Below, piece after piece: positions 1 through 53,106 of a stretch of DNA of 53,106 nucleotides. The DNA lies in contig NZ_GG692710.1 of NCBI RefSeq assembly GCF_000156175.1, positions 994,417-1,047,522 of the forward strand, read 5' to 3'. Every line of letters begins with the position of its first letter. Within the stretch, counting starts at the first letter, position 1. This DNA is from Collinsella intestinalis DSM 13280. Lineage in GTDB: Bacteria > Actinomycetota > Coriobacteriia > Coriobacteriales > Coriobacteriaceae. The notes below the pieces were generated by a model. It was given only the letters and a program-made list of their open reading frames with translations. It did no database searches and was not told the DNA's origin. The position numbers and the translations under genes were made by a program.

Positions 1-218
1 GGAGCTTGGTCTCGAAGCTGTAGGAGTTGTGGGTTCGTTCCCACTATTGAGGGGCCTTCCGGTCCGACGGCCTTGTATGCATAGAGCCATTTTTCCACAG
101 TGCCTACGGGAATGCCGAGCGAAGATGAGACGGAGCGCTTGCCGAACCCCGCCTCGAAGAGCTCCAAAGCCCTTTCCCTGACCTCAATACCGTGCCTTAA
201 CCTTTTAGCGTTTTGCAT
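1..218 (-). CDS. IS3-family transposase OrfA-like helix-turn-helix protein (partial)
   Basis: The frame starts at an ATG at 218 and runs leftward off the window edge, so only the first 72 residues are visible. They read as a helix-turn-helix of the IS3/IS150 OrfA type: a basic start (MQNAKRLRHGIEVRERALEL), a turn around FGKRSVSSSLGIPVGTVEKW, then LYAYKAVG. By family knowledge this half binds the element's ends and is joined to an integrase half by frameshifting; that part lies outside the window. The 48 bp upstream look like the terminal inverted repeat of such an element, which supports the call. Confidence 0.7.
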   Translation of the reverse strand, partial: MQNAKRLRHGIEVRERALELFEAGFGKRSVSSSLGIPVGTVEKWLYAYKAVGPEGPSIVGTNPQLLQLRDQA

Positions 219-266
219 GAAGAAAGTTTCCCATTTCTCGTTGTCCAAGAAATGGGAGGCAGTTCA
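219..266. mobile_element. Terminal end of an IS3/IS150-like insertion sequence
   Basis: On the minus strand the segment begins TGAACTGCCTCCCATTTC and continues TTGGACAACG, then repeats the inverse as GAAATGGG. This is the typical outer end of IS150-group elements as I know them, and it lies directly upstream of the OrfA-like frame. The hairpin arms cccatttct and agaaatggg are perfect. The element boundary is inferred at about 266; the other end is not in the window. Confidence 0.55.
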
Positions 267-285
267 GACGGGCGCCTTTTCTCAT

Positions 286-1464
286 CTACTTCTTGGGGAA
301 CCACTTTCGCAGGAAGCTGAAGTGCGTCTCGGACAGCACGATCGACAGGAAGATCAACACAAAGCCGAAGATCAGCTTACCGGTGAGCACTTCACCCGCC
401 ATGAGGACGGAGAACAGCACGCCCGAGGGGCTCTCGAGCGAGAGCAGCAGCGAGCCAGTCGCCGGCGGCACGTGCGAGAGCGCCTGATTCTGCAGCAGCA
501 GGCCGATGGTGGTGCACACCACGGCGAGGAACACGAGCTGGCCGACAATCTCGGGCGTCCACTGCCCGGCGGGGACGCGGGGCTCGAAGGCGGTGGTAGC
601 CGCAAGCGAGAACAGGCCCACGAACAGGAACATCCACGAGGTCAGGACGCTGACGTCGCGCGTGCGGCCGATATGGCCCACAACCGCCATGTCCACGGCG
701 AAGAACACGGCGCCCACGAGCGTCATGAGGTCGCCCATCTGGATGCTGAAGTTGTCGAGCGCGACGAAGCCCACGCCCACCAGGCACAGCAGCGCAGAGG
801 CGATATGCCACTTGGTGACGCGCTCCTTGAACAGAATGAGCGCGATGAACGGCACCAGGATGCAGTAGGTTCCGGTGAGGAACGCGTTCTTACCCGGGGT
901 GGTGTCGACCAGGCCGAGCGTCTGCGCGGCATAGGCCGACCAGATCACGCAACCCATGAGCACGCCAAACCCCAGGTACTCGCGGTTGAAGTGCGCCTTG
1001 ATGCGCTTGCGGAAGATGGTGAACATGATGACCGCCGACAGCAGGAAGCGACAGGCGAGCAGCATGAACGTGGGAACCGTATCCAGTACGGTCTTCATGG
1101 TCAGGAAGGAATAGCCCCAGATGAGCGCCATCGCGACGAGCATGAGCTTCCAAAACAGCGGCGAGCGGGCACCGGCACCTCGAAGCTTCCCCGGAGCGCG
1201 GTCCTCAGGCGGGACCGGCACGGCGTCCTTGCTTGCGAACGGATCGTTTTCTTCGATACCGGCGGTGGTCTTTGCCACCTGCTCCTCAATCACGGTCTTC
1301 AATTGAGCCCACGCCTCGCTTTCTCCCTCATAACGCACACCGGACCTGCAGGCACAGGCGTATTTCCAGGTGCCATCCTTATGCGCGCGCTTCATCGCAC
1401 GCACGTCCTCTATGGTCTTGACGGTGGTGATGTCATCCCCACGCTCGCGATCGATGCCGGTCAT
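286..1464 (-). CDS. EamA/DMT-superfamily transporter with cytosolic N-terminal extension
   Basis: The product has 392 residues. About 100 polar residues come first, including a segment with WKYACACRSGVRYEGE that could be a small separate domain. Some ten hydrophobic helices follow, starting near LMLVAMALIWGYSFLTMKTV, with the two-fold EamA repeat (second copy from about GDLMTLVGAVFFAVDMAVVG). Family members export or import small metabolites such as amino acids; no substrate can be read here. I chose the ATG at 1464 because AGGAAG lies five bases upstream. The in-frame GTG at 1515 has no ribosome site. It is a single gene, ending 20 bp from the IS end. Confidence 0.85.
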   Translation of the reverse strand: MTGIDRERGDDITTVKTIEDVRAMKRAHKDGTWKYACACRSGVRYEGESEAWAQLKTVIEEQVAKTTAGIEENDPFASKDAVPVPPEDRAPGKLRGAGARSPLFWKLMLVAMALIWGYSFLTMKTVLDTVPTFMLLACRFLLSAVIMFTIFRKRIKAHFNREYLGFGVLMGCVIWSAYAAQTLGLVDTTPGKNAFLTGTYCILVPFIALILFKERVTKWHIASALLCLVGVGFVALDNFSIQMGDLMTLVGAVFFAVDMAVVGHIGRTRDVSVLTSWMFLFVGLFSLAATTAFEPRVPAGQWTPEIVGQLVFLAVVCTTIGLLLQNQALSHVPPATGSLLLSLESPSGVLFSVLMAGEVLTGKLIFGFVLIFLSIVLSETHFSFLRKWFPKK

Positions 1465-1676
1465 CCCGGCTTCCTCGCGCACCCGAGCGTGGTGTCCGCA
1501 CCCCATAGGCGCCACTCGGCATCACATAGTTCTAGCGTCGGCCCCCCGACTTGATAAACATTACCATACGCTTTACCTGCAGCTCAACGCACCACGCTAA
1601 AGCGCTGGCTCGATATTTGCGAAAACGACGGGCCATCGTTCGCGCTGGCGCCGTGCGGCGAGAAGCAGACCTTGGC

Positions 1677-2267
1677 TCAGCGCTCCACGCATGTGACGGA
1701 GGTCTCGGGAAACGGCGTCACCGGAGGTTGGTCCGCACGGTGCTCCCCCAGCATCTTCTCCATCCAGACCATGTTGTACCAACGGCCGCCCTTGAACCCG
1801 CATCGGCAGAACTCCCCCACCAAGCGGTATCCCATATGCTCGTGGAAATGCTGGCTGTTGCGGGTAAGCGTCTCGTCATCCTCGCCATCCGGCACGGCGA
1901 TGCAAGCGTACATGTTGAGAACCCCTTGCGCGGCGAGCGCCCGCTCCAGGGCATCGTGCAGGGCGCAGCCGATTCCCTCGCCCGCATGACCCTGCGCCAC
2001 GTAAATCGAGGTCTCGACCGCCCAATCGTAGGCGGGACGGCCCTTGAAGGTTCCCGCGTAGGCGTACCCCACCAGGCGCCCGTCGAGCTCGGCAACCAGA
2101 TAGGGGAAGAACTCCATGGTCTTGCGCATGCGCTCGGCAAACTCCGCGGGCGTGGGCGGGACGTACTCGAAGGTGATCGCCGTCTCACGTACGTACGGTT
2201 CGTATATGGCAGCCAGCTCCTCGGCATCCTCGATACGTGCCAGCCTAACCCTCACGTCTCCGCTCAT
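1677..2267 (-). CDS. GNAT-family N-acetyltransferase (phosphinothricin acetyltransferase-like)
   Basis: The 196-residue product carries the acetyl-CoA loop in VAQGHAGEGIGCALHDALE. Its start, VRLARIEDAEELAAIYEPYV, and the stretch RPAYDWAVETSIYV match the phosphinothricin/methionine-sulfone acetyltransferase subfamily, which acetylates small amines in the cytoplasm. The C-terminal block GGRWYNMVWMEKML is also typical. An ATG at 2273 abuts the GAGGGG site, so the ATG at 2267, six bases further on, is the better start. The real substrate cannot be read from sequence. Confidence 0.88.
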   Translation of the reverse strand: MSGDVRVRLARIEDAEELAAIYEPYVRETAITFEYVPPTPAEFAERMRKTMEFFPYLVAELDGRLVGYAYAGTFKGRPAYDWAVETSIYVAQGHAGEGIGCALHDALERALAAQGVLNMYACIAVPDGEDDETLTRNSQHFHEHMGYRLVGEFCRCGFKGGRWYNMVWMEKMLGEHRADQPPVTPFPETSVTCVER

Positions 2268-2361
2268 GGCCATCCCCTCTCAAATCGTTTTCGTCTATCT
2301 TATCCCAGGCGTCGCCCCGCGGCCGCCCGCCATACGCGACCGGCAAGGCGCGCCCATACAG

Positions 2362-2392
2362 AAGGGCCGGCATGGAAACCACGCCGGCCCTT
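2362..2392 (-). terminator. Hairpin downstream of the aldolase gene
   Basis: Arms aagggccggc and gccggccctt are perfect 10-bp complements around an 11-base loop, 28 bp past the aldolase stop. There is no clear U-tract on either strand, so it may be a weak terminator or a 3'-end stabiliser. Confidence 0.5.
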
Positions 2393-2419
2393 CCGATGGG
2401 AGTAAGTTGTTACCGCGAA

Positions 2420-3268
2420 TTAGGCGCGGCCGCAGGAGCCGAGGTTCTCCATACGGATCTTGACGATCTTGGTGATCTCGGCCATACCAGCCTGACCCGG
2501 GTTCTTGGGGTCAAAGTTGTTGGGGTTCTCAGCCATGTAGGCCATGTAGCCCTTGGTGTAGGCCTGACGCAGCTCGGTGGCGTAGTTCACCTTGCAGATG
2601 CCGTTCTTGACGGCCTCGGCGACCTGCTCGTCCGGCACACCGGAGGTGCCATGCAGAACCAGCGGCACGTCGACGGCGGCGCGGATGGCCTTCACGACGT
2701 CCTGGTCGATGTGGGGCTCCTCGGTGTACACGCCGTGGGCGGTGCCCACGCCGATGGCGAGAGAGGTGCAGCCGGTGCGCTCGACGAACTCCTTGGCCTC
2801 GACCGGGTCGGTGTAGGGGGACTCGCCCTCGACCTCGACGTCGTCCTCCTTGCCGCCAACCTTGCCGAGCTCAGCCTCGACCGGCACGCCCATGCAGGCG
2901 CCGGCGTCGGCAACGGACTTGGTCAGGGCGATGTTGTCCTCGAAGGACTCGTGGGAGCCGTCGATCATGACGGAGGTGTAGCCGGTGCGAAGGGCCTTCA
3001 TGCAGCGATCATAGCCGTCGCCGTGATCGAGGTGCAGGGCCACGGGCACGGAAGCGCGCTCAGCGGCGGCCTTGACCATGCCGTAGAAATAATCGAGGCC
3101 GGTCTTCTTGATGGTGCCAGAGGTGGTCTGCATGATGACGGGGGACTTGGTCTCCTCCGCGGCGGCCAGGACGGCCATGACGAACTCGAGGTTCTCGACG
3201 TTGAAGGCGCCGACGGCGTAGTGGTTCTTCTGCGCGTCGAGCAGCATCTCCTTGGTGGTTACGAGCAT
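2420..3268 (-). CDS. Class II ketose-bisphosphate aldolase (tagatose/fructose-1,6-bisphosphate)
   Basis: The product has 282 residues. Zinc-site and phosphate-site motifs of the FbaA/GatY/KbaY family are visible: LHLDHGDGYDRC, AIGVGTAHGVY and PLVLHGTSGV. It would split a ketohexose 1,6-bisphosphate into DHAP and glyceraldehyde-3-phosphate. Neighbouring LacC- and LacAB-type genes suggest tagatose-1,6-bisphosphate as substrate. Most lac clusters instead carry the class I enzyme LacD. Fructose bisphosphate cannot be excluded. The start ATG follows GGGAG at normal spacing. The gene diverges from the DeoR regulator at 3578, with a palindromic operator candidate between them. Confidence 0.9.
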   Translation of the reverse strand: MLVTTKEMLLDAQKNHYAVGAFNVENLEFVMAVLAAAEETKSPVIMQTTSGTIKKTGLDYFYGMVKAAAERASVPVALHLDHGDGYDRCMKALRTGYTSVMIDGSHESFEDNIALTKSVADAGACMGVPVEAELGKVGGKEDDVEVEGESPYTDPVEAKEFVERTGCTSLAIGVGTAHGVYTEEPHIDQDVVKAIRAAVDVPLVLHGTSGVPDEQVAEAVKNGICKVNYATELRQAYTKGYMAYMAENPNNFDPKNPGQAGMAEITKIVKIRMENLGSCGRA

Positions 3269-3577
3269 GAGCTATCGCTCCCTTCTCGGCCCCGGTTCAC
3301 CCGTGGGCACCTGCCATACCGCCGGCACCGATACCGACGTAATTGCTGCATCCATTGTACAAAAGCGGCAGTTCACGTGCTGCGCTATTCACGCATGGCC
3401 GGCGTGTCCGCACACGCCCATCAGAAGAGAAACGAAAGATTCGCCCATCCTCGCGCATTTCGTCATATTTGCGTTCGTGATAAAACGAAAGAGAAACAAA
3501 CTCTTTTTGTTTCTCAAAAAGAAAATAATGCAAAATGAACTCATCACATTTTGCACACGATTGGCGAGGAGGCTTCC
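3269..3577. promoter_or_regulatory. Divergent control region between aldolase and DeoR genes
   Basis: This 309-bp gene-free stretch is markedly A/T-rich in its right half. It holds a perfect palindrome at 3491-3515 (separate entry) and two copies of ACGAAAGA, near 3429 and 3484. DeoR-family operators often contain such GAAA/TTTC blocks, so autoregulation and control of the aldolase are likely. No RNA gene was seen. Confidence 0.55.
3491..3515. promoter_or_regulatory. Palindromic operator candidate, GAGAAACAAA-N5-TTTGTTTCTC
   Basis: The 10-bp arms at 3491-3500 and 3506-3515 are exact reverse complements. The site lies 63 bp before the DeoR start. The adjacent DeoR-family protein is the natural candidate to bind it, as an inference from position and base content. 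Confidence 0.6.
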
Positions 3578-4387
3578 ATGTCCGCATCCACATCCCGCAC
3601 GTTCGCCGAGGAGCGTCGCACGGCCATCATGGATATGCTCGAGCACAGTGCTTCCGTGCAAGTCGCCGACATCGCACAGGCTTTCGGCGTCTCGACCGTC
3701 ACGGCCCGCGGCGACCTTGATGCACTCGCAGCAGCCGGCAAACTCAGGCGCACGCACGGCGGGGCCGTCTCGCTGCACAAGACCCTGACCGTTTCGGTCC
3801 AAGATCAGCGCGTCAACGTGAATGTCGATGCCAAGCAGTCCATCGCACGCGCCGCCCTTGAGCTGGTGCGCGATGGCGACACCGTGTTCGTCGATTCGGG
3901 CACCACGGCCCTCGAGTTCGTGCGCATGCTGGACATGCGCACGGGGATCACGATCATCACCGCAGATATCACCATCGCCGACTACATCGACGAGAGCCTC
4001 CCCTCGGTCGATGTCATCATGCTCGGCGGCGAGCTCCGCAAGGGCCACCGGTACCTCTTTGGGCCGCTCACCATGGCGGCCATCGCCACCATTCACGCCG
4101 ACCTCGCGGTGATCTGCCCGGGCGCATTCGTCGCAGGGCGCGGCTTTGTGACCGACTTCCCCCAAATGGCGGAGATCAAGCAAGCCGCGATGAGCGCCGC
4201 GAGCCATTCCGTCGCCCTCATGGACGCCAGCAAACTCACCTCCCGCGGAACGTATTGTTTCGCCCCCATCCATGCGGTCGACCACATCGTCATCGATAAA
4301 GACGACGAGGGCACCCTCTCGGATGCCCTCGACAAACTACCGAACGATGCCAAGCGCCCTCAGCTTATAGTCACCACTGAACAGTAG
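3578..4387 (+). CDS. DeoR-family transcriptional regulator (LacR/AgaR-like)
   Basis: The 269-residue product has an N-terminal DeoR winged helix (RRTAIMDMLEHSASVQVADIAQAF, then STVTARGDLDALAAAGKL and the wing RRTHGG). A phosphosugar-sensing DeoRC domain follows, with DGDTVFVDSGTTALEFVRML and DASKLTSRGTYCFAP. Family members repress sugar operons until a phosphosugar binds. The ATG at 3578 follows GAGGAGG by five bases; a TTG at 3551 was rejected. It sits among the tagatose-pathway genes and runs against them, so it probably senses an intermediate of that route. The recognition helix has ARGD where IRRD is usual. Confidence 0.88.
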   Translation: MSASTSRTFAEERRTAIMDMLEHSASVQVADIAQAFGVSTVTARGDLDALAAAGKLRRTHGGAVSLHKTLTVSVQDQRVNVNVDAKQSIARAALELVRDGDTVFVDSGTTALEFVRMLDMRTGITIITADITIADYIDESLPSVDVIMLGGELRKGHRYLFGPLTMAAIATIHADLAVICPGAFVAGRGFVTDFPQMAEIKQAAMSAASHSVALMDASKLTSRGTYCFAPIHAVDHIVIDKDDEGTLSDALDKLPNDAKRPQLIVTTEQ

Positions 4388-4490
4388 CGGGTTTTCCAGG
4401 TGCCCGAGGTTGCCGTGAAAGAGGAGGGCGCACGCCTTGCGTGCAGCGCCCAGCGATTGAACGGCAAGATCGGGTACCTAAGAAAGCCGC

Positions 4491-5426
4491 CTAGAGCTCG
4501 GTGACCTCAACGGCGTTGTAGACCTCGTCCCAGCGCTCGATGACCAAATGACCGGTCTGCGGGTCCATGGCGTTGAGCTTGCCGCAGGTGTTGGCCGTCT
4601 TGAGCACGGTCACGTCGTCGGCGCCGGCGGCGATGGCGTGCGCGAAGCCGGCGATGGTGGAGTCACCGGAGCCGGTGGCGTTCACGGCCGGGATCGGCGG
4701 GGTGACGGCGCGGTAGATCTTATCGCCGTGGAAGACAAAGGAGCCGGCGGCACCCATGGACACAACGACCCAAGGAATACCGGCGAAGCGCTCGTCGGCC
4801 TTGAGGGCGGCGGCCAGGTCGGTGACCTGATCGGGCGTGTAGCTGGTGCCGAGCAGGGCGTTGATCTCGGTGAGGTTGGGTTTCACGAGCGTGGGCTTGA
4901 CCTCGGCCTCGAGGGCGGCGTCGAGCGATGCGCCGGAGGTGTCGAGCAGCACGGGAACGTTGTGCTTGGCGGCCTCGGCGACCATGCCAGCGTAGAAGTC
5001 GGCGGGAACGCCCTTGGGCAGGGAGCCGGAGATGGTCACGCAGTCGGCCTTGGCGACGAGCTCGGCGAACTTAGCGGAGAAGGCGGCGAGCTCCTCGGCG
5101 GAAATCTCGGGGCCGCTCTCGAGAAGCTCGGTCTGGTTGCCATCATGCAGGATGTTCAGGCAGATGCGGGTCTCGCCGGCAATGGGCGTGAAGTCGTGGT
5201 TGATGCCGTCGGCGTCCATGAGAGAGCCCATGTAGGCACCCATGTGGCCGCCGAGCAGGCCTGTGGCAACAACGTCATCGCCGAGCTGGCACAGGACGCG
5301 GGAGACGTTGAGGCCCTTACCACCTGCGGTCTTCTTGGGGACGACGCGGTTCACGTCGTCGATGATCAGCTTGTCCAGCTGATACGCCGTATCGATGGCG
5401 GGATTCATGGTGACGGTCAGGATCAT
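4491..5426 (-). CDS. lacC: PfkB-family 1-phosphofructokinase / tagatose-6-phosphate kinase
   Basis: The 311-residue product opens with MILTVTMNPAIDTAYQL, typical of the FruK/LacC branch of the ribokinase family. It carries KTAGGKGLNVSRVL and the C-terminal NATGSGDSTIAGF, whose Asp is the catalytic base. It transfers phosphate from ATP to C1 of a ketose phosphate. The LacAB and aldolase genes favour tagatose-6-phosphate (LacC), but fructose-1-phosphate kinase activity is possible. AGGAGG four bases upstream fixes the ATG at 5426. The gene lies 102 bp after the epimerase, probably in one transcript. Confidence 0.85.
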   Translation of the reverse strand: MILTVTMNPAIDTAYQLDKLIIDDVNRVVPKKTAGGKGLNVSRVLCQLGDDVVATGLLGGHMGAYMGSLMDADGINHDFTPIAGETRICLNILHDGNQTELLESGPEISAEELAAFSAKFAELVAKADCVTISGSLPKGVPADFYAGMVAEAAKHNVPVLLDTSGASLDAALEAEVKPTLVKPNLTEINALLGTSYTPDQVTDLAAALKADERFAGIPWVVVSMGAAGSFVFHGDKIYRAVTPPIPAVNATGSGDSTIAGFAHAIAAGADDVTVLKTANTCGKLNAMDPQTGHLVIERWDEVYNAVEVTEL

Positions 5427-5528
5427 GGTTCCTCCTATTCTCGGACCCGATGTCCGAGTCCGGTACAACACGGTGAGGCCTCGGGCGGCACGACGTCCGC
5501 ATCGTCGTGCCGGACAGGACCGAAGGCG

Positions 5529-6413
5529 CTAGAGAATCTCGATCGAGAAGGTGCGGACGACGGTCTCGCCGGGCTTCGCGGTCAGGCAGCCGCGCTTGTC
5601 CTCGAATACATCGCCCTCATCGGAGCAGGTGGACAGGCCGCCCCACGGCTCGATGGCGACGAAATCGCCCTCGGGCTTGCTCCAGATGATGAGGTAGGGG
5701 AAGTCCGGGAAGGACACACGAAGGCCCTTCTCCTCCCCCTTCTTCACAAGGTCGACCGTACGGCTGTTGAGGACGTCGAAGATCGTCTCGGCGAAGTCGA
5801 AGAGCTCGTGGGTGAGCGGCAGCGTGCGGCCGACCATGGGGTTGGCGCTCCTGTTCTCCACGTCGATGAGGCCGGTGGACGGGACGGCGGTGCACAGGGT
5901 CGCGGCCTCGTCGGCATCGAAGCGCAGCTCGTAGTCGGAGTAGCCCTCGCCCTCGTCGAGCGGGCAGGCGAAGCCGGGGTGGCCGCCGATGAAGAACGGC
6001 ATGTCCTCGTCGCCCTCGTTGGTGACCTCGTAGCTCACCTGCAGCTTTGCGCCGTCGAGCGCATAGCGGGCGACCAACGTGAACGGGAACGGGAACTGCT
6101 CGAGCAGCTCGGGGTGCTCGGCGCTCGCGAGCTTGAACGCAATCGTGCCCTCGCCCTGCTCGGCGAGCTCCCACTCCTGCTTGCGGGCAAAACCGTGACG
6201 GCCCAGCTTGATCTGCTTGCCCGAGCGGGTCTGGGCAACGTCATCGCGCAGACCGCCGCAGATGGGGAAGCACACGGGAGCCTGACCGCTCCACACGGCG
6301 GGGTCTCCCTGCCAGAGATATTCACGCCCCTGGGAGACCAGGGAAGTGAAGGAGCCGCCGGCGGTGGTGAAGCCCACGCGCAGGGTGCCGTTGTCCAATA
6401 CGAATTCGGCCAT
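5529..6413 (-). CDS. Aldose 1-epimerase family protein (LacX-like)
   Basis: The 294-residue product belongs to the galactose mutarotase superfamily. It has the catalytic-type segments FPICGGLRDD, KLGRHGFARKQEW, FIGGHPGFACPL and, near the end, VAIEPWGGLSTCSDE. The expected catalytic His and Glu lie in GRHGFAR and IEPWGG. It would interconvert alpha and beta anomers of a sugar or sugar phosphate in the cytoplasm. LacX-type homologues sit in lac operons of Gram-positives, and this copy precedes lacC. Its own promoter lies in 6414-6540. Confidence 0.85.
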   Translation of the reverse strand: MAEFVLDNGTLRVGFTTAGGSFTSLVSQGREYLWQGDPAVWSGQAPVCFPICGGLRDDVAQTRSGKQIKLGRHGFARKQEWELAEQGEGTIAFKLASAEHPELLEQFPFPFTLVARYALDGAKLQVSYEVTNEGDEDMPFFIGGHPGFACPLDEGEGYSDYELRFDADEAATLCTAVPSTGLIDVENRSANPMVGRTLPLTHELFDFAETIFDVLNSRTVDLVKKGEEKGLRVSFPDFPYLIIWSKPEGDFVAIEPWGGLSTCSDEGDVFEDKRGCLTAKPGETVVRTFSIEIL

Positions 6414-6544
6414 CGCCTTCTCCTCTCCGCACTACGACATGCGAAAACAAGGGATTACATGCGTGCATGAAGCGTGTCTTGATTGTACCGCTCGAAAGCG
6501 ATATCAGGGTTTCGCCGCGACGCGGGCGGGCCGCCGCGACTCGA

Positions 6545-6591
6545 ATAAAGGAAACCAAAGAAAAGCCCGCACCCCTGTGGAGGCGCGGGCT
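6545..6591 (-). terminator. Rho-independent terminator after lacB
   Basis: On the minus strand AGCCCGC pairs with GCGGGCT (plus 6564-6570 with 6585-6591), followed by a U-rich run read from 6563 down to 6545. It separates lacAB from the epimerase-lacC unit. Confidence 0.75.
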
Positions 6592-6661
6592 ATCGGGGGT
6601 CTTTCGCCGGGGACGGGCTTCCGGGAAACGCCCGGTCGCGCCACCTTCTTCGGGTGATCGG

Positions 6662-7189
6662 CTAGTCGCGGTACTCGCCGCGGTCCCACTTCTCGATGAA
6701 CTCGTCGAAGAAGTGCGGATCGGCCTGGGCCTCGGCGTCGGCCTTGTTCACGGCGTCGATCTTGGCCACGAGGGCGTCGCGCTCGGGAGTCGACTCGTAC
6801 TCGGCCTCGAGGAACGCGAGCATGATGTCCGCCATGAGGAACTCGCCGGTGATCTTGCCGCCGAAGCCGACCACGTTGGCGTTGAGCTCGCGGCGGGCGT
6901 AGAGGGCGCTCGTCATATCGCGGACCAGGGCGCAGCGCGCGCCGGGCACCTTGTTGACGGAATTGGTGATGCCGATGCCGGTGCCGCAGAGGACAACGCC
7001 GAGGTCGGCCTTACCGGAGGCCACGGCCTCGCCCACGGCCTTGCCGTAGATCGGGTAATGGGTGCGGGTGTGGCTGTAGGTGCCGCAGTCGAGGACCTCG
7101 TAGCCGGCCTCCTCCAGGCGGTCGTGCAGGTACGTCTTCTCGTCGGTGACGATGTGGTCGCAGCCGAGCGCGATGATCTTCTTGGTCAT
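6662..7189 (-). CDS. lacB: Galactose-6-phosphate isomerase subunit LacB (RpiB/LacAB family)
   Basis: The 175-residue product has the RpiB fold landmarks: [17 protein letters not shown] at the start, [21 protein letters not shown] and the active-site loop [20 protein letters not shown]. The long C-terminal tail, ending [17 protein letters not shown], is typical of LacB and absent from ribose-5-phosphate isomerase B. With LacA it converts galactose-6-phosphate to tagatose-6-phosphate in the cytoplasm. It starts 12 bp after lacA and is surely co-transcribed. Confidence 0.9.
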
Positions 7190-7201
7190 GATTCGTTCCC
7201 C

Positions 7202-7630
7202 CTAGGCCATCTTGTTGAGCATGTCGACGCGCACCTGGTGACGGCCGGCGGCGTAATCGGCCTTGAGGAACTCGCGGGCGATCTTCTTGGCGACCTCGGA
7301 GCCCACCACGGCGGAACCCAGGCAGACGATGCGGGAGTTGTTGTGCTCGCGCGTCATGTAAGCGCTGCGCTCATCGGAGATGTTGGCGGCGACCATGCCC
7401 TTGACGCGGGTCGCGGCCATGTAGCTGCCCACGCCGTACGCGTCGAAGCAGAGGCCCTGCGAGCCCTCGTTCTCCATCAGGTCGGCGGCCACGGCGGTGG
7501 CGGAATCCACGAAATCGGCCGCCGGGGTCTCGGACAGGTCCACGACCTCGTGACCATCGGCGAGGAGCGTCTCCTTGACGGTCTCCTTCAAGGGCATGCC
7601 CTCGACATCGGAAGCGATTACGACTCTCAT
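7202..7630 (-). CDS. lacA: Galactose-6-phosphate isomerase subunit LacA
   Basis: The 142-residue product is the LacA half of the heteromeric isomerase. It begins MRVVIASDVEGMPLKETVKE and carries CFDAYGVGSYMAATRVKGM instead of the CGTGIG loop of LacB, plus SDERSAYMTREHNNSRIVC. The ATG at 7630 is preceded by AAAGGAGG, so the longer frame from 7657 was not used. It leads the lacAB transcript. A 16-bp sequence shared with the PTS-sulfatase promoter lies 62 bp upstream. Confidence 0.9.
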   Translation of the reverse strand: MRVVIASDVEGMPLKETVKETLLADGHEVVDLSETPAADFVDSATAVAADLMENEGSQGLCFDAYGVGSYMAATRVKGMVAANISDERSAYMTREHNNSRIVCLGSAVVGSEVAKKIAREFLKADYAAGRHQVRVDMLNKMA

Positions 7631-7691
7631 TGGCCCTCCTTTTGAGGTGATATGCATCGCTGTATGCGAGCGTTACTTTACAAACAGATAT

Positions 7692-7707
7692 AAACATATA
7701 CGAACAT
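7692..7707. promoter_or_regulatory. Shared operator candidate at the lacAB promoter
   Basis: AAACATATACGAACAT occurs here and, in the opposite orientation, at 16459-16474 before the PTS-sulfatase unit. The ATGTTCG half-site resembles those bound by GlpR-type DeoR proteins. It lies between a possible minus-strand -35 (TCGACA) and -10 (TATATC), where a repressor would block transcription. Confidence 0.6.
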
Positions 7708-7771
7708 TCTTGTCGAGCGTTTTTGTTGTATTTCTCAATAATTCTGAGCGTTATGCACAGTAATGTACAAA

Positions 7772-7800
7772 TGTGCGCACATGAAAAGCATGTGCGCACA
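7772..7800 (-). terminator. Perfect 12-bp hairpin after the TauE gene
   Basis: TGTGCGCACATG and CATGTGCGCACA flank a 5-base loop, 37 bp past the tauE-like stop. The U-tract is short (TTTG), so it is a probable but weak terminator for the sulfatase unit. It insulates the lacAB promoter from read-through. Confidence 0.55.
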
Positions 7801-7836
7801 AATCTACTCAGTTATTTGATTGCCGGGGATCCGAGA

Positions 7837-8619
7837 TCAACCGCAGTATCGCACCACGTTGAAACCGCTGATTAAAATGATGGCGACCATGAGGCCGCAG
7901 AACAATTTGTCCACCGCGGCATCGTCGATGTGCTTGTTCACGGCGCGACCCGCGATACCGCCGAGGATGCCGCAGGCGGCCATGCCCGCGAGCAGCGCGA
8001 CGTCGAGGTTGGACACGCCGCCCACGATCGCCGCGATCGTGCTCGCGGCCTGCGAGAACAAGATGATGTACAGCGAGCTTTGGGCCGCGCGTTTGGTACT
8101 CATGGTAAAGAAGTAGAACAGGACCACGAGGTTGATGGGCCCTCCTCCGATACCCAGGAAGGAGGAGGAGATGCCCAGCACCAGGCCGATGGCCATGCAG
8201 GGAATGGCTCCGGTGACATTGTGGGTGGCGATCTTTTCCTTGTTCAGGGTGTACAGCAGCGTCCCCACCGTGACGAGCATGAGCGTTCCCGCCTGCACGG
8301 CGCCGGCGATGTTCGCGTCGCCGAAGAACGATGCGACCGCGGAGAACATCTGGCGCCCCGCCAAACCGCCCGCAGCCGCGCCGACGGCAAGCGGGGTGTC
8401 GATCTTCGGATCGATCTTAGAGTCCCCCGAGACCTTCGACTTAATCACCGAGTAGCACGTCATCGACAGCACGGTGCATCCGGACAGGAAGTTGATGGTC
8501 GCGACGTCCGCGGCGCCGACGGCATCCATGACGGGCTTGATGATGATGCCGCCACCGATACCGCAAATGGCGCCGATGGTGGAGGCGAAGAACGCAATGG
8601 CAAATACGATCGCTAGCAT
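7837..8619 (-). CDS. TauE/SafE-family sulfite/sulfate-type exporter
   Basis: The 260-residue membrane protein has about eight hydrophobic helices. Both TauE repeats are marked by glycine-rich loops, IGAICGIGGGIIIKPVMDA and SSFLGIGGGPINL. TauE/SafE proteins move sulfite, sulfoacetate or related oxyanions across the inner membrane. As last gene of a sulfatase and sulfatase-maturase unit, it most likely removes the sulfate or sulfite released in the cytoplasm. That role is inferred from context. Confidence 0.85.
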   Translation of the reverse strand: MLAIVFAIAFFASTIGAICGIGGGIIIKPVMDAVGAADVATINFLSGCTVLSMTCYSVIKSKVSGDSKIDPKIDTPLAVGAAAGGLAGRQMFSAVASFFGDANIAGAVQAGTLMLVTVGTLLYTLNKEKIATHNVTGAIPCMAIGLVLGISSSFLGIGGGPINLVVLFYFFTMSTKRAAQSSLYIILFSQAASTIAAIVGGVSNLDVALLAGMAACGILGGIAGRAVNKHIDDAAVDKLFCGLMVAIILISGFNVVRYCG

Positions 8620-8643
8620 ACGGACTTTTCGAATCCTTCCCTG

Positions 8644-9252
8644 TTACTTGGAGACGGCCGCGTCGAGCGAGCGCTCCGCACGCTCGCGATACGAAACGGA
8701 GCGGTCCTTATCTCCCTTGTTGTCATACTGGATCGCGAGCATCTGGCACAACAGCGCTTCCTCGACTCCGCTCGCGTCGGACAGGGCGCTCTCCATCTCA
8801 TTGATGTAGGCATGGGAACCCTTGAGGAAGATGTCGTAGGTGCGGCGGTTCGCCTTGGCCATGGACTCGTCTCCATTGGCCTCGAGGTACTCCAGCACCT
8901 CATGCGCATGGGGCTCGTCTTCGATCTCGACGTAGAAGGTGAAGGCCTTTGCGGCGAGCGCGAGCTTTTGCTTGTCGTTCATCTTGAGCGAGCTCATCTC
9001 ACGAATGACGGCGGCGGTCTTGTCGGCGTCGTCCATGGCGAGCAGTGCGTTCAAGCGCATGAACAGGACGTTGTACTTGGGATACAGGACGTTGGTGAGG
9101 GGACGATCGAGGACCTTCAGGTAATTCTCCAGATCGCCCTCGCGCAGATAGGCCTCGAGCTTGGCGAAGGTGGTGCGCTTCTGCACCTCCATGTAGATGG
9201 TGAACGCGAGCGCGACCACCATGACCACGATACCGACAGTCTTCATATCCAT
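8644..9252 (-). CDS. Membrane-anchored helical-repeat (TPR-like) protein of unknown function
   Basis: The 202-residue product begins with one membrane helix (TVGIVVMVVALAFTIYMEV). An all-alpha soluble part of about 175 residues follows, with TPR-like helix pairs (AKLEAYLREGDLENYLKVLD; HAHEVLEYLEANGDESMAKA; ALLCQMLAIQYDNKGDKDRS). Nothing catalytic is visible. It lies 15 bp after one sulfatase gene and 24 bp before the exporter, so it is part of the unit. It may scaffold sulfatase or exporter at the membrane. I do not recognise a named family. Confidence 0.7.
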   Translation of the reverse strand: MDMKTVGIVVMVVALAFTIYMEVQKRTTFAKLEAYLREGDLENYLKVLDRPLTNVLYPKYNVLFMRLNALLAMDDADKTAAVIREMSSLKMNDKQKLALAAKAFTFYVEIEDEPHAHEVLEYLEANGDESMAKANRRTYDIFLKGSHAYINEMESALSDASGVEEALLCQMLAIQYDNKGDKDRSVSYRERAERSLDAAVSK

Positions 9253-9267
9253 GTTCTTGCCTTTCTG

Positions 9268-10737
9268 CTAGCGACGAGGATGCTCGAGATTGACGGCGGG
9301 CTTGCACCCGACCCTTAACTCACCGTCCTTAACATACCCCTCTTCGCGGCCGGAGAGCTCCTCGATCAAAAGCGCGCGGAGCTCGGCGATGCGCTCGGCG
9401 CACTCCGGACGGTCGATGAGGTTCACGCACTCGCGCGGATCGGCATCCAAGTCGAAGTACTGCTCCACGCCCGTCTGCGTGAACCAGATGTACTTGTCGT
9501 GCGGGGTCACGATCCACTGGTTGGACTGTTCGCGGCTGCCACTGTGCTCGCCGCGCAGATAGGCGCGGTCGAGCGGAGCCATGCCGGCGAGCTCCCCCAG
9601 AAGCGATGAGCCCTCGACGCCCTCGGGCACGGGAAGGCCGCACGCCTCGAGAATGGTGGGCATGAGGTCCATGAGCTCCACGATGCTCTCGCTCACCCCG
9701 CAAGCACGCTCCCCTCCCGGCACCTCGACATCTTTGCCCACGTGCACGATAAAGGGGATGCGCGTGGAGCCCTCGTAGGGCAAGACCTTGCGGAACAGGC
9801 TGTGATCGAACAGCATCTCGCCATGGTCGGAGCAGAACACGATCACGGTGTCATGGTAGGTCTCGTCGTTCTCGAGCGCCGTGATGAGGCGGCCGACCTG
9901 ATGATCCATATGCGTGATGCAGGCGTAATAGCCCGCCATGGCCTCGCGACGCAGTTCGGCGTCGCGACAGCCATGCACGCTGTCCAGAATCATGCCGTCG
10001 CGCTCGGTGACGCCCGCGTCGTCCCAGTCGCCGACGGCGGGGGCCCGCAACTCCATATCGCGATACAGGTCGAAGTAGGTCTGCGGCGCGTCGAAGGGCG
10101 GATGGGGCCGCACGAAGCTCGTCATGAGGAAGAACGGGCGCGTGCGATCGCGCGTCTCGAGGAAGCGGATAGACTCGTCGACCACCCAGTTGGTGGGATG
10201 CAGGCGCTCCTCGTATGCCCAAGGGTGCGTGATCCACGAGTTGTTCTCCACACCGGTTCCGTTCACGTCGGCGAATTCACCCAGCTCGTCCTTGAGGAAG
10301 CGCATGTAGTCGTCTGAGACGTTCTGGTGCATCCAGTAGGGCAGGCTCGCCTTACGGTAATGCCCGATGTAGCCGTCGTGCAGGCGCACGTGCTCGAAGC
10401 CGCAGCCGAGGCGCGGCGGATGCACGTGCATCTTGCCGACCACGGCCGTCTGGTAGCCGCCGTCGCGCATCTCCTGCGCGAGCATATGGTCGTACTCCCA
10501 CGCAACACCGTCCTTGTATCCCACGCGGCCCGTGCCGGCAGGCGTCCTACCCGTGAAGAGGGCGGCGCGGGCGGGAATGCAACTCGGACACGCCGAGTAG
10601 GCGTTCTCGAACAGCATGCCGTCGGCGGCGAGTGTGTCGAGGTAGGGCGTCTTCACATCCGGGTGCCCGTCTATACCCAGACAATCGCCCCTCATCTGAT
10701 CGCACATGATGAGGAGCACGTTGGGTCGATTGGCCAT
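9268..10737 (-). CDS. Cysteine-type sulfatase, apparently cytoplasmic
   Basis: The 489-residue product belongs to the alkaline phosphatase/sulfatase superfamily. The formylglycine motif is C53-I-P-A-R57, read in SACPSCIPARAALFTGR, so it needs an anaerobic maturase. Metal ligands are suggested by LLIMCDQMRGD at the start and VFCSDHGEMLFDH mid-protein. It would hydrolyse a sulfate ester, probably on a sugar. No signal peptide is present: the start MANRPNVLLIM is the core beta strand. GGAGG fixes the ATG at 10737. It follows the maturase gene by 69 bp. The subfamily and substrate cannot be fixed by eye. Confidence 0.9.
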   Translation of the reverse strand: MANRPNVLLIMCDQMRGDCLGIDGHPDVKTPYLDTLAADGMLFENAYSACPSCIPARAALFTGRTPAGTGRVGYKDGVAWEYDHMLAQEMRDGGYQTAVVGKMHVHPPRLGCGFEHVRLHDGYIGHYRKASLPYWMHQNVSDDYMRFLKDELGEFADVNGTGVENNSWITHPWAYEERLHPTNWVVDESIRFLETRDRTRPFFLMTSFVRPHPPFDAPQTYFDLYRDMELRAPAVGDWDDAGVTERDGMILDSVHGCRDAELRREAMAGYYACITHMDHQVGRLITALENDETYHDTVIVFCSDHGEMLFDHSLFRKVLPYEGSTRIPFIVHVGKDVEVPGGERACGVSESIVELMDLMPTILEACGLPVPEGVEGSSLLGELAGMAPLDRAYLRGEHSGSREQSNQWIVTPHDKYIWFTQTGVEQYFDLDADPRECVNLIDRPECAERIAELRALLIEELSGREEGYVKDGELRVGCKPAVNLEHPRR

Positions 10738-10806
10738 GGGAACCTCCAAGCTCACGAGAATAGAGACGGATAGGCGGAAGCCGGGACGCACGTCCGACGA
10801 CGGACG

Positions 10807-11907
10807 CTAACGCCGGGCGAACATGCGCGCCACGCGCTGAAGGCCGGGATAGGCGTACTCGAGGAACTCGCGCAGGCCGCAGTACCCCTCGTCGTAATAC
10901 GCGATGTTCAAGCGCTTGCAGTTGCGATGGCACATGCCCTCGAAGGGGCAGTCCGCGCACTGCGAACAGGCGCGACGGGGCTCTCGCAAAAACGCGTGCA
11001 TCGCCTCGCAGGTCGCCATGGCCTCCAGGTCATCGTTGCGGATATCGCCCACGCGGTACTCGTCCAAGGCGTAAAAGTCGCATGGGTACACCGAACCGTC
11101 GCTCTCCACCACGAACTGCGGGGCACAGCGACCGAGCATCCCGCATTGCGAGGGAAACTGCCCGAGCGCCATCTGCATGATGTTCTCGAACAGCCAGATG
11201 CTCACATAGCTCCCGGCTCCCAGCTCGCGCCACCACAGGTCGAACAGGCGACGATAGAAGGACGAGAACTCCCGCGGGCCGAGTGAGAACGCGTCATGCT
11301 CGTCGTCGAGGCCGGGCAGGCACGGGATGAACTGGATGTGCGTGATCTTCTCCTGCTTGATGAAGGAGAAGACGCGCTGGGGATGCGCGGCCATCTGCGA
11401 GGTGAGGACCGACAGGACGTTTACGTCCACGCCGGCCTCGCGCAACAGGCGCACGCCGCCCATGACGCGAGCGTACGTGGCTGCGCCATGAGCGTCGGGG
11501 CGCATCGAGTCATGCAGGTCGCGATAGGCGTCAACCGAGACCCCGATGAGAAACCCGTGCTCGCGGAAGAACGCGGCCCATTCCCCGTCGATCAGATAGC
11601 CGTTCGTCTGCAACGCCCAGCTCACCTGCTGGCTCTCGCGGCGCTCCTCCACCCGAGCGACGAAGGAGCGGAAGAAATCAAGACCCGCGAGCGTGGGCTC
11701 GCCGCCCTGGAAGGCGAAGGCTACGTGGGCGTCAGGGGCGACGGCGAGGGCTCGCTCTATGATCGCATCGGCGACATCCCAACCCATGACGCGGGCGCGG
11801 CGCTCCTCGCGATGAGCGGCAACGTCGCAGTAAAAGCAATACCTGCAACGCATGTTGCAGGCGCTCGACGCCGGTTTAATCAAGAAGCCGATATGCTTCG
11901 CGCACAT
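10807..11907 (-). CDS. Anaerobic sulfatase-maturating enzyme (radical SAM, SPASM)
   Basis: The 366-residue product has the radical SAM motif CNMRCRYCFYCDVA near residue 18, the SAM-binding segment AFQGGEPTLAG and a C-terminal SPASM region rich in Cys (CGMLGRC, YPCDF, CSQCADCPFEGMCHRNC). AnSMEs oxidise the Cys or Ser of the sulfatase motif to formylglycine without oxygen, in the cytoplasm. The two neighbouring sulfatases carry Cys in that motif, so they are the natural clients. The gene lies between them. Confidence 0.93.
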   Translation of the reverse strand: MCAKHIGFLIKPASSACNMRCRYCFYCDVAAHREERRARVMGWDVADAIIERALAVAPDAHVAFAFQGGEPTLAGLDFFRSFVARVEERRESQQVSWALQTNGYLIDGEWAAFFREHGFLIGVSVDAYRDLHDSMRPDAHGAATYARVMGGVRLLREAGVDVNVLSVLTSQMAAHPQRVFSFIKQEKITHIQFIPCLPGLDDEHDAFSLGPREFSSFYRRLFDLWWRELGAGSYVSIWLFENIMQMALGQFPSQCGMLGRCAPQFVVESDGSVYPCDFYALDEYRVGDIRNDDLEAMATCEAMHAFLREPRRACSQCADCPFEGMCHRNCKRLNIAYYDEGYCGLREFLEYAYPGLQRVARMFARR

Positions 11908-12010
11908 GGCACACGCCCCCTTCGCACGGGATCGCCCTCGCTCCGAAGGCCGGACACCACCACCTTACCCGAGGGGGCGGCATCCGGCCCGCACAATCGA
12001 CGCCGTCGCC

Positions 12011-13507
12011 TTAGCCGAGGCCCAGGCGCTCTTTCTGCTCGGCAGGAGACTCGTGCTCCTCGAGACCGCGCAGCAGCAGGTCGATCATATGCTGCTCCGC
12101 CGCATCGCCCTTGCCGGCGAGGTTGTTGACCTGGCCGTAGTCGTTCTCAAGGTCGAACAACATGGTCTCGGAAACCTCGGCGAGCGGCGTAGTGCCCTCG
12201 ATCTGGGCCGGCTTCTTGCAGGGGATCTTGAACAGCGGGTACTTGGTGCGCTTGAAGTAGCGACCGCACTCGATCTCCTCCGGGCAGTCCGAACCCATCT
12301 TCTTGCGGATGGTGTGCGGCAGCGCGGCGTACTCGAAGCACGGTTGGTTGCCAGCAACCGGGGCGCGGAAGTAGGTGTAGCGGCCGTCGGTGACGTTGAC
12401 GGTCATGGCGTGCACGCCGTACAGGGCGTAGTCGCGCGTGGGCGCGTCGGGGTCGGTCATGAGCGGGACCAGGGAGGCGCCGCACACGTCCGCCGGGATC
12501 TCGCAGCCATGGGCGTCGAGCACGGTGGGCATGATGTCGATGGCCTGCGTGAGCTGATGGGCGTGTTCGCCCGCTCGGGCGTTGCCCGGGAAGTGCACGA
12601 TGAACGGCAGGTGCGCGAGCTCGTTGTACAGGTGCATGTAGTTCTTGCCCATGTAGTCGCGCTCGCCCAGGAAGTAGCCGTGATCGGTGGTGACCATGAC
12701 CATGGTGTCCTCGAGCATGCCGCGCTCGGCGAGCTTGTCGATGAGCTTGCCGAACCAGTGGTCGGTCATGGTGACCAGAGCCTTGTAGCGGCGCTGCAGG
12801 TAATCCTCCGCCTCGGGGTTCACGTCGGTAGCGGAGACGCGCTTGTACTCGGGAATCTCGAAATAGTCGCGGTCGAGCCCGCCGGTGCCGCCGTACATCT
12901 CCATGTACTTGTCCGGGACGTCGAAGGGCTCGTGCGGATCGAAGGCCTCGACCATGAGGAAGAAGTCATCGGCCCCGGCGTTGCCGTCGATCCAGTCGCA
13001 GGCGGACTGGAAGGTCTTGGGGCTCGGCATGTCCTCCTCGCTCGGCCACAGCTGACGGTTCTTCTGATACTGCTCGCGCACGCGCCCGTAGAAGGTCTCG
13101 GGCATGTTGTTCGGCTCGTCGATGCGGCTGACCCACGGGTCGCCCTCCTGGCCGCGGTAGTAGTCCCAGGTGTTGAACTCCTGCAGATAGCCCTCACCGC
13201 CGGTACGCAGGTAGTGACAGTGGTCGGTTGTGATGTGGCAGAAGTTGCCGTTCGCGCGCAGGCAGGCGGGCAGCGTCACGTCGAAGGGCTCGATGGGACC
13301 CCAGGGGCGCTCGAGGAAGTTGTAGCGGCCGGTGAGGATGTCGCGGCGGGCGGGCATGCACGGCGCCGAGCCGATCCAGTGGTTGTCGAACACGCAGGAC
13401 TGGTCCGCGAAGGCATCGAGGTTGGGCGTCTGGACATCGGTCGTGGGGTTGTAGCACGACAGGACGTCGCGGCGCAGGGTATCCATGAGCACGAGAACAG
13501 TTCTCAT
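12011..13507 (-). CDS. Second cysteine-type sulfatase, apparently cytoplasmic
   Basis: The 498-residue sulfatase has its formylglycine motif at C50-M-P-A-R54 (GSAPCMPARRDILTGR). Metal-site candidates are D9 in VLVLMDTLRRD and the pair in VTTDHGYFLGE. It is clearly diverged from the one at 9268 and has extra Cys residues (DCPEEIECGR, KIPCKKPAQ). No signal peptide is visible. The ATG at 13507 follows AAAGGA. It is first of the sulfatase genes behind the PTS, separated from IID by 154 bp that contain a hairpin with U-tract. Confidence 0.9.
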   Translation of the reverse strand: MRTVLVLMDTLRRDVLSCYNPTTDVQTPNLDAFADQSCVFDNHWIGSAPCMPARRDILTGRYNFLERPWGPIEPFDVTLPACLRANGNFCHITTDHCHYLRTGGEGYLQEFNTWDYYRGQEGDPWVSRIDEPNNMPETFYGRVREQYQKNRQLWPSEEDMPSPKTFQSACDWIDGNAGADDFFLMVEAFDPHEPFDVPDKYMEMYGGTGGLDRDYFEIPEYKRVSATDVNPEAEDYLQRRYKALVTMTDHWFGKLIDKLAERGMLEDTMVMVTTDHGYFLGERDYMGKNYMHLYNELAHLPFIVHFPGNARAGEHAHQLTQAIDIMPTVLDAHGCEIPADVCGASLVPLMTDPDAPTRDYALYGVHAMTVNVTDGRYTYFRAPVAGNQPCFEYAALPHTIRKKMGSDCPEEIECGRYFKRTKYPLFKIPCKKPAQIEGTTPLAEVSETMLFDLENDYGQVNNLAGKGDAAEQHMIDLLLRGLEEHESPAEQKERLGLG

Positions 13508-13596
13508 TGGGATCCTTTCATTTGGAGGGCGACACGCCGTCGGCGGCGGATCCACTCGGCATCCGCCCCGTGGCAGGCATCGGTCCCCGGCGGTCG

Positions 13597-13631
13597 AAAA
13601 GGCCCGCGCCCGATATGCGGGTCGCGGGCCT
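13597..13631 (-). terminator. Intra-unit terminator or attenuator between PTS and sulfatase genes
   Basis: On the minus strand AGGCCCGCG pairs with CGCGGGCCT (plus 13623-13631 with 13600-13608), and UUUU follows at 13600-13597. It could end most PTS transcripts and lower expression of the sulfatase genes relative to the transporter. Confidence 0.6.
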
Positions 13632-13661
13632 CGAACGATTTGCCTTATGGCAAGCTCGCGA

Positions 13662-14492
13662 TTAGGCGAAGATCTTGAACGCCGGGAAGTAGAAGCCGAT
13701 GGCGGCGAACACGAGGGAGAACACGATCAGGCCGATGATGATCTGAGCGGAGTTCTTGCCCTGGCCCTTCTTGAGCAGGCGGTAGCAGATGAAGGTCAGA
13801 ACCACGGGCAGCAGGAAGGGCAGCACCTTGTCGAGCTGATCCTGGAGCACCAGCGGGTCGCCCTCACCGAAGGCGAACTGCACGGCGAGCTTGAGCTTGA
13901 CGGTCGTGGCGATGAGGCCGCCGGTGACCATGACGCCCAGCACGTTGGCGAGGTTGCCCAGACGGTCGAAGACCTGGACGCCCGCCTTCTCCACGAGCTC
14001 CATGCCCATCTCGTAACCCTTGTGCAGGCCGAAGTACTTCAGCGGCCAGTACAGCAGGTTGATGAGCAGGAACATCACGAGCGGGCCCACGATGGAGCCG
14101 TTGTCGACGCACATGGAGGCGCCGATGGAGCCGGCGATCGGGAACCAGGTGAGGTTCAGCAGGGAGTCGCCCAGGCCGGCGAAGGGACCCATGAGGGAGG
14201 TCTTGATGCCGACGACGGTGTCCTTCTGGTCTTCATCCGTGGACTCCTCCAGAGCGGCGGTGATGCCGAGGATGAAGGGGATCGCGAGCGGGTGGGTGTT
14301 GAAGTACTCGAGGTGGCGCTTCATGGCGTTGACGCGCTCCTCCTTGGGGGCGTCCTTGTAGAGCTCCTCGAGAACGGGGGCGAAGCAGTAGGTCAAAGAC
14401 AGCGACTGCATGCGCTCGTAGTTGTGCGCGAACTGGCAACCCTGGGTGCGCAGCAGGACCTTGTTCAGGGTGGACTTAGAGATCTTACCCAT
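13662..14492 (-). CDS. PTS mannose/sorbose-family IID component
   Basis: The 276-residue membrane protein shows the IID signature: the N-terminal RTQGCQFAHNYERMQSLS, then YFNTHPLAIPFILGI, SLMGPFAGLGDSLLN and a C-terminal cluster of helices. With IIC it forms the translocation channel. Its start ATG overlaps the IIC stop by one base (TAATG), so the two are translationally coupled. It is the last of four PTS genes. Sugar specificity cannot be read, but the downstream sulfatase genes hint at a sulfated sugar. Confidence 0.92.
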   Translation of the reverse strand: MGKISKSTLNKVLLRTQGCQFAHNYERMQSLSLTYCFAPVLEELYKDAPKEERVNAMKRHLEYFNTHPLAIPFILGITAALEESTDEDQKDTVVGIKTSLMGPFAGLGDSLLNLTWFPIAGSIGASMCVDNGSIVGPLVMFLLINLLYWPLKYFGLHKGYEMGMELVEKAGVQVFDRLGNLANVLGVMVTGGLIATTVKLKLAVQFAFGEGDPLVLQDQLDKVLPFLLPVVLTFICYRLLKKGQGKNSAQIIIGLIVFSLVFAAIGFYFPAFKIFA

Positions 14493-15301
14493 TAGAGATC
14501 GTACTCCTCGTCATCATCAGAGCCGGCAGCAGGAGCGGCGGCAGGGGCGGGCTGATTCTTCTGGCCCTCGGTAATGACGTCCCACACACCGGCGGCGGCG
14601 CAGGCGGCCAGGGCGATGCCCACGGTCGGGACGTTGAGGAAGGCAGCCATGATGAAGCCGGCGAGCAGGAAGATCCACATGTACCTCTTCATCATCATGG
14701 TGAGGAGCATGGCCAGACCGACGGCGGGCATCATGCCACCGGCGGTGGAGAAGCCGGAGAGGACCCACGGAACCTGGTTCTGCAGGAAGTTCATGATGTC
14801 CTCGATCACGAAGGAGCCGATGCCCGTGGCGATGAAGACCGGGACGGCGCGAGTCAGGAAGAAGCAGAAGGCGCCGGTCCAGAAGAACTTGTTCACGGCG
14901 TTGAACTTACCGGACTCGATGGCCTTGTCGGCACCGTGGACGAGGGAGACGTTGGTGGTCATGACCAGGATGTTCAGCTGCTGAACGAGGGTCGCGGTCG
15001 GGATGCCGATGGCAACGGCGAGAGCGATGGCGGCGGCGGTGTCGCCACCACCCATGATGCCCAGGGCAGCACCGACGATGGTGCCGGAGATGACATCCGG
15101 CGGAACATAAGCGCCGATGTTGTTGACGCCGAGCCACATGAGCTCCATGGTGGCGCCGATCATGATGGCGGTCGTCATGTCGCCGAGGATGATGCCGACG
15201 CCCACGGACGCCAGCAGGGGCTTGCGGAAGCCCAGGTGGGGACCAAACTGGTCCCAGGTGCACAGACCCGCCCAGATGGCGAGCAGAAGTGCCTGAAGCA
15301 T
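14492..15301 (-). CDS. PTS mannose/sorbose-family IIC component
   Basis: The 269-residue IIC protein begins with ALLLAIWAGLCTWDQFGPHL. It carries the family's conserved membrane blocks GVGIILGDMTTAIMIGATME and YVPPDVISGTIVGAALGI. The C-terminal 30 residues are Ala/Pro-rich and end in an acidic tail (SDDDEEYDL). GGAGAGG before the ATG at 15301 decides the start; the longer frame to 15361 has no support. An 80-bp gap with a small hairpin (15323-15343) separates it from IIB. Confidence 0.92.
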   Translation of the reverse strand: MLQALLLAIWAGLCTWDQFGPHLGFRKPLLASVGVGIILGDMTTAIMIGATMELMWLGVNNIGAYVPPDVISGTIVGAALGIMGGGDTAAAIALAVAIGIPTATLVQQLNILVMTTNVSLVHGADKAIESGKFNAVNKFFWTGAFCFFLTRAVPVFIATGIGSFVIEDIMNFLQNQVPWVLSGFSTAGGMMPAVGLAMLLTMMMKRYMWIFLLAGFIMAAFLNVPTVGIALAACAAAGVWDVITEGQKNQPAPAAAPAAGSDDDEEYDL

Positions 15302-15381
15302 AAGCCTCTCCTTCCCTATTCGCCCATCGTTCGCTTCGATGGGCACACCCCGGGCCCACATGCCCGGAGATGGTTACCTAC

Positions 15382-15858
15382 TTAGTAGTTCTTGAGGAGC
15401 TCGGACACGGGCTCCTTGGAATCGCGCGTGGTGGTCTGCATCCAGCACTCGACGCCCAGGCCGATGAGCTCCTCGAAGGCGGCCTTCTCCTCGGCGGTAA
15501 CGGACATGTTCTTGTGCAGGCGGTGACGCTGGTCGTTGAAGCGCATGCCGGAGACGTTCAGGTAGTCGAACGGCAGGCCGTTCTCATGCAGCTTGAGGGC
15601 GTCGATGGGGTTGGTGAAGAGCACCATCGTGGCCTTCTTGAGCTCGGTCTTCTTGAGGACCTCGATGAACTTGTCGACACCGAAGACGGAGACCTTGATG
15701 TCAGGTGCGGCGAGGCCGGCCACGGACTTCTGAACGGGGTCGTTGGCGACCTTGTCGGAGACGATGATGGCGGACTCGATGCCGAAGTCCGGAATCCAAG
15801 TCGTGGCCACCTGGCCGTGAATCAGGCGGTCATCAATGTCGACGAGCTTAAGTGCCAT
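15382..15858 (-). CDS. PTS mannose/sorbose-family IIB component
   Basis: The 158-residue cytoplasmic phosphocarrier has its phosphorylated His at residue 14 in DIDDRLIHGQVATTW. It also has the family blocks VLFTNPIDALKLHENGL and LNVSGMRF. It takes phosphate from IIA and passes it to the incoming sugar. AAGGAG fixes the ATG at 15858. The 114-bp spacer from IIA has no clear terminator. Confidence 0.93.
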   Translation of the reverse strand: MALKLVDIDDRLIHGQVATTWIPDFGIESAIIVSDKVANDPVQKSVAGLAAPDIKVSVFGVDKFIEVLKKTELKKATMVLFTNPIDALKLHENGLPFDYLNVSGMRFNDQRHRLHKNMSVTAEEKAAFEELIGLGVECWMQTTTRDSKEPVSELLKNY

Positions 15859-15972
15859 GATGTTCTCCTTGTCGTTTGCACTTATGTTCATTGCTTCCAG
15901 CAAATGACGTAACACGTGGGGCGCCATCCGATGGGGGTGGTCGCGCCCTCGGGACCAGCGATCGCGGGCGAG

Positions 15973-16413
15973 CTAGAGGTCGAGATCGTCTCCATCGTCC
16001 TCCGCGACGGGAACAGGGGCCTTGATCTCCTGCTGGGCACCGGCATGCGCAGCGGTGATCTGCGCGCGAACGGCGTCGGCGGACTCGAGGCCATCGCGGG
16101 TCAACAGGAGCTCGACGACCACGGGCATCGACAGGCCGGTGTACGCGACCATGTCCATCCCGTTGAGCAGGGCGCGGGTGGTCACGTTGAACGGGGTGCC
16201 GCCGTAGATGTCGCACAGGGTGACGACCAAGTCGCACTCGGCGTTGAGCGCCTCGTAGGCCTCGCGCATCTCGGCCTCGAAGGTCTCCAGGCTCTTCTCG
16301 GCGGTGAGGCCAAGCGCCACGACGTCGCCCTGCTTGCCGGCGATCATCTCAACGGCGCCGAGGGCGGCGCGTGCAAACTCTCCGTGGCTCGCGAGGATAA
16401 CGCCAATACGCAT
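15973..16413 (-). CDS. PTS mannose-family IIA component
   Basis: The 146-residue IIA protein has the active-site His10 in MRIGVILASHGEFARAAL and the TLCDIYGGTPFNVTTRAL motif. Its tail is acidic (EDDGDDLDL). It receives phosphate from HPr. The ATG at 16413 is spaced six bases from AAAGGA and fits the family's usual start better than the ATG at 16428. It is first gene of the PTS-sulfatase unit, with an operator candidate 46 bp upstream. Confidence 0.93.
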   Translation of the reverse strand: MRIGVILASHGEFARAALGAVEMIAGKQGDVVALGLTAEKSLETFEAEMREAYEALNAECDLVVTLCDIYGGTPFNVTTRALLNGMDMVAYTGLSMPVVVELLLTRDGLESADAVRAQITAAHAGAQQEIKAPVPVAEDDGDDLDL

Positions 16414-16668
16414 CTGCTGTCCTTTCATGTTGTTTTGTTATGTTCGTTCTGCTCACTTATGTTCGTATATGTTTGATTATTGGTCAAGGATTGTTTTTGC
16501 AACGCGCTCTTTTTTATCGTTTTTAACTGGTATCAATAGATTTTTTCCCGTGAGCGTGCTGTTTTGGACGGTAAACGGTAGTTGTGTTTCTGTGCACGAT
16601 TTGCGTTTATTTTTGTTGTTCGTTTTAATTGAATTATGAACAAACGCTCTATAAGGAAGCTCACGGCC
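16414..16668. promoter_or_regulatory. Divergent A/T-rich control region, PTS-sulfatase unit versus DeoR pair
   Basis: This 255-bp stretch is much richer in A and T than its neighbours. ATGTTSGTT-like direct repeats start at 16427, 16440 and 16459, with ATGTTTG at 16469. The 16459-16474 block is identical to the reverse complement of 7692-7707. A TTGACC -35-like box (minus strand, 16482-16487) lies beside it. The region probably holds both divergent promoters and the DeoR operators. Confidence 0.6.
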
Positions 16669-17433
16669 ATGAAATCCGAACGTCAGCAAGCCATTCTCGA
16701 CCTGCTCGATCAACATCATTCCGTTACGGTCAACGAGATATCCAACACCCTGGGTGTTTCGGATATGACCATTCGGCGCGATTTGGCGGAGCTCGCCGAC
16801 AAGGGGCTGCTCGTGCGCGTACACGGCGGCGCCCAACTGCCGCGCTCCGCACGTGGTACGACTCTCTCGCGCCTGATCTCACACGAAGAGAAGCGCCATT
16901 TCCACGTCGACCAGAAACGCGCGGCGGCGATGGCGGCGGCGCGCACTGTCTCCGCCGGCGATACCATCTTCCTCGGCGGCGGCTCCACACTCGAACTCAT
17001 GTGCTCGTATCTGCCGCAGGAGGACATCCGCGTGGTCACCAACAGCCTCCCCGTCTTGAACTTATTGGCTGACAACCCCCATGTCGACCTCTTCTTCATT
17101 GGCGGCATGATGCGCCATGACACCCGCGTCTTCACCATGCCGTACAACGGCCGCGGTCTCTACGGCCTTTCGGCGCCAAAAGCCTATGTCTCCGCCACCG
17201 GAATTTTCGGAAATGAGGTCTTCGGCTCTCGCCCCGACGCGACCATGGTTCTTTCCGATGCCCTTGCACGCGCCCAGGAGCGCTATCTCGTTGTAGACGC
17301 AGAAAAAGTTGGTAGGCGCGACTTCTGCCTGTTCACCACCTTGGAAGAGATGACCGCGGCCTTCGTCAACGCCGACGCAGACCCCCAGACCCTCGAAGCG
17401 CTCAGCGCTTACACTTCCGTTGTCACCGCATAA
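16669..17433 (+). CDS. DeoR-family transcriptional regulator, first of a tandem pair
   Basis: The 254-residue product has the DeoR winged helix (KSERQQAILDLLDQHHSVTVN; SDMTIRRDLAELADKGLLVR; wing VHGGA). Its DeoRC sensor has AGDTIFLGGGSTLELMCSYL and VTNSLPVLNLLADN. The ATG at 16669 matches the start of the second paralogue (KSER) and follows AAGGAAG; the ATG at 16636 has no ribosome site. It is divergent from the PTS-sulfatase unit and likely controls it, sensing a phosphosugar. Confidence 0.9.
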   Translation: MKSERQQAILDLLDQHHSVTVNEISNTLGVSDMTIRRDLAELADKGLLVRVHGGAQLPRSARGTTLSRLISHEEKRHFHVDQKRAAAMAAARTVSAGDTIFLGGGSTLELMCSYLPQEDIRVVTNSLPVLNLLADNPHVDLFFIGGMMRHDTRVFTMPYNGRGLYGLSAPKAYVSATGIFGNEVFGSRPDATMVLSDALARAQERYLVVDAEKVGRRDFCLFTTLEEMTAAFVNADADPQTLEALSAYTSVVTA

Positions 17434-17447
17434 CCGATTGGCAAGCC

Positions 17448-18209
17448 ATGCTCAAATCTGAACGTCACGAACAATTGCTGGAACTGTGCACGCAGCGCGG
17501 TATGGTCACCGTCGCCCAAGCGGCGAAGATCTTCGGCATTTCCGAAATGACCGCTCGCAGGGATTTCGATGAACTCGCGCGAGATGGCGGCGTGAGCCGC
17601 GAGCACGGCGGCATCCGCCTATCAGGCGGGACCCCCACCGCCGGCGAGGTCCCCTTCTTTGAAAAGCTCTCGATACGCTCGCCCGAAAAGGAACGCATTG
17701 CGCACAGCGCGGTCGGTCTGATCAAGGAGCATGACACCGTTTTCCTCGGACCCGGTTCGACCTGCGCCCTCATCGCCCGCGCACTGCCGCCCATGCAGCT
17801 GCGCGTCATCACAAACAGCATCATCGTGCTGAACATGCTCCAAACGCGCAACGATGTGGAGATCTGCGCTCTGGGAGGACAATATCGCAAGCGCTCGGGG
17901 TCCTTCGTCGGTCCCGTAGCGGAAGATGCGCTCGCCCCACTCGGTATCGACACGTGCTTCATCGGCACCAACGGCGTGCTCGGCCAATCCATCTCCTGCT
18001 CCAACCTCGAGGAGGGTCGTCTGCAGGCGCTCGCTTGCGATCGAGCCGCCGAGCGGTACCTCGTCTGCGACTCAAGCAAGATCGGACAGATGGACTTCTT
18101 CGGCTTCTACAACCTCGATCAAATGGACGCGCTCATCACCGATCCAAATGTCAGCGACGAACAGTGCTCCATGGTCCTCGAATCGACCCGAATAATCGTC
18201 GCCGACTGA
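17448..18209 (+). CDS. DeoR-family transcriptional regulator, second of a tandem pair
   Basis: The 253-residue paralogue lies 14 bp after the first. It has the same layout: KSERHEQLLELCTQRGMVTV, SEMTARRDFDELARDGG, wing REHGG, then HDTVFLGPGSTCALIARAL and CDSSKIGQMDFFGFYN. Sequence identity to the first looks modest, so the two probably bind different inducers or act as a heteromer. Co-transcription is near certain. Confidence 0.9.
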   Translation: MLKSERHEQLLELCTQRGMVTVAQAAKIFGISEMTARRDFDELARDGGVSREHGGIRLSGGTPTAGEVPFFEKLSIRSPEKERIAHSAVGLIKEHDTVFLGPGSTCALIARALPPMQLRVITNSIIVLNMLQTRNDVEICALGGQYRKRSGSFVGPVAEDALAPLGIDTCFIGTNGVLGQSISCSNLEEGRLQALACDRAAERYLVCDSSKIGQMDFFGFYNLDQMDALITDPNVSDEQCSMVLESTRIIVAD

Positions 18210-18241
18210 TCCGCTTCGCCTTCAAGAACGTTTCGCATGCA

Positions 18242-18276
18242 AACGCCCCGATCCGGTACAACCGGGCCGGGGCGTT
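18242..18276. terminator. Convergent hairpin between the DeoR pair and nagA
   Basis: AACGCCCCGATCCGG pairs, with small internal mismatch, with CCGGGCCGGGGCGTT. It stands between two converging genes. Neither flank has a strong U-tract, so it is probably bidirectional and weak. Confidence 0.55.
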
Positions 18277-18310
18277 AAGGATTCATATCGCTCTCACGAG
18301 AGAACGATGG

Positions 18311-19474
18311 TTACTTCTCGACGTAGACGCTCTCGCCGCCGAGATAGGTCTCGACGAGGGACAGGTCGCCGGTGAGGACGACGAAGTCGGCATTGCGGCC
18401 GGGGCGGATGGAACCGCACTCGTCGGCGATGTCGTTGGCCTCGGCGGGAGCCTGGGTGGCCATGTAGACGGCCTCGGCCTTCGTGGCGATACCCCACTCG
18501 TAAACGTTCTTGACGGCGTCCTTCATGTTGAGGATGGAACCGGCCAGAGAGCCGCCGTCCTTCAGGCGGGCGGTGCCGCCGGCAACGACAACGGGCAGCT
18601 CGCCCAAGAAGTAGTCGCCATCGGGCATGCCGCCGGCGCACATGCAGTCGGTGATGAGCGCGACGTGCTCATGGCCCTTGGCGTGCATCACGATACCCGC
18701 GGAGATGGGGTTGACGTGATGGCCGTCACAGATGAGCTCGGAGAAGGACTTATCCTGGCTGGAAAGGGCAGCGCCCACCATGCCGGGCTCGCGGTGATGC
18801 AGGCCGCTCATGCCGTTATAGGTGTGGACGAAGACCTTGGCGCCCGCGTCCAGGCAGGCCTGAGCCTGCTCGCAGGTTGCGGCGGAGTGACCGAGGGCCA
18901 CGACGACGCCGGACTTGACGGCCTCAGCGGTGAACTCGACGGCACCATCGTACTCGGGGGCGACGGCGATCTTCTTGACGAGGCCATGCGCGGCGGTCTG
19001 CCAGTCGTTCAGCTTCTCCATGGTGGGGGCGGAGAGGTAGGCCGGGTTCTGGGCGCCCTTGTACTTCTCGGTGAAGAAGGGGCCCTCGAGGAAGATGCCC
19101 TGGATGCGAGCGTGCGGCGTCTCGTCGCCAGCCTCGACGTACTCGGCAACGGAAGCGCAGGCGCGCTCGAGCTGCTCGGTGCTCGCGGTGAGCGTAGTGG
19201 GCAGGTAGCTGGTCACGCCGTTGCGCAGGATGCCACGGGACACGATGGCGACGCTCTCGGACTCGCAGTCCATGATGTCATGGTTATCGAAACCGTGGAT
19301 ATGGGTGTCGACGTAACCAGGAGCGATCTCGTGACCGGAGTAGTCGCGGATCTCGCAGTCCGGGGCCTCGGTCACATACTCGCCGAAAACACCATCCTCG
19401 ACCATGAGGTAGCCGCCACGGGCAACGCGAGTGGGCAGATAGAAGGCATCGGCCTTGATTGCATAAGTGCTCAT
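18311..19474 (-). CDS. nagA: N-acetylglucosamine/galactosamine-6-phosphate deacetylase
   Basis: The 387-residue amidohydrolase shows the metal motif H58-x-H60 in DTHIHGFDNHD, the metal Glu in GIFLEGPFFTEKYKG, His in VVALGHSAAT, substrate residues in VHTYNGMSGLHHREPG and the catalytic Asp in LITDCMCAGG. It removes acetate from an N-acetylhexosamine-6-phosphate in the cytoplasm. AGGAG before the ATG at 19474 fixes the start. It follows agaS, so N-acetylgalactosamine-6-phosphate is a likely substrate; activity on the glucosamine form is also possible. Confidence 0.92.
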   Translation of the reverse strand: MSTYAIKADAFYLPTRVARGGYLMVEDGVFGEYVTEAPDCEIRDYSGHEIAPGYVDTHIHGFDNHDIMDCESESVAIVSRGILRNGVTSYLPTTLTASTEQLERACASVAEYVEAGDETPHARIQGIFLEGPFFTEKYKGAQNPAYLSAPTMEKLNDWQTAAHGLVKKIAVAPEYDGAVEFTAEAVKSGVVVALGHSAATCEQAQACLDAGAKVFVHTYNGMSGLHHREPGMVGAALSSQDKSFSELICDGHHVNPISAGIVMHAKGHEHVALITDCMCAGGMPDGDYFLGELPVVVAGGTARLKDGGSLAGSILNMKDAVKNVYEWGIATKAEAVYMATQAPAEANDIADECGSIRPGRNADFVVLTGDLSLVETYLGGESVYVEK

Positions 19475-19540
19475 GTGTTCTCCTAACACGATATTGATGC
19501 ACGCACTGGGCTTGTACCCAGAAAGCAACGAACGAGCAGC

Positions 19541-19580
19541 AAGAAAAGCGCCCGCCCGTCCTTGCAGACCGGGCGGGCGC
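19541..19580 (-). terminator. Strong rho-independent terminator after agaS
   Basis: Arms GCGCCCGCCCG (19548-19558) and CGGGCGGGCGC (19570-19580) are perfect, and the minus strand continues UUUUCUU. It separates agaS from nagA, which probably has its own promoter or lives on read-through. Confidence 0.8.
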
Positions 19581-19605
19581 CTTCAATTCGAAATTCCGAG
19601 AGCTA

Positions 19606-20769
19606 TTAGGCCTCGAAGGGGTGGATGGTCACGCCCTTGACGACGCGGTTCACGGTGCCGGACGGGGACGGGGTGTCCGGCGTGTTGCCCACGCGCACGG
19701 AGTTGAGCAGGGAGATGACCTGGGCGACCATGACGAACGGCAGGGCCAGGTAGCCCTCGGGCAGAGCCTCACCGGCGAAGGTGAAGGAGGTGCCGTCGAA
19801 CTTGATGGCGCCGTCCTGCTGGATGGCGATGGTCTTGGCAGCGATCTGGTCGCCGTTGATCTCGTTCAGGATGTCGAGGTCGTACTGACGGGTGTACTCG
19901 TCGTTGTTCATGTACACGAACACAATGGTCTTGTCGTCGACGAAGGACTTCGGCCCATGACGGTAACCCATGCAGGAGTCCCAAGAGGTGGCAACGAGGC
20001 CGTGAGCAAGCTCGAGGATCTTGAGCTGAGCCTCCTGAGCCAGACCCACGAAGGAGCCGGAACCCAGGTAGGTCACGCGGTTGAAGTCACCGGAGAGGAA
20101 CTCGGCGATCTCGGACTCGCGAGCGACGACGTCCTCGCCCAGCTTAGCGGCAGCCTCGACCCAAGCGGTCTTCTGCTCGAGAGAAGCGGTGTCGAAGATG
20201 AGGGTGGAGAGCAGGGTCATGCAGCTGTAGGAGCCGGTCATGGCGAAGCCCTTGTCGTTGGCGCGCGGGATGAGCAGCGTGAGCTGATCGGCGTCGCCCT
20301 CGGACTCGACGGCGAGCTTGCCCTCGGGAGCGCAGGTGATGTTGATGAACTTGACGTTCTTCACGAAGGTCTTGGCAACCTGAACGGCGGCCAGGGACTC
20401 AGGGCTGTTGCCGGAACGGGCGAAGGAGACGACCACAGTGGGCTCGTCGGGGTTCAGGAAGTCGCGAGGAGCGGACACGATGTCGGTGGTCGCGATGGGC
20501 TTGAAGTCGTACAGCTTGGTGTCGCCAGCGTGACGCAGGTAGGGAGCGCAGGTGTCACCGACGTAGTCGGAGGTACCGGCACCAGTGAACACGACGGAGA
20601 GGCGACCCTCGCCCATGGCGCGAGCCTCGGCCAGGAAGGACTCGATGGCCTCGAGGTTCTCCTTGTAGATGTTCAGGGTATCAAGCCACAGCTCGGGCTG
20701 CTGCTTGATCTCGGTGGTGGTGTTGAAACCACCAATCTCGTTGAGCTGGTCGGTCGTCATCTCGAACAT
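19606..20769 (-). CDS. agaS: SIS-domain sugar isomerase/deaminase AgaS-like
   Basis: The 387-residue product has two SIS domains. Phosphosugar-binding segments are SVVFTGAGTSDYVGDTC, VVVSFARSGNSPESLAA and TYLGSGSFVGLAQEAQLK; SWDSCMGYRHGPKSFVD near residue 290 is typical of AgaS. By family knowledge AgaS converts galactosamine-6-phosphate to tagatose-6-phosphate plus ammonia. That product is the substrate of the LacC-type kinase at 4491, so this gene links the amino-sugar block to the tagatose block. A 14-bp palindrome sits 60 bp upstream. Confidence 0.9.
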   Translation of the reverse strand: MFEMTTDQLNEIGGFNTTTEIKQQPELWLDTLNIYKENLEAIESFLAEARAMGEGRLSVVFTGAGTSDYVGDTCAPYLRHAGDTKLYDFKPIATTDIVSAPRDFLNPDEPTVVVSFARSGNSPESLAAVQVAKTFVKNVKFINITCAPEGKLAVESEGDADQLTLLIPRANDKGFAMTGSYSCMTLLSTLIFDTASLEQKTAWVEAAAKLGEDVVARESEIAEFLSGDFNRVTYLGSGSFVGLAQEAQLKILELAHGLVATSWDSCMGYRHGPKSFVDDKTIVFVYMNNDEYTRQYDLDILNEINGDQIAAKTIAIQQDGAIKFDGTSFTFAGEALPEGYLALPFVMVAQVISLLNSVRVGNTPDTPSPSGTVNRVVKGVTIHPFEA

Positions 20770-20812
20770 TAATACCACTTCCTTTACACTTGTGGTTTTA
20801 CAAGCTGCTTTT

Positions 20813-20842
20813 ATTATAAGTTGGTTATCTGGTTATAACCAG
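20813..20842 (-). promoter_or_regulatory. agaS promoter with palindromic GntR operator candidate
   Basis: CTGGTTATAACCAG at 20829-20842 is a perfect palindrome and overlaps the -35 region. The minus strand shows a TATAAT -10 (plus 20813-20818). Related sequences occur before the second PTS (25182-25195, 25215-25224, 25411-25425). HutC/NagR-type GntR proteins bind such TGGT-ACCA sites, and a gene for one lies just upstream. Confidence 0.65.
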
Positions 20843-20890
20843 TAGTTCTCGACTTCACGGGTTGGACACAATTGACGATTACCTGCCTGA

Positions 20891-20951
20891 GCAGTTGAGG
20901 ACCCTGCCGGGAAAGAGTCGGTTCTCACTCCCCCGCAATCCCCTCAACTGC
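20891..20951 (-). other. Long stem-loop between gntR and agaS
   Basis: GCAGTTGAGG and CCTCAACTGC are perfect 10-bp arms around a 41-base loop that itself can fold (GGGAAAGAGT against ACTC). It begins 12 bp after the gntR stop. There is no U-tract. It could be a 3'-end stabiliser or an RNA control element; no known riboswitch class is recognised. Confidence 0.4.
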
Positions 20952-20962
20952 CCACGCATGAA

Positions 20963-21694
20963 CTACTCGCTGCGACGGTGCTGGACTCTGTACTTGAACT
21001 GGTCGGCACGGGCGACCGACAACGTGTATTCGACGATCTCGTTCGAACTGTTATAGGTGGTTCGAACCAGATCGAGCACGGGAGAGCCCTCAGAGATACC
21101 CAAGAGGTAGGCATCGGCAGGACGGGCGATGCTCGCGAAGAACTCCTCCTCCGCGACGCTGATCTTTTCGTGGTAGTCCTTCTCGATTACGTCATAGAGC
21201 GGCTTGCACTCAAGCTGGGGGCGTTTGAGGGACAGGAACTTGCGAACGGGAAGGTAGGAACGCTCGACCATCATCGGCATGCCGTCGGCGGAGCGAAGGC
21301 GCTTGAGCTTAAAGAGCTTCTCGCCAAGGCGAACGCCCATATGCTCGGCAAGGTTCTTATCAGCCTCGACATCGCAGAATTCGAGGATGGTGGTCATCGG
21401 ATCGCGGCCCAACTCGCGCATCTGCTCGGTAAAACTGTAAGACTGCATGAGGTTAGTGGTCTGGGCGGAGCGATCGGCCACGAATGTGCCACGCCCGTGC
21501 TGGCGAACGATCAGGCCCAGGCGCTCGAGCTCCTGAAGGGCGAGTCGGACTGTCGTGCGGGACAGACCATAGCGCTCGGAGAGCTCACGCTCGGAGGAGA
21601 TCATGTCGCCAGCGTGATACTCATGCTCGATTTTGTCGGCAAGAATATCCACGAGCTGGTCATACAAAGGCTGTTTGCGAGCCGTTGCCACCAT
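20963..21694 (-). CDS. GntR-family regulator, HutC/NagR subfamily (UTRA domain)
   Basis: The 243-residue product has an N-terminal GntR winged helix (PLYDQLVDILADKIEHEYHA; SSERELSERYGLSRTTVRLA; VRQHGRGTFVA). A UTRA sensor follows (FKLKRLRSADGMPMMVERSY; VLDLVRTTYNSSNEIVEYTL). UTRA proteins commonly bind amino-sugar phosphates. Its position between agaS-nagA and a PTS makes it the likely controller of both, through the CTGGT-type sites. Confidence 0.92.
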   Translation of the reverse strand: MVATARKQPLYDQLVDILADKIEHEYHAGDMISSERELSERYGLSRTTVRLALQELERLGLIVRQHGRGTFVADRSAQTTNLMQSYSFTEQMRELGRDPMTTILEFCDVEADKNLAEHMGVRLGEKLFKLKRLRSADGMPMMVERSYLPVRKFLSLKRPQLECKPLYDVIEKDYHEKISVAEEEFFASIARPADAYLLGISEGSPVLDLVRTTYNSSNEIVEYTLSVARADQFKYRVQHRRSE

Positions 21695-21778
21695 GAGAAC
21701 CGCCTCCGATACAAAAGGAAAATCGTCAATTCGAACGCAATGCGCTCAACGAGACGATTGCAATCGATGGGAATGATT

Positions 21779-21818
21779 AGAAAAAAACCCGGCGTGAGAA
21801 CAAAGCCCACGCCGGGTT
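21779..21818 (-). terminator. Strong rho-independent terminator of the second PTS operon
   Basis: AACCCGGCGTG (21786-21796) pairs perfectly with CACGCCGGGTT (21808-21818), followed on the minus strand by a run of seven or more U. It ends the leftward IIA-YajC-IIB-IIC-IID transcript ahead of gntR. Confidence 0.85.
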
Positions 21819-21863
21819 TGCAGGCGCATCTGGGGGAGATGTCACCTCATCAGTCGGCTGGAA

Positions 21864-22958
21864 TTACCAGAGACCAGTCCACCAGGTGAGGCCGAGCCAC
21901 TCGTTGAGCGGCAGGGCGCCAAGGATGCCGATGACCAGCATCAGAACGATACCCTTGATGGGGGTGAAGTTCTTCTTGGCGAACAGGAAGTAAAGCAGCA
22001 TGACGAGCGCCAGAGGAACGAGCTTAGGCATAACGGTGTCGAGCGTAGAAGCCACGGAGAAGGAAACCGGGGTCTCGGTAACCTCAGCGTAGGTGACGGA
22101 GCTCATGCCGTTGCCCAGGTCGACGATACCGCACTCGACAGCGTTGCCATCAGCGTCGGCAGCGGTGAGGGCGGAGCCGTCCTCAGCGGTCATGCCAAGG
22201 GAGCCGGGCTCAGCGGTCTTGGTATCGATGGCGAGGTCGAAGTTCTCGGCCTCCTCGTTGGAAACCACAACGGTGTGAGCGGCGAGGCCACGGGTGGTGC
22301 CGTTCGGGATGTTGAGGTTGATCTGGGTGCCACCCATGTTGACCGTCAGGGCGCCAACCACGAAGCAGCCCATGATGGCGGCAGCGCGGGTGAAGGCCTG
22401 CATGTTGGAGGTCAGGGAGTCGATGGCAGAGGTGCCCATCTTGTAAGCCCAGTTCATGAGGCCGAAGCGGCAAGCGAACAGAGCGGCATGGAAGACCACG
22501 AGGAAGATGAGCGGGGCGATGATGTTGCCCTCGATGGCCATGTTCGAGGTGATGCCGGCCGTGATCGGCACGAGCGTCAGCCAGAACAGGGCGTCACCGA
22601 TGCCGCCCAGCGGGGAGGCAGCGGAAATACGCACGGAGCGGATGGTCTGGGTATCGACCTTGTTCTGCTCGAGGGAGAGAACGATACCCATAACGAAGGT
22701 GACCAGGAACGGGTGCGTGTTGATGAAGTCCAGGTTGTGGTACATCGACGCAGAGAGGTCGTTCTTGTTGGTGTGAACCTTCTCGAGACCGGGGACCATG
22801 GCGAACAGCCAGCCACCGGACTGCATGGTCTCGTAGTTGAACGAGGACTGGAGCCAGTAGGAGCGCCAGACCATGCGGTTGAGCGTCTTCTTATCGACGT
22901 TCGGCGCAGGAGTAAGATCCTCGTACTGCGCGGGGACGACAAACTCATTAGATGCCAT
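21864..22958 (-). CDS. PTS mannose-family IID component with a large insertion
   Basis: The 364-residue product has the IID landmarks MVWRSYWLQSSFNYETMQ, FINTHPFLVTFVMGIVLSLE and SAASPLGGIGDALFW. It is about 90 residues longer than the IID at 13662. The extra part, about residues 215-305, is a polar, acidic, Ala/Gly/Thr-rich stretch between two membrane regions (EDGSALTAADADGNAVECGI). Membrane helices resume at PKLVPLALVMLLYFLFAKKN. The start lies inside the end of IIC (11-bp overlap), so translation is coupled. Confidence 0.9.
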   Translation of the reverse strand: MASNEFVVPAQYEDLTPAPNVDKKTLNRMVWRSYWLQSSFNYETMQSGGWLFAMVPGLEKVHTNKNDLSASMYHNLDFINTHPFLVTFVMGIVLSLEQNKVDTQTIRSVRISAASPLGGIGDALFWLTLVPITAGITSNMAIEGNIIAPLIFLVVFHAALFACRFGLMNWAYKMGTSAIDSLTSNMQAFTRAAAIMGCFVVGALTVNMGGTQINLNIPNGTTRGLAAHTVVVSNEEAENFDLAIDTKTAEPGSLGMTAEDGSALTAADADGNAVECGIVDLGNGMSSVTYAEVTETPVSFSVASTLDTVMPKLVPLALVMLLYFLFAKKNFTPIKGIVLMLVIGILGALPLNEWLGLTWWTGLW

Positions 22959-23745
22959 CGCTCATATCACCTCCGTCAAAAGAAGCGCCCTTGAGCTCGG
23001 TCTGCTGCTGGAAGTCCCAGAAAGCGATACCGAAGCCAATGATGGCCATGATCAGGAGCTCAGGCTTGGCGAGCGCGGGGATGCCGTGCACGATGGTGGT
23101 GAGACCAAAGCCGAGCAGGAAGAAGGCCCACATGTCGCGGGACATCATGATCTTCAGCAGGATCGCGAAGCCGACGAACTTCATCATGCCACCAGCGGCG
23201 GACAGACCAGCGTTGAGCCATGCGGGGATGGCGGAGACGACAGCCTGGCCGGCGGTGAGGCCACCGACGAAGAACAAGGTGACGATCGCGGCGAAGATGA
23301 GGCCGAGGATGATCTCGGACACGACGGTCAGCTTGGTGATGGCCTTGGTGTCAGCCTTCACAGCCGCGGCGCGGAAGGACTCCATCATCGGGGCACGAAG
23401 GGTGAAGAACAAGGTCACACCGTACTGGCCGAGCAGGGCGAACGGAATCGCGGTCGCAACGGCGACGTTGGGATCCATGTCGAGGGTGCAGGCAAAGACG
23501 GCTGCCATAATGCCACCAATAACAGCGTTCGGCGGCTGAGCACCACCAATAGGCATGTTACCAATGGTCATGAGCTGGTAGGTACCACCAACCACGAGGC
23601 CGGTCTGCACATCGCCGAGGATAGCGCCGATGATCGGGCCGGTGACGATAGGCTGGTACAGGGACTCCGTAAAGTCGAACTGGTCGATAGCGGCAACGAA
23701 GGTCACCAGGAAGACCAGGGCGATCTGAAGGAAATTCACGTCCAT
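22948..23745 (-). CDS. PTS mannose-family IIC component (AgaC-like)
   Basis: The 265-residue membrane protein starts MDVNFLQIALVFLVTFVAAI. It carries VTGPIIGAILGDVQTGLVVG and MPIGGAQPPNAVIGGIMAAV, conserved IIC blocks. AAAGGAGG before the ATG fixes the start. With IID it forms the channel, probably for N-acetylgalactosamine or galactosamine given agaS and nagA nearby. Confidence 0.92.
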   Translation of the reverse strand: MDVNFLQIALVFLVTFVAAIDQFDFTESLYQPIVTGPIIGAILGDVQTGLVVGGTYQLMTIGNMPIGGAQPPNAVIGGIMAAVFACTLDMDPNVAVATAIPFALLGQYGVTLFFTLRAPMMESFRAAAVKADTKAITKLTVVSEIILGLIFAAIVTLFFVGGLTAGQAVVSAIPAWLNAGLSAAGGMMKFVGFAILLKIMMSRDMWAFFLLGFGLTTIVHGIPALAKPELLIMAIIGFGIAFWDFQQQTELKGASFDGGDMSDGI

Positions 23746-23792
23746 CTTTTGCTCCTCCTTTCAAATGTACTTTCTCGTACGAGATTAACGAC

Positions 23793-23810
23793 CGGGATGA
23801 TTTCATCCCG
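23793..23810 (-). other. Small perfect hairpin between IIB and IIC
   Basis: CGGGATGA-TT-TCATCCCG lies in the 98-bp gap between the IIB and IIC genes. It has no U-tract. It may be an mRNA processing or stability element that separates the soluble from the membrane subunits. The first PTS has a comparable small hairpin at the same junction (15323-15343). Confidence 0.35.
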
Positions 23811-23843
23811 TATACAAACAAACTGGTTCGCTAAACCCCCAAA

Positions 23844-24326
23844 TTACGCGAACAGCTTGTTGGTATCCTCAACGGGCGTGCTGGGCACTCGCTGGATGGA
23901 AAGCTCGACGCCATGCTCCTGGAGCTTGCGGAAGCACTCCACGTCGTCGTCGTTGACGGCGACGGTGGTAGCGACCTGACGCTTGCCCTCGGCCATGTGC
24001 ATGTTGCCGATGTTGAGCTTCTTGATCGGCACGCCGCCCTCGACGAGCTTGAGCGCGTCCTGAGGAGAGTCGAGCACGATGAAGATCTTCTGGGCCGGGG
24101 AGGCCTTGTGGATCACGTCGATGGTCTTCTGGATGGAGAAGAAGCGGGTCTGAACACCGGTGGGAGCAGCCATCTTCATGAGGTTCTGGCGCATGGTGTT
24201 CGTGGAGACCTCGTCATTGGCAACGAGGATGAGGTTGGAACCCAGGGTGGAGTTCCACTGGGTGGCAACCTGACCGTGGATCAGTCGATTGTCGATACGG
24301 GTGAGAAGGATATTGGGCTCTGCCAT
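23844..24326 (-). CDS. PTS mannose-family IIB component
   Basis: The 160-residue phosphocarrier has its phosphorylated His16 in TRIDNRLIHGQVATQW, with IVLDSPQDALKLVEGGV and KLNIGNMHMAEGKRQ following. The frame is open 55 codons further upstream, but the ATG at 24326 gives the family's normal start and follows AAAGGA. It lies 85 bp after the YajC-like gene. Confidence 0.93.
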   Translation of the reverse strand: MAEPNILLTRIDNRLIHGQVATQWNSTLGSNLILVANDEVSTNTMRQNLMKMAAPTGVQTRFFSIQKTIDVIHKASPAQKIFIVLDSPQDALKLVEGGVPIKKLNIGNMHMAEGKRQVATTVAVNDDDVECFRKLQEHGVELSIQRVPSTPVEDTNKLFA

Positions 24327-24411
24327 TGCGATCCGTCCTTTCGTATTCGCGTACTGGCCTTTACTACCTAAGGGATTGAGCCTCTCATCGGCGAGGCTTG
24401 ATCTCTTTAAG

Positions 24412-24696
24412 CTACTTGACGATCTCTTGGATCGCGTAGCGGGAGACGTCGAGCGTCGCGCCGGAGCGGACCTTGACCTCGACAACGTCACCTTGCACGC
24501 TCTTCACGTCGCCGAAGATGCCGCCGCCGAACATCACACGCTGGCCGGGTGCCAGGTCGGTGTGGATGTGCTCGAAGTACTTGACCTTCTTCTTCATGTT
24601 GGCCTTGGACCAGATGAAGTAGACGACGCCCATGACCGCCATGATGAGCAGCAGGGCGACGGAGGAGGCGAGAACGTTCTGCCCGAAGTTCTCCAT
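24412..24696 (-). CDS. YajC-family small membrane protein within the PTS operon
   Basis: The 94-residue product has one N-terminal membrane helix (VALLLIMAVMGVVYFIWSKA). A small beta domain follows (HTDLAPGQRVMFGGGIFGDV), the typical YajC pattern in which a hairpin loop follows a conserved Gly-rich turn. YajC is known as an accessory of the Sec-YidC complex. Here it overlaps the IIA stop by one base and precedes IIB, so it is translated with the PTS. It may help insertion or assembly of IIC-IID; that is inference. Confidence 0.8.
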   Translation of the reverse strand: MENFGQNVLASSVALLLIMAVMGVVYFIWSKANMKKKVKYFEHIHTDLAPGQRVMFGGGIFGDVKSVQGDVVEVKVRSGATLDVSRYAIQEIVK

Positions 24697-25139
24697 TAGA
24701 TGCCGTCCTCGGCGGTGTCCTCGTCAGCGGCGCCCATGACGGAAGCCAGGGACTGACGGGTGACGGCCTGCTGGCCCACGGTGACGGCCTGCTCGGCGAG
24801 AGCGGTCACGTCGGTGGCGCCGTTGCGGGCGAAGAGCAGCTCGATGATCATGGGAAGATTGGAGCCGGTCACGATCTCGAGCTTGTCGACATCGTTGGCG
24901 ATCATCATGGACTGGTTGAAGGGAGTGCCGCCGAGCAGGTCGACGAAGACAATAACGCCCTCCTCGCACTCACCGCGCATCTTGGTGATGGCGGCACGGA
25001 GGTCGTCACCATAGGTGGCAGCCTGGGAACCCTCGAAGGGAACGATCTCGAACGCCTCCTGATCACCAGCGACCATATCGAGCGCGCTCTTGATGCCATT
25101 GGCGAAGTTGCCATGACCAGTCAAAATAAAACCGACCAT
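24696..25139 (-). CDS. PTS mannose-family IIA component (AgaF-like)
   Basis: The 147-residue IIA protein has its active His9 in MVGFILTGHGNFANGIK, with VIVFVDLLGGTPFNQSMMIA downstream. It takes phosphate from HPr and donates it to IIB. It is first gene of the second PTS operon. GntR-type sites lie 43-85 bp upstream and one overlaps its likely -10. Confidence 0.93.
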   Translation of the reverse strand: MVGFILTGHGNFANGIKSALDMVAGDQEAFEIVPFEGSQAATYGDDLRAAITKMRGECEEGVIVFVDLLGGTPFNQSMMIANDVDKLEIVTGSNLPMIIELLFARNGATDVTALAEQAVTVGQQAVTRQSLASVMGAADEDTAEDGI

Positions 25140-25602
25140 TAATCCCTCTTTCCTGCTCCCGCCGCGTTATTTGGTGCGGCACTGGTAGTAACCACGTAAC
25201 AAGTCGCTATTCACTATACCAGTTGTGAATGTTCTGTTTCCGACATTTCGGGCTTTTCCGATTTCGAACCGTTCATCGGTTAAAATCGACCGTTCACCCC
25301 TTCTGGTTGTGCTCAACTGCATATTCGCTACCGTTTAACGCCCTGTAAGCGTTTGCGCAGGTTCTCTGCTTCCAGCATGTTCGCCCGTAAACCTGCTGGC
25401 TAAATGTGCCACTGGTTATACAATTATGAAGATTTGAATTGATTGGTATCTTTTTCCAAGTAGTTGGTTTGACTCGTTTTACTGCCAGCTGCCTCAATTG
25501 ATTCATCCACTTGCGGTTCGCGCGCCCATCCACTCGCAACCGCCGTGGGCACGGGCCCGCACGCCCGACCACGCCAACCCGCTCATCACGAAAGGCCCGA
25601 CC
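25140..25602. promoter_or_regulatory. Divergent control region, second PTS versus flavodoxin
   Basis: The 463-bp region carries four CTGGT-type elements or halves: CTGGTAGTAACCAC at 25182-25195, TATACCAGTT at 25215-25224, and ACTGGTTATACAATT at 25411-25425, besides a weaker CTGGCTAAAT near 25395. A minus-strand TATAGT -10 candidate (25213-25218) overlaps the second. No open frame with a ribosome site was found. Confidence 0.55.
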
Positions 25603-26292
25603 ATGGATCCAAGAACGGTCATCCTCTACAGGTCCAAGCACCACGGCAACACCAAGAAGCTCGTCGACGCCCTGGTCGCCGCCCACCCCGAGATCGACAC
25701 CATCGATGTTGCGACGCTCGGGAAGGAGGAGTATCCCGACCTCTCCCCCTATCACATCATCATCGTCGGCTCCGGTATTTATTACACCAAGTTCGACAAG
25801 GATGTCCTGCGCGTATGCGACCACTGCCTGCGCGACGGCGACAACGTGATCGGCCTCATGACCTACGGCGGCGCCGCCAAGTTCAATGGCGGCGACCTCG
25901 ACGGCGTGTGCCGCATGAAGATGGCGACCCTCATGTGCACCTACGGCTGCCCCGGCTTTGACACCTTCGGTCCGTACAAGTTCGTGGGCGGCATGAACAA
26001 GGGGCGCCCCAACCAGGAGGACATCGATGGGGCCGTCGAGTTCTACGACAAGTTCCTCGCCGATTACGGCGAGATCTTGGTCGAAGAGCGCCTGAAGCGC
26101 GACAAGCGTGACGCCTTCAACGCCGCACATCCCGCCGGCGGCCTCTTCGCCAATCTCAAGCGCAGCGCCAAGAAGATCGCCAAACGCGTTAAGGGCGACA
26201 ACGATAAGGCCGCCGATGAGAAGACCACCGTGCCCCTCGCGACGGATGCGCCGAGCGCAACGGACGAGCCCACTACTTCCGAAAACCAGTAA
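25603..26292 (+). CDS. Flavodoxin-like protein with basic/acidic C-terminal tail
   Basis: The 229-residue product begins with a flavodoxin fold. TVILYRSKHHGNTKKLVDAL is a variant FMN phosphate loop, and IIIVGSGIYYTKFDKDVLRV and GLMTYGGAAKFNGGD line the flavin site. The last 60 residues are a lysine-rich helix (NLKRSAKKIAKRVKGDNDKA) and a Thr/Asp/Pro tail, not part of the fold. It would carry electrons in the cytoplasm; a partner is not evident. AAAGG before the ATG at 25603 supports the start. Confidence 0.82.
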   Translation: MDPRTVILYRSKHHGNTKKLVDALVAAHPEIDTIDVATLGKEEYPDLSPYHIIIVGSGIYYTKFDKDVLRVCDHCLRDGDNVIGLMTYGGAAKFNGGDLDGVCRMKMATLMCTYGCPGFDTFGPYKFVGGMNKGRPNQEDIDGAVEFYDKFLADYGEILVEERLKRDKRDAFNAAHPAGGLFANLKRSAKKIAKRVKGDNDKAADEKTTVPLATDAPSATDEPTTSENQ

Positions 26293-26329
26293 GCGCTTAA
26301 AAACCAGCGCATTGTCAGAGTCACGAACT

Positions 26330-26374
26330 TGAACCGCCTCCCGTCTCTCATGCTCACGAGATGGGAGGCGGTTC
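26330..26374. repeat. Palindromic element with IS3-like ends (A)
   Basis: TGAACCGCCTCCCGTCTC is followed after ten bases by GAGATGGGAGGCGGTTC; the 17-bp arms differ at one position. The outer end TGAAC-GCCTCCC matches the IS end at 254-266. It follows the flavodoxin gene and may act as its terminator, though there is no U-tract. Confidence 0.55.
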
Positions 26375-26488
26375 GTCTTCTGGACCCCAGCGATATCGGC
26401 AGCCCGTTTTCGTATTTCAAGGAGTATGGTAGAAGGCAGCAGATAGGCGTGGGCGCCGAAGCGCCCCTCGAAAAGCAAGGTGGATACC

Positions 26489-27946
26489 ATGCCCAAGACC
26501 AGAGCACAGCAAATCATGGCCCACAAAGAGCACCGTGATGCCGACCAGATCACCGCGGCGATTCAAGACATCGCCGCCGAGTTCGAGCCCTACATCATCA
26601 AGCAGCGCCGCCACTTCCATAAACACCCCGAGCTGAGCCTTCAAGAGGTGCGGACCACTTCCGATATCGCCGGCCAACTCGACGCCATGAATATCCCCTA
26701 CGAGCAGCCACTCGAGACCGGCCTCGTTGCGACGTTGCGCGGAACTGCGCCGGACGCTTATCGCGAGGACGGTACGCCGCGCCGGCGCCTGCTCATGCGC
26801 GCCGACATCGACGCACTGCCCGTCACCGAGCGCACCGACGACGAATTCGCGAGCGTCAACGAAGGTTGCATGCACGCCTGCGGCCACGATTGCCATATCG
26901 CCATGATGCTCGGCGCCCTACAGGTTCTGCGCCACATGACCGACGACATCCACGGCGAGATCCGCGTTGTGTTCCAGCCTTCCGAGGAGAACGGCTCCGG
27001 CGGACGAATGATGTGCGAGGCCGGCGTATGCGAGGGTATCGACGGCGCGTTTGCCATGCATATCTGGAGCGAGGTCGACGCGGGCACCATCAGCTGCGAA
27101 CCCGGTCCGCGCATGGCCAACACCGACTGGTTCCGCGTGGACGTGCACGGCACGTCCTGCCACGGCGCCATGCCGCAGCGTGGCAGCGACGCCGTGATGG
27201 TCGCCGCCGAAATCGTGAATGCGCTGCAGACCATCGTGAGCCGCGAGCTCTCCCCCTACGAACCCGCCGTGGTCACCGTGGGCAAGCTTCACGCCGGCAG
27301 CGCGCGCAACGTCATCGCGGGCGAGGCCCACATGGAGGGCACCGTGCGCACCTATTCCACGGCGACCCATGAGCTCATGCCCGCGCTCATCGAACGCATC
27401 GCGGTGCATATCGCGCAGGCTCATGGCGCCGAAGCCGAGCTCTCCGACTACACCATCGCCAACTACAAGGTCGAAAACGAACCCGTCGCGAGCGAGCGTT
27501 GCCGCCAGGCGGTCCTCAAAACGCTCGGGTCCGAGGGCGTTGGCAGCTACCGCGGCACCATGTCGGGAGAGGACTTCTCCGAATACCTGCGCCGAGTTCC
27601 GGGCGTGTTGGCGTTCGTGGGCTGCCGCAACCCGCAGATCGGGGCGACGTTTGCCCAGCATTCGTGCTTCTTCAAAGTAGACGAGTCGGTTCTCGTGAAG
27701 GGCTCCATGGTCGCTGCCCAATACGCCATCGACTTCCTGTCCGAGCCCACGCAAGAGGAGCTGGACGGACCGCTCGTAACGCGTGTGGCCGAAACGAACC
27801 CGCAGCTCGCCGAGACGCTGCGCGGCGCGCGCAGCAAGACGGTCGGCGCGCACAACGCCTTGCGGGACGCACGCGAGGCCCGAGTCGCCGCCGCACGCGA
27901 GATCCGCGAGGCGCGCCACGGGTCTGACACGCGCAACGGCAAGTAG
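26489..27946 (+). CDS. M20-family amidohydrolase (hippurate/IAA-amide hydrolase type)
   Basis: The 485-residue product shows the M20D pattern: RRHFHKHPELSLQE, LLMRADIDALPVTE, GCMHACGHDCHIAMMLGAL (metal Cys and His) and VFQPSEENGSGGRM. Dimerisation-domain residues lie around DVHGTSCHGAMPQRGSDAV. It would cleave an N-acyl amino acid or related amide in the cytoplasm. The last 50 residues (ARSKTVGAHNALRDAREARV and beyond) are a charged helical extension not usual for the family. The ATG at 26489 is spaced correctly from AAGGTGG; a GTG at 26480 lies inside that site. Confidence 0.88.
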   Translation: MPKTRAQQIMAHKEHRDADQITAAIQDIAAEFEPYIIKQRRHFHKHPELSLQEVRTTSDIAGQLDAMNIPYEQPLETGLVATLRGTAPDAYREDGTPRRRLLMRADIDALPVTERTDDEFASVNEGCMHACGHDCHIAMMLGALQVLRHMTDDIHGEIRVVFQPSEENGSGGRMMCEAGVCEGIDGAFAMHIWSEVDAGTISCEPGPRMANTDWFRVDVHGTSCHGAMPQRGSDAVMVAAEIVNALQTIVSRELSPYEPAVVTVGKLHAGSARNVIAGEAHMEGTVRTYSTATHELMPALIERIAVHIAQAHGAEAELSDYTIANYKVENEPVASERCRQAVLKTLGSEGVGSYRGTMSGEDFSEYLRRVPGVLAFVGCRNPQIGATFAQHSCFFKVDESVLVKGSMVAAQYAIDFLSEPTQEELDGPLVTRVAETNPQLAETLRGARSKTVGAHNALRDAREARVAAAREIREARHGSDTRNGK

Positions 27947-27993
27947 TGGCAGGTGGCAGCAGCGGCAAGTAGCGGCATCGCACATATCAAGGA

Positions 27994-28023
27994 AAGGCCC
28001 TCGGGACTCCCGAGGGCCTTTTT
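27994..28023 (+). terminator. Strong rho-independent terminator after the amidohydrolase
   Basis: AAGGCCCTCGGG and CCCGAGGGCCTT pair perfectly around ACT, followed by TTT. The same stem could also end the convergent ZIP transcript. Confidence 0.85.
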
Positions 28024-28055
28024 CGATGATCGATACACCGCCGCTTGCCGACTGA

Positions 28056-28871
28056 CTAACCCAATGCGACGTCGAGCACCATCATGACCACGAAGCCCGC
28101 GATGACCCCCAACGTGCCGATGTTCGAATGCTCCCCAAGATGCGCCTCGGGAATCAACTCTTCAACGACGACGTAGATCATCGCGCCAGCGGCAAAGGCG
28201 AGCATCCAAGGCATGAACGGCGCGATCTGCGTGCTCACCAGAACCACGAGAATGCCGAAGATCGGTTCGACGATACCGGACAGGCTGCCCATCACAAACG
28301 CCTTGCCTCGTCTCATCCCCTCGCGTCGCAACGGCAGGGAAATTGCCGCGCCCTCGGGAAAGTTCTGCAAGCCCATGCCGATAGCAAGCGCCACGGCCAT
28401 GCCGAGATACGCCGTCCGCTCAGGGCCCGAACTCTGGCCCGCCATCGCGAACAACAGGCCAACGCTCATTCCCTCCGGAATGTTGTGCAAAGTCACAGCC
28501 GAAACGAGCAACGTGGTGCGTTTCCAACTCGTCTTGACGCCCTCGGGCTCATCGCCCTCCATATGAAGATGGGGCAGGAAGGTGTCGAGTGCCATAAGGA
28601 ACGCCACCCCGAGCAAGAAACCACCCGCCGCCGGGATCCAGCCGACCTGACCGAGCTCTTCGGCCTGCTCGATGGCAGGATTGAGCAATGACCAGACGCT
28701 CGCAGCGATCATGACACCCGCGGCGAACCCGAGGAAGATGCGATGGGTGACGGCGCGGTCCTTGCGGAAGAAGAACACCACGGCCGAGCCGGCTGTGGTC
28801 ATGAACCAGGTGAAGCCGCAGCCCATCGCGGCCCATATGAGAGATTGCATAAGATTGGCATCGATTTGCAT
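28056..28871 (-). CDS. ZIP-family divalent metal transporter
   Basis: The 271-residue membrane protein has about eight helices with the ZIP metal motifs VTLHNIPEGMSVGL in helix 4 and GLQNFPEGAAISLPL in helix 5. A His-containing loop, TFLPHLHMEGDEPEG, lies before them. It most resembles bacterial ZupT/GufA proteins that import zinc or other divalent metals. It is a single gene; no metal-responsive site was recognised upstream. Confidence 0.9.
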   Translation of the reverse strand: MQIDANLMQSLIWAAMGCGFTWFMTTAGSAVVFFFRKDRAVTHRIFLGFAAGVMIAASVWSLLNPAIEQAEELGQVGWIPAAGGFLLGVAFLMALDTFLPHLHMEGDEPEGVKTSWKRTTLLVSAVTLHNIPEGMSVGLLFAMAGQSSGPERTAYLGMAVALAIGMGLQNFPEGAAISLPLRREGMRRGKAFVMGSLSGIVEPIFGILVVLVSTQIAPFMPWMLAFAAGAMIYVVVEELIPEAHLGEHSNIGTLGVIAGFVVMMVLDVALG

Positions 28872-29178
28872 ACGATTTCGCCTCCTTTTCGTACGTTTTC
28901 CAATTTCTGGTCAAAATACCCTAATTGTGCGCCGACCATGCAGTCCGCCCCCAACAAAACCCCTGGATTCGTTTGAACGATTGCGGGACGTACTCGATGG
29001 TTGCCCCCACGCGGACCACGCACCCGAAGCACACCCTTGCGCGACCTGCGGATTCATCAAACCAACGACTATACATGTTTTCGATCACGTCGCCGTTCGG
29101 CGCACTATCAACCCTTTTTGACCACTTCTTCCAAAACGCACGGCTGGGTATAAGAAAGTACCGTCAAAAGGAGGAACC
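28872..29178. other. Intergenic region, ZIP gene versus YbjQ gene (divergent)
   Basis: This 307-bp stretch presumably contains the two divergent promoters. Beyond the two ribosome sites (GGAGG at both edges), I see no palindrome, RNA gene or protein-coding frame worth naming. Confidence 0.4.
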
Positions 29179-29502
29179 ATGCTAACCATCACTACCACCA
29201 ACAACCTCGACGGCTACGAGGTAGTCGAATACCTCGGAATCGTCACTGGCGAGGCCGTGAGCGGCATCAACATGTTCCGCGATATCGGCGCCGGGCTGCG
29301 CAACGTGTTCGGCGGGCGATCTGCAGGATATGAAGACGAAATGGCCCAGGCGCGCGAGGAGGTCCTGCGTGAGATGTCGCAGCGCGCCGAGGCGCTCGGG
29401 GCCAACGCAGTCATTGGCGCGAACGTGGGATACGAGACCTTTGCCGAGATGATCATGACCACCGCTTGCGGCACCGCAGTGCGTGTACGTCGAACGTCAT
29501 AA
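29179..29502 (+). CDS. YbjQ/UPF0145 family protein
   Basis: The 107-residue product matches the YbjQ family along its length: TNNLDGYEVVEYLGIVTGEA, a middle segment RDIGAGLRNVFGGRSAGYED, and LREMSQRAEALGANAVIGAN. Members form pentameric rings described as heavy-metal-binding; their cellular role is not settled. AAAGGAGG before the ATG is an unusually strong ribosome site. Confidence 0.88.
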   Translation: MLTITTTNNLDGYEVVEYLGIVTGEAVSGINMFRDIGAGLRNVFGGRSAGYEDEMAQAREEVLREMSQRAEALGANAVIGANVGYETFAEMIMTTACGTAVRVRRTS

Positions 29503-29580
29503 TCGCCCCGCTCACTCTCGCACTCTGTCCGTTCTCGTCGAAACGGGCACTCAGAGCTGCCGCGATCTCCATCACACGTA

Positions 29581-29628
29581 AAAACCCGGACCATCCAGAA
29601 CCGCTATCGGTCGGATGGTCCGGGTTTT
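29581..29628. terminator. Bidirectional 16-bp terminator between ybjQ and the deformylase-like gene
   Basis: AAAACCCGGACCATCC and GGATGGTCCGGGTTTT are exact complements around 16 bases, giving four U on both strands. It serves both convergent genes. Confidence 0.8.
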
Positions 29629-29732
29629 AAGGTAAGAGCTACAGAGCAAATCAGGGCACAGGGCAAAACGTAGAGCAGGGCAACATCCAAGTCCGGGTAT
29701 GTCCATGTGGAACGATCTGCCTGTTGGGCAAC

Positions 29733-30152
29733 TTAAACCAGCTTGCCCTGGCAGTGGTCGCACATGTGCTGAATGAGCTCGGCGGGCCACTCGACAAAGT
29801 CGCGCTTGCGCGGCTTGAACTCGCCGTCGACCAGCTCGTCGTATGCGACCTTGATCTTGACGAAACGAGTCACCCTGACGGAACCCTCGCGGGTGAGGCA
29901 GCTCTCCTCGGCCTTGAAGGCACCCATGCCGAACAGGACCTTGGGGTTGTACATCACGAGCGTGTTGCCCTCGTCGTCGGCCAGGGCGCAGATGGCCTTG
30001 GTCACACCGATCTGGTTGGCAGCCAGGCAGGCGGCATCCTCGATGGACAGCAGGGTATCCACCAGGTCCTGCGCGATCTCCGCGTCGGCGGCGGTGGCGG
30101 GCTCACACGGGGTGGAGAGGATGGCCTCATCCTTCACGAGCTCCTTGATCAT
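29733..30152 (-). CDS. Peptide deformylase-like protein with altered active site
   Basis: The 139-residue product follows the deformylase fold. Motif 1 is CLAANQIG (usual GLAAxQIG), motif 2 is ESCLT (usual EGCLS), and motif 3 is QHMCDH where HExDH is expected. The metal ligands Cys and both His remain, but the general-base Glu is replaced by Met. It is also shorter than the usual 150-170 residues. Short relatives like this occur in gut anaerobes, to my recollection. True deformylase activity is doubtful. AAAGGAG fixes the ATG at 30152. Confidence 0.8.
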   Translation of the reverse strand: MIKELVKDEAILSTPCEPATAADAEIAQDLVDTLLSIEDAACLAANQIGVTKAICALADDEGNTLVMYNPKVLFGMGAFKAEESCLTREGSVRVTRFVKIKVAYDELVDGEFKPRKRDFVEWPAELIQHMCDHCQGKLV

Positions 30153-30327
30153 GGGCGCTCCTTTCTCATATGGGCACAGCAAATCCTCGCCCATTCATTT
30201 CTTTCACCTGCGGAACTATACCAGATGCCCATCAAGGCCCACGCCGTATCGCCGCAGAACGAACTAAACTGATGAGAACGCAGACAATGGCCGCATATAC
30301 ATGCGGAGCAACGAGGGAGGAAGCGCC

Positions 30328-30963
30328 ATGAAAGTCATACTCGTCAACGGAAGCCCGCACAAGAACGGCTGCACTCACCGCGCGCTTGCCGAAGTCGCCA
30401 CGACGTTTGATGCGCATGGAATCGAAAGCGAGATCTTCTGGATCGGCGCCAAGCCCGCCGCCGGCTGCATGGCGTGCGGGCGTTGCCGCGAGACCGGCGC
30501 TTGCATCTTCGACGATGCCGTCAACGAGTTTCGCGCCCGTGCCGAGCAGGCGGACGGATTCGTCTTCGGCGCGCCCGTCCACTATGCCCATGCCGCTAGC
30601 TCCCTCATGGGCTTCATGGACCGCCTGTTCTACTCCAACGGCAAAGCGGGCGCGCCCGACGTACTGAGCTTCAAGCCCGCCGCGGCCATCGCGTCCGCCC
30701 GTCGCGCCGGCACCACAGCAGCCCTCGACGATATGCAGAAGTTCTTCACCATCTCGAACATGCCCATTGTGAGCTCCCGTTACTGGAACATGGTCCATGG
30801 ATGCACGCCCGAAGAGGTCGAACAGGACCAGGAGGGGCTGTGGACGATGAGACAGCTCGGGCGCAACATGGCCTGGCTGCTCAAATCCCTCGAGGCGGGG
30901 CGCGAGGCCGGAATCGGCCTACCCGATCGGGAAGCCGGGTCCTTCACGAGCTTCATCCGATAA
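30328..30963 (+). CDS. NADPH-dependent FMN reductase / flavodoxin-like NAD(P)H oxidoreductase
   Basis: The 211-residue product has the FMN loop in VILVNGSPHKNGCTHRAL and a Cys-rich segment, GCMACGRCRETGACIFDD, as in iron-sulfur flavoprotein-like reductases. FGAPVHYAHAASSLMGFMDR follows. It would pass electrons from NAD(P)H via FMN to quinones or other acceptors. GGAGG before the ATG at 30328 supports the start over the upstream ATG at 30301. Confidence 0.88.
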   Translation: MKVILVNGSPHKNGCTHRALAEVATTFDAHGIESEIFWIGAKPAAGCMACGRCRETGACIFDDAVNEFRARAEQADGFVFGAPVHYAHAASSLMGFMDRLFYSNGKAGAPDVLSFKPAAAIASARRAGTTAALDDMQKFFTISNMPIVSSRYWNMVHGCTPEEVEQDQEGLWTMRQLGRNMAWLLKSLEAGREAGIGLPDREAGSFTSFIR

Positions 30964-30995
30964 ACCGATCAGGAGCGGGACAGCGAATCCAACGA

Positions 30996-31058
30996 TGAAC
31001 CGCCTCCCATCTCGAGGACCCTACTTTCAAGTCCAAGAGATGAGGGGCGGCGCATCCA
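30996..31058. repeat. Palindromic element with IS3-like ends (B)
   Basis: TGAACCGCCTCCCATCTC and, facing it, AGTCCAAGAGATGAGGGGCG resemble the two ends of an IS150-type element (compare 233-266). The segment is about 63 bp with no gene. Its right side overlaps the terminator at 31043-31076. Confidence 0.5.
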
Positions 31059-31080
31059 ATGTGGTGCGCCGCCCCTTTAT
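31043..31080. terminator. Terminator between FMN reductase and M18 aminopeptidase genes
   Basis: AGGGGCGGCGCA and TGCGCCGCCCCT are perfect 12-bp arms around ten bases, with TTTAT on the plus strand. The flanking genes converge here. Confidence 0.75.
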
Positions 31081-31111
31081 CGAGGTTCGTATCTGTTGGG
31101 GTGATACTCGT

Positions 31112-32545
31112 CTAGCCGAGCTCAATCGAATCGGCACCGTCGATGCGGACGTTCGTATCGTAAAACGCCGTGAGCGCCTCGATGGCAAGGTCAACATCGC
31201 GGGCCCCGGCCGTCTCCATGCACGAATGCATCGAGAGCTGGGCACACCCGACATCGACTCCGTGCACGCTCACCTGCATGTTCGAAATATTGCCGAGCGT
31301 GGAGCCACCCGCCTTGTCGCTGCGGTTCGCAAACGCCTGATGCGGGATCTCGGCGTCGTCGAGCACGGCGGTGAACGCGGCACGGCTGAAAGCGTCGGTG
31401 CAATAGTGCTGGTTGGCCGCCTCCTTCACCACGATGCCGCCGTTCATCTGCGGGGCATGGAGGCTATCGGCGAGCTCGGGGTGCGCGGGATGCTGCGCAT
31501 GCGCGTTGTCGCAGCTCACGAGCATGGAAGCGGAGAGCGCGCGGACGTACTCCTCGGGGCCGAAGCCCAAAGCGGCGTTCACGCGGGAAAGGGTGTCGGC
31601 CAAAAGCGTCGATGCAGCACCCTGCTTGGTTTCGGAGCCGACCTCCTCGTTGTCAAAACACGCATAGACCGAGACGGTACGCTCGTTCCCGCCGTTCATA
31701 AAGGCGACGAGCGAAGTGTAGGCGCACATGAGGTCGTCGAGGCGGGGCGAGGAAATGAACTCGCCGGTGACACCCCACACGCGGCCGCGCTCACGGTTGA
31801 CCAGGAACAGGTCGCGCGACACGATTTGGGCAGGATCGATCTCGAGGGCATCGGCCACGATCATGTCGAGCGAGCCGTTCGCCAAGTCGCCCGCGGAGAG
31901 CAGCGGGAACAAATCGCTTGCGCGATTGGGGGCGAAGCCCTTGTTCACGCCGCCGTCCATGTGGATTGCAAGGCTCGGGATAAGCGCGACATCTCGGTTG
32001 AGGGCCACAAGACGGCTCTCGATACGCGCGCCCTCTCGCACCAACACGCGTCCGGCGAGCGAAAGCGGGCGGTCGAACCAGGTGTAGTCCATCATGCCGC
32101 CGTAAGCCTCGGTGTCCAGACGCACATAACCGGCGGGACCTTCGAGCTCGCCATTCGTCTTTACCTTGAAGCAGGGGGAGTCGGAATGCGAGGCTGTGAG
32201 CTGGAAGTGGTACGGGGCGCTGTCACCGGCCGATCCAGCGGCGACATCGACGGATCCGGCGACACGGTCGGCGGCTTTGGCAACATCGGAAGCAAAACCC
32301 GGAGCGGCCACACGCTCGCCCACACGCCAGGCCACAACGCTCGATCCGTTGCGCTGCGTGTAGTACGCGCCTCCCGGGCGCACCTCCCATGCGGCGCCCT
32401 CGCTCAGGTATGTGAAACCAGCCGCATCCAAACGCGCGCGGATAGCCGCGGCGCTGTGAAACATCGTGGGGCTCTCGGCGATGAAGTCGAGCAGGTCCTC
32501 GGCTGCCGTCATGGCCGGGGCCGTGGCTTTTGTGACAAAAGACAT
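31112..32545 (-). CDS. M18-family aminopeptidase (aspartyl aminopeptidase type)
   Basis: The 477-residue product has the M18 landmarks: AEDLLDFIAESPTMFHS at the start, FQLTASHSDSPCFKVK (metal His), SPRLDDLMCAYTSLVAF (metal Asp), YACFDNEEVGSETKQGA (catalytic Glu pair) and a C-terminal His in CAQLSMHSCMETAGARDV. It removes N-terminal residues, usually acidic ones, in the cytoplasm. Its promoter lies in the short gap to the NADH oxidase gene, which diverges. Confidence 0.93.
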   Translation of the reverse strand: MSFVTKATAPAMTAAEDLLDFIAESPTMFHSAAAIRARLDAAGFTYLSEGAAWEVRPGGAYYTQRNGSSVVAWRVGERVAAPGFASDVAKAADRVAGSVDVAAGSAGDSAPYHFQLTASHSDSPCFKVKTNGELEGPAGYVRLDTEAYGGMMDYTWFDRPLSLAGRVLVREGARIESRLVALNRDVALIPSLAIHMDGGVNKGFAPNRASDLFPLLSAGDLANGSLDMIVADALEIDPAQIVSRDLFLVNRERGRVWGVTGEFISSPRLDDLMCAYTSLVAFMNGGNERTVSVYACFDNEEVGSETKQGAASTLLADTLSRVNAALGFGPEEYVRALSASMLVSCDNAHAQHPAHPELADSLHAPQMNGGIVVKEAANQHYCTDAFSRAAFTAVLDDAEIPHQAFANRSDKAGGSTLGNISNMQVSVHGVDVGCAQLSMHSCMETAGARDVDLAIEALTAFYDTNVRIDGADSIELG

Positions 32546-32724
32546 ATGCGCTCCTGTTCGTGTCGCATGGTTCGCTTGGCTTATTCGGCAAAATCTTACC
32601 GCATACGGTCGCGGCGCCGCACACCGCCCGGCCGCTCCGCCCCGTTTACCAGTTTGCCCTTGCTAACTGTTTGCTTTTTTGTATCATTTCTAGTGCTGAC
32701 ACGTTTTTCCTCGAAGGAGTCACC

Positions 32725-34128
32725 ATGACCACCGCCTCCACCCCTAAAACCGTCGCCGTTGTTGGCTGCACGCACGCCGGCACGTTCGCCGCTCAGTCAA
32801 TCCTCACCGCGCACCCGGATTGGACCGTGCACGTCTTCGAGCGCAACGACACCCTGTCGTTCCTCTCCTGCGGCATCGCGCTGTGGGTCGGCGGTCATGT
32901 GAGCGACCCCAACCGCATGTTCTACTCCTCCCCCGCAGCTCTCGCCGAGCTCGGCGCGCAGATGCACATGCGGCACGACGTGCTTTCCGTTGATGTCGCC
33001 GGCAAGTCTCTCGTGGCGCGCGACCTCACCAGCGGCGAGGAGTCGACCTACGTTTTTGACAAGCTCGTCGTCACGACCGGCTCCAAGCCCGTCACCCCGC
33101 CCATCCCCGGTCTGGCCGAGGGGCTTGAAGATGGCCGCGTGATGCTGTGCAAGAACTGGGACCACGGCAAGGCCATCAAGGAGAACGCCATGCAGGCGGA
33201 TTCTGTCGCCGTGATCGGCGCAGGATACATCGGCGCTGAGCTTGTCGAGCAGTTCAGTGAGGCCGGGGTGCGCGCCACCCTCATCGACGGGCTCGATCGC
33301 GCGCTCGCCAAAAACTTCGATGCGCCCATCACCGAGCAGGTCGAAGCCGTGTACGCCGAGCACGGCGTGGAGCTCGCACTGGGCCAGATGGTCACCGAGT
33401 TCCGCCTGAACGAGAGCGGTGCCGGTGTCACCGTCGTGACCACCGCCGGTGAATACGATGTCGACTACGCCATCATGGGCGCCGGTTTCCTTCCCCGCAC
33501 CGATCTGTTCGAGGGCCAGCTCGAAACCCTTCCCAACGGCGCCATCAAGACCGACGAGTACATGCGCGCATTCCCGGCCGGCAGCACCGAGGCCAGCTCC
33601 GACATCCTCGCCGCCGGCGACTCCTGCACCGTGCTCTACAACCCCACCGGCACCTATGACTACATCCCACTGGCCACCAACGCCGTGCGCCAGGCCCTGC
33701 TCGTGGCTGCCAATATCGAGGAGCCCGTGCAGAAGTACATGGGAACGCAGGCAACCAGCGCCGTGCAGCTCTACGACCTGTCCCTTGCGGCGAGCGGTCT
33801 CACCCAGGCAGGTGCCGAGGCCCGCGGCGTGAATGCCCGTTCCACCACCATCGTCCAGGACTACCGTCCCGATTTCATGCTCACCACCACGCCGGTTACC
33901 GCGACCCTCACCTGGGATCCCGAGACCCGTCGCGTGCTGGGCGCCCAATTCCTGTGCCGCCACGACGTAGCCGAGGCCGCAAATGCTATCTCCATCGCCA
34001 TCCAGGCGCGTTTCACCATCGATCAGCTCGCCAACGTCGACCTGTTCTTCCAGCCTAACTTCTGCCAGCCGGTGAACTTCATCGGTGCCGTGGCCATGCA
34101 AGCTGTGGCCGAACAGGACGCCTGCTAA
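32725..34128 (+). CDS. FAD-dependent NADH oxidase (cysteine type)
   Basis: The 467-residue flavoprotein belongs to the Nox/Npx/CoA-disulfide reductase group. It has the FAD-binding start VAVVGCTHAGTFAAQSI, the redox Cys49 in LSFLSCGIALWVGG, the NAD-binding VAVIGAGYIGAELVEQF and the FAD segment DILAAGDSC. It would reduce oxygen with NADH, regenerating NAD and protecting an anaerobe from oxygen. GAAGGAG fixes the ATG at 32725. The first glycine motif is GxTHAG rather than GxGxxG, a change I have seen in related oxidases. Confidence 0.92.
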   Translation: MTTASTPKTVAVVGCTHAGTFAAQSILTAHPDWTVHVFERNDTLSFLSCGIALWVGGHVSDPNRMFYSSPAALAELGAQMHMRHDVLSVDVAGKSLVARDLTSGEESTYVFDKLVVTTGSKPVTPPIPGLAEGLEDGRVMLCKNWDHGKAIKENAMQADSVAVIGAGYIGAELVEQFSEAGVRATLIDGLDRALAKNFDAPITEQVEAVYAEHGVELALGQMVTEFRLNESGAGVTVVTTAGEYDVDYAIMGAGFLPRTDLFEGQLETLPNGAIKTDEYMRAFPAGSTEASSDILAAGDSCTVLYNPTGTYDYIPLATNAVRQALLVAANIEEPVQKYMGTQATSAVQLYDLSLAASGLTQAGAEARGVNARSTTIVQDYRPDFMLTTTPVTATLTWDPETRRVLGAQFLCRHDVAEAANAISIAIQARFTIDQLANVDLFFQPNFCQPVNFIGAVAMQAVAEQDAC

Positions 34129-34157
34129 CCCGTTGCTCGGAACAACATGCACCCGCT

Positions 34158-34192
34158 AAGGGGCGCCGATCACCTTCGGTGCTCCTTCCTTT
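34158..34192 (+). terminator. Terminator after NADH oxidase
   Basis: AAGGGGCGCCGA can pair, using G-U pairs, with TTCGGTGCTCCTT, followed by CCTTTT. It lies 30 bp past the stop. Confidence 0.6.
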
Positions 34193-34443
34193 TGCAACAT
34201 CGGCCATCTCGACAGCGCGCCCGTTGCCCGACCCCAATAGCCCTTCTGAAAGCAAAGCCTCTTGCAGGTAAAACCACCGCCTCAATCCCTCCAAACGAAA
34301 TCCCGCGCTTTCGAAAGATCCAAAACAGCATAATCGTCCGTCTGAAAAGATGGTGCAGAGCCCCTCGGGCCACGTCTTCTGGCCGCTATGCATCCGCTAG
34401 GCAAAAATAGCCCAATTGATGCACTTCTTCAGCACGCCGTTTT
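34193..34443. other. Intergenic region before inverted-repeat element E1
   Basis: No coding frame with a credible start was found. The stretch GCCCAATTGATGCAC at 34410-34424 recurs in altered form as GCCCATTTGGATGCAC at 34492-34507 inside element E1. TGCATC (34389-34394) and GATGCA (34418-34423) form a short inverted pair. Confidence 0.4.
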
Positions 34444-34585
34444 CAATTCGTCGACTTTTGGTAATTACTTATCGCTTCCCCGAGATATAAGGCCCATTTG
34501 GATGCACACGACCAGGTGTTTTACGCGCCAGAATGCGTTGCTACCGGCCAGTCTGGAAAACTAATTACCAAAAGTCGATGAATTG
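34444..34585. repeat. Element E1: 142 nt bounded by 24-bp inverted repeats
   Basis: CAATTCGTCGACTTTTGGTA (then ATTA) at 34444-34467 is repeated inverted at 34562-34585 with one mismatch; the interior is 94 nt. No open frame fills it and no U-tract follows. It ends 72 bp before a DUF559-like gene. A second element of exactly the same total length (E2, 51039-51180) flanks the paralogous gene. Confidence 0.7.
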
Positions 34586-34657
34586 ACTTCAATCGCCCTT
34601 GCGCAATCCGACTCCCCCTTTGGGTACAAGCTCATTCATCGAGGGAGGGGGTATTTA

Positions 34658-35719
34658 ATGGAACAGGTGATTTGCGGCGCCAGCGCCTTTGAGCTTTATC
34701 GAATCCCACCCCAGGTCACACTGCTGCTCCCAGAGTTTCCCCGTTTTTCGACGCGCCGGCAACGCAGCGCCATCTCCCGGTCGAACGACCTGGGTCCTTG
34801 GCTAAATCTTCCAATACACACCCTGTGCGACAGCCCGTCAGCCCGAACACGGTCTTCGGCAATCAAGGACCACGTCTGGAGCGGGGACCTCCCGAGTTCA
34901 GCTATCTGGGAAAACAACGAAGTCGGTGTTCAGTACACCTCGCCGCTCATGACATTGCTCACCTTGGCGCCGCTCGTCTCGGTGCACCGTCTCACCATGG
35001 CCGCTTACGAACTTTGCGGGACATTCGCCGTCTACACGCCCACCAAAGAAATGCAGCGCGAGCTCGACCACTTGCGCAATCAGCGCCTCGCATGGCCGGG
35101 AGGATGGCGGCAAGTGTATGACCACGTGGGCAAACCGACGTCTCTTTGGCACCGCGACCCGCTCGTGACGCTTCATGAGCTTCGCGGGTTCTGCGAGGAA
35201 AGCAAGGGCATGCACGGCCATCGCCAGCTTTGCCAGGCCGCACGCGCGGTCACGGGCGTTGCGGCATCTCCCCTCGAAGTGCAAGCATCCATGCTGCTGA
35301 ACCTTACGCGACGACGCGGCGGCGAAGGGCTAGGGCCCATCGTCAACAACCACCCCATCACGCTGAACCGCGACGCCCGCATCCTCGCCGGCCAATCAAC
35401 CTGCTATGCCGACATCCTTTTCCCCGAAAACGACATCCATCCGGCAATCGATATCGAGCTTCAGGGCCATATGGTTCACGATGGGGGCCGAGCGGGCGGA
35501 ATAGACTCCAACCGCATGCCCGGCCTCAAGCGCATGGGTATCGAGGTCATCATGGTGACAGCCGAGCAACTCTATAACCCCGGGAGGTTCCATCGTCTGT
35601 CGGCCCACTTGTCGTCGTTGCTCGGAAAACGGCGGAAGGCGAAATCGGCGGGCATGGAAGCCGCCGAGCGCGACCTAAGGTGCGAGGTCCTTTCGAACTG
35701 GGAACAGCTGGTTCGCTGA
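34658..35719 (+). CDS. AbiEi-like/DUF559-like protein, paralogue 1 (function unknown)
   Basis: The 353-residue product has no recognised name. Its front half (VICGASAFELYRIPP, later SPLMTLLTLAPLV) follows the topology of actinobacterial AbiEi-like proteins. From about residue 203 it follows a DUF559/VSR-type endonuclease fold: SPLEVQASMLLN, then CYADILFPENDIHPAIDIEL with candidate metal residues Asp and Glu, then RMPGLKRMGIEVIMVTAEQL. The protein at 49815 aligns over the whole length at low identity. GGAGGGGG before the ATG at 34658 sets the start. It may be a lone nuclease or a toxin/defence component; no partner gene is adjacent. Confidence 0.65.
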   Translation: MEQVICGASAFELYRIPPQVTLLLPEFPRFSTRRQRSAISRSNDLGPWLNLPIHTLCDSPSARTRSSAIKDHVWSGDLPSSAIWENNEVGVQYTSPLMTLLTLAPLVSVHRLTMAAYELCGTFAVYTPTKEMQRELDHLRNQRLAWPGGWRQVYDHVGKPTSLWHRDPLVTLHELRGFCEESKGMHGHRQLCQAARAVTGVAASPLEVQASMLLNLTRRRGGEGLGPIVNNHPITLNRDARILAGQSTCYADILFPENDIHPAIDIELQGHMVHDGGRAGGIDSNRMPGLKRMGIEVIMVTAEQLYNPGRFHRLSAHLSSLLGKRRKAKSAGMEAAERDLRCEVLSNWEQLVR

Positions 35720-35723
35720 GTTC

Positions 35724-36704
35724 TCAACGGGTCCCCGCGTACTCCATCTCGCGCTCTGCTCGTGCGTTGACCTCGGCGAAGACACGGCTGAAAAATTCCT
35801 CGTCGAGCAGGCGGTACACAGCGCCGGTGACCGGGTGGTTGGTGCGCACGGTCTCATGGGCGATGGCGCAGGTCGCAGATACCGACGCCGCATCGATCTC
35901 GTACTGAGGAAACGCCGCCGCGACCTCGATGAGCTGTGGCGTAAGACGCGGCATGAGGTCGAGTTCGAGAGACTTGCCGAACAGGTCGAAATCGCCCTGC
36001 TTCTTGATACGGAAATCCCGACTGGGCTGCTCGCCACGCGCATCAATTAAATCGCTCACGGCCTGGTTCCACGTGCAGTCGGCAAGCAGGTGAACCCATG
36101 TGCCGAGCACCATGTCGAACAGGGAGCGTCGCAGCTCATTGCGGCTCAGCGCGCGTCGGGAGGTCGCAAACGCATCGCGCTGGCACGCTGCGGTTTGGGC
36201 CACATCGAAATCCCACTCGAACGTCGGCGTGTGCGCGGGAGACACGTGGGCGACCTCGGCAGCGAGGGAGGCGGGGACCTGCCAGGGCAGCTCCAGAACA
36301 GGGCCCCCGGCCGCCGCAGAGCCGGTAGGACCAACGGGCGCACGATCAGAATCGGCACCCACGAAACCGGAGGCACCGGAGGCAAAACCGGGCGCCCCGA
36401 CACCTCCCCCCGTTGCGCAATCGTCGCCGAGCGCATCCAACAGCCCGCACTCACGCGCAAGCGGCCGCACGTACGCATCGAAAAACTCGCCCGCGCGCGG
36501 CTTTGGGATGTGCTCGGGCTTGGCGAAATGCGTCACGCGATACGGAACGGGGCGCACCACGCCGGGCACCATGTAACCCACGTAGATATCGGGAATCAAG
36601 TTTCCAAAGAGAAACGCATTGCCGTCGCGCACGGCGCGCGCAACGGAGCCGCCGCCCTTGAGCAGCCGCTCCGCATGCGCGATATGTATGTTCCAGCTAG
36701 GCAC
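35724..36704 (-). CDS. Zinc-dependent phospholipase C-like protein
   Basis: The 326-residue product starts VPSWNIHIAHAERLLKGG, with NAFLFGNLIPDIYVGYMVPG and TWVHLLADCTWNQAV downstream. The His and Asp spacing resembles the zinc-dependent phospholipase C/S1-P1-like family found in Firmicutes and Actinobacteria. No signal peptide is present, so a secreted toxin is unlikely. The Gly/Ala-rich stretch at about 110-150 is probably a linker. It starts at a GTG whose G is the last base of the pheT stop (TAGTG), so translation is coupled to pheT. It ends 4 bp from the convergent DUF559-like stop. Confidence 0.72.
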   Translation of the reverse strand: MPSWNIHIAHAERLLKGGGSVARAVRDGNAFLFGNLIPDIYVGYMVPGVVRPVPYRVTHFAKPEHIPKPRAGEFFDAYVRPLARECGLLDALGDDCATGGGVGAPGFASGASGFVGADSDRAPVGPTGSAAAGGPVLELPWQVPASLAAEVAHVSPAHTPTFEWDFDVAQTAACQRDAFATSRRALSRNELRRSLFDMVLGTWVHLLADCTWNQAVSDLIDARGEQPSRDFRIKKQGDFDLFGKSLELDLMPRLTPQLIEVAAAFPQYEIDAASVSATCAIAHETVRTNHPVTGAVYRLLDEEFFSRVFAEVNARAEREMEYAGTR

Positions 36705-39178
36705 TAGCTGCGGACCTCGCCGCCGGTGGCCTTGCACACCTTCGTCACCAGCTTGGAGTGAGCGCGCTCGACCTCCTCGCTTGTAAGGGTATGGTCGTCG
36801 GCGCGATAGGTGAGCGCGAAGGCCATGGACTTCTTGCCCACGCCAACGCGCACCGGGTCGCGGTACACGTCGAACAGGCGCACGCCCACGAGCAGCTTGC
36901 CGCCGGCGGAGCGCAGACGGCGCTCCAGGTCCTCGCAGGTCACATCGTCGTCAACAACGATGGCAAGGTCGTGCTCGACGCTCGGGAACTGGGAGAACTC
37001 GCGATAGGCCTCCTGGGCGCCAGCGCCCTTGATCAGCGCCTCGAGATTCAACTCAAAGGCCACCACGGGGATATCGATGCCGTAGACATCGCGCGCATCG
37101 GGATGGATCTCGCCGACCCAGCCGAGAACCGTACCGCCGGAGAGCACCTCGGCGCCGCGGCCGGGCTGCAGGAAGGCGTAGTCGTCGCCGCCGGCGGGAC
37201 GGAAGCGGACCTTAGGCGTGCGCAGCTGGGAGAGCAGCTCCTCAACAACGCCCTTGCCGTCGAAGAAACGAAGCGGCATGGGCTTGTGATTCCAGGTCAC
37301 ATCGCCCATGGAGCCGGAAAGCACGCCCGCCACGGACTCGCGCTCCTTCGGCGCGCTGGCGTTCTCGCGGCCGAAGAACAGCGTGCCGATCTCATACAGC
37401 TGCACGTTTGCGGTGCTGTGCTTGATGTTGTACTCGACGGACTGCAGCAAGCCCGGAATGAGCGAGCGGCGCATCTCGGTCTGCTCGGCCACGAGCGGGT
37501 TCATGATCTCGACCGGGCATCCACGGCCCTCGTCCGTCATGCCGATGCGCTCGAGGTCGCCGGGGGCGGCGAAGGAGAAGTTCATGGTCTCGTTGAGGCC
37601 GCAGGCGCGCAGGATCTGACCGACCTTGCGGGTGAGCTGCTGCTCGCGGGTGAGGCCGCCGATGTGGTTTTTGGCGGCGGGGATGGTGGCTTCGACGCGA
37701 TCCATGCCCCACAGACGCAGGACCTCCTCGATCAGGTCGATCTCACGGGTGAGGTCGGGGCGGAACGTGGCGGGCATGACCGCGAACACGCACGCATCCC
37801 CCTCCCCCTCGGCCTCGACGGAGCAGCCGAGACGCGTGAGCGCCGTCTCGATGAAAGAGGGCTCGATCGCGGCGCCGCACAGCTCGTGCACGCGGGAAAG
37901 ACGCAGGCTGATGGGAGCGAGCTGCTTGGGCGAGGGATAGACGTCCACGCAACCCGGGGCAACCTTGCCGCCAGCAAGCTGCTCGATGAGGGCGCAGGCG
38001 ATGTTGGCAACATCCACGCAGCCGGTCTCGTCGACCTGGCGCTCGAAGCGGATGGAGGCATCGGAGATCAGCGCGAGGTCGCGGCTGGTGTGGGAGGTGC
38101 GGCCAGCGTTGAAGCAGGCGCTCTCCACCAGCACGTCGACGGTGGCGTCGGTAACCTCGGACTCCATGCCGCCCATGACGCCCGCGAGCGCGACCGGGGT
38201 GGCGCCGGCCTCGCCGGTGGCGATGAGACCCATGCCCGCGGAGAGTGTGCGCTCCACGTCGTCGAGGGTGCGGAAGACCTCGCCCTCACGCGCCACGCGG
38301 ACGGCCACGGAGCGCTTGCCGCTCTTCTCCTCGAACGCGTTGAGGTCGAAGGCGTGCAGCGGCTGGCCGGTGAGCATCATCACGTAGTTGGTGATGTCCA
38401 CGACGTTGTTGTGCGTGCGGATGCCGCAGGAATTGAGGCGCTGGACGAGCCACTCGGGCGAGGGACCGACCTTCACGTCGCGCACCACGCGGGCGACATA
38501 GCGATCGCACAGGCCCTCGTCGATGAGCTCGACCGAGACGGTCTCGGCGGTCGGGGTGCCGGACTCGGCGGCGATGGCAGGCAGGTCGACGTGGAAGTCG
38601 CGGTCGTAAATGGCGCCGACCTCGCGCGCGATGCCGATCATGGAGAGGCAGTCGGCGCGGTTCGGGGTGATCTCACAGTCGAGCACGGTGTCGGACGTGC
38701 CCAGGTACTGGGCAAACGGCATGCCGATGGGAGCATCCTCGGGAAGGATCATGATACCCTCGTGATCGGCGGAGAGGCCGAGTTCGCGCGCGGAGCAATT
38801 CATGCCACAGGACACGACGCCACGAAGCTTTCCCTTCTTGATCTTGATGTCGCCGGGCAGCTCCGCGCCGATCATCGCGGTCACGATGTGGTCGCCCTCG
38901 TTGAAGTTCTGTGCGCCGCACACGATCTGCAGGGGCTCCGGGCTGCCCTCGGCGTCCACGTTGTTGGTGCCCACGTCGACCATGGTGACCCACAGGTGAT
39001 CGGAATCGGGATGGGCCTCCTTGGAAAGGACCTTGGCCGTCACGATGCGATCGAAGGACTCGCCCACCGTCTCGATGGCCTCGACCTCGGTGCCGGTGCG
39101 GATGAACTCACGGGAAAGCTCGGAGGGGTCCTCCGGCAGCTCGACCATGCTCTTCAGCCAGTCGTAAGAAACTTTCAT
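36704..39178 (-). CDS. pheT: Phenylalanyl-tRNA synthetase beta subunit
   Basis: The 824-residue beta chain has the usual order: an N-terminal start MKVSYDWLKSMVELPEDPSE, a tRNA-binding EMAP-II-like domain (RIVTAKVLSKEAHPDSDHLW), the B3/B4 editing domain and B5. The pseudo-catalytic core and a C-terminal anticodon-binding FDX-ACB domain (FSQFPSVEHDLAIVVDDDV) follow. It pairs with PheS to charge tRNA-Phe. The AAGAGG site is part of an 11-bp sequence duplicated around a palindrome in the pheS-pheT gap. Confidence 0.97.
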   Translation of the reverse strand: MKVSYDWLKSMVELPEDPSELSREFIRTGTEVEAIETVGESFDRIVTAKVLSKEAHPDSDHLWVTMVDVGTNNVDAEGSPEPLQIVCGAQNFNEGDHIVTAMIGAELPGDIKIKKGKLRGVVSCGMNCSARELGLSADHEGIMILPEDAPIGMPFAQYLGTSDTVLDCEITPNRADCLSMIGIAREVGAIYDRDFHVDLPAIAAESGTPTAETVSVELIDEGLCDRYVARVVRDVKVGPSPEWLVQRLNSCGIRTHNNVVDITNYVMMLTGQPLHAFDLNAFEEKSGKRSVAVRVAREGEVFRTLDDVERTLSAGMGLIATGEAGATPVALAGVMGGMESEVTDATVDVLVESACFNAGRTSHTSRDLALISDASIRFERQVDETGCVDVANIACALIEQLAGGKVAPGCVDVYPSPKQLAPISLRLSRVHELCGAAIEPSFIETALTRLGCSVEAEGEGDACVFAVMPATFRPDLTREIDLIEEVLRLWGMDRVEATIPAAKNHIGGLTREQQLTRKVGQILRACGLNETMNFSFAAPGDLERIGMTDEGRGCPVEIMNPLVAEQTEMRRSLIPGLLQSVEYNIKHSTANVQLYEIGTLFFGRENASAPKERESVAGVLSGSMGDVTWNHKPMPLRFFDGKGVVEELLSQLRTPKVRFRPAGGDDYAFLQPGRGAEVLSGGTVLGWVGEIHPDARDVYGIDIPVVAFELNLEALIKGAGAQEAYREFSQFPSVEHDLAIVVDDDVTCEDLERRLRSAGGKLLVGVRLFDVYRDPVRVGVGKKSMAFALTYRADDHTLTSEEVERAHSKLVTKVCKATGGEVRS

Positions 39179-39181
39179 CTC

Positions 39182-39243
39182 AAACCTCTTCTATATGCAC
39201 CTCAATTTGGGGACTGTCCCCAAATTGAGATGAAACCTCTTCT
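39182..39243. repeat. Palindrome with flanking direct repeats between pheS and pheT
   Basis: CTCAATTTGGGGAC-T-GTCCCCAAATTGAG (39201-39229) is a perfect 14-bp hairpin with one loop base. AAACCTCTTCT occurs on both sides, at 39182-39192 and 39233-39243. The pattern suggests insertion of a REP-like palindrome with target duplication. One copy of the duplicated sequence now serves as pheT ribosome site. Confidence 0.65.
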
Positions 39244-40319
39244 TAGAACTGATTCAGGAAACGCATGTCACCGGTGACGAGCGTGCGCAGGTCGGGCAGG
39301 TCGTAGCGGAGCGCCGCGATGCGCTCGACGCCGGCGCCGAAGGCGAAGCCGGAGTAGACCTCGGGATCGATGCCGCAGTTGCGCAGGACGTTGGGGTCGA
39401 CCATGCCGCAGCCCAAGATCTCGATCCAACCGGAGTGTTTGCAGAAGGGGCAACCCTCGCCGCCACAGACGCCGCAGCTCACGTCGACCTCGCAGGAGGG
39501 CTCGGTGAACGGGAAGAAATGCGGGCGGTAGCGCGTGGCGCGGTCCTCGCCGAACATGCACTTCACGAAGTAATCGAGCGTGCCCTTAAGGTCGCCGAAG
39601 GTGATGCCCTTATCCACGACGAGGCCCTCGATCTGATGGAACTGGGGCAGGTGGCAGGCATCGGCCGTATCGGGGCGATACACGCGGCCCGGGGCGATCA
39701 TGTAAATGGGCGGCTCCTGGGTCTCCATGGTGTGCACCTGCACGCCGGAGGTCTGGGTGCGCAGCAGCACGTCGGACTCGCCGTGGGCATGTTCCTCGGG
39801 ATGCGCCGCGGTGCCGGGGGCGTTGTCCTTCACGTAGAAGGTGTCGCGTGCGGAACGGCTCGGGTGATCGAGCGGGGCGTTCAGCGCGGTGAAGTTATAC
39901 CAGCTGGATTCAACCTGCGGGCCAGCCTCGACCGTATAGCCAATACCGCAGAAGACGTCCTCGATCTCCTCGATGATCTGGTTGATGAGGTGCGCATGGC
40001 CGATCTGCGGACGGGCGCCGGGCAGCGTGATGTCCACGGCCTCCGTGGCCATGAGCTCGCGCACGGCGGCGCGCTTGAGGTCCTTCATGCGGCCGTCGAG
40101 CAGCGTCTCAGCCATACGGCGCATCTCGTTTGCGCGCTTGCCGAGCACCGGGCGCTCCTCGGGCTCGATCTTGCCCATCATGCGCATGAGGCCGGTGATC
40201 TCGCCCTTGCGGCCCATGAGCGCCACGCGGGCGGCCTCGAGCTTCTCGGTCGTCTCGGCGCCCTCGATCATCTCGCGGGCTCGCTGCTCGAGCTCCTCAA
40301 GCTCGTCGATCAGGCTCAT
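39243..40319 (-). CDS. pheS: Phenylalanyl-tRNA synthetase alpha subunit
   Basis: The 358-residue alpha chain has an N-terminal coiled coil (EELEQRAREMIEGAETTEKL), class II motif 1 around HAHLINQIIEEIEDVFCGIG and motif 2 with RTQTSGVQVHTME. The ATP/Phe site has SCEVDVSCGVCGGEGCPFCK. Motif 3 is in GFAFGAGVERIAALRY. The ATG at 40319 follows GAGGGG. A T-box leader precedes it, so expression rises when tRNA-Phe is uncharged. Confidence 0.97.
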   Translation of the reverse strand: MSLIDELEELEQRAREMIEGAETTEKLEAARVALMGRKGEITGLMRMMGKIEPEERPVLGKRANEMRRMAETLLDGRMKDLKRAAVRELMATEAVDITLPGARPQIGHAHLINQIIEEIEDVFCGIGYTVEAGPQVESSWYNFTALNAPLDHPSRSARDTFYVKDNAPGTAAHPEEHAHGESDVLLRTQTSGVQVHTMETQEPPIYMIAPGRVYRPDTADACHLPQFHQIEGLVVDKGITFGDLKGTLDYFVKCMFGEDRATRYRPHFFPFTEPSCEVDVSCGVCGGEGCPFCKHSGWIEILGCGMVDPNVLRNCGIDPEVYSGFAFGAGVERIAALRYDLPDLRTLVTGDMRFLNQF

Positions 40320-40370
40320 CTGTTCCCCTCTCGTCCATCGGCGCCATATAGGCGCCACGTTGTTCCATAG

Positions 40371-40690
40371 AAAAATCCGCCCTTGGGATCGTGCGATCGC
40401 TCGCACTCCCAAGGACGGATGAGATTCCGCGGTACCACCTTGATTGGCCGCCGGCTGTCTGCCCGGCGAACCCTCTTTTGCCCGATGTCGCGCGGGCGCG
40501 CGGCTCCCCTACTCAGCATGTGCAATCGGGGACGGGTGCAAATCGCACATCGCGCCCCGGCGCCCGCCGTTCAGGTCGCAGCTCGGGAGTGAACTCGGGG
40601 CTCCTCGCCGCGGGCGGGCTCTCAGCCGGTGGCCCTCCCTCTCTTTGCGGCGATGCGGTGAGGCCCGACCTCTCCGTCAACGCAGTGGTC
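40371..40690 (-). promoter_or_regulatory. T-box riboswitch leader of pheST
   Basis: On the minus strand the leader carries AAGGTGGTACCGCGG (plus 40427-40441), the canonical T-box. A terminator hairpin follows, with arms at 40407-40420 and about 40376-40388 and a U5 run at 40375-40371. Upstream, a Stem I-like region contains GAGUUCA with a UUC triplet (plus 40591-40593), a plausible Phe specifier. Uncharged tRNA-Phe would favour the antiterminator and read-through into pheST. The left limit is estimated. Confidence 0.88.
40519..40538. repeat. 20-bp repeat, copy 1
   Basis: TGTGCAATCGGGGACGGGTG occurs here, inside the pheST leader region, and identically at 42061-42080 before the M32 peptidase gene. 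Nearby bases (ATGTGC...GCACAT) make this copy part of a small inverted pair. Confidence 0.6.
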
Positions 40691-40715
40691 AAGATGATAG
40701 CATACCTGCGCTTCC

Positions 40716-41855
40716 TTACGCGATCGACAGCTCATGAACCTCGTCGTACTTGCCACCCATGCAGATCTTCGCCGTGCCGCGATCGAGGTTGTACACCACA
40801 GACCACTGCGTCTGGAAGACCTCGCCGTTGTCCTTGATCTTCACCTCGCGGCTCACGCTCTGAAGCGTGTCCATGGCCTGCGATGCATCCATGACGCCAT
40901 CTGCCGCCTCGAGCGCGCCCATCACGGTGGCGTAACGGTCCTCGCCGCCTCCGAAGTCATATTCACCGGGCGTGAGCAGGAAGTTCGTTGCCGCCATGTA
41001 CGTCTTGCCCTCGGCGGGCACGCCGGCCGTCGTGGGGTCGCCGGGCTCCAGCACGTTCATCTCGTCGCCGATGTACTCGACCACAACGGTCTTGCCGCTC
41101 GCATCCGCGATCTGGAAATGATAGCTGCGCCCGCCGCTCGCGTGCATGTCGTACTTTCCCAACAGTGCAACCGCCTCGTCCACCGTGGCGCAGCGATCAA
41201 GCATCATGCGAATGGCCGTCGTGGTAGTAATGTCCACGCGGTCGGTCCGCTGGTCGGTCGCCTCGGTGTCGATGAGCAAAACGCCCACGGCCAGACCCTT
41301 CTCGTTCACACCGTCGAGCGGCGCGAAGGGCGCCGCCAACGACACGATGCTCGACGCGAGATCATCGGGCAACTTGTCCTCACCGTATCCGATGAACGCG
41401 AGATTCACCATTGACAGCGACGCATAACCATCCTCGGGATTCGTACGGACCATCATGCCGGGCGAGAACTCCAGGTCGAAATTGCGGCCGAAGATCGCAT
41501 CGCCCGAGGGTGTTTCAGCGTTGAACGTCGAACAGGCGAGATTGGGCAACTCGATCTCAATCGGCAGGCCCTTGAGCAGACGGTCTACCACAAAGTCGAT
41601 AAGCTCGGCGTCATTGGAGGCGCCCCCTTGCTCCAAAAACTCGTCGATGCCGTAATCGCCAGCGTAGTCCATGGTATACAGCGGGTACTCATCGATCTTC
41701 TTGATGCTGTCGAGCGTCTTGAGCTCGTTTCCGAACAGCGTGAAAACGACGACTCCACCCACCAGGCACGCAACGGCAATGAAGCCCGCCACACCAAGGG
41801 CGATGCGCTTCACAATATTCAGCGCGCGCCCCGTGCCATCGTTAGAATTGCTCAT
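40716..41855 (-). CDS. Membrane-anchored linear-amide C-N hydrolase (Ntn family)
   Basis: The 379-residue product has one membrane helix at about residues 16-41 and then a choloylglycine-hydrolase/acyl-transferase-type Ntn domain. The likely nucleophile is Cys108 in LPNLACSTFNAETPSGDAIF, followed by GRNFDLEFSPGMMV. In bile salt hydrolases the Cys is residue 2; here it lies behind an anchor, so autocleavage before Cys108 would be needed, as in acyl-CoA:6-APA acyltransferase relatives. It may hydrolyse amides such as bile conjugates, N-acyl amino acids or penicillin V outside the cell. The substrate is open. Confidence 0.8.
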   Translation of the reverse strand: MSNSNDGTGRALNIVKRIALGVAGFIAVACLVGGVVVFTLFGNELKTLDSIKKIDEYPLYTMDYAGDYGIDEFLEQGGASNDAELIDFVVDRLLKGLPIEIELPNLACSTFNAETPSGDAIFGRNFDLEFSPGMMVRTNPEDGYASLSMVNLAFIGYGEDKLPDDLASSIVSLAAPFAPLDGVNEKGLAVGVLLIDTEATDQRTDRVDITTTTAIRMMLDRCATVDEAVALLGKYDMHASGGRSYHFQIADASGKTVVVEYIGDEMNVLEPGDPTTAGVPAEGKTYMAATNFLLTPGEYDFGGGEDRYATVMGALEAADGVMDASQAMDTLQSVSREVKIKDNGEVFQTQWSVVYNLDRGTAKICMGGKYDEVHELSIA

Positions 41856-42125
41856 AGGTCCCCCTCAGACAGGTTGTTCTAACGAGCAAGGGATTCTAAC
41901 TCATATATCTTACATTGATTAAGTTTTTGTCTCTTATCTTGCTCACTTCATAATGCTGTACGTTTTGAGCTAATCGGCGAGGGGCGGCGCGTTTTGCGGC
42001 CGACAGTGCTACAGGCAATGGGGGCCAGGCCGTTTGCGCACCATTGACCGCCCGAGAACGTGTGCAATCGGGGACGGGTGGGTACACTCATGGGCAATGA
42101 CCGCGAAGCACGAAAAGGAGGCCTC
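41856..42125. other. Intergenic region, amidase versus M32 peptidase (divergent)
   Basis: The left 90 bp are A/T-rich and likely hold the amidase promoter. The right part is G/C-rich and contains copy 2 of the 20-bp repeat at 42061-42080, ending 45 bp before the M32 start. No RNA gene or small frame was found. Confidence 0.4.
42061..42080. repeat. 20-bp repeat, copy 2
   Basis: This sequence is identical to 40519-40538 (TGTGCAATCGGGGACGGGTG). It lies in the probable 5' region of the M32 peptidase gene. GTGT before and ACAC after form the ends of a loose inverted pair. Confidence 0.6.
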
Positions 42126-43649
42126 ATGCTCGAGACCAACTCCGCCGAACTCACCGCGCGCCTCGATGCGCTCGAGAACAAGCTCTGGACCCGCTCCTAC
42201 CTCATGAAGATCGCCGAGTTCGACGGCGCCACCATCGCCCCCGAGAACGGCGCAACCGCACGCGGCGAGGCCATGGCGGCCCTCGCCGGCGAGCATCACG
42301 AACTCCTCACCAGCGATGACGCCGTTGCCCTTGTGAGCGAGCTCGAGCAGGGCGTCGCCGCGGGCGAGATCAGCGACCCCAAGCTCGTCGCCCAGATCCG
42401 CACGCTCGCGCGCGATCAGCGCGAGGCCCTCGCCTTCCCCACCGAGGAAGTCGAAGCGTGGAGCCGCCTCACCTGCGAGGCCGACGCCGTGTGGCACAAA
42501 GCGAAGGTCGCCGACGACTGGGCGAGCTTCGAGCCCTATATCGACCGCATCGTCACCTCGCTCAAGCGCCAGGCCGCTTATCTCGACGACACGCGCGACC
42601 CTTATGACGTCTGGCTCGACCAATACGAGCGCGGCATGGACTCCGCCGCATTCGACCGCTTCTTCGGCCAGGTGCGCGAGACGGTCGTGCCGCTCGTCCA
42701 GGCAATCGGCGAGCGCGGCGAGCAGCCCGAGGCGCCCTTCCTCACCGCGCACGTGGACGAGGCCACCCAGCGCGCGCTGTCCTTCGACCTGATGCGCCTC
42801 GTCGGCCTGAACGACGCCGACACCTGCCTCGCCTTTACGGAGCATCCCTTCTCCGAGGGCTTCTCGGTGGGTGACGCCCGCGTGGCGACCCACATCTACG
42901 AGGACAACCTGATGTCCAACGTTTACTCGATCATCCACGAGGCGGGTCATGCTGCCTACGAGCTGGGTGTCGATCCGGCCTACGCGCGCACGTGCCTCGA
43001 GGGTGGCACCTCCATGGGCATCCACGAAAGCCAGAGCCGCTTCTTCGAGAACACCGTCGGCCGCAGCCGCGCGTTCATGACCCCGCTGCTCGGGCTGCTC
43101 CGCCGCCATGTCCCCGAGGTCTACAACGGCGTGACCGAAGATGAGCTGTACCGCGCGGTCAACATCGCGACCCCGTCCCTCATCCGCACCGAGGCCGACG
43201 AGCTCACCTACCCGCTGCACATCATGATCCGCTACGAGATCGAGCGCCTGCTGTTCTCCGGCGAGGCGACTGCCAAGGACGTGCCCGGCCTGTGGGCCGA
43301 CCTCACCCGCAAGTACCTCGGCCTCGAAGTTCCCAACAACGCCATGGGCGCACTGCAGGACACGCACTGGAGCGGCGGCAGCTTTGGTTACTTCCCCACA
43401 TACGCACTCGGCTCCGCCTACGATGCGCAGTACGTGCCGGCCATGGAACGCGACGGCATCGACCTCGAGGCGGCGTGCGCAAGCGGCGATCTCGCCCCGG
43501 TGCGCGCCTGGCTGGGCGACAAGGTCTGGCGCTGGGGCCGCGGCAAGGACGCCCCCGAGATCATCGAGGCCGCCTGCGGGGCACCCTTCGACGCCACGTT
43601 CTTCTGCGACTACCTCGCCAAGAAGTTCGGCGACCTGTACCAGCTGTAA
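42126..43649 (+). CDS. M32-family metallocarboxypeptidase
   Basis: The 507-residue product has the M32 zinc site HEAGH in YSIIHEAGHAAYELGVD and the third ligand in GIHESQSRFFEN. Other family blocks are LTYPLHIMIRYEIERLLFSG and HWSGGSFGYFPTYALGSAYD. It removes C-terminal residues from peptides in the cytoplasm. Length and domain content are normal for the family. AAAGGAGG fixes the ATG at 42126. Confidence 0.94.
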   Translation: MLETNSAELTARLDALENKLWTRSYLMKIAEFDGATIAPENGATARGEAMAALAGEHHELLTSDDAVALVSELEQGVAAGEISDPKLVAQIRTLARDQREALAFPTEEVEAWSRLTCEADAVWHKAKVADDWASFEPYIDRIVTSLKRQAAYLDDTRDPYDVWLDQYERGMDSAAFDRFFGQVRETVVPLVQAIGERGEQPEAPFLTAHVDEATQRALSFDLMRLVGLNDADTCLAFTEHPFSEGFSVGDARVATHIYEDNLMSNVYSIIHEAGHAAYELGVDPAYARTCLEGGTSMGIHESQSRFFENTVGRSRAFMTPLLGLLRRHVPEVYNGVTEDELYRAVNIATPSLIRTEADELTYPLHIMIRYEIERLLFSGEATAKDVPGLWADLTRKYLGLEVPNNAMGALQDTHWSGGSFGYFPTYALGSAYDAQYVPAMERDGIDLEAACASGDLAPVRAWLGDKVWRWGRGKDAPEIIEAACGAPFDATFFCDYLAKKFGDLYQL

Positions 43650-43712
43650 TCCGCATGTAAGCCGCGGGTAGGACATGCCGTCCCGCCCGCGGCGACAAGC
43701 CTGCCAAGGCAA

Positions 43713-43756
43713 AGGCGCCCGGCTCGATATCGATTCGAGCCGGGCGCCTCTTTTTC
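43713..43756 (+). terminator. Strong rho-independent terminator after the M32 peptidase
   Basis: AGGCGCCCGGCTCGA and TCGAGCCGGGCGCCT are perfect 15-bp arms around seven bases, followed by CTTTTT. It lies between convergent genes. Confidence 0.88.
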
Positions 43757-43785
43757 GATCAAGCGATATGCAGCGGTCGGTCAAC

Positions 43786-44802
43786 CTATACCGTGAGGAA
43801 CACCATGGCGATGATCAGCGCGAAGCCGATCAGGTCGGTCGGGGCGAACACGGTGCCCAGCACAAGCGCGCTCGTGACGGTGGCAGAAACGGGCTCGACC
43901 GTGCCGATGAGGCTCGCGCGCACGCTGCCGATGTCCTTGACGCCCTGCATGTACAGGTTGTACGCCAGGAAGGACCCGACCACGATGAGGATGGCGAGTG
44001 CGATCAAGCCGGACGCGTCGAACGCCGGGACGCTCTCCCACGGACGCACGAACACCGAGGTCACGACGCCGGATGCGAACATCGCGGATCCGGTCACGAT
44101 GGATGAGCCGTAAATCGGCAGAATCTTAGTGGGCACGATCGACATGCAGGCGGCGCCAACCGCGGAGATGAAGCCGACGGCGAGGCCCTCGGGAGGGATC
44201 ACGAGGGTGCTCGGATCACCGCCCGTGGCAATGAGGAACGCGCCAGCGAACGCCAGGATCACGCCGGCAAGTTCGCGACGACGCGGAAGCCGGTGCGTGA
44301 CGATACAGGTGTACACCATGATGATCACGAGTTGGAAGCACTGCATGACGGTCGCAGTGCCGGCGTTGGTCAGGCGGACCGCAAGTAGGTAGGAGAACGA
44401 GTTGCCAAACACGCCGAACGCCGTGAACACCGCCATGATCGCCAGGTGGCGAGGGTTCTTGAGCAGCTGTATGAAGCGGGCACGGTCGAACAGGACGATC
44501 ACCACCATGAACATCGCGCCGGCAAGCAGCTGGCGGACGCTCAGCAACCAGATGGTGTCGATTTGGTAATGGGCGAACAGGTAGCTCGCCGACGTTCCCG
44601 AGAAGCCCCAGAAAATACCGCCCAAAAGTGTGGCCACCACGCCGACGATCAGGCGACGCGCCTCGCGATCGTTCAAGCGTTCGCGAACCGTGCGGCGACG
44701 AGCGCGCGAAGCGGCGTCGGCATCGGCGCCAGGCCTGATGGACGAAGCGAGGCCCATGCGCTCACGCTCGTTCTCGCAAGATTCCAACTGCTCCTCTGTC
44801 AT
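43786..44802 (-). CDS. EamA/DMT-superfamily transporter
   Basis: The 338-residue product has a polar N-terminus of about 50 residues and ten hydrophobic helices in two EamA repeats. The first begins VGVVATLLGGIFWGFSGTSA, the second GLAVGFISAVGAACMSIVPT; EPVSATVTSALVLG is the conserved late helix. It probably exports a small metabolite. The ATG at 44802 is spaced six bases from GGGGG; the ATG at 44808 abuts it. The frame stays open far upstream, antisense to the next gene, but that part is a shadow. Confidence 0.88.
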   Translation of the reverse strand: MTEEQLESCENERERMGLASSIRPGADADAASRARRRTVRERLNDREARRLIVGVVATLLGGIFWGFSGTSASYLFAHYQIDTIWLLSVRQLLAGAMFMVVIVLFDRARFIQLLKNPRHLAIMAVFTAFGVFGNSFSYLLAVRLTNAGTATVMQCFQLVIIMVYTCIVTHRLPRRRELAGVILAFAGAFLIATGGDPSTLVIPPEGLAVGFISAVGAACMSIVPTKILPIYGSSIVTGSAMFASGVVTSVFVRPWESVPAFDASGLIALAILIVVGSFLAYNLYMQGVKDIGSVRASLIGTVEPVSATVTSALVLGTVFAPTDLIGFALIIAMVFLTV

Positions 44803-44919
44803 GCACATCCCCCATCGAATCTGATTCCCTGACAACGATACCGTAAGCGACCGGAAAACGTGAGCGTGCGCCGAGTGGGTATACTGGGCGCAGCAATCAA
44901 CCTCCATAAAGGAGCCCCC

Positions 44920-47900
44920 ATGAACCAACCCACTCCCGCGCGCGAGCGCGCCGCGACCACCCTGCCGCTCGGATCGACTGTCTCCGGCTTCACCGTCACC
45001 AGCAAAAAGACTCTGGCCGAGCTCGATGCCGACGCCTACGTGCTGCATCACCGCGCCTCCGGCGCCCGACTGCTCTATCTCGCATGCGAGGACGAGAACA
45101 AGGCGTTCTCCATCGCATTCAAAACGCCGCCCACCGACGACACGGGCGTCTTTCACATCCTCGAGCACTCGGTGCTGTGCGGCTCTGCGAAATTCCCGGT
45201 GAAGGAGCCGTTCGTGGACCTCATCAAGAGCTCCATGCAAACGTTCCTGAACGCCATGACCTATCCCGACAAAACCGTCTATCCCGTCGCGTCCACCAAC
45301 GAGCAAGACCTGCTCAACCTCATGGACGTCTACATGGACGCGGTGCTCAACCCCGCCATCTACACCAAGCGGGCGATTTTCGAGCAGGAGGGCTGGCACT
45401 ACGAGCTCGACGTCCCCGAGGGCGCGCCTCTCGCGGCGGGCACCCTGCGCTACAACGGCGTGGTTTTCAACGAGATGAAAGGCGCGCTCTCCGATCCGAT
45501 GAGCGTCCTCGACGATGCAGTCAACCGCGCGCTGTTCCCCGACACGGCCTACGCCTGCGAATCGGGCGGCGACCCGCGCGCCATCCCGCAGCTCACCTAC
45601 GAGCAGTTCCTCGACACGCATGCACGCCACTACAACCTCGCGAACAGCTATATCGTGCTCTACGGTGACATGGAGGTCGAACGCGAACTCGCATTCCTGG
45701 ATGAGCGCTATCTGGGTGACGGGCCCCGTCTGCGCGACGAGGCCGAGCGTGCCCGTGCGCTGCAGGCCGCCCGCGATAACGAGGCCGATGCGATGACCGA
45801 CTCCCATTCGACCGATGGTGCCGCAACGACGGGCGAGCCCAACCCGCTCGTGCGCCAAAACCCCCTCGTCTGCGATTACGAACGCGTCGAGATGGCCACC
45901 ACGCCGGACAACGCGCTGGTGGGCATGGCCTACGTGATCGGCGATGCGGCCGACCGCAAGCGCCTTGTGGCAGCCGACGTTCTCATCGACGCGCTCATGG
46001 GCACCAACGAGGCCCCCATGAAGAAGGCCATCCTCGCAGCCGGCCTGGGCGGCAACGTGGTGAGCTACACCTCCGGCGATCTTTTGCAGCCGCACACGCT
46101 CATCATCCTGCAGAATGCTAAACCCAAAGTCGCGCGCGAGTTCCGCCGCGTCATCGAGGACGAATGCCTCCGCCTGGTGAAGGAGGGCATCCCGCGCGAG
46201 CGCCTCGCGGCCATCCTCGCCAACGAGGAGTTCGACCTGCGCCAGCGCGACTACGGCTACGCCGATGGCGTCGCGCTCGCCTGCGACGCGCTCGGCACCT
46301 GGCTCTACGACGACGCCGACGAGGCCGCCACGCGTGGCATCGAGTACGGCCCCATCTACGAGGAGCTCAATCGCGAGCTCGACGGGACCTACTTCGAGGA
46401 CCTGCTGCGTGAGCTCGTCCTCGAGAGCAAGCATCGCGCGCTCGTCGAGCTCGTCCCCGTGGCCGACGACGCCGCGGCCTCGCGCGAGGAGGAGGCCGAG
46501 CTCGCCGCGGCCAAGGCGGCCATGGACGATGCCGACCTCCAGCGCATCGTCGAAGACGTCGCCGCCCTGCGCGAGCGCCAGGAGGCCGAGGACGCACCCG
46601 AGGCCCGCGCCACCTTGCCGCGCCTGCACGTGAGCGACATCGGCCCCGCCCGTCCGGAGCCGCAGCTCGCCATCGACAAGCAGACGCCCATCCCCTGCCT
46701 GCGCCACGACTTGCCCACCCACCAGCTCGCCTACGCGCTCACTTACTTCGACCTCTCCCACCTCTCCTTTGCCGAGCTGCCGTATGTGACCGTACTCACG
46801 CGCCTCATGAACCAACTCGCCACCGAGCGCATGACCGCCGGCGAACTCGACAGCTACGTGTGCGCCAACCTCGGCTTCCTCTCCTTCACAACCGAAGTCG
46901 CCACGCAGCCCAACTGGAAGCTCGCGAATCCACGCCTGCTCGTGTCGGCCGGCGCGCTATCCGAGAAGATGGACGCGCTCGCGCGCATCCCGCGCGAGGT
47001 CTGGTCCGAAACAGTCTTTGAGGACACCGAGCGGATGCGCGATGTCCTCACGCAGACGCGCATCGGCATGGAGCAGAGCTTCCTCATGAACGGCCACAGC
47101 GCCGCACTCGCCCGCGCCATGTCTTACGGTTCGCCGGCCGCCGTGCTCACCCAGCAGCTCTCCGGCGTCGACTTCTACCTGTTCCTGCGCGATTTGCTCG
47201 ACAACTTCGACGATCGCAAGGAGGGTCTGTGCGAGACCCTGCGCGAGCTGCAGGCCCGCATCTTCACCTCGACCGGTACCGTTGCGAGCTTTACCGGTAG
47301 CGACGAGGATTATCGACGTTACTGGAACGCCGCCGGCGATCTGGGCCTCAGCCCCCGCACCGCGGCCACCAAAGAGCTCTATGTACCCTGGCCCGAGGAC
47401 AAGCGCGAGGCCTTCATCATCCCGAGCGACGTCACCTACCTCGCACGCGCCTGCGACCCGCGCACGCTCGAAATCGAAACCGACGGCACCTGGAGCGTCG
47501 CATCAAACGCGCTTTCGTACGACTACCTGTGGAATGAGATCCGCGTGAAGGGCGGGGCCTACGGCTGCGGTTTCCGCTCCCCCAGCCCGCGCCATGCGAG
47601 TTTCTACACCTATCGCGACCCCGCCATCGACCCATCCCTCGCCCGCATCGAGGCCGCGGGCGATTGGCTCGCCTCGTTCGACCCGGACGCCGACACCTTC
47701 GAGGGCTCCATCGTGAGCTGCGTCTCGGGGATGGACGCCCCACTCAAGCCGTACACGCTCACCAAGCGCCGCAACGCCGAATACTTCTGCAAGACGCCGA
47801 GCGGCAAGCGCGCCGAGCGCCGCCAGCAGATGCTCGAATCCACACCCGACGCCCTGCGCGCGCTGGCGGCGAACATCTCGCGCATCGCACGCGAAGCGCC

Positions 47901-47994
47901 CGCTTGCGTGTTTGCCGGACGCGAGGCGATTGAGGCGAGCGAGGTGGACTGGAACGTCGTCGAGCTCATGGGGGCTGACGAAGCCGATGAGTGA
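44920..47994 (+). CDS. M16C-family zinc metallopeptidase (PreP-like)
   Basis: The 1024-residue product has the inverted zinc motif H79-x-x-E-H83 in GVFHILEHSVLCGSAKFPVK and the downstream Glu ligand region near QEGWHYELD. The tandem-domain layout follows, with a second active-like half around RTAATKELYVPWPEDKREAF. PreP-type peptidases degrade short peptides inside a closed chamber; no signal peptide is present, so it is cytoplasmic. AAAGGAG sets the ATG. Its stop overlaps the next gene by 8 bp. Confidence 0.92.
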   Translation: MNQPTPARERAATTLPLGSTVSGFTVTSKKTLAELDADAYVLHHRASGARLLYLACEDENKAFSIAFKTPPTDDTGVFHILEHSVLCGSAKFPVKEPFVDLIKSSMQTFLNAMTYPDKTVYPVASTNEQDLLNLMDVYMDAVLNPAIYTKRAIFEQEGWHYELDVPEGAPLAAGTLRYNGVVFNEMKGALSDPMSVLDDAVNRALFPDTAYACESGGDPRAIPQLTYEQFLDTHARHYNLANSYIVLYGDMEVERELAFLDERYLGDGPRLRDEAERARALQAARDNEADAMTDSHSTDGAATTGEPNPLVRQNPLVCDYERVEMATTPDNALVGMAYVIGDAADRKRLVAADVLIDALMGTNEAPMKKAILAAGLGGNVVSYTSGDLLQPHTLIILQNAKPKVAREFRRVIEDECLRLVKEGIPRERLAAILANEEFDLRQRDYGYADGVALACDALGTWLYDDADEAATRGIEYGPIYEELNRELDGTYFEDLLRELVLESKHRALVELVPVADDAAASREEEAELAAAKAAMDDADLQRIVEDVAALRERQEAEDAPEARATLPRLHVSDIGPARPEPQLAIDKQTPIPCLRHDLPTHQLAYALTYFDLSHLSFAELPYVTVLTRLMNQLATERMTAGELDSYVCANLGFLSFTTEVATQPNWKLANPRLLVSAGALSEKMDALARIPREVWSETVFEDTERMRDVLTQTRIGMEQSFLMNGHSAALARAMSYGSPAAVLTQQLSGVDFYLFLRDLLDNFDDRKEGLCETLRELQARIFTSTGTVASFTGSDEDYRRYWNAAGDLGLSPRTAATKELYVPWPEDKREAFIIPSDVTYLARACDPRTLEIETDGTWSVASNALSYDYLWNEIRVKGGAYGCGFRSPSPRHASFYTYRDPAIDPSLARIEAAGDWLASFDPDADTFEGSIVSCVSGMDAPLKPYTLTKRRNAEYFCKTPSGKRAERRQQMLESTPDALRALAANISRIAREAPACVFAGREAIEASEVDWNVVELMGADEADE

Positions 47995-48544
47995 GGCCGC
48001 AAAAGAGGGGGGCCTCCAGGACGGGGCGGCGGCCGCGCGCGTCGCCCATACGCTCGGCCCGATATTCGATGAGCGGTCGCGCGTGCTCGTGCTCGGGACC
48101 ATGCCCTCGCCCCGCTCGCGCGAGGTCGGTTTCTACTACGGCCACCCTCAAAACCGCTTCTGGCGCGTGATGGAGCGCCTACACGGCCTTCGCGATCACG
48201 AGCTCATCGATAACGACGCGCGGCGCGCGTTCCTGTTGGCGCACCGCATCGCGCTGTGGGACGTCTTGGCGGCATGCAACATCGCTGGGGCGAGCGACGC
48301 AAGCATCGCCAACCCAGAACCCAACGACCTCGCGCGAATCCTCGATGCCGCCCCCATCGAGACGGTTTGCACCACCGGCGGCAAAGCCGCCCAACTCTGC
48401 CGCCGATTTGACGGACCTGTGCTCACCCAACGCGGGATCGAACTTGTCGAGCTCCCCTCCACCAGCCCCGCCAACGCCCGCATGCGCCTGGACGACCTCG
48501 TCGCCGCGTATCGCGCGAGCGGGGCTTTCGGCGAGACGGCGTGA
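47987..48544 (+). CDS. DNA-deoxyinosine glycosylase (uracil-DNA glycosylase superfamily)
   Basis: The 185-residue product has the superfamily motif A as VLVLGTMPSPRSREVGFYYG and continues HPQNRFWRVMERLHGL. Motif B is represented by ELPSTSPANA. This pattern fits family 6 (hypoxanthine-DNA glycosylase), which removes deaminated adenine. It starts at an ATG overlapping the M16C stop, so translation is coupled. Confidence 0.88.
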   Translation: MSEAAKEGGLQDGAAAARVAHTLGPIFDERSRVLVLGTMPSPRSREVGFYYGHPQNRFWRVMERLHGLRDHELIDNDARRAFLLAHRIALWDVLAACNIAGASDASIANPEPNDLARILDAAPIETVCTTGGKAAQLCRRFDGPVLTQRGIELVELPSTSPANARMRLDDLVAAYRASGAFGETA

Positions 48545-48637
48545 TTCCGTCCACCTGAATCGCATGACGCGGCGGCACCCAACGTCGGCCGCCCACGCGG
48601 TAGAATGAAGCAATGAGACGTTGAGAGGAATCGCGCC

Positions 48638-49411
48638 ATGGCAACTGCAAAACAAACGAACAAGACCGATGCTGCATCCACTGCCGCGGGCACGCGAGGT
48701 GAAGCCGCGCAGGCCATCCTCGATCACAAGGGCGACGTTAGGCGCGCCGCGATCCAAACGCGCCAGGAGCTGCGCCCCGCCGCCCGCTCCAACAAATCGC
48801 GCGAGATCTGCAACCGGCTCATCGAAGAGCTTCGTTCCAGCGGCATCAAGGGAAAGAACGGGCAGCCGCCAACCCTGGCCGTCTACGCCGCCTTGCGTTA
48901 CGAGGTCGACCTCGACCGCTTCATCCGCGGCGCCTATGCCTACGGATACCGCATTGTATTTCCGTGCATGATCCCCAATGCAGCGTCCGGCGCCATGTGC
49001 ATGCGCTCCGTCTCCTGCAATAACTACCTTGGCGGCAACGTGCCGTTCATCGTCGACCCGCGCAAGCCCTGGGGTCCGGCCGTCACCGAGGAGCACCAGG
49101 CCCTCACCAGCACACGCGCCGGCGCCACGCGACGCTTCATTCCCTCACGCGTAAAGGGCAGCGTTCCGCCCAAAGACGACACGCGCTTCCCCGTCGTGCC
49201 GCCGTCGGAGATCGACTTCGCGATCGTCCCCGCCGTCGCCTTCGACGCGCAGGGCAATCGCCTGGGCTACGGCCGTGGCACCTATGACCGCTACCTGCCT
49301 CAGCTGCGCGAGGACTGCCGGGTACTCGGCGTCGCGTTTGCCGAGCAGGAAGTCGAGCAGGTCCCCCGCGACGAACACGATTGCTCAATCGCGCGGTTTA
49401 TCACCGCATAG
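48638..49411 (+). CDS. 5-formyltetrahydrofolate cyclo-ligase
   Basis: The 257-residue product has the expected C-terminal signature GNRLGYGRGTYDRYLPQL and an N-terminal DVRRAAIQTRQELRPAARSN. Middle segments AVYAALRYEVDLDRFI and VPAVAFDAQGN also fit. It uses ATP to turn 5-formyl-THF into 5,10-methenyl-THF. About 30 extra N-terminal residues and an insertion around 125-165 (SVSCNNYLGGNVPFIVDPRK) make it longer than the usual 180-200. GAGAGGAA precedes the ATG. Confidence 0.9.
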   Translation: MATAKQTNKTDAASTAAGTRGEAAQAILDHKGDVRRAAIQTRQELRPAARSNKSREICNRLIEELRSSGIKGKNGQPPTLAVYAALRYEVDLDRFIRGAYAYGYRIVFPCMIPNAASGAMCMRSVSCNNYLGGNVPFIVDPRKPWGPAVTEEHQALTSTRAGATRRFIPSRVKGSVPPKDDTRFPVVPPSEIDFAIVPAVAFDAQGNRLGYGRGTYDRYLPQLREDCRVLGVAFAEQEVEQVPRDEHDCSIARFITA

Positions 49412-49513
49412 ACGCTTGCATGTGGCGTGCCCGCTCGCGCCCGCCCATGCAAGCGCGCGGGCACATCACACGGGCGCATGGGTGAGCATGGGCGCGTAAC
49501 ATGGGCGCGCACA
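49412..49513. other. Short G/C-rich region with hairpin after the cyclo-ligase gene
   Basis: GTGCCCGC near 49427 pairs with GCGGGCAC ending near 49464, a possible terminator stem. After it, CATGGGCGCG-like units repeat three times up to about 49511. No coding potential is evident. Confidence 0.4.
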
Positions 49514-49708
49514 TTATTTTCGTTTCCATTTTTCCGGCAGGCGGATATCCACATGTCCACCTTGCGCAAAGAAAATGATCGTCAAAACTAAGAGCACACC
49601 GGGCAGCAACTTAAAGGCACCCGCGAGGACAAAGCCCAGCGCTGACAACACAAATGAGATGATAGCCACCGCCACAAGCAAAGCGGCGATGAGATGTAAA
49701 AGGCGCAC
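49514..49708 (-). CDS. Small two-helix membrane protein
   Basis: This 64-residue product is nearly all hydrophobic: helix 1 is LIAALLVAVAIISFVLSALG, helix 2 is LLPGVLLVLTIIFFAQGG, and it ends in a basic tail (EKWKRK). I chose the GTG at 49708 because GGGGAAG lies five bases before it. The frame is open to 49777, but that start lacks a ribosome site. It resembles small membrane proteins of unknown function in Collinsella-type genomes. No partner is evident. Confidence 0.6.
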   Translation of the reverse strand: MRLLHLIAALLVAVAIISFVLSALGFVLAGAFKLLPGVLLVLTIIFFAQGGHVDIRLPEKWKRK

Positions 49709-49814
49709 GGTGCTTCCCCATCCGGGTTTTCCTGACCCATATCTGACCATATAACTGCAGGTAGAGTACCATATCACGAGTTGATTATTATCTCAGCCCT
49801 GCTATCGTTGATCC

Positions 49815-50996
49815 ATGGATGCGATCATTTGTGACATATCGGCCTGGGAATACTGGCGCACGCCGCCAGCCCTGCGTGACGTCGAAATACCAGTCGACAT
49901 CGCCCGCGCAAAAAAGCCCGACGGCCTCGGACTGGAATGGCTCTCAGAGATACCGCGCCTGAACATTCGCCCTTTTGACGCTAGCATTCGCGAAAGACTC
50001 CTCACCGACCTCAAGGGCGTGACGAGGCCCGTGCACATCATGCTTCCCGAATCCACGCGGTACTCCTCCGATTTCATAGTCGCACACCGCGTTCCTCGGG
50101 ACCTGCCCTCGTCATGCGTCGTTGATCTTGGCAACAATCTAGGCGTTCTCTCTCCCTCCTACCTGCTCGTCAAAGCCCCACGCAAAACCGACCCGATCGC
50201 CCTCGCGCTCGCCATGTTCGAAGCTTGCGGCATATACGCCGTCTCTCCGACGAACGAGCGCATGGCCTTTGCTTTTGACCTGCTCCGACGGGAGGGCGGA
50301 CTTAAAGAGAATGGAGCGCTCAACCCCGATGTCAAAATCTGCGAATACTACGACGCCGACGGCAAGCGAACCTCTTTCCTCGACAGCGAAGGCGAGCAGC
50401 TCCCCTGGAGCATCTGCCTCCCTTCAGGCAAAATGACGTCAAACCTTTGGAAGCGCCCGCCGCTCACAACGCTCGAACAACTTACCGAGTTTTCAGCCAG
50501 CCTTCAGGGAAAAACAAGCAATCGCACGGTATCACGGGCATTGAGCCTCGCCTTGGATGGATCTGCCTCGCCACTCGAATCAAAAATCGCCCTGTTTCTT
50601 ACCGCTGATATGCGTTTTGGCGGTGAAGGCTGGCCCAAACCGCAGCTCAACCAACGTATCAACTTCGATACCGCGGCGCTCAATCTGGCCTATCAAGGCC
50701 ATTGCGTTGTTGACCAGCTGTATCCAAGCACCATGGGCGTTGTCGAGGTAAACGGCGAGGGCTTTCATTCGGACGACCTGACGTTCAAAAAGGAGACGGG
50801 CCGCACCGCGGCGCTCGAGAGCATGGGCTATAGCGTTGTCTCTTTCACCTATGATCAACTCTCGGATTTGGAAAAGTACGACTCGCTTATCGCGCAGCGC
50901 GCGGAGACGCTCGGGTTAAAACTCGCAAATCGAACCGCGAGCTTCCTCGATCGACGAAATACGCTCCACGGAAAGCTGTTCCCCGCATCGAGGTAG
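49815..50996 (+). CDS. AbiEi-like/DUF559-like protein, paralogue 2 (function unknown)
   Basis: The 393-residue product starts MDAIICDISAWEYWRTPPAL, matching the start of the protein at 34658. The AbiEi-like middle has RPVHIMLPESTRYSSDFIVA and GVLSPSYLLVKAPRKTDPIA. The C-terminal DUF559/VSR-like part begins near residue 252 (SPLESKIALFL). VVDQLYPSTMGVVEVNGEGF carries the candidate metal residues, and GRTAALESMGYSVVSFTYDQ is the usual closing strand-helix. It would be a DNA-directed nuclease or a remnant of one. Element E2 begins 43 bp after its stop. Confidence 0.65.
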   Translation: MDAIICDISAWEYWRTPPALRDVEIPVDIARAKKPDGLGLEWLSEIPRLNIRPFDASIRERLLTDLKGVTRPVHIMLPESTRYSSDFIVAHRVPRDLPSSCVVDLGNNLGVLSPSYLLVKAPRKTDPIALALAMFEACGIYAVSPTNERMAFAFDLLRREGGLKENGALNPDVKICEYYDADGKRTSFLDSEGEQLPWSICLPSGKMTSNLWKRPPLTTLEQLTEFSASLQGKTSNRTVSRALSLALDGSASPLESKIALFLTADMRFGGEGWPKPQLNQRINFDTAALNLAYQGHCVVDQLYPSTMGVVEVNGEGFHSDDLTFKKETGRTAALESMGYSVVSFTYDQLSDLEKYDSLIAQRAETLGLKLANRTASFLDRRNTLHGKLFPASR

Positions 50997-51038
50997 CGCG
51001 CAGGAAGCCCCTGGGCGAATCCGGAAGTCGCGAAAATC

Positions 51039-51180
51039 ATAAGTGTACGTTTTGGGGAACGTTTTGCGCTCTTTTCATCAAGCTGACGCGCAAGAGCCAA
51101 CAAAACCGCAGGTCGCGAAAAGCCAGTCTCGAAGCAAAGAACCTCAGAGAACAAAAACCTTCCCCAAAACGTACACTTAT
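51039..51180. repeat. Element E2: 142 nt bounded by 21-bp perfect inverted repeats
   Basis: ATAAGTGTACGTTTTGGGGA (plus one A) at 51039-51059 is repeated inverted, without mismatch, at 51160-51180; the interior is 100 nt. The plus strand continues ATATTTTTTG, so it might also stop transcription from the DUF559-like gene. Total length equals that of E1, and both arms share a TTTTGG core, but the interiors do not align well. Confidence 0.7.
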
Positions 51181-51193
51181 ATTTTTTGACGCC

Positions 51194-51319
51194 CTATTTT
51201 GCATCGAATCGAGGGGTGCGGGGGCCGGCGGCCCACATGCTGATCGCCGCCACAGCCCCCGTGGTCAACATGGCGATATCCAATATCCCCCCAAACACTT
51301 CCAGAGAATCCACAATCAC
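51194..51319 (-). CDS. Possible 41-residue membrane peptide
   Basis: A GTG at 51319 is preceded by GGGAGG at good spacing and opens a frame for one hydrophobic helix (FGGILDIAMLTTGAVAAISM) and a short basic tail (GPRTPRFDAK). It lies downstream of the permease terminator and beside element E2. Size and layout recall small toxic or holin-like peptides, but there is no further evidence, and the frame could be fortuitous. Confidence 0.4.
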   Translation of the reverse strand: MIVDSLEVFGGILDIAMLTTGAVAAISMWAAGPRTPRFDAK

Positions 51320-51410
51320 AGCTTGCACCTCCCTATTCAACTGCGTAAACACCTGCTGTCGATATTCCAACGACCGTTTCCATTTGCCCTTACGGCATCT
51401 CCTGGCCGGC

Positions 51411-51450
51411 AAAAATGTCGGGAAAGGACGCCGTCGCGTCCTTTCCCGAC
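51411..51450 (-). terminator. Strong rho-independent terminator of the permease operon
   Basis: GTCGGGAAAGGACGC (51417-51431) and GCGTCCTTTCCCGAC (51436-51450) are perfect 15-bp arms with a 4-base loop, followed on the minus strand by AUUUUUG. It lies 120 bp past the permease stop. Confidence 0.88.
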
Positions 51451-51569
51451 TCGATAGCACAATCAACGTGAATGTCACCGTTGCCGTCTCACGGAGAATA
51501 CGCACGGCAAACGGTCAACACCTGCACTTTGCACACGCACGCATCGCTCGGCCAGCTTGCGCGATGCCG

Positions 51570-53106
51570 TTAGTGAGCATGCCTCACGCGTATCGCGTCG
51601 GACACGATCCCCTTGCTCATGAAATACGTGACCATAAAGTAGCCGCCATAACACAGCAGGAAGATCGCACAGGTCGCAGCTACCGTCATGCCAATCGAAA
51701 TACCGCCGAACAGCGCCACAATCTCGATGACAACGTGCAGCGCCACCATCGAATGTGCGACGCCCATAATCAGCGGAAACACGAAGAACACCGTCTGCTG
51801 CGCCAACATCGAACGCACGATTTCGTGACGAGAAGTACCCAGCTCGGAGAGGATGCGGCAGTTCTTGCCGGAATCGGCGACGCTCGAAAGCTGCTGGATG
51901 GTGAGGATGGCGGCGCAAGCAATGACCAGGACAAATCCGATATAGATCGCCAGATAGCTGATCAAGCCGTTCATCGTGTTCGTGCCCTCGTAATTCTGGA
52001 TGCGCGTCGTCTCCATGCCCCACAAACCGACCTCATGGCCGTTCGCGTCGCACAGGTCCGGCGCCCACCCGCGATCGGTGCGCACGTAACCCTCGGTCTC
52101 CTCGTATGTGAGGCCCTCGCGATAGTCGCCCAGAAGGTAGCTCGAATACAGCGGCAGGTTCGCGCGCTCAGCAACCACATCGGGAACAATGATCGTTCCG
52201 GAATTGCTGCCCATGCTCGAATCGGCAAACGTGCTGGCATCCTCATCGACCTCTTTGGCCCTTGGGTGCAGAGTCACATCACCAAACGGAATGGCAACGT
52301 CCTCGCGCATGGCCGCGTCGTACACCTTGTTCACCGTCTCGCCCATGTCGGACGTGAGCAGGTACCCATCCGAACCCAAATCGACCTCGCCCAGCCCGCG
52401 GAACGCACGATAACGGTTGTAGTCGCTCTCCTTCATGACCTGCAGACCCATGACGTTTGAATTCGCGCTCCCGGTACCGACCGGCAGCGGCATGTCGACC
52501 GCATCGCACAGCTGATTGAGCGTAATGAGGGGCTCGCCTCCCCCTCGAGGCGTGGAATCATAGCATTCCACCTGCACGCGCTTGCCGAGGATGCCATCGA
52601 GGTCGAAGGCCTCCTCGTTGGCTAGGCCGGGGTTCACGCGGTCGCCCTTGCTCAGCTCCACGATATCGAACGGCTCCTCCGCGATCCCCATGGGGCGATC
52701 GGAGTCGTAACTGTTCTCCAGCATCCTCTCGCCGTAGTAAATCACGATGCGCGAGTAATCCGCGGGGTTGTTGCGTTCCACGCTCGTGTTCATCACGTTC
52801 GCGATAGACATGCCGCCCGTGACGCTCGTGATCGCGAGGAACAGAATCATCGAGATCATGGCCATAGAGAAGCTGACCGTGTTCACCTTGGCAGAGAGCT
52901 GACGCAGCGTGAACATGTTGAGTCCGCGCCAATACAGGCCCTTCGCGCTCTGCAGCACCCTGAGCAGAAAACCCGAGAGGCCGAAGAAGAACAGGATCGT
53001 CCCCGCCACCACGATACCCGTGGTAAGGGAGAACTGGGCCATAGCCGCGTCCATCTCGGCGGCGGGCGCGTCAACCGGAAGACCGTCGCGCAGCAGACGG
53101 TAGTAC
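51570..53106 (-). CDS. FtsX-like ABC transporter permease (partial, N-terminus outside window)
   Basis: The frame stays open through the right edge of the window, so the visible 511 residues are the C-terminal part. Membrane segments include TTGIVVAGTILFFFGLSGFL, SFSMAMISMILFLAITSVTG, YLAIYIGFVLVIACAAILTI and the last helices near GISIGMTVAATCAIFLLCYG. A large extracytoplasmic domain of about 270 residues lies between them. The conserved SELGTSRHEIVRSMLAQQ loop is the ATPase-coupling region of FtsX/MacB-type permeases. BceB-type relatives act in peptide-antibiotic resistance or lipid handling; the partner ATPase is not in view. The ATG at 53054 is internal. Confidence 0.85.
   Translation of the reverse strand, partial: YYRLLRDGLPVDAPAAEMDAAMAQFSLTTGIVVAGTILFFFGLSGFLLRVLQSAKGLYWRGLNMFTLRQLSAKVNTVSFSMAMISMILFLAITSVTGGMSIANVMNTSVERNNPADYSRIVIYYGERMLENSYDSDRPMGIAEEPFDIVELSKGDRVNPGLANEEAFDLDGILGKRVQVECYDSTPRGGGEPLITLNQLCDAVDMPLPVGTGSANSNVMGLQVMKESDYNRYRAFRGLGEVDLGSDGYLLTSDMGETVNKVYDAAMREDVAIPFGDVTLHPRAKEVDEDASTFADSSMGSNSGTIIVPDVVAERANLPLYSSYLLGDYREGLTYEETEGYVRTDRGWAPDLCDANGHEVGLWGMETTRIQNYEGTNTMNGLISYLAIYIGFVLVIACAAILTIQQLSSVADSGKNCRILSELGTSRHEIVRSMLAQQTVFFVFPLIMGVAHSMVALHVVIEIVALFGGISIGMTVAATCAIFLLCYGGYFMVTYFMSKGIVSDAIRVRHAH

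Follow-up and report, generated by a model that had tools for sequence, protein, structure and literature searches.

A candidate catabolic route for sulfated galactose, combining a mannose-family PTS with cytoplasmic sulfatases, in Collinsella intestinalis

The locus described here raises the question of which sulfated sugar a bacterium could import through a phosphotransferase system (PTS) and desulfate inside the cell. It lies in a window of 53,106 nucleotides from Collinsella intestinalis DSM 13280 (contig NZ_GG692710.1, positions 994,417 to 1,047,522; coordinates below are those of the window), in which a preliminary description had reported a PTS, two Cys-type sulfatases, a sulfatase maturase (anSME), a helical protein, and a TauE-type exporter, all running leftward as one unit. 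The nine genes are all there, on the minus strand, in the order TauE, helical protein, Sulf1, anSME, Sulf2, and IID-IIC-IIB-IIA; the gaps between them are short, the largest being 154 bases (IID/Sulf2) and 103 bases (Sulf2/anSME), and a scan for sigma-70 promoters found none. Beyond the region covered by that description, genes for LacA, LacB, a LacC-like kinase, and an aldolase are located to the left, and AgaA, AgaS, and a second PTS to the right.

Sulf1 (~9268..10737, minus strand; PF00884, E = 2e-49; PRK13759, 590 bits against a cut-off of 481) and Sulf2 (12011..13507, minus strand; PF00884, E = 4e-34) carry the C-x-P-x-R motif as CIPAR and CMPAR, respectively, and are, judged by this motif, S1 formylglycine sulfatases. 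A sulfatase family search of the genome gave four matches, two of which are membrane proteins that lack C-x-P-x-R; Sulf1 and Sulf2, both in the unit, are the only Cys-type sulfatases that it found. No convincing signal peptide was seen in the translated start frame or upstream frames of either enzyme. MANRPNVLLIMCDQ and MRTVLVLMDTLRRD present start codons with plausible Shine-Dalgarno sequences directly before the sulfatase core strand, and Met1 was invariant, immediately before that strand, in all 50 aligned Sulf2 relatives. Secretion of Sulf1 from a GTG start 54 bases upstream was considered and rejected, as the resulting leader is only weakly hydrophobic and not common to the relatives read, and a Shine-Dalgarno sequence, GGAGGT, accompanies the ATG. 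As far as these frames tell, the enzymes thus appear to lack signal peptides, as had been proposed, and the contrast drawn earlier with the secreted sulfatases of Bacteroides was borne out.

Among the 50 Sulf2 relatives, C50, P52, and R54 of the motif were invariant, as were the candidate metal ligands D9, D275, and H276. An AlphaFold model of Sulf2 built on the 50 sequences (pLDDT 94.9), which replaced an earlier one from 22 close relatives with a low-confidence active site (pLDDT 69.5), matched PDB sulfatases with Z scores of 30-35 (top 34.6), with about 350-400 residues aligned at an rmsd of 2.6-3.9, in agreement with the alkaline-phosphatase-superfamily fold of S1 sulfatases. Assignment to one S1 subfamily by fold was abandoned, as many subfamilies tie (S1_25, S1_7, PsS1_NC, and S1_46 fall within about 2 Z units); therefore, the sulfate position is not readable from the fold. 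Arg101 and Arg283 are specific to the PTS-linked Sulf2 clade, relatives outside it having mostly E/S/A and His at these positions. This pair would be compatible with binding of an extra anion such as 6-phosphate; because a phosphonate monoester hydrolase (4UPK) also has Arg at the 283 position, Arg283 is a hint only. The closest solved structures to Sulf1 are 9KOQ and 7OZ8; the Mn-dependent arylsulfatase EfAS of Enterococcus faecium (9KOQ; phmmer E = 2e-112) has the same catalytic residue set (PMC12421950), and next in closeness among the solved relatives comes the carbohydrate 3-sulfatase BT1918.

The best match of the putative maturase (10807..11907, minus strand) was to TIGR03942 (329.6 bits), slightly below the cut-off of 349, and both the radical SAM (PF04055) and SPASM (PF13186) domains are present; other matches to the anSME model in the genome scored just 109 and 36 bits. 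Because the genome holds no other Cys-type sulfatase or anSME-level match, both sulfatases and their likely maturase lie within the unit. The TauE/SafE-family protein (7837..8619, minus strand; PF01925, E = 4.5e-26) is presumed from its family to export sulfate; a TauE gene accompanies Sulf2 in 17/25 neighbourhoods and is missing from some. The small helical protein (8644..9252, minus strand) shows one N-terminal transmembrane segment and helical repeats in its translation and gave no confident family match; it is conserved beside the unit in 17/25 neighbourhoods, in Coriobacteriia only.

The PTS is a complete mannose-family system, with IIA (15973..16413; PF03610, E = 3e-21), IIB (15382..15858; PF03830, E = 3e-40), IIC (14492..15301; PF03609, E = 3e-64), and IID (13662..14492; PF03613, E = 9e-83), all on the minus strand; its phosphorylation histidines are intact in ASHGEF (IIA) and in the LIHGQV of DDRLIHGQVA (IIB). 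IIA, IIC, and IID all scored below the equivalog cut-offs for the GalNAc PTS (Aga). To the left, also on the minus strand, LacA (7202..7630; PRK08621, 200.6 bits against 164; TIGR01118, 183.7 against 181.1) and LacB (6662..7189; PRK08622, 271 bits against 234) pass the curated cut-offs of equivalog models for the two galactose-6-phosphate isomerase subunits, and this LacB is the sole LacB match in its genome. The PfkB kinase (4491..5471, minus strand) passes a hexose kinase cut-off and is LacC-like by its best NCBIfam matches, to tagatose-6-phosphate kinases (360 and 358 bits, under cut-offs of 469 and 410). The class II ketose-bisphosphate aldolase (2420..3268, minus strand; PF01116, E = 4e-103; TIGR00167 above cut-off) best matches the tagatose-bisphosphate aldolase model PRK09195 (351 bits, below the cut-off of 384), and best matches of this kind suggest that it performs the LacD function. 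An aldose-1-epimerase family protein (5529..6413, minus strand; PF01263, E = 4e-27) could serve as a mutarotase for the sugar or the sugar phosphate.

An operator-like sequence is also common to the PTS/sulfatase unit and to the lac genes. The 12-mer TTCGTATATGTT occurs exactly twice in the 1.81-Mb genome, upstream of LacA (7693..7704, minus strand) and before IIA (16462-16473), the latter within a cluster of two WACGAACAW sites (16440..16473, minus strand). With 0.63 occurrences expected, the window contains five copies of the core WACGAACAW, and relatives have it at the corresponding position; in a 10-base form, the operator core was unspecific genome-wide, with six matches, equal to the reversed control. 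DeoR-family regulators are encoded on the plus strand at 3551..4387 (DeoRC, HTH_DeoR), at 16636..17433, divergent from the PTS, and at 17448..18209, and a DeoR homologue was found in 20/25 neighbourhoods; these regulators may govern the lac genes jointly with the PTS/sulfatase unit.

A search for this gene order in other Coriobacteriia, as proposed in the preliminary description, showed that the Sulf2-PTS pairing recurs there and also in Bacillota; Thermophilibacter provencensis is one carrier of the operon. Sulf2 is located beside IID-IIC-IIB-IIA in 24 of the 24 main-clade neighbourhoods read, which come from Coriobacteriia and several Bacillota, and beside another mannose-family PTS in the neighbourhood L067; PTS-linked Sulf2 proteins form one clade within a larger signal-less family, the other sampled members of which have no PTS. 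LacA/LacB genes, in varying orientation, are present in 16 of the 25 Sulf2 neighbourhoods and absent from the stretch read in nine; each of five Sulf2 genomes whose neighbourhoods, as read, lack lacAB has a LacB. In Clostridium cadaveris, IIA-IIB-IIC-IID-Sulf2-LacA-LacB-aldolase-LacC-like kinase are contiguous, a run with no deacetylase, deaminase, or aga/GalNAc genes, and Aerococcaceae NML190073 presents PTS-Sulf2-anSME-FGE-LacA-LacB-LacC-epimerase, again without aga genes in the run. Of 397 genomes, 17 proved to have Sulf1, and every one of these belongs to the 19 that carry main-clade Sulf2 (p about 6e-28, phylogeny ignored).

Together, these observations suggest that the operon is probably a catabolic route for sulfated galactose. 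The mannose-family PTS would import free galactose esterified with sulfate at O2, O3, or O4, the most plausible host source being 3-O-sulfogalactose from mucin, and would phosphorylate it at C6 during entry. Sulf2, activated by the operon's anSME, would then desulfate sulfo-galactose-6-phosphate in the cytoplasm, yielding galactose-6-phosphate, which LacA/LacB would isomerise before phosphorylation by the LacC-like kinase and cleavage by the tagatose-bisphosphate-type aldolase; TauE would dispose of the released sulfate, and Sulf1 may take off a second sulfate or serve a sister substrate. The earlier argument that PTS phosphorylation needs a free C6 is strengthened, since LacAB acts on a 6-phosphate. 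Free sulfogalactose would need another releaser, and family searches of the genome for GH2, GH35, and GH42 β-galactosidases found none, which counts against this route. The idea of PTS import, cytoplasmic desulfation, and sulfate disposal was already at the core of the preliminary description and is supported by the signal-less sulfatases, the strict PTS-Sulf2 linkage across phyla, the co-localised maturase and TauE, and the intact PTS histidines; glycosaminoglycan disaccharides, to which it alluded, are unlikely, as a genome search for GH88 was empty.

The sugar might instead be 3- or 4-sulfated GalNAc, desulfated to GalNAc-6-phosphate and converted by AgaA/AgaS to tagatose-6-phosphate. AgaA, AgaS, and an AgaF/AgaW-like PTS are encoded directly right of the unit, and the best match of the unit's IIA is AgaF, though below cut-off; that a GalNAc pathway adjoins the unit in this genome counts against the galactose reading. 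However, the adjoining GalNAc operon comes with a PTS and a GntR regulator of its own, AgaA and AgaS homologues appear in only 5/25 and 3/25 neighbourhoods, respectively, as compared to 16/25 for LacA/LacB, and the runs in C. cadaveris and Aerococcaceae contain lac and not aga genes; sulfated GalNAc is thus an unlikely substrate, and galactose is favoured because of the LacA/LacB linkage and the common operator-like sequence. Streptococcal mannose-family PTSs import glycosaminoglycan disaccharides, and a secreted GH101 endo-alpha-N-acetylgalactosaminidase is encoded just upstream in a Tissierellia locus, which would fit import of a sulfated disaccharide (an unsaturated glycosaminoglycan unit, or sulfated lactose, LacNAc, or core-1) and its cleavage inside the cell. 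The unit itself contains no glycosidase, the genome's single GH1 is elsewhere on the contig, and the empty searches for GH88, GH2, GH35, and GH42 further make such a substrate rather improbable.

It is very improbable that aryl or other non-sugar sulfates are the substrates of the sulfatases and that these enzymes simply share an operon with a galactose-type PTS: the Sulf2-PTS linkage is strict over several lineages, and, although work on EfAS, the closest solved relative of Sulf1, used aryl substrates, caerulein, and estrone sulfate, a natural substrate is not defined by promiscuity on model compounds, and the next relative, BT1918, is a carbohydrate 3-sulfatase. The main text of the EfAS study, on aryl and model substrates, does not contain the words PTS or operon (PMC12421950). 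Scavenging of sulfur rather than carbon from imported esters is scarcely credible for this unit, with its TauE-type exporter, no sulfate assimilation gene, and links to regulators of the DeoR type and to the lac genes of carbon catabolism, even though sulfatases do serve sulfur scavenging in some bacteria.

Compared with known systems, the sulfated-galactose route would share LacA/LacB/LacC and an aldolase, leading from galactose-6-phosphate to triose phosphates, with the staphylococcal and streptococcal tagatose-6-phosphate pathway (LacABCD), which is fed by a lactose PTS and phospho-β-galactosidase rather than by a mannose-family PTS and a sulfatase. The PTS-sulfatase concept has prior art in the pneumococcal accessory island SPH1922-1930, which encodes a ROK regulator, a cellobiose/lactose-type PTS, a sulfatase, a sulfatase-modifying factor, and TauE, and deletion of which lowers in vivo fitness; cooperation of PTS and sulfatase was raised there, not shown (McAllister 2012, PMC3283741; Bidossi 2012, PMC3302838). 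Both loci thus bring together a PTS, a sulfatase, a maturation factor, and TauE/SafE, whereas the Collinsella unit has a mannose-family PTS, DeoR regulators, two sulfatases, and a linked galactose-6-phosphate/tagatose pathway, no lac tagatose genes having been described for the island. The pairing of a PTS with putatively intracellular sulfatases is encoded by host-associated bacteria of several unrelated lineages.

On colonic mucin, sulfate is one of the main chemical shields, and its removal is ascribed in current models to surface or periplasmic sulfatases of Bacteroidota. The mucin sulfatases of Bacteroides thetaiotaomicron (e.g., BT1636 of S1_20, BT4683 of S1_4, and BT1918 of S1_46) are likewise S1 Cys-type formylglycine enzymes that target sulfated mucin sugars; however, they have signal peptides, work on the cell surface or in the periplasm, and involve no PTS. 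We consider it about an even chance that Sulf2 founds a cytoplasmic sulfatase clade acting on a doubly charged, PTS-made sulfo-galactose-6-phosphate, spread over Coriobacteriia, Erysipelotrichia, Clostridia, Tissierellia, and Lactobacillales, and that it makes sulfated galactose of the host available to bacteria that secrete no sulfatase. We found no earlier description of this activity or intermediate, and a sulfatase that cleaves sulfated sugar phosphates would be new as an activity. If the operon works as proposed, it would supply a concrete substrate for the question, open since 2012, of whether the linked pneumococcal PTS and sulfatase genes cooperate. Host-associated Actinomycetota and Bacillota would then import galactose with its sulfate still attached and remove the sulfate in the cytoplasm, scavenging selfishly the sugars that others release.

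All nine genes placed between positions 7837 and 16413 by the preliminary description were found by Pfam and NCBIfam searches, all on the minus strand, and encode a TauE-family protein (7837–8619), a small helical protein with one transmembrane (TM) segment (8644–9252), the sulfatase Sulf1 (9268–10737), a radical SAM sulfatase maturase (10807–11907), the sulfatase Sulf2 (12011–13507), and PTS components IID, IIC, IIB, and IIA (13662–16413). Both sulfatases carry a Cys-type motif (CIPAR in Sulf1 and CMPAR in Sulf2) and have an ATG with a Shine-Dalgarno sequence immediately at the first core strand. No convincing signal peptide is encoded in the frames 5′ of either gene, and Met1 is invariant in an alignment of 50 Sulf2 relatives from several phyla; start-site reading and Met1 conservation thus support the earlier observation that both sulfatases lack a signal peptide. 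The small one-TM protein, which contains helical repeats, adjoins the unit in 17 Coriobacteriia neighbourhoods and in none from Bacillota.

The genome (1.81 Mb, 99.96% complete) contains four sulfatase-family matches, including Sulf1 and Sulf2; the remaining two lack C-x-P-x-R and are membrane proteins. Only the maturase of the unit scores at anSME level (329 bits; next matches, 109 and 36 bits). This unit alone thus appears to house all Cys-type sulfatases of the genome and their maturase. Elsewhere in the window, a member of the choloylglycine hydrolase/acyltransferase family, with a membrane segment at its N-terminus, is encoded at 40716–41855 (minus strand).

To the left, beyond the 7837 limit drawn initially, genes for LacA, LacB, an aldose epimerase, a PfkB kinase, and a class II aldolase follow on the same strand. 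LacA and LacB score above the curated galactose-6-phosphate isomerase cut-offs. For the kinase and the aldolase, the top-scoring models are tagatose-6-phosphate kinase and tagatose-bisphosphate aldolase, respectively, but neither protein reaches the cut-offs of these models. To the right, two genes for DeoR regulators precede a complete GalNAc catabolic operon (18311–25139, minus strand) encoding a NagA/AgaA-like deacetylase, an AgaS-like isomerase, a GntR-UTRA regulator, and a second, GalNAc-type mannose-family PTS (IID, IIC, IIB, and IIA), with a YajC-like gene (24412–24696) between IIB and IIA. The sequence TTCGTATATGTT occurs exactly twice genome-wide, once 5′ of IIA and once 5′ of LacA. 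Its shorter core, WACGAACAW, has five copies in the window, where mononucleotide shuffling predicts 0.63; four of these copies fall in the intergenic regions before IIA and LacA, and by itself the core has no genome-wide specificity. Several relatives carry this core between IIA and the DeoR gene, and the Atopobiaceae neighbourhood L042 has it before LacA as well. These candidate operator sites would fit a common DeoR-type regulon for the PTS unit and the lac genes.

Of 397 genomes from the order, 19, this one among them, carry a Sulf2 orthologue (70–95% identity); these genomes belong to two families. Scanning named genomes added relatives at 54–64% in Massilimicrobiota, Dielma fastidiosa, Clostridium cadaveris, a Tissierellia MAG, an Aerococcaceae strain, and Streptococcus pseudopneumoniae. 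The PTS-Sulf2 linkage recurs in Coriobacteriia and beyond, as IIA-IIB-IIC-IID directly adjoin Sulf2 in all 24 main-clade neighbourhoods read; the 25th (L067, D. fastidiosa) has another mannose-family PTS beside the sulfatase. Across the 25, we counted LacA/LacB in 16, TauE in 17, anSME in 19, Sulf1 in 17, AgaA in five, and AgaS in three; LacB is nevertheless encoded by five genomes whose neighbourhood, as read, has no LacA/LacB. All 17 genomes with Sulf1 are among the 19 with Sulf2 (p ~6e-28, phylogeny ignored). In the tree, PTS-linked Sulf2 proteins form one clade inside a larger signal-less family, and this PTS type was not seen beside the other sampled members. A second Sulf2-like clade (50–52% identity; L042 and L050 from Atopobiaceae, and L067) is paired with a different mannose-family PTS; its position just past the main unit in Atopobiaceae suggests that the PTS-sulfatase module is repeated to serve a sister substrate. 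A third, distant sulfatase lies beside yet another mannose-family PTS, past the main unit's TauE gene, in L057 (16855–20100, Thermophilibacter provencensis) and L043. FGE/SUMF1-type factors share a locus with anSME at L065 (12639–13520) and L066 (11499–12362, S. pseudopneumoniae), a possible pair of maturation routes for one sulfatase.

The preliminary interpretation, PTS import followed by intracellular desulfation and putative sulfate export, finds support in outline; its sugar, given generally as a sulfated mono- or disaccharide, shifts to sulfated galactose yielding galactose-6-phosphate, given the LacAB linkage and the lack of GH88. By the established biochemistry of the lac and aga pathways, LacAB are required for galactose-6-phosphate and not for GalNAc. 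C. cadaveris has a single run IIA-IIB-IIC-IID-Sulf2-LacA-LacB-aldolase-LacC-like kinase, and Aerococcaceae NML190073 has PTS-Sulf2-anSME-FGE-LacA-LacB-LacC-epimerase; neither run has a deacetylase or deaminase gene close by. Together with the LacAB requirement, these runs make sulfated galactose the best-supported candidate. No GH88 was found in the genome, which argues against glycosaminoglycan disaccharides. Because LacAB take a 6-phosphate as substrate, the sulfate is expected at a position other than O6; 3-sulfogalactose is our leading guess, because 3-O-sulfated galactose is present on colonic mucin (PMC10154612). In other genomes, a GH101 gene adjoins the Tissierellia locus, and a protein of 999 aa, putatively secreted and carrying LamG and alpha-L-arabinofuranosidase-like domains, is encoded directly 3′ of the PTS-Sulf2-FGE-TauE genes (L066, 13232–16231); these enzymes may release the sulfated sugar there.

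The PTS of the unit retains the IIA and IIB histidines, so the sugar is expected to be phosphorylated during import. The AlphaFold model of Sulf2 (pLDDT 94.9) is an S1 sulfatase for which no single characterised subfamily stands out as closest. The PTS-linked clade has invariant Arg101 and Arg283, positions at which other relatives mostly have E/S/A and His, respectively. Both could be accounted for by a further anion on the substrate, for instance a 6-phosphate, but an Arg at the second position is also found in a phosphonate monoester hydrolase. The closest solved relatives of Sulf1 are an E. faecium Mn-dependent arylsulfatase (9KOQ, PMC12421950) and BT1918 (7OZ8), a 3S-GlcNAc sulfatase (PMC10154620).

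A pneumococcal island combines a PTS, a sulfatase, a sulfatase-modifying factor, and TauE (PMC3302838, PMC3283741); its PTS, however, is of the lactose/cellobiose type. A full-text literature search combining PTS, sulfatase, and tagatose pathway matched only a pneumococcal transporter survey. The unit is thus a variant of an arrangement already known though unproven in function; in this variant, sulfated galactose would enter, lose its sulfate, and supply galactose-6-phosphate. Since GH2, GH35, and GH42 are all absent from the genome, this bacterium probably scavenges sugar liberated by others.
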